From Chloroflexota bacterium (GTDB lineage: Bacteria > Chloroflexota > Anaerolineae > Anaerolineales > Villigracilaceae): a stretch of DNA of 64,000 nucleotides. The position numbers and the translations under genes were made by a program. This document shows, piece by piece, positions 1 through 64,000 of this stretch; the first letter of the stretch is position 1; the number at the start of each line of letters is the position of its first letter. The notes beneath the pieces were generated by a model. It searched no databases and was not told the DNA's origin. It saw nothing but the letters and a program-made list of their open reading frames with translations. The DNA lies in contig JACRLC010000037.1 in assembly GCA_016235425.1 (NCBI GenBank), positions 1-64,000 of the forward strand. Reading direction: 5' to 3'.

Positions 1-73
1 TCTTGTCTTCTCGGATTGCCTCCAAGACGATCTGTGCTTTTTGAATAGCAGATAGGCGTTTTCTTTTGGGCAT
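1..73 (-). CDS. IS3-type transposase OrfA, N-terminal part only
   Basis: The ATG is at 71-73 on the minus strand and the frame runs off the left window edge. The visible 24 residues begin MPKRKRLSAIQKAQIVLEAI, a basic start followed by a helix typical of the helix-turn-helix OrfA subunit of IS3-family transposases. OrfA binds the IS ends and is joined to the catalytic OrfB by a frameshift in this family. The rest lies outside the window. The element sits directly against the truncated NACHT gene and is the likely cause of that truncation. Confidence 0.6.
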   Translation of the reverse strand, partial: MPKRKRLSAIQKAQIVLEAIREDK

Positions 74-140
74 GGTTTTCTCCGGAAACTGCACCTTAAT
101 TATGCCCGTTTTTGTGTCTAAATTCCCTTATCCACTATAA
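1..140 (-). mobile_element. IS3-family insertion sequence, one end
   Basis: The window opens inside an insertion sequence read on the minus strand. Its transposase start is at 73 and about 65 bases of non-coding IS end follow toward the NACHT remnant. The exact IS boundary is not certain; it lies between the stop codon at 119-121, which closes the NACHT frame, and about 145. I cannot see the other IS end, so terminal inverted repeats and a target duplication cannot be checked. The family call rests on the transposase N-terminus only. Confidence 0.6.
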
Positions 141-2425
141 TAAACAGACAGGCGACTACAAATAACATAGACAATCAAGAGGATCAATATAGGCAAAACA
201 GAGCCACTAAAAAAGCCGAACAGTTAATTGGCACCATAAACGAAAACGAAAATATAAGAAACTTAGCACGCAACCCACTTTTATTATCAATGATTTGCTA
301 CGTACACTACAACAAGACTCTACCAAAAGAAAGATTAAGTCTCTACGAAGATTGTTCGCGACTCTTGCTTGAACAGTGGGACATAGAAAAAAGCTTACCG
401 CAAGATGACATTCCGCTAAACTTAACTCGTAAGGAAATAATAATGCAAGAAATTGCTTTTATGTTACATAACGGAAAAGGCGAGGGCAACAACGGAACAA
501 GGGAGGTTAGCGGAGACGAAATTCTCGACGTCATAAAAAAGTCGTTAATACTATTTAACCAGAATCCTGATGAAGCAGAAAGTATATTTAAAAAGCTTGT
601 AGAACGAACAGGGATAATTATCTCAACAGAGCAATACAAAAACTTATATGGTTTTAGCCACCTCACCTTCCAAGAGTACTTCGCGGCAAAGTATTTAATT
701 CGCCAAAACATCAATATTTTTTCAGAGATAGAAAAGAATGAACTCGAAAATAAAGAAGGTTTTTTAAGTTGGTGGCGGGAAGTTGTCATCTTGTATAGTG
801 ACATGTCAAAAGACATATCTAATATTATTGAATATTTGTGCTTAAACTCGGACAAAGATTATATAAAAGGGGGCCTACAAATCGCGGCTCAATGTTTAAT
901 TGAGTCGACTGAACATCCAAATAATAAACAAACTCTTTTAGGAGAGTTATTAAAAATCCGTACTAATGGGGCGTTTTATCCAAATAGCACTATTAACTTG
1001 GACGGCGAGAAATATCTTATTAATTTTGCATTAAGTCAGGATTATTATTTTCACGTCCTGCTGACAAAAGCAGAAAATACAAATTCAGATATGATATTCG
1101 ATTTGTCATCAACATTGACTAGCTCCGTTGACAAAAACATTCAAAAAGCTACTCTCGATGCTGCTATAAAAACAATGGAAAAGGATAAATTCAATTTCCC
1201 ACTAAGCCAAACAGATCTGGAGTTAATGTTCTCACAAAATGGGGTAACAACTGGATTAAGGGAATTACTTAAAACTGTTATAAGTAAAAACGCAAACAAT
1301 ACAGAGGAAATTACTGAAAACCTCCTTGATTCAATCGAAAGCACTTGTATCGAAGATTTCTGCGAAATATTGTTAAGAAATTACAAGGATTCAATACACA
1401 ACAGTGAAAAGTTTTATCAGATGCTCGAACTGCTTACGAACAAAGTTTTCTCAAGACGACACCCGAAAATGGTAGAAAAATCACTATCCACTTTAAGGGA
1501 AATAATATCAGACCTGCCTGTTTATGCAAGCAGTAGCAGACTGCATAAGCAAGAACTTAGAGACTACATCATTGGATTAACGAGGTTTACTCAAACTATT
1601 AAGGGTGAGCAAACAAATGATGAATTTAAAAATGAATTTTTGGATATGTTAATTAAGGGAACGCCTACTCAACAAAGCTGGGCAGTAACAATTCTTAGCG
1701 AGTTATTTCTAGACGACCAAAAAATTAGAAAGAGCATAATTGAAAAATTTGACTCTCCTTATTCTGAGGTGAGATACTCTGCATTATTAACACTTTGGTC
1801 ATTTGACTTAGGTGAAGCCGAAAAAGACAACTTAACAAAAAAATTCTTGTCTGCACTTAAAGAAAACACCTTTACACAAAGGCTCATTGAATTAAATATG
1901 GAGACCTTTATTGGCAAAGGTCGGCTTGGCTTAGAAACAACAGAAAAAATTCTCATGGCGGGATGGCTCGCATCAATTGATAATAAACATAGAATCGTTG
2001 ACTTACTTAAGATCAAATCTTCAAAAGACATTTATGATTACCGATATATATGGGTGGAACTCTTGTCTAAAACCAGCGATAAACTTGGCAACAGCGACGA
2101 TCTTCTTAAGATAACAGAATATATCATTGAGCTTATATCCAATCCTGAAAACAACATAGAATTTATTTTTGATTTAGTTTCAGGCAATTATGAGTTAGAC
2201 GATGCACTTAAAAGAAAAATAATTTACGGCCTTTTTAGAAGAAAAGATGAAGGAGTGATGGATTTATTGTCTTCGCTAGAGCCTAAAATTGAGGAGAACA
2301 GCGAAGAATATCAAATTGTCAAAAACAACTTATCAAATGATTATTATGATGATGCTGATGGCGCTTTTAAGCTATTACAAGCTAACAAACTTCTAAGCAA
2401 CGCAATTTGTGAAACAAACAATTAA
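122..2425 (+). pseudogene. NACHT protein, C-terminal part, 5' end removed by IS insertion
   Basis: The frame is open from 122 (just after a stop at 119-121) to 2425, and the first ATG is at 290. The first residues contain LARNPLLLSMICYVH and LPKERLSLYEDCSRLLLEQWD, the helical segment that follows the NTPase core in NACHT STAND proteins. Then comes FSHLTFQEYFAAKYL and about 550 residues of helical, HEAT-like sequence. No P-loop or Walker B segment is visible; those would lie upstream where the IS now sits. NACHT proteins in bacteria include antiphage sensors that signal or kill on infection. The gene is far more AT-rich than anything else here, pointing to transfer. Without its NTPase core it is probably inactive. 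Confidence 0.75.
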
Positions 2426-2445
2426 TTCCCACTAAAATCCTATGC

Positions 2446-3134
2446 GTGACAACTTTATCCAATTTCACTTTCTACCCCATCGAAGCCGCGCTTCAATATG
2501 ATGTGCCAGAAAACAATCACAATGCAACCGCCCTGCACGGAATCATCGCTTTGCGGCAAGGGGAAAGGGCAACCGCGCAAGAGGCTTTTACCAAGTCCAT
2601 TGCGCAGGCGGATGAAATCCTTGCCAAGACGCCCGATTATTATTCCGCGCTGGATGCGAAGGGGTTGGCGGTAGCAGGGTTATTGGTAATTGGAGATTAG
2701 ATGGCGAGAGGGATAAACTCCATGCCGAGGCGGTGGAGATATTTAGGAAGGCAAGGAAGATTGCGCCACATGCGGGGGTGGTCAAGTCCGTGCTGAGGTT
2801 GTTCGATGAATTGGTCAAGTGCGATGAGGAGGGCTTACTCAAAGGTGTACGTGAAGTGATAGAAGCACCGCCGTTGGTTGAGTAGGGCGAGTGCTCGTCG
2901 AGCCCGTATCGAAACCAACACATGCTTTGAAAAAATTTTCTGTTTGCTGGTTACTGGTGGTTTCGATACGCCGCGAAGAGCAAGAGCGCGGCTACTCAAC
3001 CACCGAGTTGGACATAGCACATTGCGCCGCATGCGGGGGTGGTCAAGTCCGTGCTGAGGTTGTTCGACGAACTGGTCAAATGCGATGAGGAGGGGGAGTT
3101 GAAAGATGTGAGAGAGGTGATTGAAGGGAAATGA
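2446..3134 (+). pseudogene. Decayed TPR-type C-terminal tail with a duplicated last segment
   Basis: An alternative-start frame at 2446-2700 encodes helical sequence (ALHGIIALRQGERA, YYSALDAKGLAVAGLL) that stops at 2698. In another frame 2712-2866 continues the same tail (AVEIFRKARKIAPHAGVVKS, LFDELVKCDEEG). A second copy of the last segment, IAPHAGVVKSVLRLFDELVK to REVIEGK and stop, lies at 3021-3134. A palindromic element at 2876-3001 separates the two copies. The tail resembles the C-terminal ends of large TPR-containing STAND proteins common in Chloroflexota; this is from memory of the family. No N-terminal part survives, so it is a remnant. The position right behind the NACHT remnant suggests a degraded defence or regulatory locus. 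Confidence 0.5.
2876..3001. repeat. Palindromic element with GGTTGAGTAG ends
   Basis: The ends are GGTTGAGTAG (2876-2885) and CTACTCAACC (2992-3001). Nested inside, CGTATCGAAACCA (2905-2917) pairs with TGGTTTCGATACG (2958-2970). The whole can fold as one long hairpin without coding capacity, like a MITE. It sits between two copies of the same TPR tail segment. Confidence 0.8.
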
Positions 3135-3146
3135 CGAATCATCTTT

Positions 3147-3175
3147 GTAGGGGCGAAGCAGTGCTTCGCCCCTAC
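3147..3175. repeat. 29-bp palindrome, GTAGGGGCGA family
   Basis: GTAGGGGCGAAGCA and its exact reverse complement flank a single central base. It shares the GTAGGGGCGA end with the larger element at 4266-4363, so both belong to one dispersed family. It lies between the TPR remnant and the membrane-protein gene at 3244; there is no T-run beside it, so it is not an obvious terminator. Confidence 0.75.
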
Positions 3176-3243
3176 TAGAAGACATACCTCAATTTTGCTA
3201 CAATGGTTTTAGACAAAGGCCGCGATGGCGAACGAGGTGAAGG

Positions 3244-3642
3244 ATGAACAAGAACAGCTGGTCAAAAAGATTGCTGAGGTACGCTGGCGTCCCTCTTGTC
3301 ATTGCCTTGATTTTGTACATGCTCTGGGATGCCGCGAACGGCTGGGGATTCTGGGAAATTAGCGCGGGAATTGGCTTAATGCTGGTGATCGGGGCAATGC
3401 TATATCTCAAACAGATGGAGAATGTATCCGAGAAAACCGTATTGCAAAGGATAAGAGCGGAATATTCTTCCGAGCTCCAGCCGCAGGTTTTCGAAATATA
3501 TGAACACCTGAAAATAAAAGAACTTGAGGGTCTTTTCTTGAAAATACTCGACGATGCGAATGGAGACCTGGGTAAGGTTAGAAGACTTGCCAGCGTTGCA
3601 GAAAGCGTGGGGTGGCGGGCATTTCTCGAAAATCATTGGTAA
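3244..3642 (+). CDS. Small membrane protein of unknown function
   Basis: A 132-residue protein with a basic N-terminus followed by two hydrophobic segments (about residues 14-28 and 37-54). A soluble C-terminal half is rich in charged helix (QRIRAEYSSELQPQVFEIYE). GAGGTGAAGG just upstream of the ATG is a good ribosome-binding site. The gene is followed after 6 bases by another membrane-protein gene, so the two are probably cotranscribed. I recognise no domain. The soluble part would face the cytoplasm if the positive-inside rule holds. Confidence 0.65.
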   Translation: MNKNSWSKRLLRYAGVPLVIALILYMLWDAANGWGFWEISAGIGLMLVIGAMLYLKQMENVSEKTVLQRIRAEYSSELQPQVFEIYEHLKIKELEGLFLKILDDANGDLGKVRRLASVAESVGWRAFLENHW

Positions 3643-3648
3643 TGTGTC

Positions 3649-4263
3649 ATGCCTAAGAATCGTTCAATCCAAAAATCAAAAGGACTTCCCGCGTTACCCG
3701 GGGAATACGACCAGCTTCTGCGTGATTACGTCGAAATTCTGGAGAAGACATTCCCCAATCCTTATGAGTTATCTCTCAGAAAACGATTATGGGATTGGTT
3801 TGATATAGGCGGCCAAATCAAGTATGCCTCGTCACCCTACATCAGCAGCTTTGTCAAAACACCAAATACACTGGCGCAGGAACTCCCTGGCGCTTTGGAA
3901 ATTCTCAAACGTCTGGATAAATTCGACGACGACAGCCTGAGAACCCTGGCCGAGATGAACAGCATGAATCTTAGCCGCTTGAAGAGGCGGTCGGTTACGG
4001 AAGCAATTCCACCCGCCATTGCATTGATTGGAAGCGTCATCGGACTGCTGCCTGCATTTCAGAGTATTTTTCCAATCTCACTGAGCGATTCCCTTGTTTC
4101 ATGGATTCTGCAAATTACAATTTCCCTGCTTTTAAAAATTTTGGTCGTCGCCGCGTTATTGCTTGGGATCGGGAACCGAATGGTGACTATTCCACGCATC
4201 GGCATCGTTGATGCGCTTGGGGGAATCCTGCACATTGCCATCACCTATCGAAACGGAAAATAA
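3649..4263 (+). CDS. Membrane protein of unknown function
   Basis: A 204-residue protein. Residues 1-115 are soluble and helical (LPGEYDQLLRDYVEILEKTF, LEILKRLDKFDDDSLRTLAE). Two or three hydrophobic segments follow between about 120 and 185, the first around AIALIGSVIGLLPAF. It begins 6 bases after the stop of the gene at 3244 and has only a weak ribosome-binding site, which suggests translational coupling. I recognise no family. The pair may form a small membrane complex, but nothing in the sequence gives a substrate. Confidence 0.65.
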   Translation: MPKNRSIQKSKGLPALPGEYDQLLRDYVEILEKTFPNPYELSLRKRLWDWFDIGGQIKYASSPYISSFVKTPNTLAQELPGALEILKRLDKFDDDSLRTLAEMNSMNLSRLKRRSVTEAIPPAIALIGSVIGLLPAFQSIFPISLSDSLVSWILQITISLLLKILVVAALLLGIGNRMVTIPRIGIVDALGGILHIAITYRNGK

Positions 4264-4265
4264 TC

Positions 4266-4363
4266 AAGTAGGGGCGACCCGTCAATGCCATTGGTCGTGA
4301 AATCAGGCAAATAAGTCCGGCTAGCCAAGACGAGAGTCAAACCCTGGCGGGTCGCCCCTACTT
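4266..4363. repeat. 98-bp element with perfect 16-bp inverted ends
   Basis: AAGTAGGGGCGACCCG at 4266-4281 is matched exactly by its reverse complement at 4348-4363. The interior has no coding capacity. The outer bases are the GTAGGGGCGA motif also found in the palindrome at 3147. It fills the gap between the membrane-protein gene and the acyl-CoA synthetase. Confidence 0.85.
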
Positions 4364-4446
4364 CGCGTGGAAACGGGGAATTGACAAAATCATCTCGTGA
4401 CTTTTATCTTCGTTCATCTCTGTTCATCATGGTTATAATCCCCCGC

Positions 4447-6501
4447 ATGGACTCATCCCTCACATCCTTCTTTAATCCTCGCGGCGTCGTTGTCATTGGC
4501 GCATCCACCTCACCCGAAAAATTAGGCTATGGCGTAGCGCGTAACCTCGTCCAAAGCGGATACGCGGGCGCGATCCACTTCGTCAGCCAGAAGCAGGGAC
4601 AGCTCTTCGAGCGTCCGCTGTACACGGACCTCGCGCAAGTCCCCGATCCGGTTGACCTTGCGATTCTCATCGTCCCGCCACAGGCCACGCCTGAAACCAT
4701 AAAAGCGTGTGGCACGCGCGGCATCCACGCGGCGATCATCGTTTCATCGGGATTTCGCGAAGCGGGCGCGGAAGGCGCGGCGCTGGAACGAGAATGCGTT
4801 GAGATTGGGCACGCGCAAGGCGTGCGGCTACTGGGGCCCAACTGCATCGGCACACTCGACACGCATCTTCCCCTCGACACGACCTTCCTGCAACCGCCCA
4901 TGCCCACGCGAGGCGGCATCGGTTTCATTTCCCATTCGGGCGCGTTCTGCGCGGCGATCATTGACTGGGCGCGCCGCCAGGGTTTCGGCTTTTCGCAGCT
5001 TGTCAGCCTCGGCAACCAGGCCGACGTCAACGAGACAGATATGCTTCCCATGCTCGCGGCGGATGTCCACACCCGCGTCATCGTGCTGTACATGGAAAGC
5101 GTTTCGGATGGCCGAAAATTTGTGGACGCGGCCCGCGCAGTGACGCGCGTCAAACCGGTGGTTGCGCTCAAAGTCGGTCGCTTCGAGTCTGGACAAAAAG
5201 CGGCCGCCTCGCATACAGGCGCATTGGCCGCCTCTGACATCGCCTTCGACGCGGCCTTCGAGAAAGCAGGCATCCTCCGCGCCGACTCCGCCGAGCAGAT
5301 GTTCGACTGGGCACGCGCGCTGGAGACTTGTCCACTGCCGCGCGGCAAACGAATTGGGATTTTGACAAACGCGGGCGGCCCCGGAGTCATCGCCGCCGAT
5401 TCACTCGAGACGAATGGCCTGCTTCTCGCCAAATTGAATGAGTCCACGCTGAAAGCTTTATCCGCCAACCTGCCCCCCGCCGCGTCCGTGCAAAACCCGG
5501 TGGATATGCTCGCCTCCGCGTCGCCGGAACAGTATGCAACTTGTTTGAAGTTATTGCTCGAAGATAAGGATGTGAATGGCGTGATGGTCATCCTCCCCCC
5601 GCCGCCAATGTTCAAAGCGGAGAATGCAGCCACCGCACTGATTCCGCTGATCCAAGATTCAGGCAAACCTGTGGTCATCGCACTTCTGGGTTCAACTCTC
5701 ATTGAGCAAGCGGCGCAAACTTTCCAACTTGCCAACGTTCAAACCTACCCTTTCCCCGAGCGAGCCGCGTCGGCATTATCTGCGTTGGTGAAACGAGCAG
5801 AATTCCTTGAAAGCAAGCAGACCCTAAAGGTCTTGGAGACCTTTAGGGTCTCGGAACCAAAAGACAAAAGTATTGAAGAACTCCTCGCGGCGTATGGCAT
5901 TCAAACCGCGCAGATCAAACTTGCACGTGATGAAAATGAAGCAGTTTCGATTGCAGAGGAACTTGGCTTTCCTTTTGTGATGAAAATCGCGTCACCGGAC
6001 ATTTTGCACAAGTCGGATGTCGGCGGCGTTCTTCTTGACATCAAGGATTCTCAGCAAGCCCGAAGTGGCTACACGCAGATGGTTTCGCGTGTCAAGTCCG
6101 TGATGCCGGGGGCGCGGATTGATGGCGTTCACCTCCAGCGGCAAATCCCGAATGGGCAGGAAGTGATCGTGGGCATGGTGCGCGATCCGCAGTTTGGGCC
6201 GTTGATGATGTTCGGTTCCGGCGGCGTTGAGGTGGAGGGACTCAAAGATGTGGCATTTGCCCTAGCACCGCTGAATCAGTTTGAGGTCCGGGAAATGATG
6301 CGAAAGACCTGGGCCGGGAGGAAGTTAAAAGGCTTTCGCAACATCCCTGCCGTTGATCAGGATTCTGTCGTCGATGTCTTAATCAAATTAGCGCGGCTGG
6401 CGGTTGAGAATGAGTCCATCGAGGAGATCGAAATCAACCCCCTGCGCGTACTGGAGGCCGGGGCGGTTGCCATAGATGTGCGAATTAAGTATGGGGTATA
6501 A
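4447..6501 (+). CDS. ADP-forming acyl-CoA (acetate-CoA type) synthetase
   Basis: A single-chain enzyme that interconverts an acyl-CoA, ADP and phosphate with the acid, CoA and ATP, typically yielding ATP in fermentation or amino-acid breakdown. I start at the ATG at 4447 because MDSSLTSFFNPRGVVVIGAS is the usual family start; upstream codons add a non-conserved stretch. Order: CoA-binding Rossmann domain (residues 1-130), ligase domain with ISHSGAF and the SHTGALA segment bearing the phospho-histidine (about 255), then an ATP-grasp domain (from about 480) with PFVMKIASPDILHKSDVGG and GPLMMFGSGGVEVE. About 684 residues is normal for the fused form. A 31-bp palindrome lies in frame in the linker before the ATP-grasp domain (5820-5850), adding about 10 non-conserved residues. 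The substrate acid cannot be told from sequence. Confidence 0.9.
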   Translation: MDSSLTSFFNPRGVVVIGASTSPEKLGYGVARNLVQSGYAGAIHFVSQKQGQLFERPLYTDLAQVPDPVDLAILIVPPQATPETIKACGTRGIHAAIIVSSGFREAGAEGAALERECVEIGHAQGVRLLGPNCIGTLDTHLPLDTTFLQPPMPTRGGIGFISHSGAFCAAIIDWARRQGFGFSQLVSLGNQADVNETDMLPMLAADVHTRVIVLYMESVSDGRKFVDAARAVTRVKPVVALKVGRFESGQKAAASHTGALAASDIAFDAAFEKAGILRADSAEQMFDWARALETCPLPRGKRIGILTNAGGPGVIAADSLETNGLLLAKLNESTLKALSANLPPAASVQNPVDMLASASPEQYATCLKLLLEDKDVNGVMVILPPPPMFKAENAATALIPLIQDSGKPVVIALLGSTLIEQAAQTFQLANVQTYPFPERAASALSALVKRAEFLESKQTLKVLETFRVSEPKDKSIEELLAAYGIQTAQIKLARDENEAVSIAEELGFPFVMKIASPDILHKSDVGGVLLDIKDSQQARSGYTQMVSRVKSVMPGARIDGVHLQRQIPNGQEVIVGMVRDPQFGPLMMFGSGGVEVEGLKDVAFALAPLNQFEVREMMRKTWAGRKLKGFRNIPAVDQDSVVDVLIKLARLAVENESIEEIEINPLRVLEAGAVAIDVRIKYGV
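5820..5850. repeat. In-frame palindrome inside the acyl-CoA synthetase gene
   Basis: GACCCTAAAGGTCT and its exact reverse complement are separated by TGG. The element is read in frame as part of KQTLKVLETFRVSEP, between the ligase and ATP-grasp domains. The same hairpin type (GACCCTGAAGGTCT, loop TTG) serves as the rplS terminator at 57183-57213, so this is a dispersed repeat lodged in a coding linker. Confidence 0.85.
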
Positions 6502-6502
6502 T
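6497..6502 (+). promoter_or_regulatory. Candidate -10 box for the dlt operon
   Basis: A perfect TATAAT overlaps the stop codon of the acyl-CoA synthetase and lies 34 bases before dltC. No good -35 hexamer is seen at 16-18 bases upstream, so the dlt genes may instead read through from the synthetase. Confidence 0.3.
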
Positions 6503-6535
6503 CCGGCACTGTTCAAAAAAATTAGAGAGTAAAAC

Positions 6536-6781
6536 ATGACGATCCCCGAAACGATTTTGAAGGAATTGGAAAACTATACCGGCACCGACCAGGTCCGCAA
6601 GGACTTGAATATTAATCTCTTCGAGGAGAGACTGCTCGATTCACTCGCGACCGTTGAGCTGATCATTGCCCTTTCAGAGGCTTTCAGCATGGACATTTCT
6701 CCCGGCGAAATTGACCGCGAGCTTTGGGCGACGCCGCAAAAGATCATTGACTATTTTGAAGAACGAGCAAACGCCGGATGA
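6536..6781 (+). CDS. dltC: D-alanyl carrier protein DltC
   Basis: An 81-residue acyl-carrier-like protein. The phosphopantetheine attachment serine is Ser36 in ERLLDSLATVEL, matching the DSL/DSM motif and position in known DltC proteins. DltC carries D-alanine as a thioester from DltA to the membrane O-acyltransferase DltB. It is the first gene of a five-gene dlt cluster and its stop overlaps the start of dltD as ATGA, so the two are translationally coupled. GAGAG seven bases before the ATG is the likely ribosome-binding site. By itself the protein could be another carrier protein, but the neighbours settle it. Confidence 0.9.
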   Translation: MTIPETILKELENYTGTDQVRKDLNINLFEERLLDSLATVELIIALSEAFSMDISPGEIDRELWATPQKIIDYFEERANAG

Positions 6782-7998
6782 AACAAGCGCCTCATCTAGC
6801 CGCGTCTGTGGCTGCGGTTTTTGTCTCCATCATGGCGGGGGTCGCATTTACAATTTACGCAAATCTATTCGAAGAAAAATACGTCCATTCGGTTGCCGCG
6901 CTGGAGCATATTGAGATCATCAAAGGGAGCGCCATCCAGCGCGTAGCTTTGCAACAGGATGACCTTTTGGTGGTGTACGGGGGTTCCGAGATCGTTTTGC
7001 TCCAAACCAGATACCAGGCTTATCGTTTTTTCAGCACCTACCCCACCGGCTTCAACGTTTTTGACGTAGCCAACAAAGGCGCATCGGCTTTGACAATGGC
7101 GCAGAAAGTTGCGGCGCTCGGCGAGGACGTGCGCGGGAAAAAAGTGGTCATTTCGATCACGCCCGCGATTGTGACCATGGCCCCGCTGGGCGAAGTGAAT
7201 CCCGATCATTACAACGCGAACTTCTCACAACTGCACGCGCTCGAACTGGCATTCAGCCCGCACTTGAGCATGGAAACCAAACGACTCGCCGCAAAGCGGA
7301 TGCTGGATTTCCCGGCCATATTGGAAGATAACCTCCTGCTTAAATTCACGCTTGAAAACCTGGCGGGAGATTCAACTACAAATCGGATTCTTTATTATCT
7401 GGCCTGGCCGCTCGGCAGATTGCAAATCGCGTTCGTTACCCTGCAAGACCATTACGCCACCACGGCGTTCATTCGCTCGCACTCTTCGGAGGAATTGAGA
7501 GTAACCCGCCAGCCGGAAGAAATTGACTGGTCTGCGCTTGCGGCAAAGGCGGAAGTGGAACAAATCGAGAACACGGACAGCAATTCCTACGGCGTGGACA
7601 ATCTCAAGTGGAAGCAGTTGGAAGAGTTATTCGTCACTCCCATTGCGGCCGGTTCAAAAGATGCGGAATTCATCGAAGACGTGAAGAACGCAAGAGAATG
7701 GGGAGACCTTGAGATCACATTGCGCGTTTTGCACGAACTCGGCGCGGATGCGGTGATTTTCAGCAACCCGATGAACGTCCAACTGTGGGAAAAGCTGGGC
7801 GTTTCTGAAGAGGCGCAAAACGCATACTATGAAAAAATCAACTCGATGGTTTCCCCGTACAACATCCCGGTTGTAGATTACAGGGAATATGGCACGGACA
7901 AATACTTCGACATGGATTTGGCCGCGCACACGAGCCGCAAAGGATGGGTTTATGTCAATCAAACGCTTGATAAATTTTTTCACGGCGTTCTACGCTAA
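6778..7998 (+). CDS. dltD: DltD, D-alanine transfer protein
   Basis: A 406-residue protein with one N-terminal membrane segment (about residues 7-27) and an extracytoplasmic SGNH-like domain. Ser70 lies in LLVVYGGSEIVLL, the place of the GSSEL motif of DltD. The C-terminal MDLAAHTSRKGWVYVNQ carries the conserved Asp and His region. DltD is thought to receive the D-alanyl group from DltB and pass it to the wall glycopolymer outside the membrane. The middle segment FNVFDVANKGASALTMAQ matches the family layout. It overlaps dltC by 4 bases and dltX starts within its last 47 bases. The serine motif is slightly altered (GGSE rather than GSSE). Confidence 0.88.
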   Translation: MKQAPHLAASVAAVFVSIMAGVAFTIYANLFEEKYVHSVAALEHIEIIKGSAIQRVALQQDDLLVVYGGSEIVLLQTRYQAYRFFSTYPTGFNVFDVANKGASALTMAQKVAALGEDVRGKKVVISITPAIVTMAPLGEVNPDHYNANFSQLHALELAFSPHLSMETKRLAAKRMLDFPAILEDNLLLKFTLENLAGDSTTNRILYYLAWPLGRLQIAFVTLQDHYATTAFIRSHSSEELRVTRQPEEIDWSALAAKAEVEQIENTDSNSYGVDNLKWKQLEELFVTPIAAGSKDAEFIEDVKNAREWGDLEITLRVLHELGADAVIFSNPMNVQLWEKLGVSEEAQNAYYEKINSMVSPYNIPVVDYREYGTDKYFDMDLAAHTSRKGWVYVNQTLDKFFHGVLR

Positions 7999-8116
7999 TC
8001 CCCTCGGACGGATTTTTATTCTGACGGTCTATTACCTGGCGATCATCGCCGGGTTGGTCTTCATGTACGGAAAAGGCGATTTCTCGACGCCGGATTTTGT
8101 TTATCAAGGATTCTGA
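7952..8116 (+). CDS. dltX: DltX, small membrane subunit of the D-alanylation complex
   Basis: A 54-residue protein with one membrane helix (IFILTVYYLAIIAGLVFMYG) and the C-terminal end DFVYQGF. DltX proteins are about 50 residues, have a single helix followed by a YG pair, and end in a FIYNEF-like motif that reaches outside and accepts D-alanine on its tyrosine. The helix-YG-FxYxxF arrangement is preserved here. The start at 7952 overlaps dltD by 47 bases in another frame; a TTG at 7967 would shorten the protein by five residues. dltA begins 4 bases after the stop. Confidence 0.85.
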   Translation: MSIKRLINFFTAFYANPLGRIFILTVYYLAIIAGLVFMYGKGDFSTPDFVYQGF

Positions 8117-8119
8117 TCC

Positions 8120-9589
8120 ATGGACATCATCGAACGCATAGATAATTGGGCGCAGGTTTACCCGGAGCGCGTCGCTCACGTGAGCGGCGGACAGAGACTC
8201 ACGTACAAAGAATTGAAGGCCCAATCCGACAAACTGGCGGGCTATCTTTCGCAGGCGCTCCCCAATGACGGCTCCCCCATCGTCATTTTGGGACACAAAC
8301 AGGTTGAAATGACCATCGGTTTCATCGGGTGCGCCAAAGCCGGGCATCCGTACGTCCCATTGGAAAGTTCCTTCCCGGAACAGCGGGTAAAAACGGTGGT
8401 GGAAACCGCGCAAGCGTCCTGGATCCTGACCGTTGAAGAGATACGGAAGATTCTGGAAACCACGGAAGAAAATCCAAAATTCGAGAACCGAAAACGGGAA
8501 ATGGAGGATGTGTGGTACATCATCTTCACGTCCGGCAGTACGGGCAATCCCAAAGGCGTGATGATCACACGCGCCAGCCTGGAAAATTTCCTCAACTGGA
8601 CTCTTGCTGAACACGAGATCACGGAAGCGGCAGTGACCATCATCGGGCAGGCTCCCTTCACGTTCGACGTGTCCATTTTGGATCTGTATTGCAGTCTCGT
8701 TCAGGCGGGAACGCTCGTCAGCGTGACGAAGGACGAGATCGCCAATCTCAAGGAATTATTCAAAACGCTCTCCAATTCAAACGGCACGATGTGGGTTTCA
8801 ACGCCGTCCTTTGCGCGGCTGTGCCTGATGGAGCCGTCGTTCAACGAAGGGATGATCCCCACGCTTGGCAGGTTCTGGCTGGCCGGGGAACCGCTCGCTC
8901 CCGAAATCGCCACGGAACTGCTCAAGCGTTTTCCAAAAGCACAATTGTGGAATGCCTACGGCCCCACCGAAGCGACCGTGGCAACCACCTCCGTTCAGAT
9001 CACGAAGGAAATCATCGCGAAATACAATCCCCTGCCCATTGGTTATCCCATGCCGGGAACCCAAATCCTGATCCACAACAAGGAAGGGAAACCTGTCGCG
9101 GCTGGGGAACGAGGCGAGATAATCATCAATGGCCCAAACGTCAGCATTGGCTACATCAACCGCCCCGATCTAACCGCCAAAGCATTCTTCGCAGTTGACG
9201 GACAGCGCGCCTATCACACCGGCGACTGGGGGCGCTGCCAGGATGGCATGGTCTTCTACGATGGCCGCATTGATTTCCAGATCAAATTGCACGGCTACCG
9301 GATCGAGATCGGCGACATCGAAGCAAACCTGCACGTCCTGCCGAATGTGCAGGATGCGGTCGTTGTGCCGGTGATGAAAGAGGAGCGCGCCGATCATCTC
9401 GTGGCGTTCGTAATTTTGAAAAACCGCACCGGCGCATCCGATTTTGAGATCATGCAGGAGTTGAAACGTCAGCTCGCGGAACGCGTGCCCGAATACATGG
9501 TGCCGCGCAAATTCGTATTCCCCGCCGAGTTCCCCATCACCACCAACGGAAAAGCAGACCGCCGCAAACTCGCCGAAACTCTTCAATGA
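8120..9589 (+). CDS. dltA: D-alanine--D-alanyl carrier protein ligase DltA
   Basis: A 489-residue adenylating enzyme. It activates D-alanine with ATP and loads it on the phosphopantetheine of DltC. Core motifs are in order: IIFTSGSTGNPKGVM (about 134-148), NAYGPTEATVA (about 279), YHTGDWGRC (about 371), KLHGYRIEIGDIE (about 392) and the C-terminal TTNGKADRRKL with its catalytic lysine. The length is close to that of known DltA proteins (about 500). The stop overlaps the start of dltB as ATGA. An amino-acid activating NRPS module is the alternative, but it has no condensation domain and sits among dltC, dltD, dltX and dltB. Confidence 0.92.
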   Translation: MDIIERIDNWAQVYPERVAHVSGGQRLTYKELKAQSDKLAGYLSQALPNDGSPIVILGHKQVEMTIGFIGCAKAGHPYVPLESSFPEQRVKTVVETAQASWILTVEEIRKILETTEENPKFENRKREMEDVWYIIFTSGSTGNPKGVMITRASLENFLNWTLAEHEITEAAVTIIGQAPFTFDVSILDLYCSLVQAGTLVSVTKDEIANLKELFKTLSNSNGTMWVSTPSFARLCLMEPSFNEGMIPTLGRFWLAGEPLAPEIATELLKRFPKAQLWNAYGPTEATVATTSVQITKEIIAKYNPLPIGYPMPGTQILIHNKEGKPVAAGERGEIIINGPNVSIGYINRPDLTAKAFFAVDGQRAYHTGDWGRCQDGMVFYDGRIDFQIKLHGYRIEIGDIEANLHVLPNVQDAVVVPVMKEERADHLVAFVILKNRTGASDFEIMQELKRQLAERVPEYMVPRKFVFPAEFPITTNGKADRRKLAETLQ

Positions 9590-10761
9590 TCCCCTACACC
9601 GATTTTCTTTATTTTGGCGTTTCGCTTTACGCGCTCCTGCCCGCATTGATCGCAGGGCTGTTCAAGCGCGCGTGGAAATTCTGGCTGGTCATTGCGACCG
9701 TTTTCATGCTGGCAGTCCAATATCCGCACGCGCGCGAGATGTTTGGGGCGGCGATCCCGGAGCTGGCGCTTCTCGCGGGATACGCGGTCATTCAATGGAT
9801 CATTTCTGTTCTGTTCCTGTCCATTCGGCGGAAGGGGAAAAATAGGGCCGCGTATTATTTAGCGATCTTCTTCAATCTGCTTCCTCTGCTGGCCGCGAAA
9901 CTCATCCCGCTCTTCCAGCCGGAATATCCCCTGCTGTTTTTGGGACTGTCGTACATCACCTTCCGCACGCTGGATGTGACACTTGGAATCCAGGATGGCT
10001 TAATTAAGGAGGTTAAACCGCTTCCCTACCTGACCTTTTTGCTGTTCTTCCCAACGATCTCTTCCGGCCCCATTGACCGCTACCGCCGCTTCAACGAAGA
10101 CTGGAACCGCGAACGCACGCGCGAACAATTCGTGCAGGATTTGGACGGCGGCATCCATCGCATCTTTACGGGATTTTTGTACAAGTTCATCCTTGCCGCG
10201 CTGATCAAACAATACTGGCTCGATCCGGTCACAGGGACCACGGACTTCCTGAGTACGCTTTCGTACATGTACGCGTACTTCTTCTATCTATTCTTCGACT
10301 TTGCAGGCTACAGCGCGTTTGCCGTCGGCTTCAGTTACATCCTGGGAATCCATACACCCGAAAATTTCAACCGCCCGTTCCTTTCGAGGGACATCCGCGA
10401 TTATTGGAATCGCTGGCACATGAGCCTGTCGTTCTGGTTTCGCGACAATATCTACAATCGCTTCACGTTTGCCGCGTTGAAAGGCAAATGGTTCAAAAAC
10501 AGCCAGACCGCTTCGTATCTCGGATATCTCATCACGATGGGACTAATGGGCGTCTGGCACGGGACGGCATGGCATTTTCTCATTTACGGCCTGTATCACG
10601 GATTCCTGTTGGTTGCCACGAACTGGTTCGACCGCAGATACAAGGGCAACCGCCTGCTCAACGACAAAGGGTTAATTTGGCAGGCGCTTTCGATCCTGAT
10701 CACATTCCATCTCGTGGCCTTTGGCCTGTTGCTATTCTCAGGAAGATTAGTCCAAATTTAG
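9586..10761 (+). CDS. dltB: DltB, membrane-bound O-acyltransferase
   Basis: A 391-residue MBOAT protein with about ten hydrophobic segments. The MBOAT signatures are FFPTISSGPIDRYRRF (about 147-162), FFDFAGYSAFAVG (about 233), RDYWNRWHMSLSFWFRD (about 273) and MGVWHGTAWHFL with the invariant catalytic histidine (about 323). DltB moves D-alanine from DltC across the membrane through a central tunnel, with DltX and DltD acting outside. It overlaps dltA by 4 bases. As the last gene of the cluster it is followed by about 240 bases with no recognised gene. Confidence 0.92.
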   Translation: MIPYTDFLYFGVSLYALLPALIAGLFKRAWKFWLVIATVFMLAVQYPHAREMFGAAIPELALLAGYAVIQWIISVLFLSIRRKGKNRAAYYLAIFFNLLPLLAAKLIPLFQPEYPLLFLGLSYITFRTLDVTLGIQDGLIKEVKPLPYLTFLLFFPTISSGPIDRYRRFNEDWNRERTREQFVQDLDGGIHRIFTGFLYKFILAALIKQYWLDPVTGTTDFLSTLSYMYAYFFYLFFDFAGYSAFAVGFSYILGIHTPENFNRPFLSRDIRDYWNRWHMSLSFWFRDNIYNRFTFAALKGKWFKNSQTASYLGYLITMGLMGVWHGTAWHFLIYGLYHGFLLVATNWFDRRYKGNRLLNDKGLIWQALSILITFHLVAFGLLLFSGRLVQI

Positions 10762-10789
10762 AACCAGCGAAGTCCATGCGTGGTGGTAA

Positions 10790-10936
10790 AATGACCGCAA
10801 TGCTCAAGCAGGCTTGAGCCGCGTCAAAGAGCAAGCTCTCAAGGATGGGGCGCTTTGCATCGTATTGCCATATGAGGTTGAAATGCGGGAATATGGCGAA
10901 AGACCAATGCCACAGGATCGGTATTGGGAACTGTGA
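10790..10936 (+). other. Possible orphan C-terminal coding remnant
   Basis: A stop-to-stop frame of 48 residues ends RVKEQALKDGALCIVLPY then EVEMREYGERPMPQDRYWEL and stops at 10934. The composition looks protein-like and unlike a random frame, but there is no convincing start codon or ribosome-binding site. It may be what is left of a deleted gene between dltB and the diguanylate cyclase. The stretch also holds the palindrome GCTCAAGC/GCTTGAGC near 10802-10819, without a T-run. Confidence 0.25.
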
Positions 10937-11003
10937 CCTATGCAGATTCAACGTAAAGCGTCTTGAACTTGCGATGTGATTTTCCAGGGAAAGGAATAAG
11001 AAG

Positions 11004-12107
11004 ATGAGCGCTTTGATGAGATCGTTATTTAGCGGGGGTGAGACCGCGTATCGTGAGACGTATTGGAAGGAAGACAGGGAACAGGCAAGACTCGTAATTT
11101 TTATCGTCGCTATTATGGTTGTAATGCTTGCCATCGTTGATTATCAGTTCCTGGGTAATAGCGATGAATTTTTAATGTTCTTGGCAGGCCGAATGACATT
11201 TCTGGGGGTTTCAATTGCAGTCTACTCGGGCATAAAGCAACATATCAAAATCAAACAAAACGACTACGCCATCCTCTTTTGGGCCTGCTCGCTGGCAGTG
11301 CTCACGCTTGCCATTGACGCCACCCGCCCAAATAATTTCTCCGGGAACATAGTCCTGCACGGTATCATGGTCCTGGGCAGTTATTCTCTCATACCCAACC
11401 GGTTATTGTTTAAGATCATACCTGCCCTGGCCTTTACGATCTTCGACATGATCATCCTGTTTTTCTACAAAACAGAGATACCCCCTCCCACCCTGGCGAT
11501 CGGCATCATTACACTAATTACCGTCAACGTTATGGGGATGGCAACTTCGTTGCGCTTGGATGCCTACCGCCGCAACCAGCATGAAGCCAAGATATTCGAA
11601 ACCCGCAACCGCATGCAACTGGTGGAACTTGCCACCACAGACAGCCTGACCGGTGTTTACAACCGGCGGCATTTTATCGGGCTGGGCGAAATCGAATTCG
11701 ACCGCTACAAACGCTTCGGACATATTTTCTCCTTCGTCGTTATGGACATCGATAAATTCAAATCGATCAATGACACCTACGGCCACCCATTTGGCGACGC
11801 CGTCCTGCAAAGTTTTTGTACTGTTTTGAGCAGTGAAAAACGGTCGGTGGATATCATCGGGAGGCTGGGAGGCGATGAGTTTGGCATCATTTTGCCGGAA
11901 ACCTCCGCCCGCGACGCCGCCAAAGTCATCCAGCGTATTAAACGGTTTTGCAGACAACTGGGCTTGAATCCCCTCGATGAAAAATTCCGCATTACGATCA
12001 GCGTGGGCCTGACGGCGGCGCGGCCCAGCGACCAATCGATGGAAGATCTTTACCACCGCGCCGATAAAGGCCTGTATCAAAACAGGCTCAGGAACAGGAA
12101 ACTGTAA
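11004..12107 (+). CDS. Membrane diguanylate cyclase (GGDEF)
   Basis: A 367-residue protein. Residues about 30-185 hold five or six hydrophobic segments, followed by a short coiled linker and a GGDEF domain (about 205-365). The catalytic GGDEF is intact in GRLGGDEFGIILPE. An inhibitory-site motif RSVD lies exactly five residues before it, so product inhibition by cyclic di-GMP is expected. SLTGVYNRRHF and MDIDKFKSINDTYGH complete the GTP/metal site. It makes cyclic di-GMP from two GTP. AAGGAATAAGAAG precedes the ATG. An HD-GYP phosphodiesterase at 35964 could oppose it. The signal sensed by the membrane part is unknown. Confidence 0.9.
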   Translation: MSALMRSLFSGGETAYRETYWKEDREQARLVIFIVAIMVVMLAIVDYQFLGNSDEFLMFLAGRMTFLGVSIAVYSGIKQHIKIKQNDYAILFWACSLAVLTLAIDATRPNNFSGNIVLHGIMVLGSYSLIPNRLLFKIIPALAFTIFDMIILFFYKTEIPPPTLAIGIITLITVNVMGMATSLRLDAYRRNQHEAKIFETRNRMQLVELATTDSLTGVYNRRHFIGLGEIEFDRYKRFGHIFSFVVMDIDKFKSINDTYGHPFGDAVLQSFCTVLSSEKRSVDIIGRLGGDEFGIILPETSARDAAKVIQRIKRFCRQLGLNPLDEKFRITISVGLTAARPSDQSMEDLYHRADKGLYQNRLRNRKL

Positions 12108-12151
12108 ACCTTCCAAATGACGGGCTTTTTTCCTGGGGTACAATTGCGCCC

Positions 12152-12973
12152 ATGATTCAGGTATCTTCCCTTACCTACTACCCAATCAAAGCCTGCCGGG
12201 GATTTGACATCAACTCATCCCTCATCCAGCGCATGGGACTCGAACACGACCGCCGCATGATGGTGGTCACGCCTGAGGGCGAATTCCTCACGCAACGCGA
12301 GTATCCAAAGCTGGCGCTCATCACCCCCGCGTTGACCGATGGCGTGGTCACACTTTCCGCGCCCGAATGGGAGGCGGTCACTTTTCCTGTTCTGAAAACG
12401 GGCGAGACGATCCCTGTAGACGTCTGGCGAAGCAAGGGCGTGCAAGCCGTGGATCAGGGTGAGGCCGCCGCGCAATGGCTCTCCACCTGGATTGGCGATC
12501 CCGTGCGGCTCGTTCATATTGCAGGTGGATTCAAGCGAAAACTAAATCCCGATTACGCGGTCAATGCAGACGACCACACCGGATTTGCCGACGGCTACCC
12601 GATCCTGATCGCCTCCGAAGAATCGCTTCAGGACTTAAACTCGCGGCTTGATTCCAAAGTCCCGATGAATCGCTTCCGCCCGAACATTGTTGTGAAAGGC
12701 TGTGAACCGTTCGCAGAAGACACGTGGAAGCGCATCAAAATCGGCGGCGTGGAGTTGGCAATCGTCAAGCCGTGTGCGCGTTGTGTGGTGACGACGATTG
12801 ACAAGGAAACTCTCGTTCAAAGCAAGGAGCCGCTAAAAACGCTGAACACTTTTCGCAAGCAGGCTCGCGCTGAGCAGGGTCGAAGCGTTGGCGGAGCCAT
12901 GTTTGGGCAAAACGTCATCCCATTAAACGAGGGCAGGATCGAGGCCGGTATGAGCGTGCAGGTCGTCGAGTAA
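12152..12973 (+). CDS. MOSC-domain protein with N-terminal beta-barrel domain
   Basis: A 273-residue protein of the molybdenum cofactor sulfurase C-terminal (MOSC) superfamily. It begins SSLTYYPIKACRGFD, the usual start of the N-terminal MOSC beta-barrel domain, and ends with the MOSC core. The conserved cysteine lies in KPCARCVVTTID (about 209-220), where MOSC proteins of the mARC/YcbX type hold the molybdenum ligand. NRFRPNIVVKG is another family signature. Such proteins bind molybdenum cofactor and reduce N-hydroxylated compounds or transfer sulfur; the exact substrate is not readable. Cofactor genes moaCDE lie in the same window (59695-60987). Confidence 0.87.
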   Translation: MIQVSSLTYYPIKACRGFDINSSLIQRMGLEHDRRMMVVTPEGEFLTQREYPKLALITPALTDGVVTLSAPEWEAVTFPVLKTGETIPVDVWRSKGVQAVDQGEAAAQWLSTWIGDPVRLVHIAGGFKRKLNPDYAVNADDHTGFADGYPILIASEESLQDLNSRLDSKVPMNRFRPNIVVKGCEPFAEDTWKRIKIGGVELAIVKPCARCVVTTIDKETLVQSKEPLKTLNTFRKQARAEQGRSVGGAMFGQNVIPLNEGRIEAGMSVQVVE

Positions 12974-12989
12974 AGGTAAAATCGCAGAC

Positions 12990-13766
12990 ATGTTTTCACG
13001 CAGGGATTTCCTCAAATTAAGCGGCGCGGCACTGCTTGCCGCGGCATTTCCAAACTTTGAAAGCGCGCAGGCAGAGGGCCCCTCCGCCCCACCGACGATC
13101 TGGCAGGGAAGCAAACGGCATCGTTACGTGGCGCTCACCTACGATGACTGTAATTGGCTTTATTTGATGCAGGACTTGGAAAAACTTCTGGCGGAATACC
13201 CGGACATTCGCATCACACTTTTCCCCACCGGCGAAAACCTGCTCTCAAAAGAGTCGCAGGATCATGGAATCTGGAATCGGTTTTACGATCAGGGACACGA
13301 GATCGGCTATCACTCGTACTACCACGTTGACCCCGGCGTCATGTCTTTGGATGAAGTAGTAAACGACTTCGATATGTGGAACGAAGCGCTTGTGAAAGTG
13401 ATGGGATTTCAACCGAAGGTCCGCTTTGCGCGGCCTGTCGGTGGAAACTATGTGAGCCGTTCGTTCATCGACATGTGCGCGTTGCGCGGATTGGTTCTCA
13501 CCATGTGGTCGGGCGCGGGCGGCGGGGAAACTGCCGGGGTGATGAACAATACTTTCAACCCCATCCGCAACGGCGACATCGTCCTGTTCCACATCCGCAG
13601 GAACGACATCGAAACGACCCGCGCAGTCTTTCCCTATTTGAAAGAGCAGGGAGTTCCGTCGGTCACGCTCTCGAAACTTTATGATGATTTGCTGATCGAG
13701 CAAAACCAAAGCGAAGGCTGTGATGTTGGCGCGGGGAGTCCGCTCACGAGGACTTGTATTGAATGA
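12990..13766 (+). CDS. Tat-exported polysaccharide deacetylase family protein
   Basis: A 258-residue protein starting MFSRRDFLKLSGAALLAAAF, a twin-arginine signal, with likely cleavage near residue 28. The mature part has the NodB-type deacetylase core: LTYDDCNWLY with the metal/catalytic Asp pair (about 49-50) and GHEIGYHSYYH with the metal-binding histidines (about 103-113). Such enzymes remove acetyl groups from N-acetylated sugars in peptidoglycan or polysaccharides outside the membrane. Tat export implies the enzyme folds with its metal in the cytoplasm. The gene is convergent with the desulfhydrase gene. The family also holds divergent members without known substrate. Confidence 0.82.
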   Translation: MFSRRDFLKLSGAALLAAAFPNFESAQAEGPSAPPTIWQGSKRHRYVALTYDDCNWLYLMQDLEKLLAEYPDIRITLFPTGENLLSKESQDHGIWNRFYDQGHEIGYHSYYHVDPGVMSLDEVVNDFDMWNEALVKVMGFQPKVRFARPVGGNYVSRSFIDMCALRGLVLTMWSGAGGGETAGVMNNTFNPIRNGDIVLFHIRRNDIETTRAVFPYLKEQGVPSVTLSKLYDDLLIEQNQSEGCDVGAGSPLTRTCIE

Positions 13767-13770
13767 GGAT

Positions 13771-13811
13771 AGGTAAAAAAGTAAACAGGCAAACAAGCAG
13801 ACAAGCGAGAG
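13771..13811. repeat. AAACAAGCAGACAAG repeat
   Basis: A short repetitive run (AAACAGGCAAACAAGCAGACA) in the gap between two convergent genes. The same words occur, on the other strand, at 19141-19165, where they supply the stop codon of the epimerase gene. Confidence 0.5.
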
Positions 13812-13820
13812 GCGGAGAGG

Positions 13821-14789
13821 TTAAACGATTGCAGTGGAATATTTCTCCGCGAAGAGCGCGGGTTGGCCGCCTGTGTGCCAGAACAGCACGGTCTCATCCT
13901 TTTTGAAAAATCCCTTGCGAATCAAATCAATCATCCCCGCCGCGGCGCGTCCGGTGTAGACTGGATCGAGCAGAAGACCCTCTTTTCGTGCAAACAAACT
14001 GACCGCTTCGCGCTCCGCACCGGTCAGGACCCCGTAACCTGCGCGGCAGTAATCGTCATTTGCCAGCACTTCGGCAGGATCGAACTCAATCCGCTTCCCC
14101 AGCTTTTCACTCGCGGACGAAGCCAGCGCCGAGACATGCTCCTGCAACCATTGCTTCGACTCGTCAATGCTGATCCCCAACACCCTGCCGCGATAACCGA
14201 ATGCGCGCTGACCCAGCACAAGTCCCGCGTGCGTGCCGCCTGAGGATGTGCCAAATACCATCCACTCGGCATGGACATTCTGCTGGAGGAATTCCTCCAT
14301 CGCAAAGGCGTATCCCAGCGCGCCGGTGAGACTCGACCCGCCGTATGGCACGAGATATGGCTTCTTCCCCTCTGCCGTAGCCTGGTCGAACGTTTCCTGC
14401 AAAATCCTGTCGCGGTCTTTGCGGTCTGCCACGGTGACGATCTTCGCGCCGAAGAGTTGGTCGAGCAGAATATTGGCAGAGGGTCGTGCGGGCATTTCAC
14501 CCGTCAACACAAGCGCGCATTCAAACCCGAAGCGCGCCGCCGCGGCCGCGGTCTGACGGCAGTGATTGGACTGGATCGCCCCGGCGGAAATCAACATCTG
14601 TGCGCCCTGCTCCTGCGCTTCGGCCACGAGGAATTCCAGCTTGCGGGTTTTGTTGCCGCCAAAGGCCAGCCCGGTCTGGTCATCGCGCTTGACGAGGATG
14701 CGCGGCCCGCCAAGTTCTTTGGAAAGCCGCGGCATTTCTTCGATTGGGGTTGGGAGGTGGGCAAAGTGGAGGCGGGGAATGACAGACAT
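13821..14789 (-). CDS. dcyD: D-cysteine desulfhydrase / ACC deaminase family enzyme
   Basis: A 322-residue fold-type II PLP enzyme. The PLP lysine is in AFGGNKTRKLEF (about Lys47) and the SNH motif in GAIQSNHCRQT (about 70-80). TSSGGTHAGLVLG is the phosphate-binding loop. It breaks D-cysteine into pyruvate, sulfide and ammonia; close relatives act on 1-aminocyclopropane carboxylate, and this assignment rests on overall resemblance (TPIEEMPRLS, RDDQTGLAFGGNK). GGAGAATC just before the ATG is a good ribosome-binding site. It is the first gene of a run on the minus strand downstream of the FemAB-like pair. Confidence 0.82.
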   Translation of the reverse strand: MSVIPRLHFAHLPTPIEEMPRLSKELGGPRILVKRDDQTGLAFGGNKTRKLEFLVAEAQEQGAQMLISAGAIQSNHCRQTAAAAARFGFECALVLTGEMPARPSANILLDQLFGAKIVTVADRKDRDRILQETFDQATAEGKKPYLVPYGGSSLTGALGYAFAMEEFLQQNVHAEWMVFGTSSGGTHAGLVLGQRAFGYRGRVLGISIDESKQWLQEHVSALASSASEKLGKRIEFDPAEVLANDDYCRAGYGVLTGAEREAVSLFARKEGLLLDPVYTGRAAAGMIDLIRKGFFKKDETVLFWHTGGQPALFAEKYSTAIV

Positions 14790-14837
14790 GATTCTCCTTT
14801 ATTGTGAGCTTTGTAATTGGCAAATGGTAATTGCCAA

Positions 14838-16010
14838 TTACGCACTTAGGTTTTGCTTTGTCTTTTCCTTCCCTCGCGACCGCATCACATCCAGCACGCG
14901 CGGGATGATCTCCGAGTACATCCGATACCACAGTGAATTGGGCGCGTAGTCCCATGCGCCGAGGGTGCGGACAACCTGCCCGCCAAGTCCCTCTTTGAAG
15001 CGATACACCCCCCACATGCCGTCACTTTCATTGAATTCATCCGGCGCACCCCACAAGTCATAGACTTTACAGCCGTATTCCTTGGCACGCTTCATGGCTT
15101 CCCATTGCAAAAGATAAGTGGGCATCTTCTCGCGGTGAGCTTCGCGCGACATGCCATAGATGTAATATGCCCGTCTTCCGAAATAAAAAACAAAGATCGC
15201 GGCAACGGGATCGCCATCCACTTCGGCGATCAACGGCTCGCAAGCCGGCAGGTTTGCAGGCTGAAGGGCTGATACTTGCGAACCGTCCAGCCTGCCAGCA
15301 TTCAAACGCATAAAAGTTTCCCAAACCGTCAGGTAATATTCCTCGTCACGAATGACGAATCCATCGCGAATGGACGTTTCCGCGTACATTTTGTAGAGCA
15401 TGGGCAGGTCGGCCAGTGTGCCCGCGCGCACGATCACGCCCTTTTTCCCGGCCAGACGGACGTTGTAACGCGTCTTCTGTTTCATGCGCGCCAGCATCTC
15501 ATCGTGAGGCACAGTCAAATCTATTTCGACCGTATTCTTGAATTGGATTTGATCGGGTGAATATTTCCAATACCTGCCGGTCAGGTCTGATGTAACAAGA
15601 TTTCCATCGTTGTTCATCAAATCACTCTCAGAGTCCGGGATGCCCGTGCCAAGGACCACGTCCGGGTCGCATTTCAGGAAGATCGCGCCCTGCTTCTTCG
15701 CGAAGGATTGCAGGTCGTCCAGCACGCGTTTTCTCAGGGACGCGTCGCCCCAGTCCATGAGCGGGCCTTTGGGAATGTATAAAATGCTCAAGCGTGCCGC
15801 GAACCCGCGGTTGATGATCTTTTTTTTGAGTGCCATCGCGGCCGCGACCGGTTCATGCCCCGCATATTCGGATTCCCACACAAAAGGCATTGGCTCCCAG
15901 CCATACTTCGCCTTCACCTGTGACCATTCCCACGTCTGAAGCAGGTGAGGGTTGGGTAGTTGGGAAATAATTTCATCCCACTCAGAGGCCACGCCCGTAA
16001 ATTTTTTCAT
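14838..16010 (-). CDS. FemAB/FemX-like peptidyltransferase, second of a pair
   Basis: A FemAB-like GNAT-fold aminoacyltransferase of 390 residues from the ATG at 16010; upstream codons belong to the neighbour. Family marks are LLQTWEWSQVKAKYGWEP at the N-terminus and EMLARMKQKTRYNVRLAGKK in the middle, with MPTYLLQWEAMKRAKEYGC and YDLWGAPDEF near the end. These enzymes add amino acids from aminoacyl-tRNA to the peptide of lipid II, making wall cross-bridges. It overlaps the paralog upstream (ATGA). Relative to that paralog, about 25 extra residues (15240-15310) carry repetitive sequence in frame. The stop at 14838 falls in a low-complexity ATTGGCAATTACC stretch. Confidence 0.82.
   Translation of the reverse strand: MKKFTGVASEWDEIISQLPNPHLLQTWEWSQVKAKYGWEPMPFVWESEYAGHEPVAAAMALKKKIINRGFAARLSILYIPKGPLMDWGDASLRKRVLDDLQSFAKKQGAIFLKCDPDVVLGTGIPDSESDLMNNDGNLVTSDLTGRYWKYSPDQIQFKNTVEIDLTVPHDEMLARMKQKTRYNVRLAGKKGVIVRAGTLADLPMLYKMYAETSIRDGFVIRDEEYYLTVWETFMRLNAGRLDGSQVSALQPANLPACEPLIAEVDGDPVAAIFVFYFGRRAYYIYGMSREAHREKMPTYLLQWEAMKRAKEYGCKVYDLWGAPDEFNESDGMWGVYRFKEGLGGQVVRTLGAWDYAPNSLWYRMYSEIIPRVLDVMRSRGKEKTKQNLSA
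15240..15310. repeat. In-frame repetitive insert in the second FemAB-like gene
   Basis: Repetitive words (GGCAGGTTTGCAGG, CAGCCTGCCAGC) encode RLNAGRLDGSQVSALQPAN and a few more residues. The paralog at 16007 lacks them: it reads ...VYDLLHPKEMCEILVAEY where this one reads ...VWETFM, insert, EPLIAEVDG. The insert keeps the frame. Confidence 0.55.
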
Positions 16011-17014
16011 TGACCAGCCTCCAGTCCTGCCATGCGCCAAAGATAAAGTTTATACAACAACGGATTGTACACTCGATCCAATGCCTGCGCGGCGCGTTTG
16101 ACTTCACCGCCGAAGCCGCGTTTGAAACGATAGACGCCCCACAGGCCGTCATGCCTGGTCTCGAAATCGGCCTCGAGAGCCGCTTCATCTTCATCCGGCA
16201 CACCCCAGAGATCGTATTCTTCGCACCCGCGCGCCCTTGCCCACTTCATCGCTTCCCATTGCAGGAGATAAGTGGGCATACGATTACGCTCCTCATTCGT
16301 CGACGCGCCATAAAGATAATAGGATTGCGTCCCGCTTCGGGCGATCATCAACGAAGCCAATGGCTGGCCCTCATATTCAGCCACAAGGATTTCGCACATT
16401 TCTTTCGGATGAAGCAGGTCATACACACGTTGATAATATTCCAGCGAATGGATGCCGAACTCATCGCGTCCGCCCGTGACCAGCATCATTCGGTGAAACG
16501 CAGGGAGATCGTCCCAGGCGCGCACGGTCACGCCTTTTTTCTCGGCGAGGCGCATGTTGTAGCGGCATTTTTGTTTCATGCGCGCAAGGATTTCCTCTTC
16601 CGTACCGCGAAGATCAATGATGATAGTGCGGGGAGGTTGGATGTTGTAGGGAGAAGTCCGTAATTTGTGATTTGTGATTTGTAAATTGCTAACGGTTGAA
16701 TCGTTCCAAAGGTCAGGTTCGATTTTCAGGAAGATGGCGCGGTGCTTTTTGCAAACGGAATCCACCTCTCCCCAAAACCGATCGCCGGCCACTGGTAACT
16801 GTTTACTGCTCACCGGTTTGGGAAGATATCCCACCGTGAACCCCAGCGGCAATTTACGAAATAAGATCTGCGCGCCAAATTCGCCTTGAATCAGGCGGGC
16901 AGTCCGCCACCCAAAGGCGGACTTCAACTCGCCCCACTCGCCTGTTTGCAACAAATGAGCATGGGGATGATTTTGTAAAAATTGATTCCAATCAGAAAGG
17001 GAAACTTCAGGCAT
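16007..17014 (-). CDS. FemAB/FemX-like peptidyltransferase, first of a pair
   Basis: 335 residues from the ATG at 17014; the longer frame upstream runs through repetitive sequence. It shares with its neighbour the family marks HLLQTGEWGELKSAFGW, EEEILARMKQKCRYNMRLAE, MPTYLLQWEAMKWARARGC and YDLWGVPDEDE. The predicted role is addition of cross-bridge amino acids to lipid II at the cytoplasmic membrane face. The two paralogs overlap by 4 bases and probably act in sequence, as FemX, FemA and FemB do in staphylococci. A repetitive stretch (16661-16689) is read in frame as NLQITNHKL and breaks an otherwise conserved region. Which residue is added cannot be told. Confidence 0.82.
   Translation of the reverse strand: MPEVSLSDWNQFLQNHPHAHLLQTGEWGELKSAFGWRTARLIQGEFGAQILFRKLPLGFTVGYLPKPVSSKQLPVAGDRFWGEVDSVCKKHRAIFLKIEPDLWNDSTVSNLQITNHKLRTSPYNIQPPRTIIIDLRGTEEEILARMKQKCRYNMRLAEKKGVTVRAWDDLPAFHRMMLVTGGRDEFGIHSLEYYQRVYDLLHPKEMCEILVAEYEGQPLASLMIARSGTQSYYLYGASTNEERNRMPTYLLQWEAMKWARARGCEEYDLWGVPDEDEAALEADFETRHDGLWGVYRFKRGFGGEVKRAAQALDRVYNPLLYKLYLWRMAGLEAGQ
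16661..16689. repeat. In-frame TTTGTGATTTGT repeat in the first FemAB-like gene
   Basis: The tandem words TTTGTGATTTGTGATTTGTA are read on the minus strand in frame as part of NLQITNHKLR, just before the conserved IIIDLRGTEEEIL. The paralog has an unrelated sequence of different length here. Confidence 0.55.
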
Positions 17015-17170
17015 TAACCATTCTCCAGGCGGCAACTTCGCCACCGGGGAGGCGGCGAGAGCGAAAAGGATTTGCGTTTCGACCCTTCGATAAGGTTTCC
17101 CTGGCCCGAACACCAGGACGGGCAACGAACTCAACCCATCGCCTCAGGGCGGTGCTGCACAACGCGAATA

Positions 17171-17243
17171 AAACTACTCAACTACCAAACTACCCAACTC
17201 TTCAACTACCCAACTTCAAAACGAAACAACCATCAAACCAACG
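17171..17243. repeat. Tandem ACTACCAAACTACCCAACT repeat at the capD-like 3' end
   Basis: Degenerate 7-8 base units of the type ACTACCA/ACTACCC/CAACT run through the gap before the FemAB-like pair. The stop codon of the capD-like gene (17233-17235) lies within the last unit. The same repeat type occurs at 25336-25380 and inside the second glycine aptamer (39771-39850). Confidence 0.7.
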
Positions 17244-19119
17244 AAGTCATATCCGGCGGAGGGGTCGAGCGGACAGATGCCGAGGGGATGGATTCGTCGA
17301 GAACGCGGATCAGGCTATCGGTCTCGGCTTGATGCGAGAGGTGGGCAAGCTGCTCAACGGCGCGGGAGAGTTTGTCGCTGTCCACGTGTTCCTCCTCTGC
17401 GGCGCGATAAATCTCGGGGTGCGCGGTCGGCTGGAATTGCATCCCTTCCTCCCACAAGTCCTCGCTGAGTTTTTCGCCGGGACGAATGCCGGTAAACGTG
17501 ATCTCAATATCGCGGCCGGGTTCGAGGCCGGAAAGGCGGATCAAATCTTCGGCAAGGTCAAGGATGCGCACCTGTTGCCCCATGTTGAGCAAAAAGACTT
17601 CGCCGCCCTGCCCCATCGAAGCGGCCTGCAAGACGAGATGCACGGCCTCAGGAATGATCATGAAATAGCGGCGCATGTCGGGATGCGTGACCGTGACCGG
17701 CCCGCCGCGCGCAATTTGATTTTTGAACCGAGGAACCACGGAGCCGCGGCTGCCAAGCACATTCCCAAAGCGAACCACCGAATAAGCGCGCCCGTTGCGA
17801 TGCGCGGCGTCGAGGACGATCATCTCGGCCAGACGTTTCGTCGCGCCCATGACATTGACCGGGCGAATGGCTTTATCCGTTGAAATGAGGACGAGTCTTT
17901 CCACCCCATGCCTGTTCGCCGCTTCGACGATGTTGCGCGTGCCGAGGACATTGTTTGTAACCGCCTCTTCGACATTCGCTTCCATCAAAGGGACGTGCTT
18001 GTGCGCCGCAGCATGGAAAAGGACTTCGGGCCGATGCTGCTTGAACACTTCCTGAATGCGGTTCGGATCGCGCACATCCGCAATGACGGGATGGATCGGC
18101 AGAGACGGAAAATTCTCACTCAACTCAAGCAGGGCTTCGAAGATGCTGTTTTCGCCGTGACCAAGCAACACCAATTCGGCCGGACTCCAGCGCGCCACCT
18201 GCCGCGAGATTTCCCGTCCAATGGAGCCGCCCGCGCCGGTGATGAGCACGCGCTTGCCCGAAAGCGTTGACCCCACGAGACGGTCATCAATCTTGATCGG
18301 ATCGCGGCGCAGGAGGTCGGTGATGTCCACTTCGCGCAAACGGTTGACGCTGACCTTGCCGCCGATCAACTCGAAGATGCCGGGGATGGTACGCGAGGGA
18401 ATCCCCTTGAGCCTGCACACGTCATTGACCAGCCGCACGAGCCGCCCCGGCGCAGATGGAATGGCGATAATCACTTCATCTGTTTGATGATTGTCGAGCA
18501 CATCGGCCAAATCGCGGACTCTGCCAATCACGGGCACACCGTAGATTTCCTGTCTTTGTTTGGCCGGGTCGTCATCGAGAAAACCGATGGGGACGAAATT
18601 AATCTGCGACGATTTCTGCAACTCACGCGCCACGAGCGCGCCCGCGTCGCCTGCACCGATGATGAGCACGCGGCGGCTCTTGCCGTTACGCGGCATGGCA
18701 GATTGCTCCGCGAGAATCCGCAGGGTAAAGCGTGAACCGCCGATGAGCACGAGCGAAAGAAGCCAGTCAATGCCGAGGGCCGAGCGCGGCATCCCTGGGA
18801 CAATGTGCCCAAAGGTGATAATCGCCAGCATCACACCGGAGGTCAGCACCGAAGCCGCAGAGACCGCGACAGTGATCAAACGCAATTCGTTGGTGCTGGC
18901 ATACACCCACAGGCGGCGGTAAAGTCCAAAGAAATAATAAACGGGAATCTTAACCAGCGCGGCCACCGCGCACATGATCAGCGCGGCGGGGAAATAGAAA
19001 GGCAATTCGCCAACGTCCAGGCGCAAGGCAAAACTGCCCAGCACCGAAATGACGACGAGGGCAATGTCGCCGATCAAGACGAAGCGATTGCGAATATGAA
19101 AACGAGGGCGGGATTCCAT
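17233..19119 (-). CDS. Membrane-bound nucleotide-sugar 4,6-dehydratase/epimerase (CapD/WbpM type)
   Basis: 628 residues from the ATG at 19119, chosen because it begins MESRPRFHIRNRFVLIGDI next to the first membrane segment; the longer frame overlaps the upstream gene. Four hydrophobic segments (about 15-120) are followed by a Rossmann domain (GAGDAGALVAREL, about 147) and a second SDR domain starting ITGAGGSIGREIS (about 288). TDKAIRPVNVMGATKR holds the catalytic residues of the inverting/retaining 4,6-dehydratase group, with Met in place of the usual Tyr, as in PglF and WbpM. The enzyme makes a 4-keto-6-deoxy UDP-sugar for surface glycans. The C-terminal residues and stop run into the ACTACC repeat. 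Confidence 0.9.
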   Translation of the reverse strand: MESRPRFHIRNRFVLIGDIALVVISVLGSFALRLDVGELPFYFPAALIMCAVAALVKIPVYYFFGLYRRLWVYASTNELRLITVAVSAASVLTSGVMLAIITFGHIVPGMPRSALGIDWLLSLVLIGGSRFTLRILAEQSAMPRNGKSRRVLIIGAGDAGALVARELQKSSQINFVPIGFLDDDPAKQRQEIYGVPVIGRVRDLADVLDNHQTDEVIIAIPSAPGRLVRLVNDVCRLKGIPSRTIPGIFELIGGKVSVNRLREVDITDLLRRDPIKIDDRLVGSTLSGKRVLITGAGGSIGREISRQVARWSPAELVLLGHGENSIFEALLELSENFPSLPIHPVIADVRDPNRIQEVFKQHRPEVLFHAAAHKHVPLMEANVEEAVTNNVLGTRNIVEAANRHGVERLVLISTDKAIRPVNVMGATKRLAEMIVLDAAHRNGRAYSVVRFGNVLGSRGSVVPRFKNQIARGGPVTVTHPDMRRYFMIIPEAVHLVLQAASMGQGGEVFLLNMGQQVRILDLAEDLIRLSGLEPGRDIEITFTGIRPGEKLSEDLWEEGMQFQPTAHPEIYRAAEEEHVDSDKLSRAVEQLAHLSHQAETDSLIRVLDESIPSASVRSTPPPDMTSLV

Positions 19120-19140
19120 GAGGGAAGCGATTCGTGTTCC

Positions 19141-19165
19141 GTGTTTACTTGTCTGCTTATTTACC
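19141..19165. repeat. AAACAAGCAGACAAG-type repeat at the epimerase 3' end
   Basis: On the minus strand this reads GGTAAATAAGCAGACAAG and on to TAAACA, the same words as at 13771-13811. The epimerase TAA stop (19157-19159) is part of it. Confidence 0.45.
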
Positions 19166-20092
19166 TGCCACGCGCATCCATTCAACAGCCTCTTTCAACC
19201 CATCCTCGAGCGAGACTTGCGCGCGGAAGCCCATCACATCCGCGGCCTTTTGCGGGGAGCCAATGGAGCGGTAAATATCCCCGGCGCGCGGCGCGGCAAA
19301 GACGGGCGGCTGGAAATTTGGAAAGAGGTCGAAGAGCACTTCGAGCAGGTCGAGCAGGCGCGTTTCGACGCCGGTACAAATATTGAAGACCTGGCCCGGC
19401 GCATTCGGATGCTGGGCGGCGACGAGATTGGCCTGCACCACGTCGCGAATGTTGATCAGGTCGCGCGTTTGGCCGCCATCGCCGAAGATGGTGACGGGCT
19501 GTCCATCCAGCAAGCGCCGAATGAAGATTGGCACCGCCGCGGCGTACTGGGAATCCGGCCGCTGGCGCGGGCCGTAAACGTTGAAATAGCGCAAGGCAGC
19601 CACGTCCAGGCCAAAGGAGTTCGTGTACAACTGGCCGTAGATTTCGTCCACACGTTTGGATGCGGCATACGGCGACAGCGGGCGCAGGGGTGTCTCTTCA
19701 TTCAGGGGCATTGCGGTCGAATCGCCATAGACTGCCGCGCTGGTCGCAAAGACGACGCGCCGCACACCCGCCCTGCGCGCCGATTCAAACAACGACGAAG
19801 TCCCCGTCACATTGACATCGAAACAATCCTGCGGCTCGTCCATGGATTGGGGTACGGAGACAAAGGCCGCTTCGTGGAAAATGATCTCGACGCCGCGCAC
19901 AGCCTCGGTCACGCGGGAGGCGTCGCGCAGGTCGCCCTCGATGACTTCGAGATTGCCGTCGAGTCCCTGTAAATTTTCGCGTTTGCCTGTCGAGAAGTTA
20001 TCCAACACGCGGACATGCACGCCCTGCCCAAGCAGGGTACGAACGATGTGCGAACCAATAAACCCGGCGCCGCCTGTGACGAGGTATTTCAT
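19157..20092 (-). CDS. NAD-dependent sugar epimerase (UDP-glucose 4-epimerase type)
   Basis: A 311-residue extended SDR enzyme. VTGGAGFIGSHIV (residues 4-16) binds NAD; TSAAVYGDST (about 116) and YAASKRVDEIYG (about 141) give the Ser and the Tyr-Lys of the active site. It interconverts nucleotide sugars such as UDP-glucose and UDP-galactose; the true substrate could be an acetylated or uronic form. It lies between the glycosylphosphotransferase and the CapD-like dehydratase, all on the minus strand with short gaps, as one surface-polysaccharide transcription unit. Confidence 0.88.
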   Translation of the reverse strand: MKYLVTGGAGFIGSHIVRTLLGQGVHVRVLDNFSTGKRENLQGLDGNLEVIEGDLRDASRVTEAVRGVEIIFHEAAFVSVPQSMDEPQDCFDVNVTGTSSLFESARRAGVRRVVFATSAAVYGDSTAMPLNEETPLRPLSPYAASKRVDEIYGQLYTNSFGLDVAALRYFNVYGPRQRPDSQYAAAVPIFIRRLLDGQPVTIFGDGGQTRDLINIRDVVQANLVAAQHPNAPGQVFNICTGVETRLLDLLEVLFDLFPNFQPPVFAAPRAGDIYRSIGSPQKAADVMGFRAQVSLEDGLKEAVEWMRVAGK

Positions 20093-21556
20093 TTATCTGC
20101 CGCTCCTTCTGAGCACCGTGCCAATTGTGCGGAGGACAATCGAAAAGTCCATGCCGACTGTACGGTGCTTGATGTAATAAAGATCATACTCGAGTTTAAC
20201 GGCCGTTTCCGTAATGCTGGCTACATAACCATAATTGATCTGCGCCCAACCGGTGAGACCCGGCTTTACGAGCAGGCGCGCCCGGTAAAACGGGATTTGC
20301 TTCTGATATTCGGCCACCAGCTCCGGCTGTTCGGCGCGCGGACCGACGAGACTCATCTCGCCGCGCAGGACGCTCCAAAATTGCGGCATTTCATCCAAAT
20401 GAGTGCGTCTCAGAAAATTTCCCACCCGCGTGACGCGCGGGTCATTCTCGATGGTTGGCCGCGCGTCTCCATTCACTCCGGCACCCTGTTTCATCGTGCG
20501 AAATTTATAGATCCTGAAAACCGTTCCGCCCTTTCCAAGCCGCGTTTGGGAATAAAAAATCGGCAGGCCGCTGTCAATGAACGTGGCAATTGCCGCGAGA
20601 GGAAGCATGATCAGAAAAGCAACCAATCCGAACAGCCCGCCCAAAATATCCATGAGACGTTTGAATAACTCGTAGATCGCGCTGACCCGCACCTGGTCCA
20701 CGAACGAGCGGATGACCCAGTCCGATTCAAGGTGGTGGACCGGCACGCGGCTGGTCATTTCCTCGTACAGGATCGGCATGCGCGTCACTTCGATGCCGTG
20801 TTCCTGAATATCAAGGATGGTCTGAAAGGTTGCTCCTTTGATTTCGCCGTTGATGGCGATTACCAGGTCCGAAACGTGGTAATTTTCCACAATATCGAAC
20901 AAGTTGTCGCTCGTTCCGAGCACCGGCAGGCCGTAAAAAACCTTATACCTTTTGCGCGGGTCATCGTCAATGAAGCCGACGAAGATGAACGGCGGCGGGG
21001 TGAGGCGGTGATACACATCTGCAAGCGTGTGACCCGCCTTGCCCGCCCCCACCACCAGCACGCGGCGCATGAGGCCTGATGAAGTGTAGATTCTGATGTA
21101 GGCGGCGCGCCAGCCCAGGGTCAGGAAAGAGGCGATGAACAGGAACGCGCCCACTCCGATACGGGGCAAATCGTTTGGGTCCTGGCTGATCGTGAATACG
21201 AGCGAATATCCCAATAATCCAACCACCGCGGCGATGGCAATGCCGCGCAGGGTCCGCCTCCAATTGGCGGCGACGTGCGGATCGTACAGTTCGATCATCA
21301 ATAACAGCCAGATCAGCGGGAGCAGATAAAACCAGCCCGGCACTCTTGCAAGAAAAGCGCCATCCCATTGAAGTTCACGGATGGCACGCTCCATCGAGAT
21401 CCCGCCTGTCGATACCCGAACATAGAGTGTCCAACGATACCAGGCATAGATCGCGCCAAGCACCGACACAACGGAGGTGATCAAATCACCGAGCAGTAAA
21501 ATCCCCCGCTGTTCACTCGGACGTAAACGTATTGAAGGACGAGAAATATCAGCCAT
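20093..21556 (-). CDS. Polyprenyl glycosylphosphotransferase (exopolysaccharide priming enzyme)
   Basis: 487 residues from the ATG at 21556 (MADISRPSIRLRPSEQRG); the longer frame overlaps the upstream gene. The N-terminal half has four or five membrane segments and a CoA-binding-like fold (VLVVGAGKAGHTLADVYHRL). The C-terminal bacterial sugar transferase domain starts FKRLMDILGGLFGLV and has GTVFRIYKFRTMKQGAG, RTHLDEMPQFWSVLRGEMSL and KPGLTGWAQINYGY. It moves a sugar-1-phosphate from UDP to undecaprenyl phosphate, the first step of capsule, O-glycan or exopolysaccharide assembly. It is immediately followed by the epimerase gene. Confidence 0.92.
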   Translation of the reverse strand: MADISRPSIRLRPSEQRGILLLGDLITSVVSVLGAIYAWYRWTLYVRVSTGGISMERAIRELQWDGAFLARVPGWFYLLPLIWLLLMIELYDPHVAANWRRTLRGIAIAAVVGLLGYSLVFTISQDPNDLPRIGVGAFLFIASFLTLGWRAAYIRIYTSSGLMRRVLVVGAGKAGHTLADVYHRLTPPPFIFVGFIDDDPRKRYKVFYGLPVLGTSDNLFDIVENYHVSDLVIAINGEIKGATFQTILDIQEHGIEVTRMPILYEEMTSRVPVHHLESDWVIRSFVDQVRVSAIYELFKRLMDILGGLFGLVAFLIMLPLAAIATFIDSGLPIFYSQTRLGKGGTVFRIYKFRTMKQGAGVNGDARPTIENDPRVTRVGNFLRRTHLDEMPQFWSVLRGEMSLVGPRAEQPELVAEYQKQIPFYRARLLVKPGLTGWAQINYGYVASITETAVKLEYDLYYIKHRTVGMDFSIVLRTIGTVLRRSGR

Positions 21557-22559
21557 GATTATGCAATGTAAATGGGCTTGAGGCCATGCTCCATAAAAAT
21601 CCGGCGCCCCACGAAAAGTGCATGGCGGCAATGGCAAGCGGCAAACCGATCAAAAGAAAAGGTTTTCTTTTGTCCGTTGCCGCTTTCAAGCCGACCATGC
21701 CGAGCGCCGCAAAATAAAAGATGATTTCTACAAAAAACACAACTCCGGCAAGCCCAGCCCACAAGGATAACACAAAGAAGACGATGAGGCTTAACACAAA
21801 TAGCGGCGGCAATGCCTGCCGCCAGCGTAAGGTGTGCGGATAACGGCGCAACATGCGCCACTTCCAAAACCCGTACCTCCAATATTGTTTTGCGAGCTGA
21901 CCCAGCGTTGCGCGCGCAAAATAAACGGACCGAATGGATGGATCGAGCCAAACCGTCCCGCCCGATTCGCGCACACGCGTATTGAATTCGTAATCTTCGT
22001 TCGCGAGCAGGGTTTCGTCGAACGCGCCGATCTTCCCGATCAACGCGGCGCGGAACGAACCAAACGGCACGGTATCCACCGCGCCCGCCTGGGCTTTCAG
22101 CCGGTACATTGCATCGCCCACACCGAGCGGATGCGCCGCCGCAATGGAAATCGATTCAGCGATCCACGTTTCTGCACCGGGACAAATTTCCCAAACGCCG
22201 CCCACGTTATCGCCTTTGCCAGACTCGAGCGCCTGCACACATCGTTCCACGTATTCAGGGATTGGCATCGAATGAGCATCCAGCCGGACGAGAACCTCGC
22301 CTCGCGCGTGACGAATGGCCTGATTCAGTCCCGAAGGAATCGTCCTCGCTTCATTTTCGATCACGCGCAAAACCAGTTTGGGATGCTCCTGCTGGAACGC
22401 GGCGATCACTTCGCGCGTGCAATCGGTGGACATGCCATCCGAAATGATGACTTCCATCTGCGCGTGAGGATAAGTCTGCGCGAGCAAGGCCTCCAACAGA
22501 TGACGGATGGTGGCTTCTTCGTTATAGCAGGGAATGATGATCGAAACAAATGGAGGCAT
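21549..22559 (-). CDS. Family 2 glycosyltransferase with C-terminal membrane segments
   Basis: 336 residues. The GT-A fold starts FVSIIIPCYNEEATIRHLLE; the nucleotide-sugar metal site is in RGEVLVRLDAHSMP (Asp-Ala-His in the DxD place) and the acceptor-side acid in ALIGKIGAFDETLLANEDYE. Three hydrophobic segments follow (about 245-330). It is similar to ExoA/succinoglycan-type transferases, adding sugars to a lipid-linked glycan on the inner membrane face. Its stop overlaps the start of the priming transferase by 8 bases, so the two genes are coupled. Confidence 0.88.
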   Translation of the reverse strand: MPPFVSIIIPCYNEEATIRHLLEALLAQTYPHAQMEVIISDGMSTDCTREVIAAFQQEHPKLVLRVIENEARTIPSGLNQAIRHARGEVLVRLDAHSMPIPEYVERCVQALESGKGDNVGGVWEICPGAETWIAESISIAAAHPLGVGDAMYRLKAQAGAVDTVPFGSFRAALIGKIGAFDETLLANEDYEFNTRVRESGGTVWLDPSIRSVYFARATLGQLAKQYWRYGFWKWRMLRRYPHTLRWRQALPPLFVLSLIVFFVLSLWAGLAGVVFFVEIIFYFAALGMVGLKAATDKRKPFLLIGLPLAIAAMHFSWGAGFLWSMASSPFTLHNHG

Positions 22560-22697
22560 GAAAAGTGTTGCGTGTTCCGTAATTTCTCTACCGCAGGTCC
22601 ATCTTTTTTACCGCGAAGAACGCGAAGGGCGCCAGGTTCTAAAGATTTTCGGCTCTCCCGTTTTGGGCAGGGCTGCATTGCGGAAGGCAAATTCTTT

Positions 22698-22758
22698 GCC
22701 GCGAATTTCGCCCTGGCCTATCCGCCAGGACAGGCTAATTCACGCGGATTTCTAAAAC
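22698..22758. repeat. CCGCGAATTTCGC repeat copy interrupted by a 23-bp hairpin
   Basis: Bases 22698-22711 and 22735-22758 match, on the minus strand, the core of the 138-bp repeat at 25971/57661. Between them sits CCTGGCCTATCCGCCAGG plus ACAGG, a small hairpin absent from the intact copies. The stop codon of the histidine kinase gene (22752-22754) lies inside the repeat. The gap from 22560 to here also has a CCGCGAAGAACGCGAAGG type repeat near 22609. Confidence 0.7.
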
Positions 22759-24170
22759 AAATTTCTTCGGCGTACAAGAGTCGTTGCGTTAGCTTGCGAA
22801 AGCGGCAGGAACACATCAAAAGTCGTCCCCGCCCCCCCACTGCGGACGCTAATTCTACCACCATGCGCCTGCACGATCTGCCGCACAATGGCAAGTCCCA
22901 GCCCGGCTCCGTGTTTTTCCCCGCCTTTGCGCGCCGGGTCGGCCTGGTAAAAGCGGTCGAAGACATGCGGCAAGGCTTCGGCAGGGATTCCCGCCCCGGC
23001 ATCCGAAACAGAGGCGTGCATTTCTCCATTGACCAGTGAAGCTCTCAACGTGATCTCACTTCCGCGCGGCGAAAACTTCAAAGCGTTATCCACCAGGTTC
23101 GTAAACACCTGCGCGAGACGGTCCCCGTCTCCGATCAGGGCGGGCAGGTTCGGAGAAATATCCACTTTTATCGTCACGCCGGATTTCTGCAACTGCGGCG
23201 AAAACTTTTCAGCCGTCGCATTCAAAATAGCGGGCATATCCAGCGCGGTCATCTGGAGATCGGCAGTGCCGGCATCCAGCCGCGCCAGATCGAGCAAATC
23301 CAGCACCATGCGGTGCATCCGCCCCGACTCGTTGTAGATCACCTCGGCGGCCTGCCTGCGCGCTTCGGGTGACTCAGCCGTGCCGTCCAAAATCGCCTGC
23401 GCGAACCCCTGAATGGACGTGAGCGGTGTCTTCAACTCGTGCGAGACGTTGGCAACAAAATCGCGCTGGGATTGCCGACTCGACTGCACACGCGCCAGCA
23501 TCGCATTAAACGCCCGCGTCAATTCGCGGACCTCGTGAGGGCCGCGCTCTTCCACAGGCTTTATCTGCGCCGACGGCATGGTGTGCGCCGCGAAGATCAC
23601 TTTTTGCAGGGGGTCGGCGATCCACTTCGCGACGAACAAAGCCACAACGAGTGACAGCAACAAAGCAACGAATCCGCCTTCAAAAAACAATGGCAAAAGA
23701 TCATCGGTAAAGACATTTACAATCGAAAGGCGCGGACGCGGCGCGGCCACCATCAGCCACGCGCCGTCCGACAACTGGCGCAGGGTGTACAGCCATGATC
23801 CCCCATTTTCATCACGAATGAACGGGGTTGCGCGCGTGACGAGGTTTTTTCTGGGAAAAGGAAGCGGCGGTTTATCGGCCGAGGAAGTGTCCGCTTGCAA
23901 CTGCCGGTCAGACGAGTAAAGCAGGATGCGAACGTTGAACGTATGCGCGGCTTTTTCCATCGTCACGGCAAGCGGCTGTCCCTGCGCCTGGATGTCGCGC
24001 TCCAACACCATCGTCTCCACGGCTCTCAAACGCTCAAGCGTCTGCCGGTACAAAAACGGATTCCGCCAAAGGTAGGCAAACAAAACAATCGCCACGATGC
24101 CCAAAGCCGTGACGACCAACAAAGCATAACTCAACCAAAGGCGTGCGCGAAGCGAAGAAAACACCCTCAT
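22752..24170 (-). CDS. Membrane sensor histidine kinase
   Basis: A 472-residue kinase of the EnvZ/PhoR class. A membrane segment (about 12-34), an extracytoplasmic sensor (about 35-160), a second membrane segment (about 165-185), HAMP (about 185-240), HisKA with [16 protein letters not shown] (His about 248) and HATPase with [21 protein letters not shown] and [13 protein letters not shown]. It autophosphorylates and passes phosphate to the response regulator encoded just upstream, whose stop overlaps its start (ATGA). The end [19 protein letters not shown] runs into a dispersed repeat that supplies the stop. The purine-rich Shine-Dalgarno GGGGAAAGGGG before the ATG is part of another repeat. 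Confidence 0.93.
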
Positions 24171-24895
24171 CCCCTTTCCCCGTCCCCCGATGGGAGAGGG
24201 GCGAGGGGTGAGGGAGATGCAACCAGCTTATACCCCACCCCCGTCACCGTCTCGATCTTCACCATACTGCCCTCTATTTTTTTGCGAAGATGCGCGATGT
24301 GAACGTCCACGGTGCGGGTCTGGCCGTAAAAGTCAAAGCCCCAGGCAAGCTGGAGCAGTTGCTCGCGGCTGAGGACGAGTCCGCGGTGTTCTGCCAGGGT
24401 GAGGAGCAAATCAAATTCCTGGGTACGCAGGTCGAGGGTCCGATTCTGGATGCGGACCTCCCTTCTGGCGGGATCAATCGTCAGGTCACCGAGATGGATC
24501 GGTTTGCCGCCCGTCGGCAGTTTCCCGTCACTGCGCCGCAGGATCGCTCTGACACGCGCAACCAATTCGCGCGGGTTGAACGGCTTGGTCAGGTAGTCGT
24601 CCGCGCCGAGTTCGAGGCCGAGGATCTTGTCAATGTCTTCATCGCGGGCAGTCAGCATCAAAATGGGAGTTTGATTCTCCGCGGCGCGCAGTTTGCGGCA
24701 GACTTCGAAGCCGTCCATTTTCGGGAGCATCACATCCAGCACGATCAACGCGGGACGATGTTTTGCCGCGGCCTCGAGCGCGGCTTCACCGTCGCCAGCA
24801 TCCAGCACGCGAAAACCGTCGCGCTCGAAATACATGCGCGCAAGTTGGATGATGGACGGTTCGTCGTCAACAAGGAGGATCAATTCGTTGGACAT
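24167..24895 (-). CDS. OmpR/PhoB-family response regulator
   Basis: 242 residues from the ATG at 24895 ([15 protein letters not shown]). The receiver domain has the acidic pair DDE (about 10-12), phospho-acceptor Asp in [13 protein letters not shown] (about 53), Thr in MLTARDED and Lys in [10 protein letters not shown]. The winged-helix DNA-binding domain follows ([35 protein letters not shown]). It is the partner of the kinase that follows. Beyond the normal end GVGYKLVA, the extra tail [16 protein letters not shown] is encoded by a CCCTCTCCC-type repeat, so the gene end has been rewritten by that insertion. Confidence 0.93.
24170..24214. repeat. GGGAGAGGGGCGAGGGG repeat at a gene junction
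   Basis: A purine/pyrimidine-skewed repeat (CCCCGATGGGAGAGGGGCGA and on to GGGTGAGGG) covers the last codons of the response regulator and the bases just before the kinase start. A related copy is intergenic at 39438-39510. Confidence 0.7.
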
Positions 24896-24912
24896 GAAAT
24901 TTCCGTATTGCT

Positions 24913-25323
24913 TCAATCGCCGTGATGCGGCGCGAGCAGGGCAACCGCTTCGATCTCCACCAACCCACCCTTCGGCAAAGCGGCAACGGCTATCGTGCTT
25001 CGAGCGGGCGGATTCTCATTGAAGAATTCGGCGTAGATCGCGTTCATCTTTGGAAAGTCGTTCATATCCTTGAGGAACACGATGGTCTTGACCACGTAGG
25101 CAAGCCCCGAATCCGCCGCTTCAAGCACGTGCTTCAAATTGGTCAGCACCTGGCGTGTCTGTTCTTCGATGCCGCCGGGAATCAATTCACCCGCCGAGGG
25201 ATCGAGTGCGATCTGCCCGGCTGTGAAGACGATGTTCTCTGTGCGAATGGCCTGCGAATATGGACCTATGGCTTTGGGGGCTTTCTCGGTTTGGATGATC
25301 TTCTTGCCTTCGGATGTGAACAT
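24913..25323 (-). CDS. ridA: RidA/YjgF family enamine/imine deaminase
   Basis: A 136-residue protein of the RidA family, which hydrolyses reactive 2-aminoacrylate and related imines formed by PLP enzymes. Family marks are [26 protein letters not shown] and [23 protein letters not shown], with the substrate-binding Arg in PARST (about 112). It normally forms a trimer in the cytoplasm. A PLP-dependent D-cysteine desulfhydrase is encoded about 10 kb away, but there is no operon link. The upstream region (25336-25471) holds two repeat types. Confidence 0.92.
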
Positions 25324-25335
25324 GGTTACCTCAAT

Positions 25336-25380
25336 TTAGTTTTGTAGTTGGGTGGTTTGATAGTTGAGTGGTTGGATGGT
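25336..25380. repeat. TTTGTAGTTGGGTGGTTTGATAG-type tandem repeat
   Basis: Degenerate units of the form GTAGTTGGGTGGTTTGATAG lie upstream of ridA. They are the reverse complement of the ACTACC units at 17171 and match the insert in the glycine riboswitch. Confidence 0.6.
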
Positions 25381-25383
25381 CGG

Positions 25384-25471
25384 CTAGTGCTGGAACAACT
25401 TTAAGTTGATGGGTAAAAACGGCTGAAATGCGCCGTTTTTACCCTACATTTTCATGTTGTTCCAGTACTAG
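25384..25471. repeat. 88-bp hairpin element
   Basis: CTAGTGCTGGAACAAC at the left pairs with GTTGTTCCAGTACTAG at the right with one mismatch, and GGGTAAAAACGGC pairs perfectly with GCCGTTTTTACCC inside. The right end provides the TAG stop (25468-25470) of the DUF3592-like gene. Confidence 0.8.
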
Positions 25472-25905
25472 AAACCGAGCGTATAGGACAGAAGTCCAGA
25501 GGCGAGAAAAGCCAGGCCGAGACAGGCGGCGATCACGCCCATAAAACCGGCAATGCCCAAGCCCAGCCAATTTGACATTGGCGAGTCAACCTCTGCTTCC
25601 TGCGGATTGGACGGATTGTATCGCACCTCCACGCTCTGTCCCACCTGATGGCTGGCAGGCATGGAACCGAATTCGGACTCAAATTTGATCGTCTCGCCTG
25701 CGGAGCTTTTGAATTCAACAACGGGGTGATAGAGGGAACTTCTGCGTCCCGCGCGGCGCGCCAACTCAACTACTGTGCCGGCCGCAGTGGACATACTCTC
25801 GCGCTTGGTCTGTTCAGATCGATGCGCGTACAAACCATACCCGCCAAGCCCAATGGCAAGCAGGACAACACAACAACCAACACCCATAAAAGCGATACCG
25901 AACAT
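25468..25905 (-). CDS. DUF3592-like membrane protein
   Basis: 145 residues from the ATG at 25905, which has an excellent ribosome-binding site (GGAGGAGAGCC). Membrane segments lie at about 4-24 and 112-137. Between them is a beta-rich domain with the pattern AGTVVELARRAGRRSSLYHP, VVEFKSSAGETIKFES and VGQSVEVRYNPSNPQEAEVD, typical of DUF3592 proteins. These have no known function; they resemble small extracytoplasmic or cytoplasmic beta domains anchored by two helices. The stop codon comes from the hairpin element at 25384-25471, so a few native C-terminal residues may be missing. Confidence 0.8.
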   Translation of the reverse strand: MFGIAFMGVGCCVVLLAIGLGGYGLYAHRSEQTKRESMSTAAGTVVELARRAGRRSSLYHPVVEFKSSAGETIKFESEFGSMPASHQVGQSVEVRYNPSNPQEAEVDSPMSNWLGLGIAGFMGVIAACLGLAFLASGLLSYTLGF

Positions 25906-25970
25906 GGCTCTCCTCCATTTGAGATTTTTGCCAGTATACAACTTTTGAGGTAATCATTCAACAACAGTTG

Positions 25971-26108
25971 ACTGGTGATTACCCACATCTTTTACGCCCG
26001 CCAATTTCAGAGAAAAAAAGCAAAACCTCAGCCGCGGATTTCACGAATTTTCGCGAATTGGTTTTAAAAATCCGTGTGAATTAGCGAAATTCGCGGCAGA
26101 ATGCTCTG
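25971..26108. repeat. 138-bp dispersed repeat, copy 1
   Basis: This copy is identical base for base to 57661-57798. Its second half is an imperfect inverted repeat (CCGCGGATTTCACGAATTTT against AAATCCGTGTGAATTAGCGA and on to TTCGCGG). Here it is intergenic, between the DUF3592-like gene start and the stop of the exported-protein gene at 26128. A partial, interrupted copy is at 22698-22758. Confidence 0.95.
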
Positions 26109-26127
26109 CAAGCCGGGAAAAGACCCG

Positions 26128-26682
26128 TTACGAATCACGCTCCGCAGGCGCATCGCCAGGTTTGTTGGCATCGCGGAACGCCTTGATCGCTTCGCGCAAT
26201 GCCTTGCCCGTGCCGCCCATTGCGGAATGGACCTCCTTCAGCTTTGCGCCCATCTCCTTGAGGGTGGCTTTGGCCTGTTCGGCATCGGTCACTTTGCCGT
26301 TTGCATCGAAGCCCGCATGGGAGTTGACGATCCCGGCGGCGCTTTCATAAAGCGGACGCGCTTCTTCAATCGCGGCTTCGTACGCATCCAGCGCGGCCTG
26401 GACAGCGGTGACATCCTTTCCGTTCTCCGCGGCCTTGTCGATGCGAGCCTGAACTTTTTCGATCATCGCGTCGGTCTGGTCGAAAACCTTGCCGAGTCGT
26501 TCATAAGCCTTCAACTCACGCGCCCAGAATTTCTCGAGCCTTTCAGTTGAGACTTCGCCATTCGGCGGAGGGGTCGGGTCAAATTCGCCCGCGGCAAATG
26601 CGGTTGAGATGGGAAGCGCCGCAAACATGAGGGCGGCGATCATCCCCGCCAGAATGGTCTTCTTGAAAAAGATACTTATCAT
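26128..26682 (-). CDS. Exported alpha-helical protein of unknown function
   Basis: A 184-residue protein with a clear signal peptide (MISIFFKKTILAGMIAALMF, cleavage likely after AFAA near residue 31). The mature part is almost all helix, rich in Glu, Lys and Ala (LEKFWARELKAYERLGKVFD, KATLKEMGAKLKEVHSAMGG), and likely a helical bundle. I recognise no domain. The Shine-Dalgarno AGGAGG is 6 bases before the ATG but lies in a hairpin (26683-26705), so translation may be structure-controlled. It is the last gene before a 138-bp repeat. Confidence 0.7.
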   Translation of the reverse strand: MISIFFKKTILAGMIAALMFAALPISTAFAAGEFDPTPPPNGEVSTERLEKFWARELKAYERLGKVFDQTDAMIEKVQARIDKAAENGKDVTAVQAALDAYEAAIEEARPLYESAAGIVNSHAGFDANGKVTDAEQAKATLKEMGAKLKEVHSAMGGTGKALREAIKAFRDANKPGDAPAERDS

Positions 26683-26705
26683 CGTAAACCTCCTTTCAGG
26701 TTACG
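26683..26705 (-). promoter_or_regulatory. Hairpin covering the ribosome-binding site
   Basis: On the minus strand CGTAACCT pairs with AGGTTTACG (one bulged T) around the loop GAAAGG. The AGGAGG of the exported-protein gene is in the stem and loop. In a stable fold the ribosome-binding site would be partly hidden. Confidence 0.4.
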
Positions 26706-26779
26706 ATGTGATTTTAGAAGTTAGAGGTTATGCAGGTGTGGCTGGGATGTAAAAAGATTGTAAATTTGCCCCCACCCTG

Positions 26780-26812
26780 CCTCCCCCATTTTCTTGCAGA
26801 AAATGGGGGAGG
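26780..26812. repeat. Perfect 14-bp hairpin downstream of the phosphatase gene
   Basis: CCTCCCCCATTTTC and its exact reverse complement are separated by TTGCA. It lies about 20 bases past the stop of the GAF/PP2C gene. There is no T-run directly after it on either strand, so a terminator role is uncertain; it resembles a dispersed hairpin. Confidence 0.5.
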
Positions 26813-26834
26813 TGTCCCGGAGGGACGGAGGGGG

Positions 26835-29800
26835 TTACACCCTCCTCACCGCCAGCATGGTCATGTCATCGGCGGGAGGCAGGGGATCGGTGAAATCGTT
26901 GAGGTGAGATTCGACCGCGGAGAGAACATCGTCTGCGGAAGCGGTTTGCATGGATTGAAGCCTTTCGAGCAGGCGCGTTTCGCCATAGAATTCGCCGTCC
27001 ACGGAGAAGGCTTCAGTGAGGCCATCGGTGTAAAGCAAAACGGTTTCGCCCTGTTCGAGCATGATTGTCCGCTGCTTCATTGAAGGCTGTTCCATCACGC
27101 CGAGTGCAACCGCCGTGCGCGTGAGTTTTTCCAATTCGCCGGAACGCTTCATCCAGATCGGCGGATTGTGGCCCGCGTTGGTGAAGGTGAACTCGCCGCT
27201 CAACTGATCGAGCACGCCATAAACGGCGGTCACAAACATGCCTTGCTGTGTGTCGGGCAAAAGCAGGTCGTTCACGCGGGTCAATGCTTCGGCGGGGGAA
27301 TCCGTCTCGATAACGGCGGCCCGCACGAGGGTCCGCGTGAGCGCCATAAAGAGCGCGGCGGGAATCCCTTTATCGGCAACGTCCGCGATGAAGAGTCCCA
27401 GCTTGTTATTCGGGAGTTCAAACACATCGTAAAAATCGCCGCCCACTTGCCGCGCCGTGCGCCAGCGCGCGGCCAACTGCCAGGCTGGGTGTGCGGGCAA
27501 TGTTTGCGGAATGAACGTCTGCTGAATTTGCCGCGCCAACTGCACTTCCGTTTCGAGGCGCTCCCGCACCACCATCTCCTGTTGCAGGCGGTCATTTTGA
27601 ATCGCGAGCGCGGCCTGCTGCGCAATGCCGTTGATGATCTCGATTCGGCGGGCGCGGAAACGATGTCCATCCCCGGCTTCTTCGACGAGTAACACGCCGA
27701 ACAAATCATTTTTGATGGACAGAGGGACAGCCATCAAAAGGCGATCAGCAATTAACAAATCCGCTTCATTCTCGACCGGAGGCTTGATCCGCAGCCACGA
27801 CACTGCCGCGGCTTTGGGTTTGAGCGCGTGCATGACCAAACGATTTTGCCCGCGTGCAGAATCCAAAAACGGAAATACTCCCGGCTGAAATTCGCGTTCG
27901 GTCAGCAGGGCTTCTTCCTCTTCCGAGAAACCATACTCCTGCGAAGCGACGAAGACCTCCTTCTCTGCATCCCACAGATACAACGCCACGCGTTCGATGC
28001 CGACCAAAATTGGCATGATGCGGACAATCGAGCCAAGGATCTCATCGAGTTCATTCAAGCTGACCACAGCCTGCGCCACCTGCAACAAAGCCGCGGACGC
28101 GTAAGCCTGCTCCTGCGCGGCGTCGTAGAGACGGGCATTTTCAATTGCCACTGCGGCGTAACTCGCAAAGGTTGTGGTCATTGCCTGCGCTTCGTGGCCG
28201 TAACGGCCGGGCGTACGATGCGCGAGGGTGATCACACCGAGGGGCTGGTCTGCCAGGCGCAACGGCACAGCCAGCGACGAGTAATTCTGGTCGAAGCCCG
28301 CGGCGATGCCGGTGATCATCAGCGGGTCATCGGGCTTGCGAAGCACTGGGACATCCGAGAGGAAGGCGCTCGTCAATGCAACCGAGGCTTCCGGCGAAGA
28401 GGCGCGTGCCTTTTCGAGCGCGAGCGGGTCCGCGCCGTGGACGGCGGCGAGGAACAAATCCCCCTCTCCTGCCAGCCAGATGGCGGAAACATCCACGGCA
28501 AGATTGCGCTCCAATTCGACGAGGATGGCGTCCAAAACCTGATCTACGCCCACATTGGCCGAAAGCAAACCTGCCACTTCGCGCAGGCTGTCCGAGACCT
28601 GCCTCCGCCATTGCTCGGAACTGTAAAGATCGGCGTTGCGGATGGCGGCGGCCATCGTATCAGCCACGGCCTCGAACATGAGCCGGTCGTCTTCGCTGAA
28701 GGCATTGGGCTTGTCTGATTGAATATCCAGCACACCGACAATGTTTTCATTGAAGATCAACGGGACAGTGAGCTCGGAGCGGGTATTCTTCGGCGGCAGG
28801 GGCGAGGGACGGTAACGTTTATCCGCCGCCACATCGTTGACAAGGATCGTTTTCCCTTCGCGCGCCGCCAATGGAATAATGCCCTGCCCGTCATCGAGGG
28901 CGAGGGTGTAGCCTGCGAGCTTGAGAGTCCGTTTGCCGCTCCCGGCCTCGTAGACGATGAGGCGGCGGTTCGGGTGAACCGTGAAAAGTGAAACGTGAGG
29001 ATAGCCAAAGCGCTCGTGAATCAACGCGGCAGCATCGTTCATCAATTCGGATAGTTCGAGCGTTGAAGTAACGCTCTTGCTGACTTCCGCGACGAGCGTG
29101 AGCTGGTCGGCGCGGCGGCGCAGGTCACTGTAGAGATGCGCGCTCTCCACCGCGCGCGCCACGTTGTCAGCAAGGGCACTCAGGATGAGCAGATCGTTCG
29201 GGTGAAAGGCGTGTAATTGATCACTTTGCACATCCAGCACGCCGAGGATGCGCTCTTCGATTTTCAGCGGGATTACGACTTCGGAGCGCGTTTCGGGAAG
29301 GCTGTCAATGAAGCGGTAACGCGGGTCGGCGCGCACATTGTCGCAGACGATCTGTCCCCCGTGCGCGGCGGCTTCGCCGATCAAACCCTGTCCGAGTTCG
29401 ACCTCCAATGCAATCGAGGCTTTCTTTTTCCCCTTGCGCGGCGCGCTGGCGCTGGAACGATAACGCAGGGCCTGCGAATTCGATTCAAGCGTGAAAATGG
29501 CGACGTAATAATAATGAAAGGTCTTTTGAATGAGCTTTGTAACGCGCTTTGCCAGTTCGTCCACGTTGAGGACGTTGGCGATCTGCGCGCTGACTTCGCG
29601 GACGAGGTTCAACTGTCCCAGCCGGAAGCGTTCGACCTCCACGCGATGCGATGCGAACAATCCAACCGCAACGATGCGCGCGAGACTTTCGAGCAGGTCC
29701 AATTCTTCGGGACGGAAATCCGGCCCATTCGGACGGGTTACCTGGAGCGCCCCAAGGAGGAATCCCTGGTCCTCGAGCGGGACCGCGGCAAAGGTCCCGC

Positions 29801-30092
29801 GTGAAGCGTTCTTTTTGTCCGCAGATTTTTTGCAGGGGCGGCGATTCTTTACGGCAAGGCGCATTCCGTCAAGCGGAGGTTGTTGCGGAAAAAGCCTTTT
29901 CTCGTCCCAATCCGGCAGGCGAAAAACATTTTCGTGCAACCACACATCCACACTGCCTTCAATGAGACGGCTGGCCATGGAGACGATGCGATCATGTTGT
30001 GCGCTGAGCGATCCTTCGCTGACGAGTTGCTCCCCCAGACTGGCAAGCTGACGCCAATCCTTCGATTCGGGAGACCGCGTTGCAGAGGTCAT
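26835..30092 (-). CDS. Multi-GAF PP2C-type serine phosphatase (SpoIIE/RsbU class)
   Basis: A 1085-residue soluble protein. Five or so GAF-like repeats occupy residues about 15-840 (recurring LTVPLIFNENIVGVLDIQSD, VVIPLKIEERILGVLDVQSD and AVPLRLADQPLGVITLAHR), then a short helix and a PP2C/SpoIIE domain (about 845-1085). Metal-binding acids are in RQVGGDFYDVFE, FIADVADKGIPAAL and the final PPADDMTMLAV. It should dephosphorylate the STAS protein encoded at 30596, reversing the RsbW-like kinase. The three genes sit together in one direction; phosphatase and kinase genes are 2 bases apart. GAF ligands are unknown. Confidence 0.92.
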   Translation of the reverse strand: MTSATRSPESKDWRQLASLGEQLVSEGSLSAQHDRIVSMASRLIEGSVDVWLHENVFRLPDWDEKRLFPQQPPLDGMRLAVKNRRPCKKSADKKNASRGTFAAVPLEDQGFLLGALQVTRPNGPDFRPEELDLLESLARIVAVGLFASHRVEVERFRLGQLNLVREVSAQIANVLNVDELAKRVTKLIQKTFHYYYVAIFTLESNSQALRYRSSASAPRKGKKKASIALEVELGQGLIGEAAAHGGQIVCDNVRADPRYRFIDSLPETRSEVVIPLKIEERILGVLDVQSDQLHAFHPNDLLILSALADNVARAVESAHLYSDLRRRADQLTLVAEVSKSVTSTLELSELMNDAAALIHERFGYPHVSLFTVHPNRRLIVYEAGSGKRTLKLAGYTLALDDGQGIIPLAAREGKTILVNDVAADKRYRPSPLPPKNTRSELTVPLIFNENIVGVLDIQSDKPNAFSEDDRLMFEAVADTMAAAIRNADLYSSEQWRRQVSDSLREVAGLLSANVGVDQVLDAILVELERNLAVDVSAIWLAGEGDLFLAAVHGADPLALEKARASSPEASVALTSAFLSDVPVLRKPDDPLMITGIAAGFDQNYSSLAVPLRLADQPLGVITLAHRTPGRYGHEAQAMTTTFASYAAVAIENARLYDAAQEQAYASAALLQVAQAVVSLNELDEILGSIVRIMPILVGIERVALYLWDAEKEVFVASQEYGFSEEEEALLTEREFQPGVFPFLDSARGQNRLVMHALKPKAAAVSWLRIKPPVENEADLLIADRLLMAVPLSIKNDLFGVLLVEEAGDGHRFRARRIEIINGIAQQAALAIQNDRLQQEMVVRERLETEVQLARQIQQTFIPQTLPAHPAWQLAARWRTARQVGGDFYDVFELPNNKLGLFIADVADKGIPAALFMALTRTLVRAAVIETDSPAEALTRVNDLLLPDTQQGMFVTAVYGVLDQLSGEFTFTNAGHNPPIWMKRSGELEKLTRTAVALGVMEQPSMKQRTIMLEQGETVLLYTDGLTEAFSVDGEFYGETRLLERLQSMQTASADDVLSAVESHLNDFTDPLPPADDMTMLAVRRV

Positions 30093-30094
30093 TC

Positions 30095-30505
30095 CTAGCC
30101 CCTCCGCTTGCGCATGGTGAGCAGGTTTCCCGCCCCCGGTTTCGATTCATACTGGACCTTGTCCATGAGTTTTCGCATCAGGTAGACACCCAGCCCTCCG
30201 ATCTGGCGTTCGGAAAGATCCGCTTTCAGGTTTGGCTGTTTTACTTCGGAAGGGTCGAATGGCTTGCCGTCGTCGTGCATGGCAATGAAAATTTCGTTTC
30301 CCTGCATTTCACAAGTGACTTGAAGGATGCCATCGGTCGTTCCTTCATACGCATGTTCGATGATATTGGATGCGGCTTCATCGGCGGCAAGCTGGATGGA
30401 GTAGATTTCTTTTTCAGTGAAGCCGCCCCGCCGCGCAACCTGCGCGACGAGGTCCCGAATTTCATCCAGGTATTCGAACCTGGCGGGGTATGTGTTCATT
30501 GCCAT
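30095..30505 (-). CDS. RsbW-like anti-sigma serine kinase
   Basis: 136 residues from the ATG at 30505 (a second ATG two codons on is also possible). It has a GHKL ATPase fold: N-box SIQLAADEAASNIIEHAYEG (about 47-66), G1 box HDDGKPFDP and G2 box IGGLGVYLMRKLMD. RsbW-type proteins bind a sigma factor or another target and phosphorylate a STAS antagonist to control release. The STAS partner and the phosphatase flank it. No sigma factor gene is visible nearby, so the target may be encoded elsewhere or may not be a sigma factor. Confidence 0.88.
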   Translation of the reverse strand: MAMNTYPARFEYLDEIRDLVAQVARRGGFTEKEIYSIQLAADEAASNIIEHAYEGTTDGILQVTCEMQGNEIFIAMHDDGKPFDPSEVKQPNLKADLSERQIGGLGVYLMRKLMDKVQYESKPGAGNLLTMRKRRG

Positions 30506-30595
30506 ATTTACAAGTGAAAGCCGCCTCCGCATACATAATACGCATGAAGAGGCGGCATCCTTCCTAAAATGTGTTATGAGACTCTGGAGGCCGGG

Positions 30596-30931
30596 CTAGA
30601 AGTTGCCCACCGCCTTGAGGGGATCATCGAAGGTTTTGAACAATTCGGTAAAACCGGCCAGTTCAAGGGCCTCTCGAATACGTTCGGGCACGGAAACCAA
30701 CACCAATTCGCCGCGGTTATAGCGTTTGCAAACCCGCTGGCTGGCCAACAAGGCTCGAAACCCGGCACTGGACATATATTCAAGGCCGCTCATGTCAATC
30801 GCGATCTTGAACCGCCCGGCATTGGTAATCGCTTCCAGCCCCTGCGTAAATTGCTGGGCGGTTGCGCTGTCCACGCGGCCCTTTACTTTGAGCATGTCGC
30901 AATGCTTGAATTCCTGGGTGGTGATCTCCAT
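30596..30931 (-). CDS. STAS-domain anti-sigma factor antagonist
   Basis: A 111-residue single STAS domain. The phosphorylation site is the serine pair in IDMSGLEYMSSAGFRALLAS (about residues 54-55), as in RsbV and SpoIIAA. When dephosphorylated it should bind the RsbW-like kinase and free its target. It is the first gene of the three-gene partner-switching set on the minus strand, about 90 bases ahead of the kinase gene. The preceding 417 bases (30932-31348) hold a repeat and probably divergent promoters. Confidence 0.9.
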   Translation of the reverse strand: MEITTQEFKHCDMLKVKGRVDSATAQQFTQGLEAITNAGRFKIAIDMSGLEYMSSAGFRALLASQRVCKRYNRGELVLVSVPERIREALELAGFTELFKTFDDPLKAVGNF

Positions 30932-31002
30932 GGTCCTAATCCTCCATCATGAATTGGTCTTTTTTAGTTAGTGGCAAAATTATATCACGTTCTTTTTTAG
31001 GG

Positions 31003-31145
31003 TTCTCTACCGTACAAAACCGAGTAATTTCGTCATTGCGAGGGCGTTCTTGTTCTTGCCCGAAGCAATCCCCGCCGACGGGGAGATTGCTTCGCCGCCA
31101 AAGTGCAAGAGCGGCGGCTCGCAATGACGGGTGTACGGTAGAGAA
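31003..31145. repeat. 143-bp nested inverted repeat, GTCATTGCGAG family
   Basis: The outer arms TTCTCTACCGTACA (31003-31016) and TGTACGGTAGAGAA (31132-31145) are exact. Inside are GTCATTGCGAG and CTCGCAATGAC, then GAAGCAATC and GATTGCTTC. The inner part is a widespread bacterial intergenic repeat; partial relatives are at 38869-38898 and 60463-60501. It fills most of the 417-base gap between the STAS gene and the divergent histidine kinase gene; I see no gene there. Confidence 0.85.
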
Positions 31146-31348
31146 TTTTGGGGTAGAATTTTGCAAAGAAGAACGCTGACTATAACCTTCTCATGCACAC
31201 CAGTGCAGGCAACGTCACGGGCTTTCAACTAACAGGGACTGGACAAGCACGACCGGATGAGGGTGGGAACTTGCACTATTTTCAAGCCAGTTTTATTTCC
31301 AAGCAATGCTATACTTGGTTATCATCAGCTTGAAATTCTCATCCTTCC

Positions 31349-33379
31349 ATGCAAAACAAGAATCCTGTCAATCATCCGTGGACGCGCCTCTTCTTGAGGT
31401 TGGAAAATCTGTGGGAAAAGATCACCGATCCATTGTTTGTGCCGGATTCGATCCGGGCGCGCCGAAAAAGTCAACTGATCGCTTCACTTTTATTCATTTA
31501 CTCCCTTCTGGCCCTGGTCAGGAGCATCGTTTCAACACCGGGCACATCCAGATTTGTCTTCATTTCATTTCTGTTCACCGCCGTCCTATATTTTTTCAGC
31601 CGGACCAGGCATTACAAAACGGTCATTTATACGACCCTGCTCCTTTTAACGATCTACCAATATTGGATCATATTTGCAAAGGAACAGGCTTCCCCTTTTG
31701 AAACAGAAGCACTGTTGATCCGGCAGGTCGCCATATTCCTGCTGGGCGTTTCCCTGCTTGGCCTGCGCGAAAATATCATCCTGATCGCGGCCAACCTGAT
31801 TGCCATTGCCCTTCTGCCGGTCTTTCTCAAGGACGTTCCTCCAACCACCGTATTATCTTCCCTGGGATTTATCCTGACGTGCGGCGCGATCATCATTGCC
31901 AATATTCGCTACCGTGACATATCGGAACAGGACCGCAGGACGGAGCTGCTTGGCGAGAAAAAATTCTCAGATGACATCATCAACAGCCTGCCGGGGATTT
32001 TCTTTATGTACGATACGGATGGCCGCCTTGTACGCTGGAACAAAAAACATGAGGAAGCGGCCGGGTATACTGCGGAAGAACTGGCGGGCATGCACCATGG
32101 CGGCCTCATGCGGCCGGTTGGGCGGGAAATGGCTAAATCCTGGATGCAAAACGCCGGAAAAGTCGAAACCGAAATCAATCTCATCACAAAGAACGGAGAC
32201 ATGATCCCCTTTTATGTCACCATGCTGGGCAACGCTTTCGGTGAAAAGAATTACTCGATCGGCTTCGGCATCGACATCACCGAACTAAAACGAACAGAGG
32301 AAGCGCATCGCGCGGTCGTGGAGAATTCCCTGCAGGGGCTGGCAATTTATCAAAAAGGAAGGATTGTCTTTGCCAACCCGGCTTACGCGCAAACACTGGG
32401 TTATTTCGTCGACGAGCTTTACAAAATGACCCCGGAACAGGCTGCAAACCTGATCTTTGTGGAGGACAGGCGGCTGTTGAACATGCGAATGCAGGCGGCC
32501 TCCAGCGGGGAGGAAGTGTCGCCGCGCTATGAAACGCGCATCGTGCGCAAGGACGGTTCCCTGCGCTGGCTGGACGTCACCATGTCCGTCATAAGTTACC
32601 GGAACCAGCCCGCCATCCAGGCCGCAAACGTGGACATCACTGACCGCAAGTTGATGGAGGCCGAGCAGGCGCGGTTGATCTGGGAACTGGAAGCCAAGAA
32701 CGCCGAGCTGGAACGCTTCACCTACACCGTTTCGCACGATCTGAAATCCCCGCTCATCACCATTCGCGGCTTTCTCGGTTTTCTTGAGAAGGACCTTGCC
32801 TCCAATAATCCCCCGCGCTGGAAAGCCGACGTTCAGCGCATCAGCGAAGCGACTGAAAAGATGCAGAACCTGCTCAACGATCTGTTGAGGCTTTCACGCG
32901 TTGGGCGCGTTACCAATCCGCCGGAAAATGTGTCGTTTCGGGCCATCGCTTATAAAGCAACCGAGCTGGCAGGCGGACAAATCCGCGCACGGGGAGTTGA
33001 GGTAAAAATCGAAAAGGACATGCCCGAGGTCCGCGTGGACCGCGAGCGTATTGTGGAAGTGGTCCAAAACCTGCTGGATAATGCGGTTAAATTCATGGGC
33101 GCGCAGTCACGGCCGCGCATCGAGATCGGAGCCGATGGATACGACCACGGCGAGGCGGTTTTATACGTTCGCGATAACGGCATCGGCATCGATTCCCAAT
33201 TCCACGGACGGATCTTCGGCTTATTCAATAAACTGAACCCGGATATCGATGGAACGGGCGTCGGACTTGCCTTGGTGAAACGCATCATTGAATTCCACAA
33301 TGGGCACATCTGGGTGAAATCCGAACCCGGGAAGGGCAGTACGTTTTATTTCACCCTCCCGATACCGAACAAAGGATGA
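31349..33379 (+). CDS. Membrane PAS sensor histidine kinase
   Basis: 676 residues. Five or six membrane segments occupy about 45-195, then two PAS domains (about 205-315, with DIINSLPGIFFMYDTDGRLV; about 325-440, with YQKGRIVFANPAYAQTLGY). HisKA has FTYTVSHDLKSPLITIRGFL (His about 468). HATPase has VVQNLLDNAVKFMG, RDNGIGIDSQFHGRIFGLF and GTGVGLALVKRIIE. The C-terminal kinase core is of the phytochrome-like type. Its stop overlaps the start of a second, similar kinase, and a single-domain receiver follows, so this is one relay operon. The membrane region may sense a lipid-soluble or redox signal; that is a guess. Confidence 0.92.
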   Translation: MQNKNPVNHPWTRLFLRLENLWEKITDPLFVPDSIRARRKSQLIASLLFIYSLLALVRSIVSTPGTSRFVFISFLFTAVLYFFSRTRHYKTVIYTTLLLLTIYQYWIIFAKEQASPFETEALLIRQVAIFLLGVSLLGLRENIILIAANLIAIALLPVFLKDVPPTTVLSSLGFILTCGAIIIANIRYRDISEQDRRTELLGEKKFSDDIINSLPGIFFMYDTDGRLVRWNKKHEEAAGYTAEELAGMHHGGLMRPVGREMAKSWMQNAGKVETEINLITKNGDMIPFYVTMLGNAFGEKNYSIGFGIDITELKRTEEAHRAVVENSLQGLAIYQKGRIVFANPAYAQTLGYFVDELYKMTPEQAANLIFVEDRRLLNMRMQAASSGEEVSPRYETRIVRKDGSLRWLDVTMSVISYRNQPAIQAANVDITDRKLMEAEQARLIWELEAKNAELERFTYTVSHDLKSPLITIRGFLGFLEKDLASNNPPRWKADVQRISEATEKMQNLLNDLLRLSRVGRVTNPPENVSFRAIAYKATELAGGQIRARGVEVKIEKDMPEVRVDRERIVEVVQNLLDNAVKFMGAQSRPRIEIGADGYDHGEAVLYVRDNGIGIDSQFHGRIFGLFNKLNPDIDGTGVGLALVKRIIEFHNGHIWVKSEPGKGSTFYFTLPIPNKG

Positions 33380-35424
33380 AAGAGACTTTTCTCCCATCAC
33401 AACCGGGGGACGACGAAAAGAACCGGCTGGCACGGATACTCAACATCATCCTGCTTTTCATGTCGGTGGGTTCCATAACAGTCGCGTTGATCGGCCTCCT
33501 CACTGGACGCTCCAATCTTGCCATTGTCATGTGCATCAGCGCGGTGACGGCGATTGTCAGCCTGCTCCTGGCGCGCCGGGGCATGGTACAACAGGCCGGT
33601 TTTTTGGTGTTGATCCTGCTGGTGGCGATCCTGAACATGCTCTTGATCATCGGAACCGGCATTCACGATATCGCCATCATGCTGGTTCCGGTCATTATCT
33701 TGATCGCGGGGCTTCTGCTCAACCGCACCGGCTTGATCCTGATTACCGGATTAACGTCCCTGTCCCTGGCGTTGATCATTTGGGGTGAGATCGACGGCAT
33801 TCTGAGAACGCCTTACAGCGCATACACAGATTGGGGGGATTTGGTCATCGTTTTCATCATTATCGCCGTATCGACAACAACCGTCCGCCTCTTGATCGAA
33901 GATTTGCGGGCCAGCCTCCGAAGGGCATATTCCAGCGAAGCAAAATACAAAGCGGTCATCGAAAACAACCCATCCATCATCTACATCCAGGGATTGAAGG
34001 AGGAAAACCCCACCTTCTACATCAGTTCCCAGGTAAATCATCTGCTTGGTTTCTCGACCCAGGCCTTTTTGGATGAGCCTTATTTATGGGTTCAGCTTCT
34101 GCATCCGGACGATAAGGAAAAGGTGCTTGCGGAAAATAAGCGGACAAACAAGTCGCTGGAACCATTTATCATGGATTACCGCATGACCGCAAAGAATGGA
34201 CAGGTGGTGTGGGTCAACGATCATGCCGTGGTGGTGAGGGATTCCAACGGCAAACCGGATTTTTGGCTCGGCATTTGGACGGACATCACCGAACGCAAGC
34301 AAATGGAGAATGCACTGCGCCTCAGCGAAGAACGTTACCGGCTGATCTCGGAAGTAAGCGTTGATTACACGTTTTCCACCGAAGTAGACGCGCAGGGTGA
34401 AATGAGATTGACCTGGGTGGCGGGCGCATTCCAATCCATGACCGGGTACACGTTCGATGAATATGTCACAGCGGGAGGCTGGCGCGGCAGACTGCATCCC
34501 GATGACCGGGAAAGAGACGACGGCTACCTGGAGATTCTTCAGAAAAATCAACCCGTCATCGGTGAAGTTCGCACATTGAAAAAAGATGGAGAATTACGCT
34601 GGGTGCGCGTCTATGCCCACCCGGTTTGGGAGCGGGCAGGCCGGAGGCTGGCGGGTATTTACGGGGCGGTGCAGGATATTACGGAACGAAAGCAAGTGGA
34701 AGCGGAAAGGGAAAAGCTGATCCGTGAGCTTGAAGCGAAGAATACCGAATTGGAACAATTTACCTACACGGTTTCGCACGACTTGAAATCACCGCTGGTC
34801 ACCGTTAATGGTTTCCTGGATTTTCTAAAAAAGGATGTCGGCTCCGGGAATATCGAGAAGAGCAACCAGGATATTTCCCGCATTTCCGATGCCGTCCAGA
34901 AGATGGAAGCATTGTTGAATGAATTGCTCGAGCTGTCGCGCATCGGACGGATGATGAATCCTTCGGAGGATGTCTCTTTCGGGGGGATCGTGCTCGAAGC
35001 GCGGGACCAGGTTCGGGGTCGGTTGGAGGCGAAGAAGGTCGAAGTCGAAATTCAGGAGGGCCTGCCCTCTGTCCGCGGGGATCGCGTGCGGTTGGTGGAA
35101 GTCGTCCAAAACCTGCTGGATAACGCCGCCAAATTCATGGGAAGCCAGCCAAAGCCAAAGGTTAAAGTTGGCATACGCGGGACAGATGATAGAGGCAATC
35201 CTGTTTTCTACGTGCAGGACAACGGCATCGGCATCGACCCGCGATTCCATGAACGCATTTTCGGGCTGTTCAATAAGCTGAACCCGAACATCGAAGGGAC
35301 GGGAATTGGACTGGCACTGGTAAAACGCATTGTTGATGTTCATGGCGGGAGGGTCTGGGTGGAATCCGATGGAACGAACGGCTCGACGTTTCTTTTTACA
35401 CTGCCTCCCATCCCGAAAAGTTAA
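33376..35424 (+). CDS. Second membrane PAS sensor histidine kinase
   Basis: 682 residues, with six hydrophobic segments (about 22-180), a PAS domain (about 195-310), a PAS/PAC domain (about 318-435) ending DITERKQVEAEREKLIREL, HisKA (FTYTVSHDLKSPLVTVNGF, His about 470) and HATPase (VVQNLLDNAAKFMG, DNGIGIDPRFHERIFGLF, GTGIGLALVKRIVD). It is a close paralog of the preceding gene over the kinase core and starts in its stop codon (ATGA). Its membrane part differs from the paralog, so the two may sense different inputs and converge on the receiver gene that follows. Confidence 0.92.
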   Translation: MKETFLPSQPGDDEKNRLARILNIILLFMSVGSITVALIGLLTGRSNLAIVMCISAVTAIVSLLLARRGMVQQAGFLVLILLVAILNMLLIIGTGIHDIAIMLVPVIILIAGLLLNRTGLILITGLTSLSLALIIWGEIDGILRTPYSAYTDWGDLVIVFIIIAVSTTTVRLLIEDLRASLRRAYSSEAKYKAVIENNPSIIYIQGLKEENPTFYISSQVNHLLGFSTQAFLDEPYLWVQLLHPDDKEKVLAENKRTNKSLEPFIMDYRMTAKNGQVVWVNDHAVVVRDSNGKPDFWLGIWTDITERKQMENALRLSEERYRLISEVSVDYTFSTEVDAQGEMRLTWVAGAFQSMTGYTFDEYVTAGGWRGRLHPDDRERDDGYLEILQKNQPVIGEVRTLKKDGELRWVRVYAHPVWERAGRRLAGIYGAVQDITERKQVEAEREKLIRELEAKNTELEQFTYTVSHDLKSPLVTVNGFLDFLKKDVGSGNIEKSNQDISRISDAVQKMEALLNELLELSRIGRMMNPSEDVSFGGIVLEARDQVRGRLEAKKVEVEIQEGLPSVRGDRVRLVEVVQNLLDNAAKFMGSQPKPKVKVGIRGTDDRGNPVFYVQDNGIGIDPRFHERIFGLFNKLNPNIEGTGIGLALVKRIVDVHGGRVWVESDGTNGSTFLFTLPPIPKS

Positions 35425-35483
35425 GGTGCGAAACAACATAATCGTTTACAATAACGAGCGAAGCCAATAGGAAGGAGTTGAAG

Positions 35484-35927
35484 ATGATGGGAGAACCTGT
35501 CCTTGTCATGCTTGTGGAAGATAACGTTGACCACGCAGAATTGGTCATACGCACGCTGGAGGATCACCACATAGCAAACAGAATCCAGCACTTTTCAGAC
35601 GGGCAGGCCGCACTGGATTACCTCCTGCGAAGGGAGCAATACACCGACCCGGAAACCAGCCCGCGCCCGCACGTCATTCTGCTCGACCTGCGACTGCCGC
35701 GCGTGGATGGGCTGGAGGTCCTTCAAGCCATCAAGGATAACGAAGAGTTGAAGTCCATCCCGGTGGTTGTGCTGACCACATCCGAAGCCGAAAGGGACGT
35801 GACCCGCGCTTACCACAATCACGTCAACAGCTACCTGGTCAAGCCGGTGGGTTTTGAAGAATTCAGCAAACTTATGAACGATCTCGGTTTTTACTGGCTT
35901 GGCTGGAATACACATCCCCGCATCTGA
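35484..35927 (+). CDS. Single-domain response regulator (Rcp1-like)
   Basis: 147 residues of receiver domain only, starting at ATG 35484 after GAAGGAG; a second ATG follows directly. The acidic pair is in MLVEDNVDHAELV, the phospho-acceptor Asp in HVILLDLRLPRVDGLEVLQA (about 69), with Thr in VVLTTSEAERD and Lys in SYLVKPVGFEEF. The long loop after the second helix (LLRREQYTDPETSPRPH) is typical of partners of phytochrome-type kinases. It probably accepts phosphate from one or both kinases just upstream and passes it on or acts by protein contact, having no output domain. Confidence 0.92.
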   Translation: MMGEPVLVMLVEDNVDHAELVIRTLEDHHIANRIQHFSDGQAALDYLLRREQYTDPETSPRPHVILLDLRLPRVDGLEVLQAIKDNEELKSIPVVVLTTSEAERDVTRAYHNHVNSYLVKPVGFEEFSKLMNDLGFYWLGWNTHPRI

Positions 35928-35963
35928 TTTGCAGTGAACAAACGGAACAGGTAAACATCGAGA

Positions 35964-37346
35964 ATGCTGGAAAATGCGATCACCATCCTATTGATCGAAG
36001 ACGAAGACCCTCATGCCGAGTTGATCCAAAGAGCATTCGAGGAGCGGAGGGATAGAGCTCGAATATTCCGCGTCAAATCCCTGCTTGAAGCGCGAACTTT
36101 TATTGAAAAACACGAACCGGCGCTAATCATTGCAGACTGGCGCCTGCCCGATGGGGAAAGCATGGAACTGCTTCCCGACCATCACGACCCGCTTTCAGCC
36201 CCGATCATTTTGATGACCAGTTACGGAAATGAGAAGATCGCGGTGGAGGCGCTCAAATCGGGCGCGCTGGACTACGTGGTCAAATCTCCCGAGTCCATGA
36301 TGGATATGCCTCACCTCGCCGAACGCGCCATCGAACAGTGGGCGGCGCGTGCAGAACGCGCACGGATGCAAAAAGCCCTGCTCGAAAGCGAAGCCCAATT
36401 TCGCTTGATGGCTGAGAACGCCAGCGACATGATCTCGCGCCACACAACGGAGGGCGTTTTTCTGTACGTCTCCCCTGCCTGTGAATCGCTCATTGGATAC
36501 CGCCCGGAGGACTTGATCGGAAAATCGAGCATCGATTTCATTCATGCGGACGACCGCCCGCAGATCATCAGGCTCATGCGCACAAAACCACCGGGACTTG
36601 TCGTTTACTCGATAACGTATCGCGCCCTGCATAAGAACGGTCAATATATCTGGCTTGAGAGTTCCGCCCGCGCCATCACAGACAAGGCAACAGGTTCCAT
36701 CATCGAGATACAGGCCGCATCCCGCGACATCACCGAGAGAAAGCACGCCGAGAAAGCCCTGCAAACCGCGCACAACAATTTGCAGGAAGCCTACGAACGC
36801 ACCATCGAAGGCTGGGTGCACGCCCTCGACCTGCGCGACCGCGAGACGGAAGGTCACACCCAGCGCGTCACAGAACTCACACTCAAAGTGGCCCGCGCGC
36901 TCGGTTTTTCGGATGAGGAATTCATTCACATTCGCCGCGGCGCGTTGCTTCACGATATGGGCAAGATGGCAATCCCGGATGAAATCCTGCAAAAACCCGG
37001 CCCATTGAACGAAGCAGAATGGAAGGAAATGCGCCGCCATCCGATCTACGCCTACGAAATGCTCTCCCCCATTTCCTATCTTCACGACGCGCTCGATATT
37101 CCCTTCTGCCATCACGAACGCTGGGATGGGAGCGGTTACCCGCGCGGACTCAAAGGCGAAGAGATACCGCTCGTTGCGCGCCTGTTTGCCATCGTGGATG
37201 TCTGGGACGCGCTTTGCAGTGACCGTCCCTACCGTAAACGACTGCCGCGCGCAGAAGTGGCCGAATACATCCGCGAGAATTCGGGAAAACTTTTCGACCC
37301 CAAACTTATCAATGTTTTTTTATCGGTGATTGAAAAGGAAATATAA
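35964..37346 (+). CDS. Receiver-PAS-HD-GYP cyclic di-GMP phosphodiesterase
   Basis: 460 residues. The receiver domain (1-125) has LLIEDEDPHAELI and phospho-acceptor Asp in LIIADWRLPDGESM. A PAS domain follows (about 140-262, DMISRHTTEGVFLYVSPACE). The HD-GYP domain (about 285-460) has HTQRVTELTLKVARALG, the metal pair in LLHDMGKMAIPDEIL, HHERWDGSGYP and IVDVWDALCSDRPYR. HD-GYP enzymes hydrolyse cyclic di-GMP, so this protein links the kinase relay upstream to the second messenger made by GGDEF proteins such as the one at 11004. It is 36 bases downstream of the single receiver gene. Confidence 0.93.
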   Translation: MLENAITILLIEDEDPHAELIQRAFEERRDRARIFRVKSLLEARTFIEKHEPALIIADWRLPDGESMELLPDHHDPLSAPIILMTSYGNEKIAVEALKSGALDYVVKSPESMMDMPHLAERAIEQWAARAERARMQKALLESEAQFRLMAENASDMISRHTTEGVFLYVSPACESLIGYRPEDLIGKSSIDFIHADDRPQIIRLMRTKPPGLVVYSITYRALHKNGQYIWLESSARAITDKATGSIIEIQAASRDITERKHAEKALQTAHNNLQEAYERTIEGWVHALDLRDRETEGHTQRVTELTLKVARALGFSDEEFIHIRRGALLHDMGKMAIPDEILQKPGPLNEAEWKEMRRHPIYAYEMLSPISYLHDALDIPFCHHERWDGSGYPRGLKGEEIPLVARLFAIVDVWDALCSDRPYRKRLPRAEVAEYIRENSGKLFDPKLINVFLSVIEKEI

Positions 37347-37431
37347 AATCGCCCCGGGTTCGTCGGCAGTTGTGCTGCTGGCGTTCCCTGAATCGCAGTG
37401 CAACCGCGATGGAACAGAAACACGCACCAAG

Positions 37432-37460
37432 TTGACACGCCTTCCTACTTCGAGTATCCT
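37432..37460 (+). promoter_or_regulatory. Sigma-70-type promoter of the SRP RNA
   Basis: TTGACA (37432-37437), a 17-base spacer, then TATCCT (37455-37460). The RNA 5' stem starts 9 bases later at 37470, as expected for a stable-RNA promoter. Confidence 0.75.
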
Positions 37461-37469
37461 TGCGCTCGT

Positions 37470-37569
37470 CCGGGCAGGCCCGGCGCGGCGGAACCTTTCG
37501 AACCCCGCCAGGGTCGAAAGACAGCAACGGTAAGGAAGTGCATCCGGGTGCCGTCGGTGTCCTGCCTGG
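37470..37569 (+). ncRNA. ffs: Small signal recognition particle RNA (4.5S-like)
   Basis: About 100 nt. The ends CCGGGCAGG (37470-37478) and CCTGCCTGG (37561-37569) pair. The apical domain carries the conserved Ffh-binding internal loops and tetraloop: GCCAGGGTCGAAAGACAGCA with GGTAAGGAAG following, equivalent to the GGUC-GGAA-AGCAGCC region of E. coli 4.5S RNA. With Ffh it targets membrane and secreted proteins to FtsY. A strong promoter lies directly upstream and a T-run (TATTTTTTC) directly downstream. There is no Alu domain, so it is the short bacterial form. Confidence 0.9.
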
Positions 37570-37596
37570 ATATTTTTTCACCACAACCATCCACCC

Positions 37597-37956
37597 ATGT
37601 CCTCACAAAACTGGATAAAGATCGCCATCGCAATCATCGCCGGGATCGCCATCGGCATTGTATACGGCTGGGTCATTGATCCCGTCCAATACACCGACGC
37701 CGCGCCGAACATCCTTCGCAAAGATTACCGCGCCGATTACGTTCTCATGGCGGCCGAAGCCTACCAATCTGAACAGGATGCAAGTCTCGCGGCGCGCAGG
37801 CTTGCGGTGTTGGGCAGTGAACCGCCCGCGCAGATCGTCAGCACCACGCTCGACTACGCCCGCGCCCAGTCATTCTCGCAGGACGAAATCACGTTATTAC
37901 AAGGCCTGCTCACCGCCATGCAGACATATCAACCCGCGGCGGATACCGTTCAATGA
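37597..37956 (+). CDS. Small membrane-anchored protein, paralog of the next gene
   Basis: 119 residues: one N-terminal membrane helix (IAIAIIAGIAIGIVYGWVID) and an outward or inward helical domain (NILRKDYRADYVLMAAEAYQ, ASLAARRLAVLG). The next protein shares the pattern helix-YGW/YSWMI-P-Y-A-P-ILR-D-A-YQ/YA, so the two are paralogs. They overlap by 4 bases. I recognise no named family. The helical part resembles tetratricopeptide-like pairs but is too short to call. Confidence 0.7.
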   Translation: MSSQNWIKIAIAIIAGIAIGIVYGWVIDPVQYTDAAPNILRKDYRADYVLMAAEAYQSEQDASLAARRLAVLGSEPPAQIVSTTLDYARAQSFSQDEITLLQGLLTAMQTYQPAADTVQ

Positions 37957-38816
37957 AACCTGACACCCCCCGCGTCCCCATCCTGATCTTCATCATTATT
38001 GCGCTTCTCGCGGGACTTGGACTTGGTCTTGCGTACTCATGGATGATCTCCCCCTTAAAATACGTGGAGGCGAGTCCCTCCATCCTGCGCGCTGATTTCA
38101 AGGAACAGTATCGCGCCGTCATCGCCGCGGCTTACGCATCGAGCCACGACCTTGAGCGCGCCCGCGCCCGCCTTGCGTTACTCGGCGACCCTGATCCCGT
38201 GCAGGCCTTGAGCGCCCAGGCGCAGACAATGCTTGCATCCGGCGAATCTTTTATGAACGCGCAAATGGTCGCGCAGCTCGCGTCCGATTTGCAACAAGGT
38301 GTGGTGTCCATTCCACCAACGAGCACACCGCCCTCAAACTTGGAGCTTTCTCCGACAAACCCGTCCATTGCGGCAATCCCTTCCGGCGAAGTCACATCCA
38401 TCGCAACAGAAGTGATCGAAACACCGCAAGTCTTTGCAACACTCACACCGCGCCCCACACATACACCCGTCCCACCGCCGGGGAAACCGTTCGCGCTGGT
38501 CGGGCAGGATACGGTCTGCGACAAGACTCTTTCGGAAGCACTGCTTCAAGTCATGCTCATGGACGCGCGCCGCAGGCAGGTTCCGGGCATCGAGATCGTT
38601 GTCACATGGAACGGGGGTGAAGACAGCTTCTTTACCGGATTCAAGCCCGAGGTCGGGGATGGATACGCTGATTATCAAATGGAAGCGGGAATCGTTTACA
38701 GCGTCCGCGTGGTTCAGGGCGGCGCGACGGTCCCAAATGTCAGTATTCCAAATTGCACAGACACAGACGGGCAATCATATCTGGGCGGAATTCTGCTCAC
38801 GTTCCAACAACCATAA
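37953..38816 (+). CDS. Membrane-anchored protein with helical and beta domains
   Basis: 287 residues. One membrane helix (about 9-29) is followed by a helical part paralogous to the preceding protein (SILRADFKEQYRAVIAAAYA, LERARARLALLGD). A low-complexity Thr/Pro linker (about 120-180, TLTPRPTHTPVPPPGKP) leads to a C-terminal beta-rich domain (about 185-287) with GIEIVVTWNGGEDSFFTGFK, probably extracytoplasmic. Cysteines at about 189 and 271 could form a disulfide. The pair starts just after the SRP RNA. I know no function. Confidence 0.7.
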   Translation: MKPDTPRVPILIFIIIALLAGLGLGLAYSWMISPLKYVEASPSILRADFKEQYRAVIAAAYASSHDLERARARLALLGDPDPVQALSAQAQTMLASGESFMNAQMVAQLASDLQQGVVSIPPTSTPPSNLELSPTNPSIAAIPSGEVTSIATEVIETPQVFATLTPRPTHTPVPPPGKPFALVGQDTVCDKTLSEALLQVMLMDARRRQVPGIEIVVTWNGGEDSFFTGFKPEVGDGYADYQMEAGIVYSVRVVQGGATVPNVSIPNCTDTDGQSYLGGILLTFQQP

Positions 38817-38868
38817 TTATTTGGCCTGCAACCAGACATTGATTCATTCGTTATATCTCCCAGCAAAC

Positions 38869-38898
38869 GTCATTGTCACGCCGCACTTTGGCAATGAC
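38869..38898. repeat. Partial GTCATTG/CAATGAC repeat
   Basis: GTCATTG and CAATGAC enclose about 16 bases; a reduced relative of the element at 31003-31145, lying just before the gene at 38919. Confidence 0.4.
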
Positions 38899-38918
38899 AT
38901 CACAAAAAGGAGTAACGA

Positions 38919-39428
38919 ATGAATGCAAACCAAAAGCCCGGCTTATTCACAGCCATTGCCGTAATGACCCTGACGAGCGGCATCGTCAACCTGTTCTGGG
39001 GGTTCATCGCATCGCTCACCGCGCTCGGCACAATCGTCGGCGTCGTCTGCCTGCCGGTTACGATCCTGCCAACCATTCTTGGCATCTTCGAAATTATCTA
39101 TGCCGCGAAACTTTTATCGGCGCAACCCCAGCCTGTACAACCATCGCAGCCTATCGCGGTGTTTGAAATTTTGAGCTTCCTGTTTGGCAACGTCTTCTCG
39201 ATGGTGGTCGGTATTCTGGCGTTGGTCTTCTACAACGATGTGGCCGTGAGGGACTACTTCGCGCAGTTGAACGGAGCCATGCCCTCCACTCCGGTTGCGG
39301 CGCCCCCGGCCCCCGTCACATTACCCGAACCACCTGCGCCCGTCATCGAAGAACCGGCCGCTCCCGAACTTCCGCAGACCGAAGAAACACCGGAAAAGCC
39401 CAAGCGCATCCGCAAAGTGGCAAAATAA
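38919..39428 (+). CDS. Membrane protein with Pro/Glu-rich tail
   Basis: 169 residues with four hydrophobic segments (about 10-30, 33-60, 85-100 and 100-112). The cytoplasmic C-terminal tail (about 125-169) is rich in Pro, Ala and Glu and ends KPKRIRKVAK. AAGGAGTAACGA precedes the ATG. The membrane part resembles small DUF4064-like or interferon-induced transmembrane-like proteins in general layout, without a specific match that I can name. Confidence 0.65.
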   Translation: MNANQKPGLFTAIAVMTLTSGIVNLFWGFIASLTALGTIVGVVCLPVTILPTILGIFEIIYAAKLLSAQPQPVQPSQPIAVFEILSFLFGNVFSMVVGILALVFYNDVAVRDYFAQLNGAMPSTPVAAPPAPVTLPEPPAPVIEEPAAPELPQTEETPEKPKRIRKVAK

Positions 39429-39437
39429 ATAGATTTG

Positions 39438-39510
39438 CCCTCATCCCCAGCCCTTCCCCCGAAAGGGGAAGGGAGTCCCCTCTCCCTTCGGGAGAGGGTT
39501 AGGGTGAGGG
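39438..39510. repeat. CCCTCTCCC/GGGAGAGGG repeat
   Basis: Nested hairpins CCTTCCCC/GGGGAAGG and CTCTCCC/GGGAGAG within a purine/pyrimidine-skewed run; related to the repeat at 24170-24214. Confidence 0.7.
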
Positions 39511-39521
39511 AAAATCTCTTG

Positions 39522-39550
39522 TTCATCCCGCACTTGAACTGCGGGATGAA
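39522..39550. terminator. Hairpin between the membrane-protein gene and the riboswitch
   Basis: TTCATCCCGCA and its exact reverse complement TGCGGGATGAA enclose CTTGAAC. It is followed by TTTATG only, so it is a weak terminator candidate or another dispersed hairpin. Confidence 0.4.
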
Positions 39551-39625
39551 TTTATGAATCAAGGATATTCATCCCTTGACTCTCCTCCCTCTAAACCTTA
39601 GAATTTGTATAACAACTTAACGGAA

Positions 39626-39875
39626 CGCAGGGAAGAGACTCAATTCAACGAGCGCCGAAGGTGCAAATCTGGAACAGGCGAAACCAGATGAAACTCTCAG
39701 GCAAAAGGACCCTGCGACCGCAAAACTCTGGAAAGTCTCATCACGAGACACCGACGGTGTAAATCTCATTAGTTAGGTAGTTTGGATAGTTTGGATAGTT
39801 TGGTAGTTGAAAAACTACGAAACTACACAACTACAAAACCAACCAACTAAAAGATAATCTCTCAGGTTCCATTAC
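39626..39875 (+). promoter_or_regulatory. Tandem glycine riboswitch controlling gcvH-gcvPA-gcvPB
   Basis: Aptamer I (39626-39716) has P1 CGCAGG/CCTGCG and the conserved AGCGCCGAAGGTGCAAATCT and CTCTCAGGCAAAAGGACC. Aptamer II (about 39725-39875) has ACACCGACGGTGTAAATCTC and AATCTCTCAGG. Such RNAs bind glycine and turn on glycine-cleavage genes. In aptamer II the variable stem is replaced by about 80 bases of an ACTACC-type dispersed repeat (39771-39850) that can still fold into a long arm. An intrinsic terminator follows directly, so control is most likely transcriptional: glycine binding should stop terminator formation. Confidence 0.9.
39771..39850. repeat. TAGTTTGGATAGTTTGG repeat within the second glycine aptamer
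   Basis: Three near-identical TAGTTTGGATAGTTTGG-like units are followed by complementary ACTACGAAACTACACAACTA units, giving a long imperfect hairpin around GAAAAAC. It is the same repeat type as 17171-17243 and 25336-25380. Confidence 0.75.
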
Positions 39876-39877
39876 AG

Positions 39878-39912
39878 AGGACGCACGATATTAAAGTCGT
39901 GTGTCCTTTTTT
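39878..39912 (+). terminator. Riboswitch expression-platform terminator
   Basis: AGGACGCACGA pairs fully with TCGTGTGTCCT (one G-T pair) around an 8-base loop and is followed by six T. It overlaps the region just after aptamer II (ACAGAGGACG), so ligand binding can compete with it. Confidence 0.85.
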
Positions 39913-40026
39913 GATTCGCCAATATCCGTAACGCGACTTTCACCCCCTGCGGGGACGATGAGTCGCAACCCAAAAGCAGCGACATGAATGTCGCGGCACA
40001 ACACCTTCGTAAGGAGAAAACAACCC

Positions 40027-40404
40027 ATGAACGCTCCATCCAATCTGAAATACACCAAGTCCGATGAATGGTTCGACCCTGCCTCAGGCGCAATGGGACT
40101 GACCGATTACGCCCAATCCCAGCTCTCCGACATCGTTTTCATCGAATTTCTGGTCGAGGAAGGAGAGACCGTGGAAGCAGGCAAGGCCATCGCTTCCGTT
40201 GAATCCGTGAAAGCCTCCGCCGAGATCTACGCCCCCGCCGCAGGTAAAGTGACCGCCGTCAACAAGGCCCTCTCCGACAAGCCCGAAACCCTCAACAGCG
40301 ACGCGTTCGGCGAAGGCTGGATGGTCAAAGTGGAAGGCGGCGTCGCCGGCGATGTAATGGACGCCGACGCGTACGTGAAGTATTGCGAGGAAAGAGCGCA
40401 CTAA
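40027..40404 (+). CDS. gcvH: Glycine cleavage system H protein
   Basis: 125 residues from the ATG at 40027, after GTAAGGAGAAAACAACCC. The lipoyl-lysine is in ASVESVKASAEIYAP (the Lys of ESVKA, about 59), with the family start KYTKSDEWFDP. The H protein carries the aminomethyl group on lipoate between the P, T and L proteins. It is the first gene after the glycine riboswitch. A short spacer with CCAGT/CAGT repeats separates it from gcvPA. No gcvT lies in the window. Confidence 0.95.
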   Translation: MNAPSNLKYTKSDEWFDPASGAMGLTDYAQSQLSDIVFIEFLVEEGETVEAGKAIASVESVKASAEIYAPAAGKVTAVNKALSDKPETLNSDAFGEGWMVKVEGGVAGDVMDADAYVKYCEERAH

Positions 40405-40406
40405 TC

Positions 40407-40472
40407 AGTAACCAGTCAATCAGTATCCAGAATCCAGTCTTACTGGTCACTGAATACTGGCGCACTGGTAAC
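40407..40472. repeat. CAGTAACCAGT-type repeat between gcvH and gcvPA
   Basis: Degenerate units CAGTAACCAGT, CAGTATCCAG and complementary ACTGGTCACTG, ACTGGTAACT. The same type of sequence follows the three gcvPB ends near 43346, 47832 and 49240. Confidence 0.6.
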
Positions 40473-40482
40473 TAGAGGTAAC

Positions 40483-41835
40483 ATGACCTATATCCCAATC
40501 TCCCCCAAAGAACGGGATGCGATGCTTGCAACGGTCGGCGTCAAGTCGCTGGACGACTTGTTCGAGGCTGTCCCGCAAAAACATCGCTTCCCGAAGTTGA
40601 ACCTGCCCCCGGCACTCTCGGAAATGGAAGCCGCCTCCCTGCTCGGGGAAATGGCCTCCAGCAACGAGAACGTGCGCGAGCACGTCATCTCCTTCCTCGG
40701 CGCGGGCGCGTACAATCATTACATCCCCTCCGTCGTGGACCACATCCTGCGCCGCGGCGAATTCTACACGGCCTACACTCCCTACCAACCTGAGATCTCG
40801 CAAGGCACATTGCAGGGCATCTTCGAATATCAATCGCTGATGACCAACCTGACCGGCATGGACGTTTCCAACGCCTCGCATTACGATGGCGCGACCGCCG
40901 CGGCGGAAGCCGTCAACCTGGCGTATGCCCAATTCCGCGGCAAGCGCAAAAAGGTGGTCGTTTCGCCCGGCCTCCATCCGCAGTACCGCGAGGTCATTCG
41001 CACGTACACTCAAGGCATGGGCGTGGAATTGACCGATAAAACGGAAGCAGACCTCGAGGTCGGCCCCGAAGCGTTGATCTCTCAAATTGACGACAACACT
41101 ATGCTCGTCGTCGTCCAGTATCCCGATTTCTTCGGACGCATCTACGATTACACCAAACTCATCGAAGCCGCGCACGCCAAAGGTTCGCTCGTCTGCATCG
41201 TCGCGAATCCCACCGCGCTCGTCATGCTCAAGACGCCCGGCGAAATGGGCGCGGACATCGTCGTGGGCGAAGCGCAGCCGTTCGGAATCCCGCTGTGGTA
41301 TGGCGGCCCGTATCTGGGCTTCTTTACCACCAAGAAATCCTACGTCCACAAAATGGCGGGACGCCTCGTCGGCGAAACAATGGATAACCGCGGCCAGCGC
41401 TCCTACGTGTTGACTTTGACCGCACGCGAACAACACATCAAACGCGAACGCGCCACGTCCAACATCTGCTCGAACCAGGGCCTGCTTGCGCTCGGCGCGG
41501 CGGTGTATATGTCAGTGCTTGGCAAAGGTGGATTGCAGGAAGTGGCGAACCTTTGCTATCAAAAGGCACACTACGCCGCCGAACAAATCAGCAAGATTGA
41601 CGGCTTTGGCCTGTGCTTCGCCGAGCCGTTCTTCCACGAGTTTGCGCTGTGCTGTCCAAAACCCATAGCGGAGATCAACGAACACCTGCTCGAACATGGC
41701 ATCATCGGCGGCTACGACCTCGGCAACGATTATCCCGCGCTAAAAGACCACATGCTGATTGCCGTGACCGAGATGAACAGCAGGGAAGAAATCGATACGT
41801 TTGTGGAAGTTTTGAAGGAGGTGGCAAATGACTAG
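40483..41835 (+). CDS. gcvPA: Glycine dehydrogenase (decarboxylating) subunit 1
   Basis: 450 residues, the N-terminal half of the split P protein. It starts MTYIPISPKERDAMLATVGV and has FLGAGAYNHYIPSVVDHILR, YTPYQPEISQGTLQGIFEYQ and NVSNASHYDGATAAAEA-type sequence (DVSNASHYDG), all family marks. With subunit 2 it decarboxylates glycine and loads the aminomethyl group on GcvH. It overlaps gcvPB by 8 bases (AAATGACTAG), so translation is coupled and the two are made in equal amounts. Confidence 0.95.
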   Translation: MTYIPISPKERDAMLATVGVKSLDDLFEAVPQKHRFPKLNLPPALSEMEAASLLGEMASSNENVREHVISFLGAGAYNHYIPSVVDHILRRGEFYTAYTPYQPEISQGTLQGIFEYQSLMTNLTGMDVSNASHYDGATAAAEAVNLAYAQFRGKRKKVVVSPGLHPQYREVIRTYTQGMGVELTDKTEADLEVGPEALISQIDDNTMLVVVQYPDFFGRIYDYTKLIEAAHAKGSLVCIVANPTALVMLKTPGEMGADIVVGEAQPFGIPLWYGGPYLGFFTTKKSYVHKMAGRLVGETMDNRGQRSYVLTLTAREQHIKRERATSNICSNQGLLALGAAVYMSVLGKGGLQEVANLCYQKAHYAAEQISKIDGFGLCFAEPFFHEFALCCPKPIAEINEHLLEHGIIGGYDLGNDYPALKDHMLIAVTEMNSREEIDTFVEVLKEVAND

Positions 41836-43345
41836 CCCCGCCGCACCCGTTGTCACGACTGCGAAGATCGTCGAGCCGACCATTTTTGAAATCTCATCCC
41901 CCGGCCGACGCGGCGTGAACATGCCCGCTTCCGACGTGCCCGAAACTGCCCTGCCTCCCAAAGATTTACTCCGGTCCGATTTACCCCTGCCCGAACTCGC
42001 CGAAGTGGACGTTGTCCGTCACTACATGCGCCTCAGCAAATTCAACTACAGCGTGGACGACGGCTTTTATCCGCTGGGTTCATGCACGATGAAGTACAAC
42101 CCGAAGATCAACGAAGATACCTGCCGCCTGCCCGGCTTCCTTTACACGCACCCGCTTCAACCCATCGAAACTGTGCAAGGCAACCTCGCGCTGATGTACG
42201 AAACGCAGGAATGGCTCAAAGAAATCAGCGGCTTCGCGGGCATCACCCTGCAGCCCGCGGCGGGCGCACACGGCGAATTCACGGGCGTGCTGATGATGGC
42301 CGCCTATCACAAATCACGCGGCGACACGAAGCGCACCAAAATGCTCATCCCCGACGCCGCGCACGGAACCAACCCCGCCTCGACGGGCATGTTGGGCATG
42401 AGCGTCGTCACCATCCCTTCGGACGCGCGCGGCAACGTGGACCTCAAAGCCCTCGAAGCCGCCTGCGACGATACCGTCGTCGGCATGATGCTCACCAACC
42501 CGAACACGCTCGGCATGTTCGACGAGCACATCGAGCAGGTCATCAAACTCGTCCACGATTGCGGCGGCCTGATGTACGGCGACGGCGCAAACCTGAACGC
42601 GCTGCTCGGCATCCTCCGCCCCGGCGATCTGGGCTTCGACGTGATGCACTTCAACTTACACAAGACGTTCTCCGTTCCGCACGGTGGAGGCGGCCCCGGC
42701 TCCGGCCCCGTTGGAGTGGCGGCGCGTCTCGCGGACTTTTTGCCTGCTCCCGTTGTAGGAATAGTGGAGGAAGCCGAAGATGACCTCCCGCCCCTCTACG
42801 GCTTTATCACACCCAAGCAAAGCATCGGGCGCATGAAAGCCTTCCACGGCCACTTTGGCGGCGGACTCGTCCGCTCGTACACCTACATCGCCATGCACGG
42901 CCCTAACGGTTTGAAGGATATTTCCCAATACGCGGTGCTGAATGCGAACTACCTGCAAGCCCGCCTGCGCGACACGTACCACGTCCCGTATGACCGCATC
43001 TGCATGCACGAGTTCGTGGCCGAGGGACAGTTCGCTGGCTCCGACGTCCGCGCCCTCGACATCGCCAAACGCCTGATGGACTACAACTTCCACCCGCCGA
43101 CAAACTACTTCCCGCTCATCGTCCACGAAGCGCTGATGATCGAGCCGACCGAGACCGAGAACAAGGACACGCTCGATGCCTTCGCCGACGCGCTGATCAA
43201 GATCGCGGACGAGGCGAAGACCAGTCCCGACCTGCTCCACTCCGCCCCGCACATCACCCCGTTTGGGAGGATGGACGAGGTGAAGGCGGCGCGCGAGTTG
43301 GTGTTGTGCTGCTGGCTACCGGAGGATTACAACGAAAACGAGTGA
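41828..43345 (+). CDS. gcvPB: Glycine dehydrogenase (decarboxylating) subunit 2
   Basis: 505 residues, the PLP-bearing half. The PLP lysine is in HFNLHKTFSVPHGGGGPGSG (about 279). Other family marks are FYPLGSCTMKYNPKINEDTC, QPAAGAHGEFTGVL and DAAHGTNPAS. The start is a few bases inside gcvPA. The C-terminal 84 codons (from about 43094) occur again as broken copies at 47754-47831 and 48985-49228. A terminator with GCCTCG/CGAGGC follows the stop. Confidence 0.95.
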   Translation: MTSPAAPVVTTAKIVEPTIFEISSPGRRGVNMPASDVPETALPPKDLLRSDLPLPELAEVDVVRHYMRLSKFNYSVDDGFYPLGSCTMKYNPKINEDTCRLPGFLYTHPLQPIETVQGNLALMYETQEWLKEISGFAGITLQPAAGAHGEFTGVLMMAAYHKSRGDTKRTKMLIPDAAHGTNPASTGMLGMSVVTIPSDARGNVDLKALEAACDDTVVGMMLTNPNTLGMFDEHIEQVIKLVHDCGGLMYGDGANLNALLGILRPGDLGFDVMHFNLHKTFSVPHGGGGPGSGPVGVAARLADFLPAPVVGIVEEAEDDLPPLYGFITPKQSIGRMKAFHGHFGGGLVRSYTYIAMHGPNGLKDISQYAVLNANYLQARLRDTYHVPYDRICMHEFVAEGQFAGSDVRALDIAKRLMDYNFHPPTNYFPLIVHEALMIEPTETENKDTLDAFADALIKIADEAKTSPDLLHSAPHITPFGRMDEVKAARELVLCCWLPEDYNENE

Positions 43346-43367
43346 TCGGTGATCAGTGACCAGTGAG

Positions 43368-43397
43368 GCCTCGTGGGTGAAAACCTGCGAGGCTTTT
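43368..43397 (+). terminator. Terminator of the gcv operon
   Basis: GCCTCG (43368-43373) pairs with CGAGGC (43388-43393) with GGT/ACC inside, followed by TTTT. Confidence 0.65.
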
Positions 43398-43462
43398 ATG
43401 TTATATTATGGCAGAAACCTGATGTAGATTTCGTATATCGCTTGTCTCAAAAGGAATCTTCT

Positions 43463-44263
43463 ATGAAAATCTTCAAAATCTGGACATCCGAAAAAGGCAA
43501 GATCGTCATTGATGGCGAGGAAAAAGAGGTTGTTTGTTATGGAGGTTCGAATACTTCCATTGAAGAAGCCAAATTACGGGCAAAGGAAAAAATAGAGAGA
43601 TTGCAAAGGAAAATAAATAGGGATAAACGCGTCCTTGCCGATTATGAAGTGGAAATTCGCGAAGAAATACTACAAACAATTGATGACAAATCCATCATCA
43701 CCAGAAATCGCTACGGCGCGCAGGTTTTGAACGCGGAAAACTTGATGTTCCTCGATATTGATAAGCCCAGGGCGTCCTTTGGCAGCCTTTTCAAGAAGAG
43801 CGACCGACAGCAGGATAAACTGAAAATTTTCGAGGCGATTCGAAAACTCGCAACCAGCCCCAAATATTCCATGCTTGGATTCCGTTTGTACGAGACTTTT
43901 CAAGGAGCAAGGGTGATCGTTCTCGGAAAAGAATTTGCCCCGCTCGATTCCGCCACACTTTCGATGATGAAAGAATTCTACTGCGATCCGTTGTACGTGT
44001 CCATTTGCAGAAAGCAAAATTGTTTTCGGGCAAGGCTAACTCCCAAACCTTATCGCATGAACATGAAAGCTTACAAAGTTCAGTATCCGAGAGACGGAGA
44101 AGATGTTGAGTTCCAGAAATGGTTGCAGGACTATGAATATCAAAGCCGCAATTTCAGTACGTGCAAATTCATCGAACAGGTTGGGGCTAGTCATGCTGTG
44201 ACGGAGGCCGTGCGAGTACACGATGACATTACAGGGACAACTGTAAATCTTCAGTTGGCCTAA
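43463..44263 (+). CDS. Conserved protein of unknown function, possible primase-like fold
   Basis: 266 residues from the ATG at 43463 (AAAAGGAATCTTCT before it). The first 85 residues form a charged helical part (LRAKEKIERLQRKINRDKRV). Then RNRYGAQVLNAENLMFLDID, GFRLYETFQGARVIVLGKEF, FYCDPLYVSICRKQNCFRAR and LTPKPYRMN. I recall the same string of motifs (NRYGA.VLN, F.DID, R.Y.T..G.R, CFRARLTPKP) in unnamed bacterial proteins. The acidic FLDID followed by a beta/Arg-rich region recalls primase-type catalytic folds, but that is speculation. It stands alone between the gcv operon and a terminator. Confidence 0.7.
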   Translation: MKIFKIWTSEKGKIVIDGEEKEVVCYGGSNTSIEEAKLRAKEKIERLQRKINRDKRVLADYEVEIREEILQTIDDKSIITRNRYGAQVLNAENLMFLDIDKPRASFGSLFKKSDRQQDKLKIFEAIRKLATSPKYSMLGFRLYETFQGARVIVLGKEFAPLDSATLSMMKEFYCDPLYVSICRKQNCFRARLTPKPYRMNMKAYKVQYPRDGEDVEFQKWLQDYEYQSRNFSTCKFIEQVGASHAVTEAVRVHDDITGTTVNLQLA

Positions 44264-44287
44264 GCCAATCCGAACTGGTTGGCGAGA

Positions 44288-44338
44288 AAAAGCCCTGGAG
44301 ATGTAAACCTTCCTCAAAATCTCCGGGGCTTTACTTTT
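44288..44338 (+). terminator. Terminator of the 43463 gene
   Basis: AAAGCCCTGGAGAT pairs with ATCTCCGGGGCTTT (one mismatch), followed by ACTTTTC. The CTCCGGGGCTTT arm resembles the terminators at 47869 and 49285. Confidence 0.75.
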
Positions 44339-44411
44339 CGGGGGCTATATTTTTTCCATAAACACGTGGAAAAAGCGAGCGGAAACTGCAACAACGAGAC
44401 CTTGGTGTAAC

Positions 44412-44446
44412 AACAGGCATCTCAAACGAGATACCTGTTTTTGTTT
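44412..44446 (+). terminator. Hairpin plus T-run in a gene-free stretch
   Basis: ACAGGCATCTC pairs with GAGATACCTGT around AAAC, followed by TTTTTGTTT. It ends a 70-base stretch with GGAAACTGCAACAACGAGAC and TTGGTGTAAC, which might be a small RNA or a leader of the gene at 44554; I cannot assign a class. Confidence 0.65.
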
Positions 44447-44553
44447 AGCACAAGTTTCAAATTTCCCGACCCAATCGGGACGCCCGCCCCATGACAACGG
44501 GACATGCTCACTTGTATACTGGCGGCATCAAATTCAAACAAGGAGAAAAACAA

Positions 44554-44796
44554 ATGTCAACATCTACTTTCAAAACTCTGACTTCCATCGTCGCCTGGGT
44601 CTGCTTCATTATGGGGCTGATGGCAGTGATCGCGCCAACTGTGATCGGTTTCGCAACCGGCGGTATGGCGGGAACCATCAACACTGTTGAAGATGGACAG
44701 CTATGGATGTACCGGCACGGGTTCGGCTGGTTGCTCGGCATGGCGTTCTTTGCCACGTACTTCTTCGCCGTAAAGGTGCGGAAATCCCTGGACTAG
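44554..44796 (+). CDS. Small membrane protein, 80 residues
   Basis: Starts at ATG 44554 after AAGGAGAAAAACAA, a strong ribosome-binding site. Two membrane segments (about 9-31 and 52-72), with a short loop containing GTINTVEDGQLWMYRHGFGW. The segment order (in-out-in) and length suggest a small integral membrane protein. I recognise no family name. It is followed by a 25-codon frame with a similar ribosome-binding site. Confidence 0.65.
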   Translation: MSTSTFKTLTSIVAWVCFIMGLMAVIAPTVIGFATGGMAGTINTVEDGQLWMYRHGFGWLLGMAFFATYFFAVKVRKSLD

Positions 44797-44891
44797 GCAA
44801 TCCATGTTCAGCACTACCCCGCCAGCAGGTTCGCCCCAAGACCGCTGGCGAGACTCTTTCTGCTCTCGTAGAATCAAAAGGAGAAACACAA

Positions 44892-44969
44892 ATGAAAACC
44901 TGGTTCATTTCCCTCAACGGAACGATCACGCTCTCAGCGCTGGCATTGCAACTCAGGCAAACAAAGTAG
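44892..44969 (+). CDS. Possible 25-residue peptide
   Basis: ATG at 44892 follows AAAAGGAGAAACACAA, nearly the same ribosome-binding region as that of the gene at 44554. The frame encodes MKTWFISLNGTITLSALALQ and five more residues, then stops. It may be a leader peptide, a small membrane peptide, or the front of a gene whose remainder was lost. Confidence 0.35.
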   Translation: MKTWFISLNGTITLSALALQLRQTK

Positions 44970-45032
44970 GGCAAGCGACAACGGAGACCGTCCGTTGTGA
45001 ACCACGCCAGCGCAGTATATAATGGCAGAGCA

Positions 45033-47105
45033 ATGAATTCTCAGATAGAAAGTAACAAGCAAACCAACCTTTGGCGAGTCGTCCACGTTACGTGGGTTGT
45101 GCTCGCCCTCGCCGCGCTCGGCATGTTTGCCGCATCGCTTCCCGCGTATGCGCTGAGAGCCGTCGGCGCGCAGGCAAGTGTTGTTTACGACGCGCCGCCC
45201 GCCTTCGTTCGGGTGATCACCGTGGTGAACGTGCTCGCTTCGGTTGCCGCCGCGCTGACCTCCCTGGGGTTGGCGTTCGTCCTGTTCCGGCGCAAGCCAC
45301 ACGACCCGATGGCAATGTATGTCTCGTTTTACCTGCTCGCGTATGGAGTCGTCGCGGCGGGCCCGCTGGGCATGCTCGATGGTTCGCGTCCGATGACCGA
45401 ATCGGTCGCTATTCTCGCGGAAGTGGTTCTCCTCACGACGCCCACCATCACTCTCTTTTTCATTTTCCCAACAGGACAATTCGTTCCGCGCTGGACGCGC
45501 TGGGCATCCGTCCTGTCGGTAGTTTGGATCGGCGCGGGGGTCGCATTGGTTCGTCATCCGCCAAGCGCGTTCGATTTCTGGAGTTTATCAGGCCTGCTGT
45601 TAATGATATTAGCCTGGACATGTTTCGCTTTCTATGCTCCGATCCACCGCTACCGACGCGTTTCCAATTTGGCCGAGCGCCAGCAAACCAAGTGGGTTGT
45701 GTTTGGCATGGCTATTTTTCTCGTACTGACCGCGCTAACGACGATCCCCTACTTCATCACGCAAGCCGCGCCGCGCGATGCGCCGCAACCATCCTGGGCG
45801 CTTGCCCTCAGTCCAGTGTGGTGGCTTTCATTGAGCATCCTGCCCCTGTCGCTGACAATCGCAGTGATGCGATACCGCTTGTTTGACATTGACATCATTA
45901 TCAACCGCGCGCTGGTGTATGGCGCTCTCACTCTCAGCACCATGGCGATTTACGTTCTGGTGGTCGGCTACGTTGGAAACCTGTTTCAAAGCGGCGACAG
46001 GTCTGGCCTCGCTTTTCTCGCAACCGGATTGGTCGCGCTGATTTTCCAACCCATGCGCCTGTGGCTGCAACGCATCATCAATCGTCTCCTGTATGGAAAC
46101 CGCGACAACCCTGCGGAAGTTTTATCAAACCTGGGCAAACGCCTCGAGTCGGTGGTTGCGCCCGATGCCATCCTCCCAGCCATTGTCGAATCGATTGCGA
46201 AGGCTTTGAGACTACCTTACGTCGCGGTCATGCTCAAAGAGGGGACGGAATTTGTTTTAGCGGCAGACTATGGACAAAAACCCACTTCCAACCTGACGTG
46301 TGAGCGGGTCCCGTTAAATTATCGGAACGAACCGATCGGGCAGATCACCGTCTGTCGGCGCGGCGGCGAAGCCTCTTTCTCCTCAGACGAAAAAGCCCTG
46401 CTGGAAAATATCGCCCATCAAGTGAGCGTCGCCGCGTATGCCACGCAAGTGACGCGCGACCTGCAACGTTCACGCGAACGACTCGTCACCGCCCGCGAAG
46501 AGGAACGCCGCCGTCTGCGCCGCGACCTGCACGATGGGCTTGGCCCCAGCCTCGCCAGCCTGACGTTAAAGTTGGATGCGGCTCGCAATCAATTGAAACA
46601 GAATCCAGATCAAACCGATGTCCTGCTGGGCGAGTTGAAATCCCAAACCCAATCCGCCATCGAAGACATCCGCCGACTCGTCTATAACCTGCGCCCGCCC
46701 GCGCTGGATGAACTGGGACTTTTCTCCGCCGTTCAGGAATATGCCGCCAATCTCGGCCGTGCGAAGTTATCGGTGCGGATCGAGCGGGACGGCGAATATC
46801 CCAAATTACCCGCCGCTGTTGAGGTGGCCGCGTACCGCATTATCTGCGAAGCGTTGACCAATGTCGCGAAACACTCACAGGCGACCGAATGTATTGTCCG
46901 ATTGACATATAACGGCGACCTGCAAATAGACGTTCAGGATAACGGCATCGGCCTGCCGCAGGGAACGCACAGCGGTGTGGGAATGTTTTCGATGCGCGAG
47001 CGCGCCGCTGAATTGGGCGGAACATTCACGATCCAATCGAACGCGGGCGGCGGCGTTCACATCACCGCAAACCTGCCCTGCGAGGTTGCAACCGATGAAC
47101 ACTGA
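45033..47105 (+). CDS. Membrane NarL-type sensor histidine kinase (HisKA_3)
   Basis: 690 residues from the ATG at 45033. About eight membrane segments fill residues 10-345, followed by a GAF-like domain (about 370-475) and the HisKA_3 dimerisation helix [20 protein letters not shown] with the phospho-His (about 509). The ATPase has [20 protein letters not shown] and [15 protein letters not shown]. It phosphorylates the LuxR-type regulator that starts within its last codons. The membrane part is of the 7TM/8TM type seen in Chloroflexota and Actinobacteria kinases; its ligand is unknown. Confidence 0.92.
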
Positions 47106-47742
47106 ACCCATCCGCGTCTTGATCGTTGACGACCACGCGCCTTTCCGCGAGGGCTTGCGCGCCCTGCTGGCCTCCGTGCCAGAAATGGATGTGGCAGGTG
47201 AAGCAGAAAATGGCGATGATGCAATTCAGAAGGCCGCGAAACTGCAGCCTGACGTGATCTTGATGGATATTCAAATGCCCGGCATGAACGGCATCGAAGC
47301 CACGCGGCTCATCTTTCAGTCCAGTCCGCACATTGGTGTCATCGTGCTGACCATGTTCGAGGATGACGACTCAGTCTTTTCCGCCATGCGCGCGGGCGCG
47401 CGCGGGTATCTGCTCAAAGGGGCTGACCAGACCGAAATCCTGCGCGCCATCCATTCGGTCGCGAGCGGCGAAGCGTTGTTTGGTCCCAACATTGCCCGGC
47501 GGTTGATCAATTTCTTTGCCCAGCTTAATTCCAGGCCCCCGCATCCATTCCCCGAACTGACCGAGCGCGAGCGCGAAGTGCTCGATCTGCTGGCGCGTGG
47601 CACAGGCAATGCCGAGATCGCCGTGGCGCTGGTCATCAGCCAGAAGACCGTCCGCAATCACGTTTCGAATATTTTCAACAAACTACAAGTCGCCGACCGT
47701 GCACAAGCCATCATCCGTGCCAGGAATGCCGGCCTGGGATAA
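47095..47742 (+). CDS. NarL/LuxR-family response regulator
   Basis: 215 residues from the ATG at 47095, which lies 11 bases inside the kinase gene. The receiver has the DDH acidic group in [14 protein letters not shown], the phospho-acceptor Asp in [17 protein letters not shown] (about 57), Thr in [13 protein letters not shown] and Lys in [12 protein letters not shown]. The DNA-binding LuxR helix-turn-helix is [19 protein letters not shown] and [12 protein letters not shown]. It is the cognate regulator of the kinase. Its stop is followed by a fragment of gcvPB. Confidence 0.94.
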
Positions 47743-47753
47743 AACACATCATT

Positions 47754-47831
47754 GGCCGCATGGATGAAGTCAAGGCCGCGAGGGAGTTGGTGTTGTGTTG
47801 TTGGCTGCCGGAAGATTACGAGAAACAATAG
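47754..47831 (+). pseudogene. Fragment of the gcvPB 3' end, copy 2
   Basis: In frame it reads [20 protein letters not shown] then DYEKQ and stop, matching the last 25 residues of gcvPB (43265-43345). No start or ribosome-binding site. It is followed, like the parent gene, by CAGT-type repeats and a terminator. Confidence 0.85.
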
Positions 47832-47868
47832 TCAATTTTCAGTACTCAGTGTTCGGTGATCGAAAGAG

Positions 47869-47908
47869 AAGCTCTCCAAGACACAAGATCTCGGAGGGCT
47901 TTATTTTT
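47869..47908 (+). terminator. Terminator after the gcvPB fragment copy 2
   Basis: AAGCTCTCCAAGA pairs with TCTCGGAGGGCTT (imperfect), followed by TATTTTT. It could end the NarL-type operon. Confidence 0.6.
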
Positions 47909-47922
47909 CGCGCTTCTTATCC

Positions 47923-48669
47923 TTATTCCGGCGTCCAAAGCATCATATTGGTCATCTCACACGCTCTTCCAGAATGGAATGATCGAACCAAACCCAAATA
48001 TGTTTCAGTTCGGGCAACTGGAAGCGTGTATCCTGTAATTTCTGTATCGATAGATACAAAGGCATCTTGACCTTGTATCAAAAGGGCAAAATCGGCTTCG
48101 GTCTGGTCACTTGGGTTAATAAGTCCTGTGCCAGTTATCTTGTCTAACTCGTCACCCCTCAACGGAGTGGTCCCTTCAAGCCATCGCACGAAATAAATCT
48201 TTGATTGAGCGAACATGATCTGGTAACCATCACCCAAGCTAACCGAACATCCTGGATCTTTGGAAGTTTCTTCTGTGGTAGACCAATCAAAGTGAGCTGT
48301 AAAAAGAAAATCCGATAATGTTTCGTCATATCTCCAAGACTTGGCTAATCCGTCATTGCTTTGATTCCAATTTTGCTCCAACAGATTCAACTCAACAGCT
48401 TCCCCCTCCATTGATTCCAAATATCCATTTTCCGCAAACATATTCAATACGGTGGCGACTTTATCCGCCCTCTGCGTAGCAACAATATCCGGTGTCGGCG
48501 AGTGCGTTACTGTTGCGGTGGGGACCGGGGTGTTTGTCGGCGTAGGGATCTGAGTATCGGTGGGAATAGCCGTGGGGGTTTCCGCTGGTTCAATCGCAAC
48601 ACAGGCAGACAACGCCATGAACAATATAGCAATGAATAAGATGGTTGAAATTGAGCGATAAGATTTCAT
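47923..48669 (-). CDS. Lipoprotein of unknown function
   Basis: 248 residues from the ATG at 48669, after CAAAGGAGGACAAA. The signal peptide ends in the lipobox LMALSAC, so Cys22 or so would carry the lipid. A Thr/Pro linker follows (TPTAIPTDTQIPTPTNTPVP), then a beta-rich domain (about 75-248) with FTAHFDWSTTEETSKDPGCS, VRWLEGTTPLRG and ARTETYLGLVRSFHSGRACE. Layout and the second half resemble concanavalin-like or DUF-type extracellular domains common in Anaerolineae, with no certain match. It probably sits on the outer face of the membrane. Confidence 0.72.
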   Translation of the reverse strand: MKSYRSISTILFIAILFMALSACVAIEPAETPTAIPTDTQIPTPTNTPVPTATVTHSPTPDIVATQRADKVATVLNMFAENGYLESMEGEAVELNLLEQNWNQSNDGLAKSWRYDETLSDFLFTAHFDWSTTEETSKDPGCSVSLGDGYQIMFAQSKIYFVRWLEGTTPLRGDELDKITGTGLINPSDQTEADFALLIQGQDAFVSIDTEITGYTLPVARTETYLGLVRSFHSGRACEMTNMMLWTPE

Positions 48670-48844
48670 TTTGTCCTCCTTTGAACAACCTTGCAGGGTC
48701 ACATGGCTGGTTCCATAATACGACTTTTCTACTGCTTGTCAATAGACACTTGTACTCAATTTGAAAATCTATTACTACTATTTCTCTCTAAATAGACAGA
48801 ACCAAAATGGCTTACAATAAAGCTAACCCACTCAAGGAGCAACA

Positions 48845-48984
48845 ATGTAGCGCGAAAAAGCCATCGGCCACCTGCTGGAGACCTCTTCCAGTGCAACGAG
48901 ATCACCGTGCATCTCATCTACAAACAACTGGCAAAAACCGTAAAGGCGCCTGAAAACCGCAAAGTCCTCAGGCAGAACGCTAAC
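48845..48984 (+). pseudogene. Rubrerythrin/ferritin-like N-terminal remnant
   Basis: A good ribosome-binding site (CAAGGAGCAACA) precedes ATG at 48845, but the next codon is TAG. Reading on gives REKAIGHLLE, then in another frame [20 protein letters not shown] and [10 protein letters not shown]. The EIT..LIY..LAK..K...NRKVL pattern is that of the first helix of rubrerythrin-like (VIT1/CCC1-associated) ferritin domains. It joins directly to a gcvPB fragment in a third frame. So it is a broken gene start fused to a foreign tail. Confidence 0.55.
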
Positions 48985-49228
48985 GACAAACTACTTCCTG
49001 CTCATCGTCCACGAAGCGCTGATGATCGAACCGACCGAAACCGAGAACAAGGACACCCTCGACCGTTTCGCCGATGCCCTGATCCAGATCGCGGAGGAAG
49101 CCAAGTCCCAACCCGAACTGCTCCACGAAGCCCCGCACAAGACGCCGTTCGGCAGAATGGACGAAGTGAAGGCTGCACGCGAGCTGGTGCTGTGTTGCTG
49201 GCTGCCGGAGAATTACAGTGAAGAGTGA
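48985..49228 (+). pseudogene. Fragment of the gcvPB 3' end, copy 3
   Basis: From 48985 the sequence matches gcvPB from about 43096: [40 protein letters not shown] and on to [15 protein letters not shown] and stop. A 68-residue frame starts at ATG 49022, but it is only the C-terminal end of the enzyme without the PLP site. CAGT-type repeats and a strong terminator follow, as at the parent gene. Confidence 0.88.
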
Positions 49229-49284
49229 ATAGAGAGCAGTGAATTGTGAATGGTTGTTCAGTGAGCAGTCATCAGTAAAATAGG

Positions 49285-49319
49285 AAAGCCTCGGAGCGCT
49301 GAAATGCTCCGAGGCTTTT
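49285..49319 (+). terminator. Terminator after the gcvPB fragment copy 3
   Basis: AAAGCCTCGGAGC pairs perfectly with GCTCCGAGGCTTT around GCTGAAAT, followed by TTG. A further CTCTCCGGGGCTTTTTT arm at 49335-49352 suggests a second one. The rest of the gap to 49512 shows no gene. Confidence 0.8.
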
Positions 49320-49512
49320 GATTTTGGAGAAATCAAACTCTCCGGGGCTTTTTTCGTTTGACAGGCGTGCTATACTGTAATTGACATTCCATTGGATTAA
49401 AACAATGCGGTCTGAAGTTTGTTGCTTATTGTTTTTCATGCTTCTTGCAGGTTGAAAATCTTAAAATTACTTGCTTGAGCCTGATATTCCATAAGTTTCA
49501 TGGCATCAGAGG

Positions 49513-50868
49513 TTGGATGTGGAACATATCAAGTTCCTCCTCATCAATCCGACATCTCCCGTATGGCGTGTCCAGGGTGGAGAACGTCCGCGCCAGTCCC
49601 GCCTTTTCCGATTCTCCATGCTGCCGAGCCTCTATGTCGCCGCATCCATGCCTCCCTACGTGGAAACAAAAATCATTGACGAAGAAGTGGAACCGATTGA
49701 TTTCGACATGGATGCCGATCTGATCGGGATCACATTCATGACCTACAATGCTCCACGCGCCTACGAGATCGCTGATAAATTTCGCGGCGAGAAAGGCAAG
49801 CCGGTCATCTTTGGGGGCTACCATCCCACCTTCATGCCGGAAGAGGCAATTCAACATGCCGAGGCGGTGTGCATTGGAGAGGCAGAAGGTAATGTGCCGC
49901 GCATGATGGAGGATTTCACCGCAGGCAAACTCAAGCAGTTCTATTCAAGTGAGCCGGTCGAGCTGACAGGGCTGCCAAAACCAGATTACACCCTCATACG
50001 GAAGCAGGAATACGCACCAGTGGATACCCTGCAGGCCACCCGTGGCTGCAACTATCAATGCAGCTTTTGTTCTGTTTCGGCATTCCATCACCACCACTTC
50101 AGGGTCCGCCCGGTGGCCGAGGTGATTGATGAACTGAGGTCCCTCGGGCGATATGTGCTCTTCATGGACGATAACATTATCGGTAACCGCGAATATGCAA
50201 AACAGCTTTTCGCTGAAATGATCCCCCTCAGGAAGCGCTGGTTCAGCCAATGCGGCCTGGGAATCGCCGACGATGAGGAACTGCTTCACCTGGCGTCCAG
50301 CAGCGGATGTCAGGGCCTGTTCATTGGATTCGAGAGTCTTTCGGACGAGGAATTGCGTTCCTGGAAGAAGAGAACCAATTTGGGAAAAAATTACCTCGCC
50401 ATTATTCGCAAGCTTCACGCAGCCGGGATAGCAGTCTGCGCCGCCTTTATGTTTGGCGGCGACAACGACACACCCGATGTGTTCGAGCGGGCCCTGGAGT
50501 TTCTGCTGGAAGCCAACGTGGAGACGATACAAACAACGAGGCTGACTCCATTTCCCGGCACGCCCCTGTTTGCCGAGCTGGACCGGCAGGGACGCATCTT
50601 CGACAAGAACTGGTCCCACTACGATTTCAACAACGTTGTTTTCGAGCCTCTCCACATGAGTCGTGCAATCCTCGACAAGGGTGTGGCCTGGGTGTTACGA
50701 GAGTTCCACACGCGCAACAGGGTCGCGCGGAGAGTCTGGAAAAGCCTCCAATACCTGGATCCGGGGTTGGTGCTGGGCGGCGTCCTGCCTTTGAATTTGG
50801 GCTGGCGGCAAAAACTTACGGCAGACGGAAGCTTCCAGCGAGGCACTGTAGAGGAGAAACATGGATAA
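49513..50868 (+). CDS. B12-binding-domain radical SAM protein
   Basis: 451 residues from a TTG at 49513 (a GTG two codons on is also possible). N-terminal cobalamin-binding-like fold (FLLINPTSPVWRVQ, DADLIGITFMTYNAPRAYEI, GYHPTFMPEEAIQHAEAVCI). The radical SAM core has RGCNYQCSFCSVSAFHHHHF with the CxxxCxxC iron-sulfur ligands (about 180-187), RYVLFMDDNIIGN and TRLTPFPGTPLFAEL. Such proteins cleave S-adenosylmethionine to start a radical reaction, often methylation or rearrangement in lipid or secondary metabolism. Its stop overlaps the next gene by 8 bases. The substrate cannot be named. Confidence 0.88.
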   Translation: MDVEHIKFLLINPTSPVWRVQGGERPRQSRLFRFSMLPSLYVAASMPPYVETKIIDEEVEPIDFDMDADLIGITFMTYNAPRAYEIADKFRGEKGKPVIFGGYHPTFMPEEAIQHAEAVCIGEAEGNVPRMMEDFTAGKLKQFYSSEPVELTGLPKPDYTLIRKQEYAPVDTLQATRGCNYQCSFCSVSAFHHHHFRVRPVAEVIDELRSLGRYVLFMDDNIIGNREYAKQLFAEMIPLRKRWFSQCGLGIADDEELLHLASSSGCQGLFIGFESLSDEELRSWKKRTNLGKNYLAIIRKLHAAGIAVCAAFMFGGDNDTPDVFERALEFLLEANVETIQTTRLTPFPGTPLFAELDRQGRIFDKNWSHYDFNNVVFEPLHMSRAILDKGVAWVLREFHTRNRVARRVWKSLQYLDPGLVLGGVLPLNLGWRQKLTADGSFQRGTVEEKHG

Positions 50869-51607
50869 AAAGATCCTGGTTGCATCCATTGGGGCAGTGG
50901 CTGTGGTATCTGCGGCATTCATAGGTTATTTGTCTGCCATCAAACCTGTTGAGAAGGAAATCGAAGCGACCCAGACTGCAGAGGCAAAAATGTCGGCAAT
51001 CGCGCAATTGCCGACATCAACCATAAAACCACCACAGACACCCATCCCAACAGAGACCCTTACGCCCGCTATTACTCAAACATTGACCCCGATACCGCTC
51101 GTCATTGTAGATACCGGCAGTCTTATCGGGTGGATACCTGACTTTGACAGTTCACATGGGGACAACACAATCAATGATGTTAACCTGATGGAAGGCGCAA
51201 TCGAACTCATCTATGATGTCGGGAAGGATGGGTATGTAATCATAACGAAAGATATCAAGCCCGGAATATTATTGGAAACAGAGGGAATACGCTTTCTTTA
51301 CAAGGGCAGGGGAGCGCCCAATGCCATTGAATTTAAACTCATGCTGAGATACCCAGGCGATAGTGGCGACACAGCGTATGGAATATTATGGAATAGGGCA
51401 ACAGAGACCAATAACAAATGGGTGGAAATGATCGTGCCATACAGTGACATGTTGTGTTGGTGGCCTGATGATTATTGTATATTACATGGAGATTTGCTGG
51501 ATCCAATGATGGTGGACAGGCTGGATTTCGTTGTGTCCTATAAATCTGGAAGCATTGAAGGGTCGGGCTGGGTGCTCTTTAAGGATGTCTTTGGAATGCG
51601 ACCCTAG
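50861..51607 (+). CDS. Membrane-anchored or exported protein of unknown function
   Basis: 248 residues. One N-terminal hydrophobic segment (ILVASIGAVAVVSAAFIGYL) acts as anchor or uncleaved signal. A Thr/Pro-rich linker (about 50-80) leads to a beta-rich domain (about 85-248) with GSLIGWIPDFDSSHGDNTIN, YDVGKDGYVIITKDI and GSGWVLFKDVFGM. The pattern resembles galactose-binding/CBM11-like jelly-roll domains that bind sugars, which I state as a weak guess. It overlaps the radical SAM gene and has GAGGAGAAAC before the ATG, so the two are cotranscribed. Confidence 0.68.
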   Translation: MDKKILVASIGAVAVVSAAFIGYLSAIKPVEKEIEATQTAEAKMSAIAQLPTSTIKPPQTPIPTETLTPAITQTLTPIPLVIVDTGSLIGWIPDFDSSHGDNTINDVNLMEGAIELIYDVGKDGYVIITKDIKPGILLETEGIRFLYKGRGAPNAIEFKLMLRYPGDSGDTAYGILWNRATETNNKWVEMIVPYSDMLCWWPDDYCILHGDLLDPMMVDRLDFVVSYKSGSIEGSGWVLFKDVFGMRP

Positions 51608-51763
51608 GCGTTTACGCAAACCGCTGGGCCGCGAAAATATATCCCGGCACCAAATGCCCGGATAACAATATGAGAGAATTGAAGGAAGATGGCTGGGCTT
51701 GCAACACTGTCTGAGCGCCTGTCTGGAATTTGGATAATTCATGTGTTCAGGAAGGAAAACAAG

Positions 51764-52096
51764 ATGAAACAGCAACAGCAAGAGGAACTTGAGCGACGGA
51801 AAAAAGAGCGGCAGGAACTGGAACAGCAACAGGACCAGAAACGAAAACTGCGGCAACAGGAACAGCAGGAACTGGAGCAGGAGCAGGAACAGAGACGAAA
51901 ACTACAGCAGGAGAATCAACAGGAACTGGATCTGCAACAGGACCAGAAACGAAAACCTCTGCAAGAAGAACAGCAGGAACTGGAACAACAACAGGAGCAA
52001 AAACGAAAGCGGCGGAAACAGGAACAGCAGGAGCTGGAACAGCAACAGGACCAGAAACGAAAAATGCGGCAACAGGAGCCACAGAAGAAGAAATAG
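51764..52096 (+). CDS. Coiled-coil protein made of five 18-residue repeats
   Basis: 110 residues from the ATG at 51764 (AGGAAGGAAAACAAG before it). After MKQQQQEELERRKKER come five exact-length units of 18 residues (51812-52081): QELEQQQDQKRKLRQQEQ, QELEQEQEQRRKLQQENQ, QELDLQQDQKRKPLQEEQ, QELEQQQEQKRKRRKQEQ and QELEQQQDQKRKMRQQEP, then QKKK. Almost only Gln, Glu, Lys, Arg and Leu occur; no Cys, Trp, aromatic or Gly residue appears. It would form a long charged helix. The other two frames on this stretch are also open, so translation is not certain. Confidence 0.55.
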   Translation: MKQQQQEELERRKKERQELEQQQDQKRKLRQQEQQELEQEQEQRRKLQQENQQELDLQQDQKRKPLQEEQQELEQQQEQKRKRRKQEQQELEQQQDQKRKMRQQEPQKKK

Positions 52097-52204
52097 CTGG
52101 CGCTGAAATCGTTCGGCTAATCGTGCAATGGCAGATTTGACCTCTTGCATAAGTGCGTGCAACATAGCTACAGAGAGCACAAGACCCATTTCTGAAGGCG
52201 AACC

Positions 52205-52543
52205 ATGCCAATTTCTGAAGAGGCGCTCACAGGACTACGCGCCGCTATTCAATGGAATCCTTATGGAGCCAGAGAACTGCTGGCGATCCTAAAAGAGTTT
52301 CCTGCGTGGATGAAGTATAAAGACGATCCCTATGGGCCGCTGGGCCTGATACTGTTCGGGGTTGTTCCACGACGGCGGATCGCGGATGGTTTAAGTGTGC
52401 CGATGAAGACTGCTCCGTTCCCCGAAGATAAGTTCACTGCGTGCCGGGTCTTTGGAGGTGAGTGGAAACAACGCGCCTTCACTAAACAGGAACTGGCAGA
52501 CAGCATTGAAGCCATATTGGCCGAACTGAACATCAGATTCTAA
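52205..52543 (+). CDS. Small soluble protein of unknown function
   Basis: 112 residues, with a mixed alpha/beta pattern: ALTGLRAAIQWNPYGARELL, GVVPRRRIADGLSVPMKTAP, and a C-terminal helix TKQELADSIEAILAELNIRF. I recognise no domain. The bases just upstream (CATTTCTGAAGGCGAACC) partly repeat the first codons (CCAATTTCTGAAGAGGCG). A strong terminator lies 30 bases downstream, so it ends a transcript. Confidence 0.55.
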   Translation: MPISEEALTGLRAAIQWNPYGARELLAILKEFPAWMKYKDDPYGPLGLILFGVVPRRRIADGLSVPMKTAPFPEDKFTACRVFGGEWKQRAFTKQELADSIEAILAELNIRF

Positions 52544-52573
52544 GTTGAGTTTTATCCACTACTACGCTTTCCC

Positions 52574-52608
52574 AAACCGATCCTCCCCGATCGGTTTTCT
52601 TTTTTTTC
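52574..52608 (+). terminator. Intrinsic terminator
   Basis: AAACCGATC pairs with GATCGGTTT around CTCCCC, followed by CTTTTTTTT. It ends the unit of the 52205 gene. Confidence 0.85.
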
Positions 52609-52613
52609 CCTGC

Positions 52614-52641
52614 TTGACACCCCCACCATACGGCCTATACT
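52614..52641 (+). promoter_or_regulatory. Sigma-70-type promoter for the 52672 operon
   Basis: TTGACA (52614-52619), 16 bases, TATACT (52636-52641). It begins right after a terminator and 30 bases before the ATG of the methyltransferase-like gene. Confidence 0.75.
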
Positions 52642-52671
52642 AAAGAAAACGATAAAACGGGAGAGTTAATT

Positions 52672-53439
52672 ATGGACTTCAAAGGCATGGATCAACTCCG
52701 CAGGCACGTTCCCGATTTGAACTCAAGGAGAGGAAATATACGGGTCGGGTTGTACGCGCTGGGCCTGTTTCTGCTCGTCACCTACTATTTCGTCACCACC
52801 GACCAAATCCCCACCTGGAGCATAGACAGCCAGATCGTCGTCCTTGCGCTGGGGTTTCTCGTAATGGGTCTCTTTTTCTCCCGCAAAAAATCCTACAAGG
52901 AAAAATACGGCGAACTCGCCTACCGCAACGCCTTTGCTCATTACGGCCTGCCCGGGCTGGCGCTCATCCTGGCGGCCGTCGCGCACGCCGGTTACATGAA
53001 TGGCCCGCAGATTCCGCCAGGCTGGTGGACTCTCGTCTTCACACTGCTTGGCTGGCTCATGCTCATCATCGGCGCGGCGCTATGGGTTCGCTCGATCTTT
53101 GCCTTCGGTGCAGATAACCTCGCACTGCTCTACGTGTATTACCCGGAAGAAGGTCAAATCGTCAACTCGAGCATCTACAGCATTTTGCGCCATCCCGTTT
53201 ACGCGGGCGTCCTGCGAATTGGGATTGGTCTCGCACTCCTCAACGGCAATGCCAACGCTCTCGCCTTCGCCATCCTCATGCCGCTGGGGCTCTTCGGCTG
53301 GATTCGCCTCGTGGAGGAAAAAGAATTAATCGAGCGTTTCGGCCAGCCCTATTTGGAATATCGCAAACGCATCCCAGCCTTCTGGCCGCGCGTGAGCGAC
53401 CTCGGAAAATTCTTCACGTTTCTTCTTACGGGAAAATAG
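52672..53439 (+). CDS. Isoprenylcysteine methyltransferase-like membrane protein
   Basis: 255 residues with six or seven membrane segments. The C-terminal part has the ICMT/PEMT-type pattern: GQIVNSSIYSILRHPVYAGV (the conserved RHPxYxG) and LVEEKELIERFGQPYLEYRK with the paired acidic residues that bind S-adenosylmethionine. Members methylate lipids or small molecules or act as NnrU-type proteins; the bacterial role is usually unknown. The promoter and GGGAGAG site precede the ATG. Three more genes follow closely (53444, 53923), making one unit. Confidence 0.82.
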   Translation: MDFKGMDQLRRHVPDLNSRRGNIRVGLYALGLFLLVTYYFVTTDQIPTWSIDSQIVVLALGFLVMGLFFSRKKSYKEKYGELAYRNAFAHYGLPGLALILAAVAHAGYMNGPQIPPGWWTLVFTLLGWLMLIIGAALWVRSIFAFGADNLALLYVYYPEEGQIVNSSIYSILRHPVYAGVLRIGIGLALLNGNANALAFAILMPLGLFGWIRLVEEKELIERFGQPYLEYRKRIPAFWPRVSDLGKFFTFLLTGK

Positions 53440-53443
53440 CAAC

Positions 53444-53926
53444 ATGACCGTACTCGAAAAACGCCCCGGCCCTTTCCTGAAATTCTTCTTCAAATTTCCC
53501 GTCTGGCTTCACAAAATCGGCTTCGGCGGATGGGAACGACTCATCGGCGCGCAATGGATGCTCCTCACCACCACAGGCCGCAAAAGCGGCAAGCCGCGCG
53601 AGACGATGGTGGATGTGATGGACTACGACAAAGCCGCAGACACCTATTACATCGAAGTCGCCTACGGCAAACGCGCCGACTGGTTCCGCAACATTCAGGC
53701 CAATCCGTTCTTTGAAGCGAAAGTCGGGCGCAGAAAATTCAAAGCCCGCGCCTCTGTCCTTTCCAACGAAAATGCCGCCGACATGCTCGTAAAGTTCTAC
53801 CGCGAAAAGCCCGCCTACACCCGCTCCGTCATGGCGATGGTCGGCATGAAATTCGGCGGCGAAGATGAACTGCGCGCCATCGCTTCAAAACTTATGCTCC
53901 TCGCAATCCACCCGGAAAAACAATGA
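53444..53926 (+). CDS. Deazaflavin(F420)-dependent nitroreductase family protein
   Basis: 160 residues of the Ddn/DUF385 family. Family marks are LLTTTGRKSGKPRETMVDVM, YYIEVAYGKRADWFRNIQAN and PFFEAKVGRRKFKARASVLS. Members bind coenzyme F420 (or FMN/heme in some branches) in a split-barrel fold and reduce quinones or nitro compounds. It starts 4 bases after the methyltransferase-like gene and overlaps the saccharopine-type gene by 4 bases, so all three are coupled. Whether this organism makes F420 cannot be seen here. Confidence 0.85.
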   Translation: MTVLEKRPGPFLKFFFKFPVWLHKIGFGGWERLIGAQWMLLTTTGRKSGKPRETMVDVMDYDKAADTYYIEVAYGKRADWFRNIQANPFFEAKVGRRKFKARASVLSNENAADMLVKFYREKPAYTRSVMAMVGMKFGGEDELRAIASKLMLLAIHPEKQ

Positions 53927-55017
53927 GCACCATCTTAATCATCGGCGGCTACGGTTACACTGGAAAACTTCTCGCAAAGCATCTGCTCGCCCAAACCGAC
54001 TACGACGTCATCATCGCGGGCCGCAATGCGGAAAGGGCGCAGACGTTCGCCGATGAATTGAATTCCCCGCGCGCCAAAGCGACTCGCGCCGATGCGGCTG
54101 ATCCTGCCTCCCTGCGCCCTGCGCTTCAAAACGCGGACTTATGCCTGGTCGCCGCGCCCGTGACATCTCTCAACCCCGAGACAGTGATCCGCACCTGCAT
54201 CGAAGCAGAGGTGGATTATCTCGACATTCAATATTCCTTCACCAAGCTCAACATCCTCAATTCACACGCCGGAGAAATCAAGCAGAAGAATCTATGCTTC
54301 GTCACGGAAGCGGGTTATCACCCCGGCCTGCCCTCCGCATTGATCCGCTACGCCGCATCGAAAATGGACTGCATCGAATCAGCCAAAACTGCCGGTTATC
54401 TGAACATGGGCGGAGGCCTCCCATACACCGAAGCTGTGGACGAACTCATGGAGGGCTTCAAGGATTATCAGGCGCAGGTATTCAAAAACGGCGCGTGGAC
54501 AAAATCCAGCTCGTGGGACATGCAGAAATTCGATTTCGGCCCCGAGCTTGGAACGCGCACCTGTTACTCGATGTTCTTTGAAGAATTACGCGGCCTCCCG
54601 GAAATGTATCCCACCCTCAAAGAAACCGGCTTCTACATCTCCGGCTCAAACTGGTTTACGGATGCAATCATCACGCCCATCGCCTTCATCGGTCTCAAAG
54701 TCGCACCGAGGCGAAGCATCCGTCCGCTTGGGAGGTTGCTGTGGTGGGGTATGATGAATCTGTCCAGGCCGCCTTATCGGGTGGCGCTCAAAGTGCAAGC
54801 AAAAGGTCAATTAAACGGCAGGCAGGTTGAAATCCAGGCAAGATGCGAGCACGAAGACGGTTATGAACTCACCGCGATCCCCGTCGTCGCCTTCCTGATG
54901 CAATATAATAAAGTCAGGCGTCCCGGCCTCCATTTGATGGGACATCTCGCCGAACCCGTCCAGCTTTTCAAGGATATGGAGCGCATGGGCGTCCAAATGA
55001 TGACAATCTTTGAATAG
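53923..55017 (+). CDS. Saccharopine dehydrogenase-like NAD(P)-binding protein
   Basis: 364 residues. The Rossmann motif is ILIIGGYGYTGKLLAKHLLA (residues 4-23), followed by DVIIAGRNAERAQTFADELN and the conserved DYLDIQYSFTKLNI and CFVTEAGYHPGLPSALIRYA. This is the group of saccharopine dehydrogenase-like oxidoreductases and trans-acting enoyl reductases; some act on lipids or polyketides. A hydrophobic stretch near 245-265 could touch membrane. It is cotranscribed with a deazaflavin-type reductase and a membrane methyltransferase-like protein, hinting at one lipid or quinone modification pathway. Confidence 0.8.
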   Translation: MSTILIIGGYGYTGKLLAKHLLAQTDYDVIIAGRNAERAQTFADELNSPRAKATRADAADPASLRPALQNADLCLVAAPVTSLNPETVIRTCIEAEVDYLDIQYSFTKLNILNSHAGEIKQKNLCFVTEAGYHPGLPSALIRYAASKMDCIESAKTAGYLNMGGGLPYTEAVDELMEGFKDYQAQVFKNGAWTKSSSWDMQKFDFGPELGTRTCYSMFFEELRGLPEMYPTLKETGFYISGSNWFTDAIITPIAFIGLKVAPRRSIRPLGRLLWWGMMNLSRPPYRVALKVQAKGQLNGRQVEIQARCEHEDGYELTAIPVVAFLMQYNKVRRPGLHLMGHLAEPVQLFKDMERMGVQMMTIFE

Positions 55018-55045
55018 TCAGGCAAACACCGAAAGGAGGTGGATC

Positions 55046-55303
55046 ATGTCTGGCACACAAATCGGAACCGTTACCCACTTCTTCGACCATATCAGTGTGG
55101 CGGCGATCACGTTGACGGAGGCTCTGCGCGTGGGCGAAACGATACACATCCTCGGTCATTCCACGGATTTCAAGCAGGTGGTTACCTCGCTGCAGATCGA
55201 ACACAAGGATGTCACCGAGGCCAACCCCAGCGACGACGTTGCACTGAAAGTCACCCAGCGCGTGCACCCGCATGATAAAGTGTTCAGACTCACCGAAGAA
55301 TAA
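55046..55303 (+). CDS. Elongation-factor-like single-domain protein
   Basis: 85 residues from the ATG at 55046, behind GAAAGGAGGTGGATC, one of the best ribosome-binding sites of the window. The sequence is a lone beta-barrel similar to domain 2 of EF-Tu/SelB: IGTVTHFFDHISVAAITLTE, LRVGETIHILGHSTDFKQVV and VTQRVHPHDKVFRL. Such proteins are known as translation elongation factor-like proteins, widespread and without clear role. No GTPase domain is attached. Probably highly expressed. Confidence 0.82.
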   Translation: MSGTQIGTVTHFFDHISVAAITLTEALRVGETIHILGHSTDFKQVVTSLQIEHKDVTEANPSDDVALKVTQRVHPHDKVFRLTEE

Positions 55304-55464
55304 CCGACCAAAACAACACCTTTTTGGAAAATCACAACGAAAACATTCCCCGCCTCACAGGCTTTGTGACTGTGAACAGGTTCGGCCTGCCTAAAAATAT
55401 TTTCCTCCGTTCCTGCTTGACTTGAAACTGATCTCGTCAAAAAGAGATTTCCCTGTCCCCATTT

Positions 55465-56295
55465 TCATCCCGGCAAAATAATCTCCAGATCGTTCCTCCA
55501 CTGCACAGATTTAGGCTCGCCTGCTTCGCCCAACAACATCGGCAACATGGACTGCATTTCCGCCGCATCGCCCGATGTGTAAAACTCGACGCGTCCGCGT
55601 CTGTTCGATTCATTGACCAATCCCCGCGCATCCAATATCCTCCGCGCCTGCCGCGCTACCGCGGGAGCCGGGTCAATGACGCGAACTTTCTCTCCCACAA
55701 TTTCCTGGATTAACGGAATGACAAAGGGATAATGCGTGCAGCCCAGCACAACAGTATCAATATTTTTTTCGAGCATGGGCTGGAGCGCGCCCTCCAAAAT
55801 CTCGCGCGTGGCGGGCGCAGACAATTCCCCTTTTTCGATTTGCCCCACCAACCCAGGGCACGTATGCTGGAATAACTCCACGCCATTGCCAAAGCGTTCC
55901 ACCACGGAAGCATACAGCGCGCCCTGAAAAGTAGCAGGCGTAGCCAGCACACCGACCCTGCCTGTTTGCGTCGTCTCCGCGGCGGGCTTGACGGCAGGTT
56001 CCATGCCCACGAACGGCACATCGGGGAAGCGTTCACGCAAATATTTCAACGCCGCCGCGGAAGCCGTGTTGCACGCAACGACAATCAGCTTTGCACTTTT
56101 ATCGAGCAGAAAATCGGTAATTCCCTCTGAAAAACTTTGGATCTGTTCCATCGGCCGCGGCCCGTAAGGGACATGTCCCTGGTCGCCGAAATAGATCACA
56201 TCTTCGGCAGGCTGTTGCTCCCGCATCGCGCGCAGGACAGAAAGCCCGCCGACACCGGAGTCGAAGACTCCAATGGAGTTAATTGGTGAAGTCAT
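55465..56295 (-). CDS. murI: Glutamate racemase
   Basis: 276 residues from the ATG at 56295 (MTSPINSIGVFDSGVGGLSV); a TTG eight codons upstream, near the end of the preceding gene, is an alternative. Both catalytic cysteines are in place: VVACNTASAAAL (about 72) and VVLGCTHYPFVI (about 185), with their acidic partners (FDSGVGG, TTQTGRVGVLATPAT). It converts L- to D-glutamate for peptidoglycan. It follows the C26 hydrolase gene closely, suggesting joint transcription. Confidence 0.93.
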   Translation of the reverse strand: MTSPINSIGVFDSGVGGLSVLRAMREQQPAEDVIYFGDQGHVPYGPRPMEQIQSFSEGITDFLLDKSAKLIVVACNTASAAALKYLRERFPDVPFVGMEPAVKPAAETTQTGRVGVLATPATFQGALYASVVERFGNGVELFQHTCPGLVGQIEKGELSAPATREILEGALQPMLEKNIDTVVLGCTHYPFVIPLIQEIVGEKVRVIDPAPAVARQARRILDARGLVNESNRRGRVEFYTSGDAAEMQSMLPMLLGEAGEPKSVQWRNDLEIILPG

Positions 56296-56319
56296 GGGGA
56301 TAAACTTACGAATTATCAA

Positions 56320-57042
56320 TTACCCATTTCCTTCCGCCGCCTCAACAAACTTCCTGAACAAATTCCGCGTGGACTGTTGGTCTGTCAACCACTCAGGATG
56401 CCATTGCACAGCGACCGCAAAAGGATGATCGGGAATCTCAACCACTTCCACCAGGCCATCGGGCGCATGTCCCGCCACACGTAACACGGATGCGATGTCC
56501 TTCAATCCCTGGTGATGCAGGCTGTTCACTTTCAATAAGGTTTCACCAAAGATTTCTGCCGCACGCGTCGTCTCATCCACATTGACCGGATGGACAATGA
56601 CCGTTCGCATGTTGCCGGGATAATCGTGATCCACCGCGCCGGGGAGCTGGTCAATGATGTGGGTGTAAAGTGTGCCGCCCAAGGCCACGTTCATCAATTG
56701 CGCGCCGCGGCAGATTCCCAAAACCGGTTTGCCATCATTGACCGCGGAACGCATCAAAGCCAGTTCGGTGGTATCCCGCGCATCGTCTATGCCATCAATT
56801 CTCGGGTGGCCGGAGCCGGTGAAATGGTCGAGGGAAATGTCGCCCCCGCCGGAGAAGAGAATCCCATCGAGTTGGATATACAGTTGGCGGAAATTTTCCT
56901 CAGGCAAAATCTCAGGGATGGGCACGGCAATTCCCCCAGCCTGTGTGATCGCATTGACGTAAGAATGTTGGAGCGAAATCGTCGGATGACCGTCCGCGTC
57001 CTTGCTGTTACGTGTCGTGATCCCGATCAACGGCTTTGGCAT
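56320..57042 (-). CDS. Class I glutamine amidotransferase-like hydrolase (peptidase C26)
   Basis: 240 residues similar to gamma-glutamyl-gamma-aminobutyrate hydrolase PuuD. The nucleophile Cys is in PVLGICRGAQLMNVALGG (about 111), and the His-Glu of the triad is in FAVAVQWHPEWL (about 213-215). N-terminal PLIGITTRN and GILFSGGGDISLDHF are family marks. It hydrolyses gamma-glutamyl amides, in putrescine breakdown or related pathways. The stop is just before the murI region. A 112-bp hairpin element (57061-57172) lies directly upstream of the start. Confidence 0.88.
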   Translation of the reverse strand: MPKPLIGITTRNSKDADGHPTISLQHSYVNAITQAGGIAVPIPEILPEENFRQLYIQLDGILFSGGGDISLDHFTGSGHPRIDGIDDARDTTELALMRSAVNDGKPVLGICRGAQLMNVALGGTLYTHIIDQLPGAVDHDYPGNMRTVIVHPVNVDETTRAAEIFGETLLKVNSLHHQGLKDIASVLRVAGHAPDGLVEVVEIPDHPFAVAVQWHPEWLTDQQSTRNLFRKFVEAAEGNG

Positions 57043-57060
57043 AGAATCTCCAAATAAAAA

Positions 57061-57172
57061 GGGTGTGTTTCAAATGAGTTGAAGGGATGAACGTCCCGAA
57101 GGTTTTCTCAAGGGATTTTAGCCGTTTTTTAAACCTTCGTGACGATTGTTTCAACTGAAATGAAACACACCC
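57061..57172. repeat. 112-bp hairpin element with GGGTGTGTTTCA ends
   Basis: GGGTGTGTTTCA and TGAAACACACCC are exact terminal inverted repeats, extended imperfectly to about 24 bases; CGTCCCGAAGGTTT pairs with AAACCTTCGTGACG inside (one mismatch). No coding capacity. It lies between the C26 hydrolase gene and the rplS terminator and may carry or separate promoters. Confidence 0.85.
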
Positions 57173-57174
57173 AA

Positions 57175-57213
57175 ATAAAAAAGACCCTGAAGGTCTTTGA
57201 GACCTTCAGGGTC
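57175..57213 (-). terminator. Terminator of rplS
   Basis: GACCCTGAAGGTCT and its exact reverse complement around TTG or CAA (57183-57213); on the minus strand it is followed by TTTTTTATTT. The same hairpin family is found in frame within the acyl-CoA synthetase gene at 5820. Confidence 0.85.
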
Positions 57214-57223
57214 TTTCAGAACC

Positions 57224-57571
57224 CTAATTGAATTTCTGCTTGAGGCGGGCGCTCTTGCCGGTGCGTCCGCGCATGAAGTACAACTGCGCCCTGCGGACCT
57301 GGCCGTGGCGTTCGACCACAACCTTGTCCAAACGCGGCGAGCGGAGCAGGAATGTACGCTCAACGCCCACACCATTGGAGGCCATGCGGCGAACCGTGAA
57401 GGAGGCTTCGTTGCCGCTCTTACGAAGGCGGATCACCGTGCCTTTGAATTCCTGGATGCGCTCCCGGTCGCCTTCCTTGATTTTCACGTGCACGCTGACA
57501 GTATCGCCAGAGCGTAACTGCGGGATCTTTTCATTGGGTTTGGCCTCAACGGCCTTCAAGAGGTCAGTCAT
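57224..57571 (-). CDS. rplS: 50S ribosomal protein L19
   Basis: 115 residues. Typical L19 sequence: [60 protein letters not shown] and a C-terminal [20 protein letters not shown]. It lies at the 30S-50S interface. Here it is alone, without the trmD/rimM partners it often has, and ends in a strong terminator. A 138-bp repeat and the cut end of fabF lie upstream. Confidence 0.96.
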
Positions 57572-57660
57572 TTTCGTTCTTCCTTAGCATTCATGTGTAT
57601 TTGTTTTAAACGCGACGGCGGATTATAGCACGCATTTTCGGCATTCACAAGGAATTTTTT

Positions 57661-57798
57661 ACTGGTGATTACCCACATCTTTTACGCCCGCCAATTTCAG
57701 AGAAAAAAAGCAAAACCTCAGCCGCGGATTTCACGAATTTTCGCGAATTGGTTTTAAAAATCCGTGTGAATTAGCGAAATTCGCGGCAGAATGCTCTG
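57661..57798. repeat. 138-bp dispersed repeat, copy 2, at the fabF 3' end
   Basis: This copy is identical to 25971-26108. It begins right after the fabF codons for YETPDP and supplies the last eight residues (RAFCREFR) and the TAA stop of that gene. Confidence 0.95.
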
Positions 57799-58919
57799 GG
57801 ATCGGGCGTTTCGTAGTGGATCGTCGGCGGCAGAATCCCTTCGCGCACTGCATGGACGCAAAAGATCGCTTCAAGCGCGCCGGTCGCGCCCATCATGTGC
57901 CCGGTCATGGACTTGGTCGAGGAAATGGGCGTCTTGTAAGCCAGATCGGCACCGAATGCGGCCTTCACCGCGCGCGTCTCAGATTGGTCATTCAGATGTG
58001 TGCCTGTGCCATGCGCATTGATGTAGCCAACGTCCTCCGGGTTCGCTTCCGCCGAAGCCAGCGCCATGCGGATCGCCGCTGCGCCGCCCTCGCCCTTCTC
58101 ATGCGGCGCAGTCACGTGGAACGCGTCCGCGGTTGCGCCGTAGCCAGCCAGTTCCGCCAGAATGTTCGCGCGGCGCTTCTTCGCATCCGACTCACGCTCG
58201 AGCACCAGCACTGCCGCACCTTCGCCCATCACCAAGCCATCGCGATTTTTATCGAACGGCTGCGGCGTCATCGAGTAATCGTCGTTGCGACGCGACATCG
58301 CGCCCACGCGGTCGAACGCGGCCACGCCCGTGGATGTGATCGTCGCTTCGGACGCGCCCGCCAGCGCCGCGTCGATCATCCCGGCACGCAACATCATCAA
58401 CGCCGTGCCGATCCCATCCGCGCCGGAAGCGCACGCCGAGGCCACCGAAAAACACGGTCCCTTGATCCCGAACTCGATCGCGGTCATCCCCGCGCCGCCG
58501 TTCGCCATCAGCATCGGAATCAAAAACGGGCTGACCCGCCGCGGGCCTTCCAAATGATTGGTCATGATTGCGTCCTGCAACGAAGCCAGTCCGCCAATCG
58601 CGGAGGAAATGATCGCGCCAACCCGTCCCGCATTCGCTTCGGTGATCTGCAAATCCGATTGTGCCAGCGCCTCCTTCGCCGAAGCAATCGTGAACTGTTC
58701 AAAACGATCGCGGCGGCGCGCTTCCTTTGCATCCATATATTTTTCAGGCGTAAAGCCCTTCACCTCCGCCGCAATGTGTACCTGCAACGGCGACGAATCA
58801 AACTGCGTAATCGGCCCAACTCCCGAAACCCCTTCGATTAAATTTTTCCAAGACTCGGCCACGCTCAAACCAAGCGGGTTTACCGTGCCCATGCCCGTGA
58901 TAACAATCCTCTCCTGCAT
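57771..58919 (-). CDS. fabF: 3-oxoacyl-ACP synthase II, C-terminus replaced by a repeat
   Basis: 382 residues against about 410 usual. The active-site residues are present: Cys in FSVASACASGADGIGTA (about 164), His in INAHGTGTHLND (about 301) and Lys-His in KSMTGHMMGATGALEA (about 333-338). After HYETPDP the sequence turns into RAFCREFR and stop, all from the repeat at 57661. Lost is the last strand segment with the NSFGFGG.N motif that closes the active site in FabF. The enzyme condenses malonyl-ACP with acyl-ACP in fatty-acid synthesis. Function is doubtful unless another copy exists. Confidence 0.9.
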   Translation of the reverse strand: MQERIVITGMGTVNPLGLSVAESWKNLIEGVSGVGPITQFDSSPLQVHIAAEVKGFTPEKYMDAKEARRRDRFEQFTIASAKEALAQSDLQITEANAGRVGAIISSAIGGLASLQDAIMTNHLEGPRRVSPFLIPMLMANGGAGMTAIEFGIKGPCFSVASACASGADGIGTALMMLRAGMIDAALAGASEATITSTGVAAFDRVGAMSRRNDDYSMTPQPFDKNRDGLVMGEGAAVLVLERESDAKKRRANILAELAGYGATADAFHVTAPHEKGEGGAAAIRMALASAEANPEDVGYINAHGTGTHLNDQSETRAVKAAFGADLAYKTPISSTKSMTGHMMGATGALEAIFCVHAVREGILPPTIHYETPDPRAFCREFR

Positions 58920-59095
58920 TTATGACGCCTCCAAAAATTTCGTTGACTTACCTGCTCTACATAATACACCAAACAAGCGGACAAGTCACGCTGGACGAAA
59001 AGCCCGCTTCACTCCCGACCTGAAACCTGCCTCCCCGCAATTTTCATTTTCCGCTTCTGACAGAAATTGCGGGCCCAATTCCGCCCTGTGAAGTA

Positions 59096-59659
59096 TTACC
59101 GTTTCACTCTTCGCTCCACCCATTCGGATTTCAGCATGGCATAGACGTACTCATCGTTCCATTGGTTCTCACTCATGGGATAGCTCTGAATATGACAAGC
59201 CTCCCTGCGAAATCCGAGTTTTTCAAGTGTGCGCCACGAAGCCGGGTTCAAGACATCGCAATCCGCGGAGACACGGTGAAAATCAAGTTCATCAAAAAGA
59301 TACCCCAACAGGCGCGTTGACGCTTCCGCTGCAAAACCCCTGCGCCAGTGTCCGCGCGCTATCGTAAACCCAATGCGCGCCTGCCGCGCATCACGCCTGA
59401 AAACAAAAAGACCCAGGTCGCCTATCATCTCAGCCGTGTCTTTCAATTGAACGGCAAGCTGAGGCCCTTCACCTTGTTGAACGGCCTCTTTATCCCTGGT
59501 GTTTGCGATGAGTTCAAGCCCGCTTTCGCGCGAGTAAGGCAGTTTCCAACCCTGATAAATGGCAACCTCCAGATCGTTGCGATAGGCCAATAAAGGCTCA
59601 AGATCAGAATCCCGGAAATTACGGATGATAAGACGAGGGGTTTCAAAATGAAATGGCAT
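59096..59659 (-). CDS. GNAT acetyltransferase, RimJ/RimL type
   Basis: 187 residues from the ATG at 59659 (MPFHFETPRLIIRNFRDSDL). The acetyl-CoA pyrophosphate loop is in ARIGFTIARGHWRRGFAAEA and the C-terminal VLNPASWRTLEKLGFRREAC completes the fold. Members acetylate ribosomal-protein N-termini, amino sugars or antibiotics; the substrate is not readable. It lies just behind moaE, with a 35-base gap, and may be the last gene of that unit. Confidence 0.88.
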   Translation of the reverse strand: MPFHFETPRLIIRNFRDSDLEPLLAYRNDLEVAIYQGWKLPYSRESGLELIANTRDKEAVQQGEGPQLAVQLKDTAEMIGDLGLFVFRRDARQARIGFTIARGHWRRGFAAEASTRLLGYLFDELDFHRVSADCDVLNPASWRTLEKLGFRREACHIQSYPMSENQWNDEYVYAMLKSEWVERRVKR

Positions 59660-59694
59660 GATGTCCTCGGGCGGGATACCTCCCGTCCCACAGA

Positions 59695-60162
59695 TTACTC
59701 GCCCGGTTTCGGGATGTAATCGCCTTCGACCCAAAACTCCCCGCTTGGGCTGACTTCTTTTTTCCAAACCGGCACGATCTCCTTCAAGCGGTCAATGCCG
59801 TAACGCGCAGCTTCAAAGACTCCCGTGTCGCGATGCGCGGCTGTGCAGGCGATAAGCACCGTCGGCGTTTTGGGATACAGCCTGCCAATGCGCTGGACAA
59901 TGGCAATCCCTTCGATGACGGGCCATTTCTCACGGATTTCGTCCGCAACCTGTTTCATCTTGGCTTCGGCCATCGGAACGTAGGCTTCGTATTCGAGATA
60001 CGCCGTGTCGTGTGACTCGCCGCGACGTGTTTCGCCGCGCACCATGCCCGTGAAGATCGCCGCCGCGCCCGTGGACTCAAGTGTGATCTGCGCGAGCAGG
60101 TCGTTCAGGTCAATTTCGGATTCGGTAATTGAGAAAATAGTGGGACGGCTGGAAGGTTTCAT
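59695..60162 (-). CDS. moaE: Molybdopterin synthase large subunit
   Basis: 155 residues. Family marks: GAAAIFTGMVRGETRRGESH, YLEYEAYVPMAEAKMKQVAD, RIGRLYPKTPTVLIACTAAH and IVPVWKKEVSPSGEFWVEGD with the active-site Lys pair (about 136-138). With MoaD it puts the two sulfurs into precursor Z to make molybdopterin. It starts 9 bases after moaD; moaC is next upstream. Confidence 0.94.
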   Translation of the reverse strand: MKPSSRPTIFSITESEIDLNDLLAQITLESTGAAAIFTGMVRGETRRGESHDTAYLEYEAYVPMAEAKMKQVADEIREKWPVIEGIAIVQRIGRLYPKTPTVLIACTAAHRDTGVFEAARYGIDRLKEIVPVWKKEVSPSGEFWVEGDYIPKPGE

Positions 60163-60171
60163 GTTTGCAGG

Positions 60172-60420
60172 TTATCCACCAGAGACAGGAGGAAACAAGG
60201 CGATTTCCGCATTGGACGGGACAACGGCCTCGTCAAATGCGTATTCGCGGTTAATCGTGATCAGCACGGATTTCATCGAGTCTTTGAGATTGGGATAATC
60301 CGTGGAAAGTTTATCCTTCAATCCTTGAATGGTCATATCGGCGGGAATCTCCATTTCGAGGGATTTTGTCCCGGCGCGGTCGCGGATGGTGGCAAAAAAC
60401 AAAAGTTTAATATGGTTCAT
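60172..60420 (-). CDS. moaD: Molybdopterin synthase sulfur carrier subunit
   Basis: 82 residues of ubiquitin-like fold: IKLLFFATIRDRAGTKSLEM, IQGLKDKLSTDYPNLKDS and the end ALFPPVSGG. The C-terminal Gly-Gly is adenylated and turned into a thiocarboxylate by MoeB-type enzymes before sulfur transfer in the MoaD-MoaE complex. The gene is between moaC and moaE on the minus strand. Confidence 0.93.
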   Translation of the reverse strand: MNHIKLLFFATIRDRAGTKSLEMEIPADMTIQGLKDKLSTDYPNLKDSMKSVLITINREYAFDEAVVPSNAEIALFPPVSGG

Positions 60421-60462
60421 TAATTCTCCAAATTCAAATGCTATTGCCCTGCTGAAAACAGG

Positions 60463-60501
60463 CGGGATTGCTTCGTCGCAGCGAACGCTCCTCGCAATGA
60501 C
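60463..60501. repeat. Partial GTCATTGCGAGG-family repeat
   Basis: GGGATTGCTTCGTCGCAGCG and CTCGCAATGACA correspond to one half of the element at 31003-31145. It lies in the gap between moaC and moaD. Confidence 0.65.
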
Positions 60502-60510
60502 ATGATATGC

Positions 60511-60987
60511 TTATTCATTCACGATATCGCCGCTTTTTCCGCCATGCTTTTCAACCAGGCGAATATTCTGTATCCGCATGGTTTTCTCGGCGGCTTTGGC
60601 CATGTCGTAGACGGTCAACGCGGCGACGGAGACGGCGGTGAGAGCTTCCATCTCCACGCCCGTTTTTCCGATGGTCTTGGCGGTGGCGGTGATGACCACA
60701 CCGGGGAGCGAATCGTCGAGGGCGAGGTCCACGTCCACTTGGGTGAGAGGCAGAGGATGACATAACGGGATCAGGTCCGAGGTCCGTTTGGAGGCGGAGA
60801 TACCGGCTATTTGGGCAACAGTCAACACATCGCCTTTTTTGATCTGCCCGGCGCGGATCAGGTCAAGGGTGTCTTTCTTCATGTGAATTTCACCGCGCGC
60901 GACCGCGATTCTTTCGGTATCGGGTTTCTGGCCGACATCCACCATTTTGGCGCGGCCATGCTCATCGAGGTGGGTTAGTTTTGACAT
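60511..60987 (-). CDS. moaC: Cyclic pyranopterin monophosphate synthase
   Basis: 158 residues from the ATG at 60987 ([20 protein letters not shown]). Family marks: [20 protein letters not shown] with the catalytic His (about 77) and [20 protein letters not shown] with the Lys/Asp region following. It converts the MoaA product to cyclic pyranopterin monophosphate, the first stage of molybdenum cofactor synthesis. moaA is not in the window. It is divergent from scpA with only 34 bases between. Confidence 0.95.
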
Positions 60988-61021
60988 GGCGGGGATTATA
61001 CACTGGTATAATTCGCCCGCC

Positions 61022-61795
61022 ATGGAAAGCGTTTTAGGACACCAAACCGGCGGTTACAAAGTGCAAATCCCTGTGTACGAGGGGCCGCTTGATTTATTGC
61101 TCGACCTGATTGAGCGCTCTGAGTTGGACATCACCGCAGTTTCGCTGGCGGCGGTGACCAACCAGTATCTTTCGTATTTGAGTTCGCAGGCTCAATTGAA
61201 ACCTGACGAGATTTCGGCGTTTCTGGTGATTGCGGCGAAGTTGGTGCAGATTAAGTCCGAGGCGTTACTGCCGCGCCCGCCTGAACGTGAGCCCGGTGAG
61301 GAAGACCCCGGCACATCGCTTGTTGAGCAATTGAAATTGTACAAGCGGTATAAAGAAATCGCGGGTTGGATGTTGGAGTTGCAGGAGAAAGGGTATCACA
61401 CGTATTTGCGAGTCGCGCCGCCGCCGAAGGTGGAAGCGAAACTCGATTTATCGAATCTGACTTTGGAAGGCCTGCTCGAGGCGGCGGCATCCGCTTTTGC
61501 AAAGAGCAAGGAGAAGAAGGCGCTTGGAACCGTGATCGCCGCGCCCCGGGTAACGATCCGCGAGAAGATCGAGCTGATCTCAAAGATGATGAAAACCATC
61601 CAACGCGGAAGTTTCCGCGGTTTGCTCAACGAAAGGGCCTCGCGCATTGAAATTGTAGTGACGTTTTTGGCGCTGTTGGAATTGATCAAGCGTTACCGCG
61701 TCACCGCACACCAGGAGGGTTTGTTTGGGGAGATCGAGTTCGAGAGAATGGAAGAGTGGAAAGACGATGAAGAGATCGAGATTGAGTTTGAGTAG
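61022..61795 (+). CDS. scpA: Segregation and condensation protein A
   Basis: 257 residues from the ATG at 61022. Kleisin family marks: [20 protein letters not shown] at the N-terminus, [20 protein letters not shown], and the C-terminal winged helix [20 protein letters not shown] with [20 protein letters not shown]. ScpA bridges SMC heads in chromosome condensation; ScpB usually follows but is absent here. The terminator at 61841 follows. The promoter must lie within the 34-base gap to moaC or in moaC. Confidence 0.93.
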
Positions 61796-61840
61796 TTGAA
61801 GTAACAAGGAATAAGTAACAAGTGGCAGGTAACAAGGGAA

Positions 61841-61872
61841 AAGAGACGCAAGCGGAAGGCGTCTCTTTTTTG
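61841..61872. terminator. Bidirectional terminator between scpA and the VanZ-like gene
   Basis: AAGAGACGC pairs with GCGTCTCTT around AAGCGGAAG, with T-run on the plus strand and a run of A on the left (TT on minus). The genes converge here. AGTAACAAG repeats precede it. Confidence 0.8.
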
Positions 61873-61882
61873 TTGAAGATTC

Positions 61883-62269
61883 TCACTTGCTCCGATAGCG
61901 ATGGCATAACAAAAGCGCGGCGAATGCGCCGAAGTTATCAAATATAAGCACATCCAAAATGGACGCGTGACGCCCCAAAATAAACGATTGGTGATATTCA
62001 TCGGTCAGGCCATAGGCAAACGCAAGGAACCAGGCAAACAGGAATTCGGCGAAGCGCGGCTTATTGTCGCTTTTTCCCGCGCTTAATCCATGCAGGTACG
62101 ACAATGCAAGCAGGCCATAGCCGACGATATGTCCGCCTTTTTTGACGAATTTATCGAACACGCTGAAACTGGGCAAATGACTCGCAGGCTGGGATGAAAT
62201 GGCAAAAATCAAAGCCATCATCACGAATGTGGGAAGCCAGCGAGGTACAATGGAAAAAAATTTTTTCAT
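61883..62269 (-). CDS. VanZ-like membrane protein
   Basis: 128 residues from the ATG at 62269. Four membrane segments (about 10-27, 43-61, 73-90 and 106-122). Family marks are FAISSQPASHLP near the first helix, KGGHIVGYGLLALSY, and AYGLTDEYHQSFILGRHASI with the conserved Asp-Glu and His. VanZ is linked to teicoplanin resistance; most VanZ-like proteins have unknown roles in the envelope. It diverges from pabBC with only 24 bases between starts. Confidence 0.88.
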   Translation of the reverse strand: MKKFFSIVPRWLPTFVMMALIFAISSQPASHLPSFSVFDKFVKKGGHIVGYGLLALSYLHGLSAGKSDNKPRFAEFLFAWFLAFAYGLTDEYHQSFILGRHASILDVLIFDNFGAFAALLLCHRYRSK

Positions 62270-62293
62270 GAGCAATATTCACCTGAGGCGAGC

Positions 62294-64000
62294 TTGATAC
62301 GAAGCGGCGAAGTGTTTCTAAAAGGCAGGGATGGGTGGCTGTATTTTCCAAATCCGCAACGTGTGATCACGACAACGCGCGCGGATGAGGTACTGCCCGC
62401 GCTGAACGAGGTCGAGTCGCTGGTTGACGCCAACGACTGGCATGCGGCGGGTTTTCTGAGCTACGAGGCCGCGCCCGCATTTGACGATGCAATGCGCGTC
62501 CTGCCGACACAGGATTTTCCATTGTTGTGGTTTGGTTTGTATCCCGGCCCAATAAATGCGACCCCACCTTCACCTGCGCGGGAACCGGTAATTCTAAATT
62601 GGAACCCCACGATCGAACGTGAGAAATACAACACCGCCATTGAAACCGTGAAGGAGCGGATCTCGGAAGGCAAGACTTATCAAGTCAACTATACCATGCG
62701 ATTGCGCTCAAAGTTCACGGAAGATGCGTGGGATTTTTTTCTGCGTCTCGCGCAAACGCAAAACAAATATGCCGCGTACGTGGATACGGGACGCTACGCC
62801 ATTTGCTCGGCCTCGCCTGAGTTATTCTTTGAGTTGGACGGCGAAACAATTTCAGGCCGCCCCATGAAAGGGACTGTCAGGCGCGGTCGAACAACGGCGG
62901 AAGATGGGGAACAGGCCGAATGGCTGTACGGGTCAATCAAGAACCGCGCTGAAAACGTGATGATCGTGGACATGATCCGCAACGACCTGGGACGCATCGC
63001 GGAGATCGGGAGCGTGCACGTCCCTGAGTTGTTCACGGTGGAGAAATACCCGACGCTTTTTCAGATGACCTCAACCGTGAAAGCAAAGACGCACGCTTCG
63101 CTTTCGGAAATATTCCGCGCGCTGTTTCCCTGTGCTTCGATCACGGGCGCGCCGAAGATCAGCACAATGAAAATCATTGCCGATCTGGAAACCACGCCGC
63201 GGCGGATTTACACGGGAAGCATCGGCTTCATTTCACCGGGACGGAAGGCTCAATTCAATGTGGCGATCCGCACGGCCCTCATTGACCGCGAAACAGAGGA
63301 AGCCGAATACGGAGTCGGCGGCGGGATCGTGTGGGATTCCACCTGTGCGGACGAATATCACGAAGCCCTGCTCAAAGCACGCGTGTTGACCGAACGTCCG
63401 AAGGAATTTTTGTTGATCGAAACCATGTTGTGGTCGTCGGATGATGGATATTTCCTGAGGGAGAAGCACATCGAACGCATGGCTGATTCGGCGGAGTATT
63501 TTGGGTTTGAGTTTTCAAAAGAACAAATGGAAAAATTTCTAAATGAAACGGCAAAGAGTTTTACTTCCCCGCAAAAAGTTCGGATATTGCTGGATCGCGC
63601 GGGAAAATTCACAGGCGAAGCAAAAGATTTATCACAGAAGAAAAAGCAACCATTCAAAGTCCGTCTTGCTGACAAGCCGGTTAGTTCAAAAGACGTTTTT
63701 CTCTTTCACAAAACCACACGCCGCGAAGTCTATGAAGATGCGCGCAGGCCTTACCCGGAATGTGACGACATCCTGCTTTTCAACGAAAACGACGAATTGA
63801 CCGAGTTTACGATTGGAAATCTCGTTACGGACTTGGATGGGGAGTTGGTCACGCCGCCCGTTTCCTGCGGATTACTGGCTGGCACGTTTCGGTCACATTT
63901 GCTGGAAAAGGGAGAGATCAGCGAGCGCGTGATTACCAAAGATGACTTGAAAAACTGCAGGCGGATTTTCCTGGTCAATTCCGTGCGGAAGTTGGTGGAA
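62294..64000 (+). CDS. pabB: Bifunctional aminodeoxychorismate synthase component I / lyase, 3' end outside the window
   Basis: At least 569 residues, running past 64000 without a stop. The start is probably TTG at 62294 behind GAGGCGAGC; no ATG is in frame before the conserved part. PabB half (about 1-355): TYQVNYTMRLRS, SPELFFELDGETISGRPMKG (the PIKGT lysine, here PMKGT), VDMIRNDLGRIAE and PCASITGAPKISTMKIIAD. From about 370 the PLP-type PabC lyase follows: FLFHKTTRREVYEDARR (PLP Lys), ELTEFTIGNLV and CGLLAGTFRSHLLEKGEISE. It makes 4-aminobenzoate from chorismate for folate. PabB-PabC fusions are known in bacteria. Confidence 0.9.
   Translation, partial: MIRSGEVFLKGRDGWLYFPNPQRVITTTRADEVLPALNEVESLVDANDWHAAGFLSYEAAPAFDDAMRVLPTQDFPLLWFGLYPGPINATPPSPAREPVILNWNPTIEREKYNTAIETVKERISEGKTYQVNYTMRLRSKFTEDAWDFFLRLAQTQNKYAAYVDTGRYAICSASPELFFELDGETISGRPMKGTVRRGRTTAEDGEQAEWLYGSIKNRAENVMIVDMIRNDLGRIAEIGSVHVPELFTVEKYPTLFQMTSTVKAKTHASLSEIFRALFPCASITGAPKISTMKIIADLETTPRRIYTGSIGFISPGRKAQFNVAIRTALIDRETEEAEYGVGGGIVWDSTCADEYHEALLKARVLTERPKEFLLIETMLWSSDDGYFLREKHIERMADSAEYFGFEFSKEQMEKFLNETAKSFTSPQKVRILLDRAGKFTGEAKDLSQKKKQPFKVRLADKPVSSKDVFLFHKTTRREVYEDARRPYPECDDILLFNENDELTEFTIGNLVTDLDGELVTPPVSCGLLAGTFRSHLLEKGEISERVITKDDLKNCRRIFLVNSVRKLVE

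Follow-up and report, generated by a model that had tools for sequence, protein, structure and literature searches.

Introduction

Esterification by Dlt proteins is known as the D-alanylation of teichoic acids in Firmicutes. The best described of these systems, dltXABCD of Bacillus, Staphylococcus and Listeria, is built from the same five protein families, with the same catalytic residues and the same FxYxxF motif, as the locus considered here (mechanism: PMC12148441), and in a survey of 2017, 805 of the 809 species with dltX were Firmicutes (PMC5541007). The dltDABC operon of Clostridioides difficile, for which D-alanine esters have been demonstrated experimentally, has a rotated gene order and acts on what is described as a diacylglycerol N-acetylglucosamine polymer instead of poly(glycerol phosphate); dltX is not mentioned in the text of that paper (PMC10642750). 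Two further systems share only parts of the pathway. AlmE of Vibrio cholerae, which activates glycine for lipopolysaccharide modification, is a DltA-like enzyme in which the equivalents of L198 and C269 tune substrate choice (PMC11253843), and PatA/PatB combine an MBOAT protein and an SGNH enzyme with an acyl-Tyr shuttle (PMC12148441).

The window, by which we mean the whole stretch of 64,000 nucleotides of Chloroflexota DNA analysed here, carries a dlt locus that departs from each of these. Compared with Firmicutes dltXABCD, its order is C-D-X-A-B instead of X-A-B-C-D, the D-alanine pocket residues of its DltA are replaced, its DltD loop reads DxxxH instead of DxxH, and the genome is without the LtaS/TagF acceptor genes. 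It resembles C. difficile in being rotated; it has a dltX gene, and it is known from genes alone. Where AlmE retains Leu and Cys at the L198 and C269 sites, the window DltA has Val and Ala, and the downstream transfer is of the MBOAT/DltX/DltD type. The MBOAT, SGNH and acyl-Tyr arrangement is like that of PatA/PatB, which, in contrast, draw on acetyl-CoA and have the shuttle motif as part of the MBOAT protein, whereas the window encodes DltX as a protein of its own alongside a carrier protein.

We consider it somewhat better than an even chance (roughly 0.55) that the locus encodes a Dlt-type envelope aminoacylation machine, with a remodelled DltA of changed or relaxed amino-acid choice and an acceptor other than teichoic acid. 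A natural DltA with a rebuilt D-alanine pocket, in a phylum of poorly known envelope chemistry, raises the testable questions of whether the DltC-DltB-DltX-DltD relay can carry other amino acids and which anionic polymer is modified.

A complete operon with intact catalytic residues

The dlt genes and their surroundings in the window are as follows.

4381–6501, forward strand: acyl-CoA synthetase (NDP-forming type; Pfam/NCBIfam), left neighbour, part of the family core locus and outside dlt
6536–6781, forward strand: dltC, aminoacyl carrier protein, phosphopantetheine site Ser36 (LLDSL)
6778–7998, forward strand: dltD, SGNH-type transferase, nucleophile Ser70 (GGSE)
7952–8116, forward strand: dltX, membrane microprotein of 54 aa, C-terminus FVYQGF
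8120–9589, forward strand: dltA, adenylating enzyme with remodelled amino-acid pocket
9586–10761, forward strand: dltB, MBOAT acyltransferase, His278 (WNRWHMS) and His325 (GVWHG)
11004–13766, forward strand: diguanylate cyclase-like protein, MOSC protein and polysaccharide deacetylase, right neighbours
14838–22559, reverse strand: envelope cluster with two FemAB proteins, CapD-type epimerase/dehydratase, NAD epimerase, sugar-1-phosphate transferase and GT2 (Pfam)

The preliminary description had read a complete C-D-X-A-B operon at 6536–10761, and open reading frames, coordinates and family cut-offs all agree with that reading. Curated cut-offs were passed by all five Dlt proteins of the window: DltC scored 75.1 bits with NF003464 (cut-off 68) and 66.3 with TIGR01688 (52.35), DltD 176.3 with TIGR04092 (150) and 178.6 with PF04914, DltX 28.2 with PF12459 (25), DltA 571.8 with TIGR01734 (559.85) and DltB 457.5 with TIGR04091 (375). 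The best relatives among solved structures were DltB, DltD, DltC and DltA chains, each for its own protein; DltC aligns with the D-alanyl carrier protein 1dv5, DltD with 6o93, and DltB with the solved DltB structures 6bug and 8jem. DltX had no relative among solved structures; its C-terminus matches the FxYxxF shuttle motif, and the protein is kept in relatives.

The catalytic residues of the Dlt pathway are all present, namely the DltC serine, the DltB histidine pair, the DltX tyrosine, the Ser/Asp/His set of DltD and the DltA core adenylation motifs with their lysine. The key residues named earlier (DltC Ser36, DltD Ser70, the YQGF end of DltX and the DltB histidine) were thus found where expected, and the earlier statement on DltA motifs holds for general catalysis and fails for the amino-acid pocket, which differs from a D-alanine pocket. 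The DxxxH catalytic loop near the C-terminus of the window DltD recurs in the Chloroflexota DltD proteins aligned, a one-residue insertion relative to Bacilli that extends across the phylum sample.

The genes are tightly packed. ATGA overlaps join dltC to dltD and dltA to dltB, dltX starts 47 nt inside the 3' end of dltD, as had been noticed before, with AAAGGA preceding its ATG, and dltX and dltA are separated by 3 nt. The acyl-CoA synthetase gene ends 34 nt before dltC. Promoter and terminator scans gave nothing above the level of shuffled sequence.

The amino-acid pocket of DltA is remodelled

At the positions that make DltA selective for D-alanine (Leu198, Met201, Cys269 and Thr293 in B. 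cereus numbering), the window protein has V184, L187, A255 and A279; together with L254, the replacements correspond to L198V, M201L, F268L, C269A and T293A. The same changes occur in L033 and in the second DltA of genome G269, and these three sequences form a clade with 100/100 support. When these were aligned with 17 further DltA proteins of Chloroflexota and Bacilli, 106 columns proved near-invariant among the 17, and the remodelled group differed uniformly at exactly five of the 106. Each of the five belongs to the amino-acid pocket or borders on it (hypergeometric P ~8e-6, a value to be taken as a guide only, since the pocket list, compiled from the literature and standard adenylation-domain code positions, was drawn up with the substitutions already in view). 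Four control trios of sequences gave 0, 1, 0 and 1 diagnostic columns, none of them in the pocket.

The remodelled pocket is found in three sequences only, every one from a draft assembly; sequencing error is very unlikely because three separate assemblies share the changes. The clade DltA genes are under constraint, as dN of 0.17–0.21, with dS saturated or about 2.1, indicates purifying selection. In G269 (L038:12923-17046), two dltA genes, one of the Cys type and one of the Ala type, flank one dltB in the same operon, so that a canonical and a remodelled DltA stand around a single dltC/X/B/D set. This tandem pair constitutes a built-in comparison.

What the pocket change may mean

In DltA the cavity for the D-methyl group is formed by Leu198, Met200/201 and Cys268/269 (PMC8972799; PMC11253843), and Cys269 of the B. 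cereus enzyme clashes with the methyl group of L-alanine (PMC4176424). Judging from the alignment, the smaller side chains that replace L198, C269 and T293 would be expected to leave more room on either side of the alpha carbon. Because the pocket of the clade is remodelled and is without the cysteine that excludes L-alanine, the window DltA most probably activates a different amino acid or discriminates less strictly between D and L forms. Canonical DltA of S. aureus accepts D-Ser as its second-best substrate (PMC12071552). That both DltA types are kept in one operon of G269 argues for different roles of the two.

Loss of the cysteine alone is no proof of a new substrate. B. cereus C269A still prefers D-alanine: with CoA, its k_cat/K_M values for D- and L-alanine are 32 and 1.9, compared with 363 and 0.18 for the unmodified enzyme, and the preference falls from ~2000-fold to 17-fold (PMC4176424). 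The operon might accordingly be an ordinary D-alanylation operon, in which the altered pocket still recognises D-alanine through different contacts and the polymer modified is a diverged one of the lipoteichoic type. The residual 17-fold preference speaks for this explanation, as do the passing of every Dlt family model, the presence of alanine racemase in the window genome, and the precedent of C. difficile, where the D-alanylated lipoteichoic acid is an N-acetylglucosamine polymer and the operon is likewise rotated (PMC10642750). It does not readily account for five concerted pocket changes restricted to one DltA clade, nor for the fact that G269 has kept both DltA types, one of which would be superfluous if their function were identical. 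We take this explanation seriously while regarding it as rather doubtful.

Returning to a DltA of changed or relaxed choice, a more specific version can be formulated, in which the pathway has been retooled for a residue other than D-alanine, either a larger D-residue or an L-residue, on a non-teichoic polymer, with the G269 set fed by two DltA specificities. We hold this version tentatively, at somewhat short of even odds.

These considerations bear also on what the system should be called. The preliminary description spoke of D-alanylation; the Dlt protein families stand, and the word D-alanine is in doubt, since the DltA pocket is altered. The five proteins belong to the Dlt families, and the D-alanine pocket, a defining feature of D-alanylation, is not there. 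For the latter reason we prefer the name Dlt-type aminoacylation operon.

By homology to the Firmicutes pathway, the relay would run from DltA through DltC, DltB and DltX to DltD. DltA would adenylate an amino acid and load it onto DltC, and DltB would move it from DltC to the C-terminal tyrosine of DltX, which in turn would pass it to Ser70 of DltD. DltD would then esterify an extracellular polymer, adding positive charge. Most probably this polymer is something other than a poly(alditol-phosphate) teichoic acid; examples would be a glycopolymer anchored by LCP proteins or a polymer carried on a glycolipid anchor.

The acceptor polymer

Judged by family models for LtaS, PF04464, TagD and TagA, the window genome (G000) has no classical teichoic genes, in line with the earlier remark that Chloroflexota are not known to make lipoteichoic acid. 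There was no LtaS match at E<=1e-8, and the LtaS cut-off of 970 was passed by none of 28 genomes, the best score being 262.7 bits in the dlt-positive G097 (another family). TagD (TIGR01518) and TagA (PF03808) had no match in G000. The TagF/TagB-type CDP-glycerol transferase model PF04464 gave one partial match of 29 bits (Pfam cut-off 22.1). We do not take it for TagF, as a BFO_1060-like glycosyltransferase model fits better (50.9 bits, below that model's own cut-off of 200) and similar weak matches occur in dlt-negative relatives. The PF00884 matches read in G000 are arylsulfatase- or EptA-like instead of LtaS.

Two membrane proteins of the window genome have EptA/CptA-like or sulfatase-like domains (L081:1083-2711 and L082:1432-2955), and by their domains they are possible envelope phosphotransferases. 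The place of a teichoic polymerase could be filled by a diverged one, such as the EptA-like protein in L081 or the sulfatase-like membrane protein in L082.

A non-classical acceptor is plausible, because LtaS, TagF-type, TagD and TagA genes are absent while LCP ligases are present. There are four of the latter in G000, and they occur in all 28 genomes checked, hence are not specific. In G145 (L044:1139-9991), an LCP wall-polymer ligase gene and a two-component system lie between dltB and dltD, and the position of this LCP gene inside a dlt locus hints at a wall-linked polymer as acceptor. For another member of the phylum, Litorilinea, teichoic and lipoteichoic genes are given by annotation in a genome announcement (PMC8793728).

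The preliminary description proposed the glycan made by the cluster at 17233–22559 as acceptor. This cluster encodes a sugar-1-phosphate transferase and a GT2 and is adjacent to dlt in the window, L033, G028 and G248, which speaks in favour of the proposal. It is also present, however, in the dlt-negative genomes read and is family-wide with or without dlt, being syntenic in the dlt-negative G255, G224, G297, G337 and G332; in the dlt-positive G269, cluster and dlt lie on different contigs, unlinked, and dlt genomes of other families are without such a context. We consequently think it improbable that this glycan is the acceptor. The FemAB pair that adjoins the cluster is present in 24 of the 25 family genomes checked.

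Gene order, distribution and history of the locus

The order X-A-B-C-D given earlier for Firmicutes agrees with annotated Firmicutes records, from Bacilli. The rotated order, taken before as a peculiarity of the window genome, turned out to be the usual arrangement in the Chloroflexota sample: C-D-X-A-B is found in eight Chloroflexota loci (window, L033, G269, G028, G248, G097, G177 and G161), D-C-X-A-B in three genomes (G091, G014 and G025), and C-X-A-B with a detached dltD in G193 and G145. In G025 the D-C-X and A-B parts are on different contigs, and in G248 the operon is divided between two contigs by a break inside dltB. X-A-B is constant throughout the Chloroflexota loci examined.

The operon is uncommon among Chloroflexota. 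Of 400 genomes sampled from the phylum, 12 have dltD and 9 have DltB above the cut-off, and a single-sequence DltB search of named genomes found distant MBOAT proteins and a single true relative, L033. The latter comes from an Anaerolineaceae assembly and, as the nearest relative with a name, points to Chloroflexota as the phylum of the window. Several dlt-positive genomes have additional dltD genes outside the operon (L083, L084, L085, L086-L088, L090), some of them in tandem and near two-component systems. We considered these loci as markers of an acceptor pathway and set them aside, as no such pathway showed among the neighbours looked at, which included permease-like membrane proteins and two-component systems as well as an Obg GTPase, FBPase and a WD40 protein. 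Outside the phylum, an orphan dltB on a Ligilactobacillus murinus plasmid (L118:3765-5173) adjoins a gene for a bactofencin A-type bacteriocin; the other dlt genes are absent from the stretch read.

Within the family, the operon is set in a core locus that varies somewhat from genome to genome and comprises genes for acyl-CoA synthetase, MOSC, polysaccharide deacetylase, a PLP enzyme, two FemAB proteins, CapD, an epimerase, sugar-1-phosphate transferase, GT2, a histidine kinase and a response regulator. In the window, G028 and G248, dlt comes right after the acyl-CoA synthetase, and in L033 and G269 MOSC comes after dlt; in G269, MOSC and the deacetylase share the contig with dlt, and FemAB is on another. 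In the dlt-negative G255, G160 and G297, the acyl-CoA synthetase gene directly adjoins MOSC or the deacetylase with no dlt between, and in G297 it overlaps its neighbour by ATGA.

The patchy distribution, 12 of 400 genomes, might suggest that dlt is a recent import from Firmicutes that has still to adapt to its host. Several observations make this very improbable: in a tree without Clostridia, Chloroflexota DltA and DltB group apart from those of Bacilli with 99–100 percent support, several genera have the operon at the same site and in the same order, DltB divergence resembles that of neighbouring core proteins, and the one-residue insertion in DltD is typical of the Chloroflexota sample. In a tree of five core proteins, the deep branches of which are weak, dlt-positive and dlt-negative genomes are intermixed, requiring a minimum of three changes. 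A single ancient gain followed by repeated losses would fit, two gains being a possibility. Within the family, dlt looks like a long-standing accessory module that occupies a single position in a conserved core locus; a minority of genomes have kept it and most have lost it.

Lastly, a few minor features of the surroundings may be mentioned. In G177 (L042:2912-10560), glycerate-2-kinase type genes (DUF4147/MOFRL) are found on both flanks of the dlt operon. The diguanylate cyclase-like gene of the window, at 11004–12107 between dltB and MOSC, is of the GGDEF type as identified from sequence only, and no such gene was seen at that place in the relatives examined. Upstream, a short TPR-like open reading frame at 2446–2700 is similar to the end of a much longer one in L033 and L039, and it may be a remnant.

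Follow-up and report, generated by a model that had tools for sequence, protein, structure and literature searches.

A dispersed octamer repeat of an Anaerolineales family in the variable stem of a tandem glycine riboswitch and in other cis-regulatory RNAs

Palindromic elements of Rickettsia are tolerated inside RNA genes, and STRR sequences have reportedly been found, by Vioque in 1997, within the RNase P RNA of heterocyst-forming cyanobacteria. In the tRNA-Leu(UAA) intron of Nostoc, degenerate heptanucleotide repeats pair into the P6b hairpin, and their copy number varies between relatives (PMC3488679). Riboswitches carry variable insertions, which are described as nonconserved stem-loops that occupy specific sites and leave the core undisturbed (Barrick and Breaker, 2007; PMC2258182). 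We searched the literature available to us on glycine riboswitches (Chloroflexi, P3b), on repeats and variable insertions in riboswitches, and on tandem repeats of Anaerolineae, and found no report of arrays such as those described here.

We analyzed a stretch of 64,000 nucleotides from a Chloroflexota bacterium (contig JACRLC010000037.1 of assembly GCA_016235425.1), hereafter the window, which contains a glycine riboswitch whose second aptamer has an enlarged P3b stem. The likeness to the intron P6b is that a structured RNA has a variable stem built from short, degenerate tandem repeats, with arms that pair into one hairpin. The intron repeats have a period of 7 and another motif and occur in cyanobacteria, whereas the period here is 8-9 rather than the seven bases of the cyanobacterial heptamer repeats, the motif is TAGTY, the hosts are riboswitches and T-boxes, and the lineage is Anaerolineales. 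The cyanobacterial STRR is likewise a short tandem repeat in a functional RNA gene. Its host is a single housekeeping ribozyme, whereas octamer arrays were found in 0 of 36 RNase P RNA loci of the family studied here, and RNase P RNA was rejected as an additional octamer host. The Rickettsia palindromic elements have a fixed sequence and the present array is a degenerate tandem one; common to both is a repeat tolerated within RNA genes. Relative to the riboswitch insertions described as nonconserved, the difference is that the insert here is built from the own genome's dispersed repeat. By analogy, we regard as the nearest precedent the heptamer repeats of cyanobacteria, which occur in P6b of the tRNA-Leu intron and in RNase P RNA. 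The array is thus of a known kind, and differs from the cyanobacterial precedents in period, motif, organism and RNA classes.

Judged from its sequence, the leader is a tandem glycine riboswitch ahead of the glycine cleavage genes gcvH-gcvPA-gcvPB: two aptamers (starting at 39620 and 39718) follow one another, and the three genes lie downstream (Table 1). A first-pass annotation of the window had proposed covariance-model alignment to the glycine riboswitch family as a check on aptamer II, and in RF00504 this aptamer scored 36.9 bits against a cut-off of 32. This match above the cut-off, together with the predicted rho-independent terminator, bears out its statement that the conserved core and the terminator have been kept. 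A plain cmscan against Rfam left aptamer II unreported, probably as a result of the long insert, and the genome-search route recovered it. Aptamer II here serves as an example and a warning that covariance-model scans lose riboswitch members with such arrays.

Table 1. Features of the tandem glycine riboswitch locus and of two dispersed arrays in the window
Feature	Position	Strand	Evidence
Single-armed dispersed octamer array	17172..17215	-	sequence, octamer pattern
Single-armed dispersed octamer array, one mismatch per triple	25337..25377	+	sequence, octamer pattern
Glycine riboswitch aptamer I, ordinary short P3b	39620..39722	+	RF00504, 60 bits
Glycine riboswitch aptamer II, enlarged P3b	39718..39887	+	RF00504, 36.9 bits, gathering score 32
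Outer P3b stem, 5' strand ATCT, pairs with AGAT 39852-39855	39763..39766	+	sequence; cf. ATCTC-GCAA-GAGAT in relative L281
5' arm, TAGTT-type array, period 8-9	39770..39808	+	sequence; TRF 39770-39808, 4.6 copies
3' arm, AACTA-type array, period 8	39813..39849	+	sequence; exact octamer triple, minus strand, 39813-39833
Intrinsic (rho-independent) terminator hairpin and T run, the expression platform	~39879..39912	+	sequence and fold
gcvH, first controlled gene	40027..40404	+	Pfam GCV_H, E 1.2e-30
gcvPA and gcvPB, two glycine cleavage P-protein genes	40483..43345	+	Pfam GDC-P, GcvP2_C

The P3b of aptamer II is about 100 nt long and consists of degenerate octamers, (TAGTY-N3)n in one arm and (N3-RACTA)n in the other, inside the ATCT/AGAT stem. 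About 80 bases had been annotated between the conserved parts of the aptamer; this length is right for the repeat, which is about 80 nt, and not for the full stretch from CACCGACGG to CTCTCAGG, which measures 101 nt. The view that a self-complementary insert extends the stem agrees with the two complementary arms and with the computed fold, in which the P3b insert forms one single hairpin of -28.6 kcal/mol (z -4.3), an energy that none of 200 shuffles reached. The whole stretch 39721-39912, terminator included, folds with z -7.5. Because the repeat has two complementary arms, the helix could be lengthened with core and terminator intact. Two arms predicted to form one hairpin in a variable stem are typical of the array inserts in the parsed leaders, 28 of 29 of which fold with z below -2. 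Within the 5' arm, a perfect duplication of TAGTTTGGA suggests that a unit was duplicated locally. Elsewhere in the window we observed a bacterial small SRP RNA (37472-37570, 63.7 bits) and a tandem repeat with a 54-base period (51811-52077, 4.9 copies).

The octamer unit, TAGTY followed by three variable bases, is degenerate. Allowing at most one mismatch, a triple pattern matched 88 + 80 times (168) across the 5.0 Mb and 109 contigs of the own genome, compared with 1 + 1 (2) for the control, in which the octamer pattern is read backwards; with 2 mismatches the counts were 127 + 124 (251) and 25 + 25 (50). The octamer is thus a dispersed short tandem repeat, with 168 matches against 2 for the matched control. 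With octamer arrays in both arms and the octamer scattered genome-wide, the earlier proposal that the variable stem of aptamer II is made from a dispersed repeat holds. The units had also been said to match repeats at 17171-17243 and 25336-25380, which is true of the octamer class in both places; the literal 17-mer matches neither within 3 mismatches. The arrays at these two places fold no better than shuffles. We discarded the literal 17-mer and took the degenerate octamer as the repeat unit, since a pattern derived from the 17-mer gave 14 + 20 matches against 46 + 45 for the reversed control (2 mismatches). Within the family, 102 of 120 genomes contain at least one octamer match. Among 301 genomes sampled across the phylum, none from outside the family exceeded 7 octamer matches, a level within the control range, and on this sample the octamer is judged to be abundant solely in this Anaerolineales family. 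A search for recent exchange with plasmids gave no match.

RF00504 is present in 105 of the 120 family genomes. From part of these we fetched 98 leaders (genome G089 being counted twice), and 93 of the 99 leaders that include the window's could be parsed into two aptamers; L082, L083, L113, L144, L148 and L157 were left out. In the parsed leaders the core-to-core stretch of aptamer I measures 24-34 nt, and that of aptamer II varies more widely (22-154 nt). A strict rule, under which one arm must hold at least three periodic units, identified octamer arrays in the aptamer II P3b of 29/93 leaders, against 0 expected from composition shuffles (300 per insert), and in aptamer I of 0/93. When counted more loosely (at least five motif units), arrays occur in 35/93 aptamer II inserts. 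Insert length is mostly 88-109 nt among the array-bearing leaders. Dispersed arrays are more numerous in genomes with a P3b array (29 with, 64 without; Mann-Whitney p 4e-10), in a comparison that ignores kinship and counts the P3b array in a genome's own total. Recurrence at P3b among relatives refutes the idea that the window's array is a unique case.

The array is not needed, because 64 of the 93 leaders do without a regular one, and some genomes are rich in arrays yet lack one in P3b by the strict rule, such as G106 (104 matches) and G008 (39). By its own terms, the first-pass annotation would be contradicted if relatives had an equally long but unrelated stem at this place. Such stems exist in part: the aptamer II P3b of the same-genus genome G007 is an unrelated 72-nt stem, and some other relatives have long P3b stems without the octamer; yet the octamer class occupies this place in 29/93 leaders. 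Relative L281 carries a bare ATCTC-GCAA-GAGAT stem at the P3b site, which by its sequence has the appearance of the window's stem minus its array. Other repeats were also observed here. In L098 (G113), L214, L240 and L244 the aptamer II P3b is made of TAGAGAN-type heptamer units and their complement, with no octamers, and among ten genomes searched G113 ranked top for TAGAGAN arrays (30 + 30 matches against 11 + 7 for the reversed control; next highest 14 + 15). The G007 stem (L062) contains GAGCGGAGGGT...ACCCAAAGTCAAAGG, and the stems of L106, L132 and L147 are similar. The sequence CTGAGCGNAGNCGAAG is dispersed, with 30 exact matches each in G000 and G007 (control 0), and has no match above chance in the window; the reading of the G007 stem as a CTGAGCGNAGNCGAAG repeat was dropped as a mere likeness, the stem having just interrupted pieces of it.

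Rfam scans of array loci showed that the own-genome arrays at L188, L171 and L202 lie in a SAM riboswitch, a cobalamin riboswitch and a T-box leader, respectively. Two further T-box leaders with arrays, L200 and L206, fall below the gathering score (E 6.5e-16 and 9.5e-14), which brings the array-carrying T-box leaders of this genome to three. Another array lies in the own SAM riboswitch L408, so two of the three own SAM riboswitches carry one, as does the sole cobalamin riboswitch found in the own genome. The SAM array lies at the apical end of the stem that starts after GGCAACC, and the cobalamin array in the variable stem that is flanked by the CUGUGA and CAAGUCAGG parts. By the strict rule, arrays are present in 14/70 SAM loci, one of the 14 being the own L408; these loci were chosen rather than drawn at random, and comprise 30 best-per-genome loci, none of which has an array, and 40 others taken mainly by length, 14 of which have one, with L188 in addition. 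The same rule found arrays in 7/39 cobalamin loci of other genomes and in 1/30 T-box loci, namely the own-genome one.

The own arrays with an exact triple number 35, of which the window contributed 2 and own-genome loci 33. Six of the 35 fall within cis-regulatory RNAs of Rfam, namely one each of glycine, SAM and cobalamin and three T-box leaders. Expectation for these RNAs is 0.16-0.3, on an intergenic share of 8-15% that was assumed, not measured, and with an RNA base total in which the eighth of the 8 own T-boxes was assumed to be 300 bases, coordinates being listed for 7. Of the 35 arrays, 15 lie within frames that run for at least 120 codons without a stop (some of these frames are open at a locus end), so not all arrays are demonstrably intergenic. 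Cis-regulatory RNAs hold 5/12 two-armed arrays vs 1/23 single-armed ones (Fisher p 0.012), and the array of T-box L202 is single-armed. The arrays are a habit across the family and across several RNA classes, beyond one accident.

Further repeats and arrays were noted during these scans. Two-armed octamer arrays in L190, L191, L198 and L205 lie just before a tRNA gene or near an ATG, some with a ribosome-binding-like sequence, and these loci may be uncharacterised leaders. In the SAM riboswitches L385, L387, L392 and L393 the variable stems are long and contain repetitive units of another, CAGTGAT-like kind, which may represent one more repeat family at the same SAM riboswitch site. In the own RNase P RNA (L421, contig C16, 16700-17400), a variable-stem hairpin is of the type CCCTCACCCC...CCTCTCCC...GGGAGAGGGG...GGGTGAGGG and resembles the hairpin sequence at 39437-39512 of the window, giving a second dispersed-looking repeat within an RNA gene.

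Most of the named loci in a GcvH scan come from Chloroflexota MAGs of the Anaerolineales and of other Anaerolineae; one carries the label Candidatus Villigracilaceae. On a GcvH+GcvPA tree of 72 rows, 62 of them labelled (31 with the array, 31 without), array presence requires at least 15 changes, where shuffled labels require 15-27 (mean 21); the array thus comes and goes readily, although its distribution retains some family signal. L233, with a stretch of 22 nt, clusters with the array-bearing L231 and L238. In alignable pairs of inserts, which overlap and are non-independent, motif positions changed in 276/2726 cases (10%) vs 639/2015 (32%) for spacers, and the mapped base pairs comprise 1142 unchanged, 93 kept through change and 231 broken. 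The difference between motif and spacer fits constraint on the motif; selection for pairing is unproven by it, and homogenisation of the motif could produce it as well.

We consider it likely that a two-armed, family-specific octamer repeat has extended the P3b of aptamer II to about 100 nt, and that variable stems act as tolerant sites where such a repeat leaves the core unbroken. The arms would pair as short helices with small internal loops between them, standing on the ATCT/AGAT stem, and because they stand on this short stem the ligand core, the tertiary contacts and the terminator would be undisturbed. We infer that the riboswitch with the enlarged P3b still works. An array in a leader would persist best atop an existing stem and with two pairing arms, and arrays may settle and persist in variable stems because both arms pair. 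A rather unlikely alternative is that the long stem itself is selected, the octamer helix being a modular RNA domain that evolution has installed in several cis-regulatory RNAs, for instance as a stiff scaffold, as a folding aid, or as a site for a protein or for RNase III. The sharing of one repeat class by four RNA classes, the lower variability of motif positions than of spacers, the enrichment of two-armed arrays in RNAs and the length of array-bearing inserts, mostly 88-109 nt, would suit such selection, which fits poorly with the labile presence on the tree (at least 15 changes among 62 labelled leaders), with near relatives that have 22-nt or unrelated stems, and with single-armed arrays elsewhere in the genome.

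Even less probable, in our estimation, is that the arrays are active mobile elements which prefer the hairpin loops of transcribed RNA genes and move by an RNA- or hairpin-directed mechanism. Such elements could account for arrays enriched in structured RNAs, for an empty site as visible in the plain GCAA-capped stem of L281, and for the finding of both octamer and TAGAGAN heptamer repeats at the P3b site. However, the arms share no more than the motif, many arrays have a single arm and lie outside known RNAs, and tolerance alone explains the enrichment. That P3b is an old variable stem which resembles the dispersed repeats by chance or composition seems very improbable: octamer-free long P3b stems in relatives and the variable insertions known from riboswitches (PMC2258182) speak for it, but it is contradicted by shuffles that give 0 arrays where 29/93 are seen and by 168 octamer matches against 2 for the reversed pattern, and the parallels in SAM, cobalamin and T-box RNAs also argue against it. 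Tolerance of two-armed arrays is the simplest and most likely account of their place in variable stems.

A broader reading, which we hold to be doubtful, is that in this family the octamer, along with other repeats in some relatives, is a common plug-in stem for glycine, SAM, cobalamin and T-box RNAs, which a mechanism with a preference for hairpin loops has spread and which selection on pairing maintains; if true, whole classes of regulatory RNA would be under rebuilding from one repeat. Variable insertions of riboswitches have until now been treated as nonconserved filler, and here their source can be named, namely the own genome's dispersed short tandem repeats. The same tolerant sites are reused by repeats across several RNA classes, and the family offers stems that differ naturally in length and sequence, with which one could test how far RNA sensors can be remodelled away from their core.
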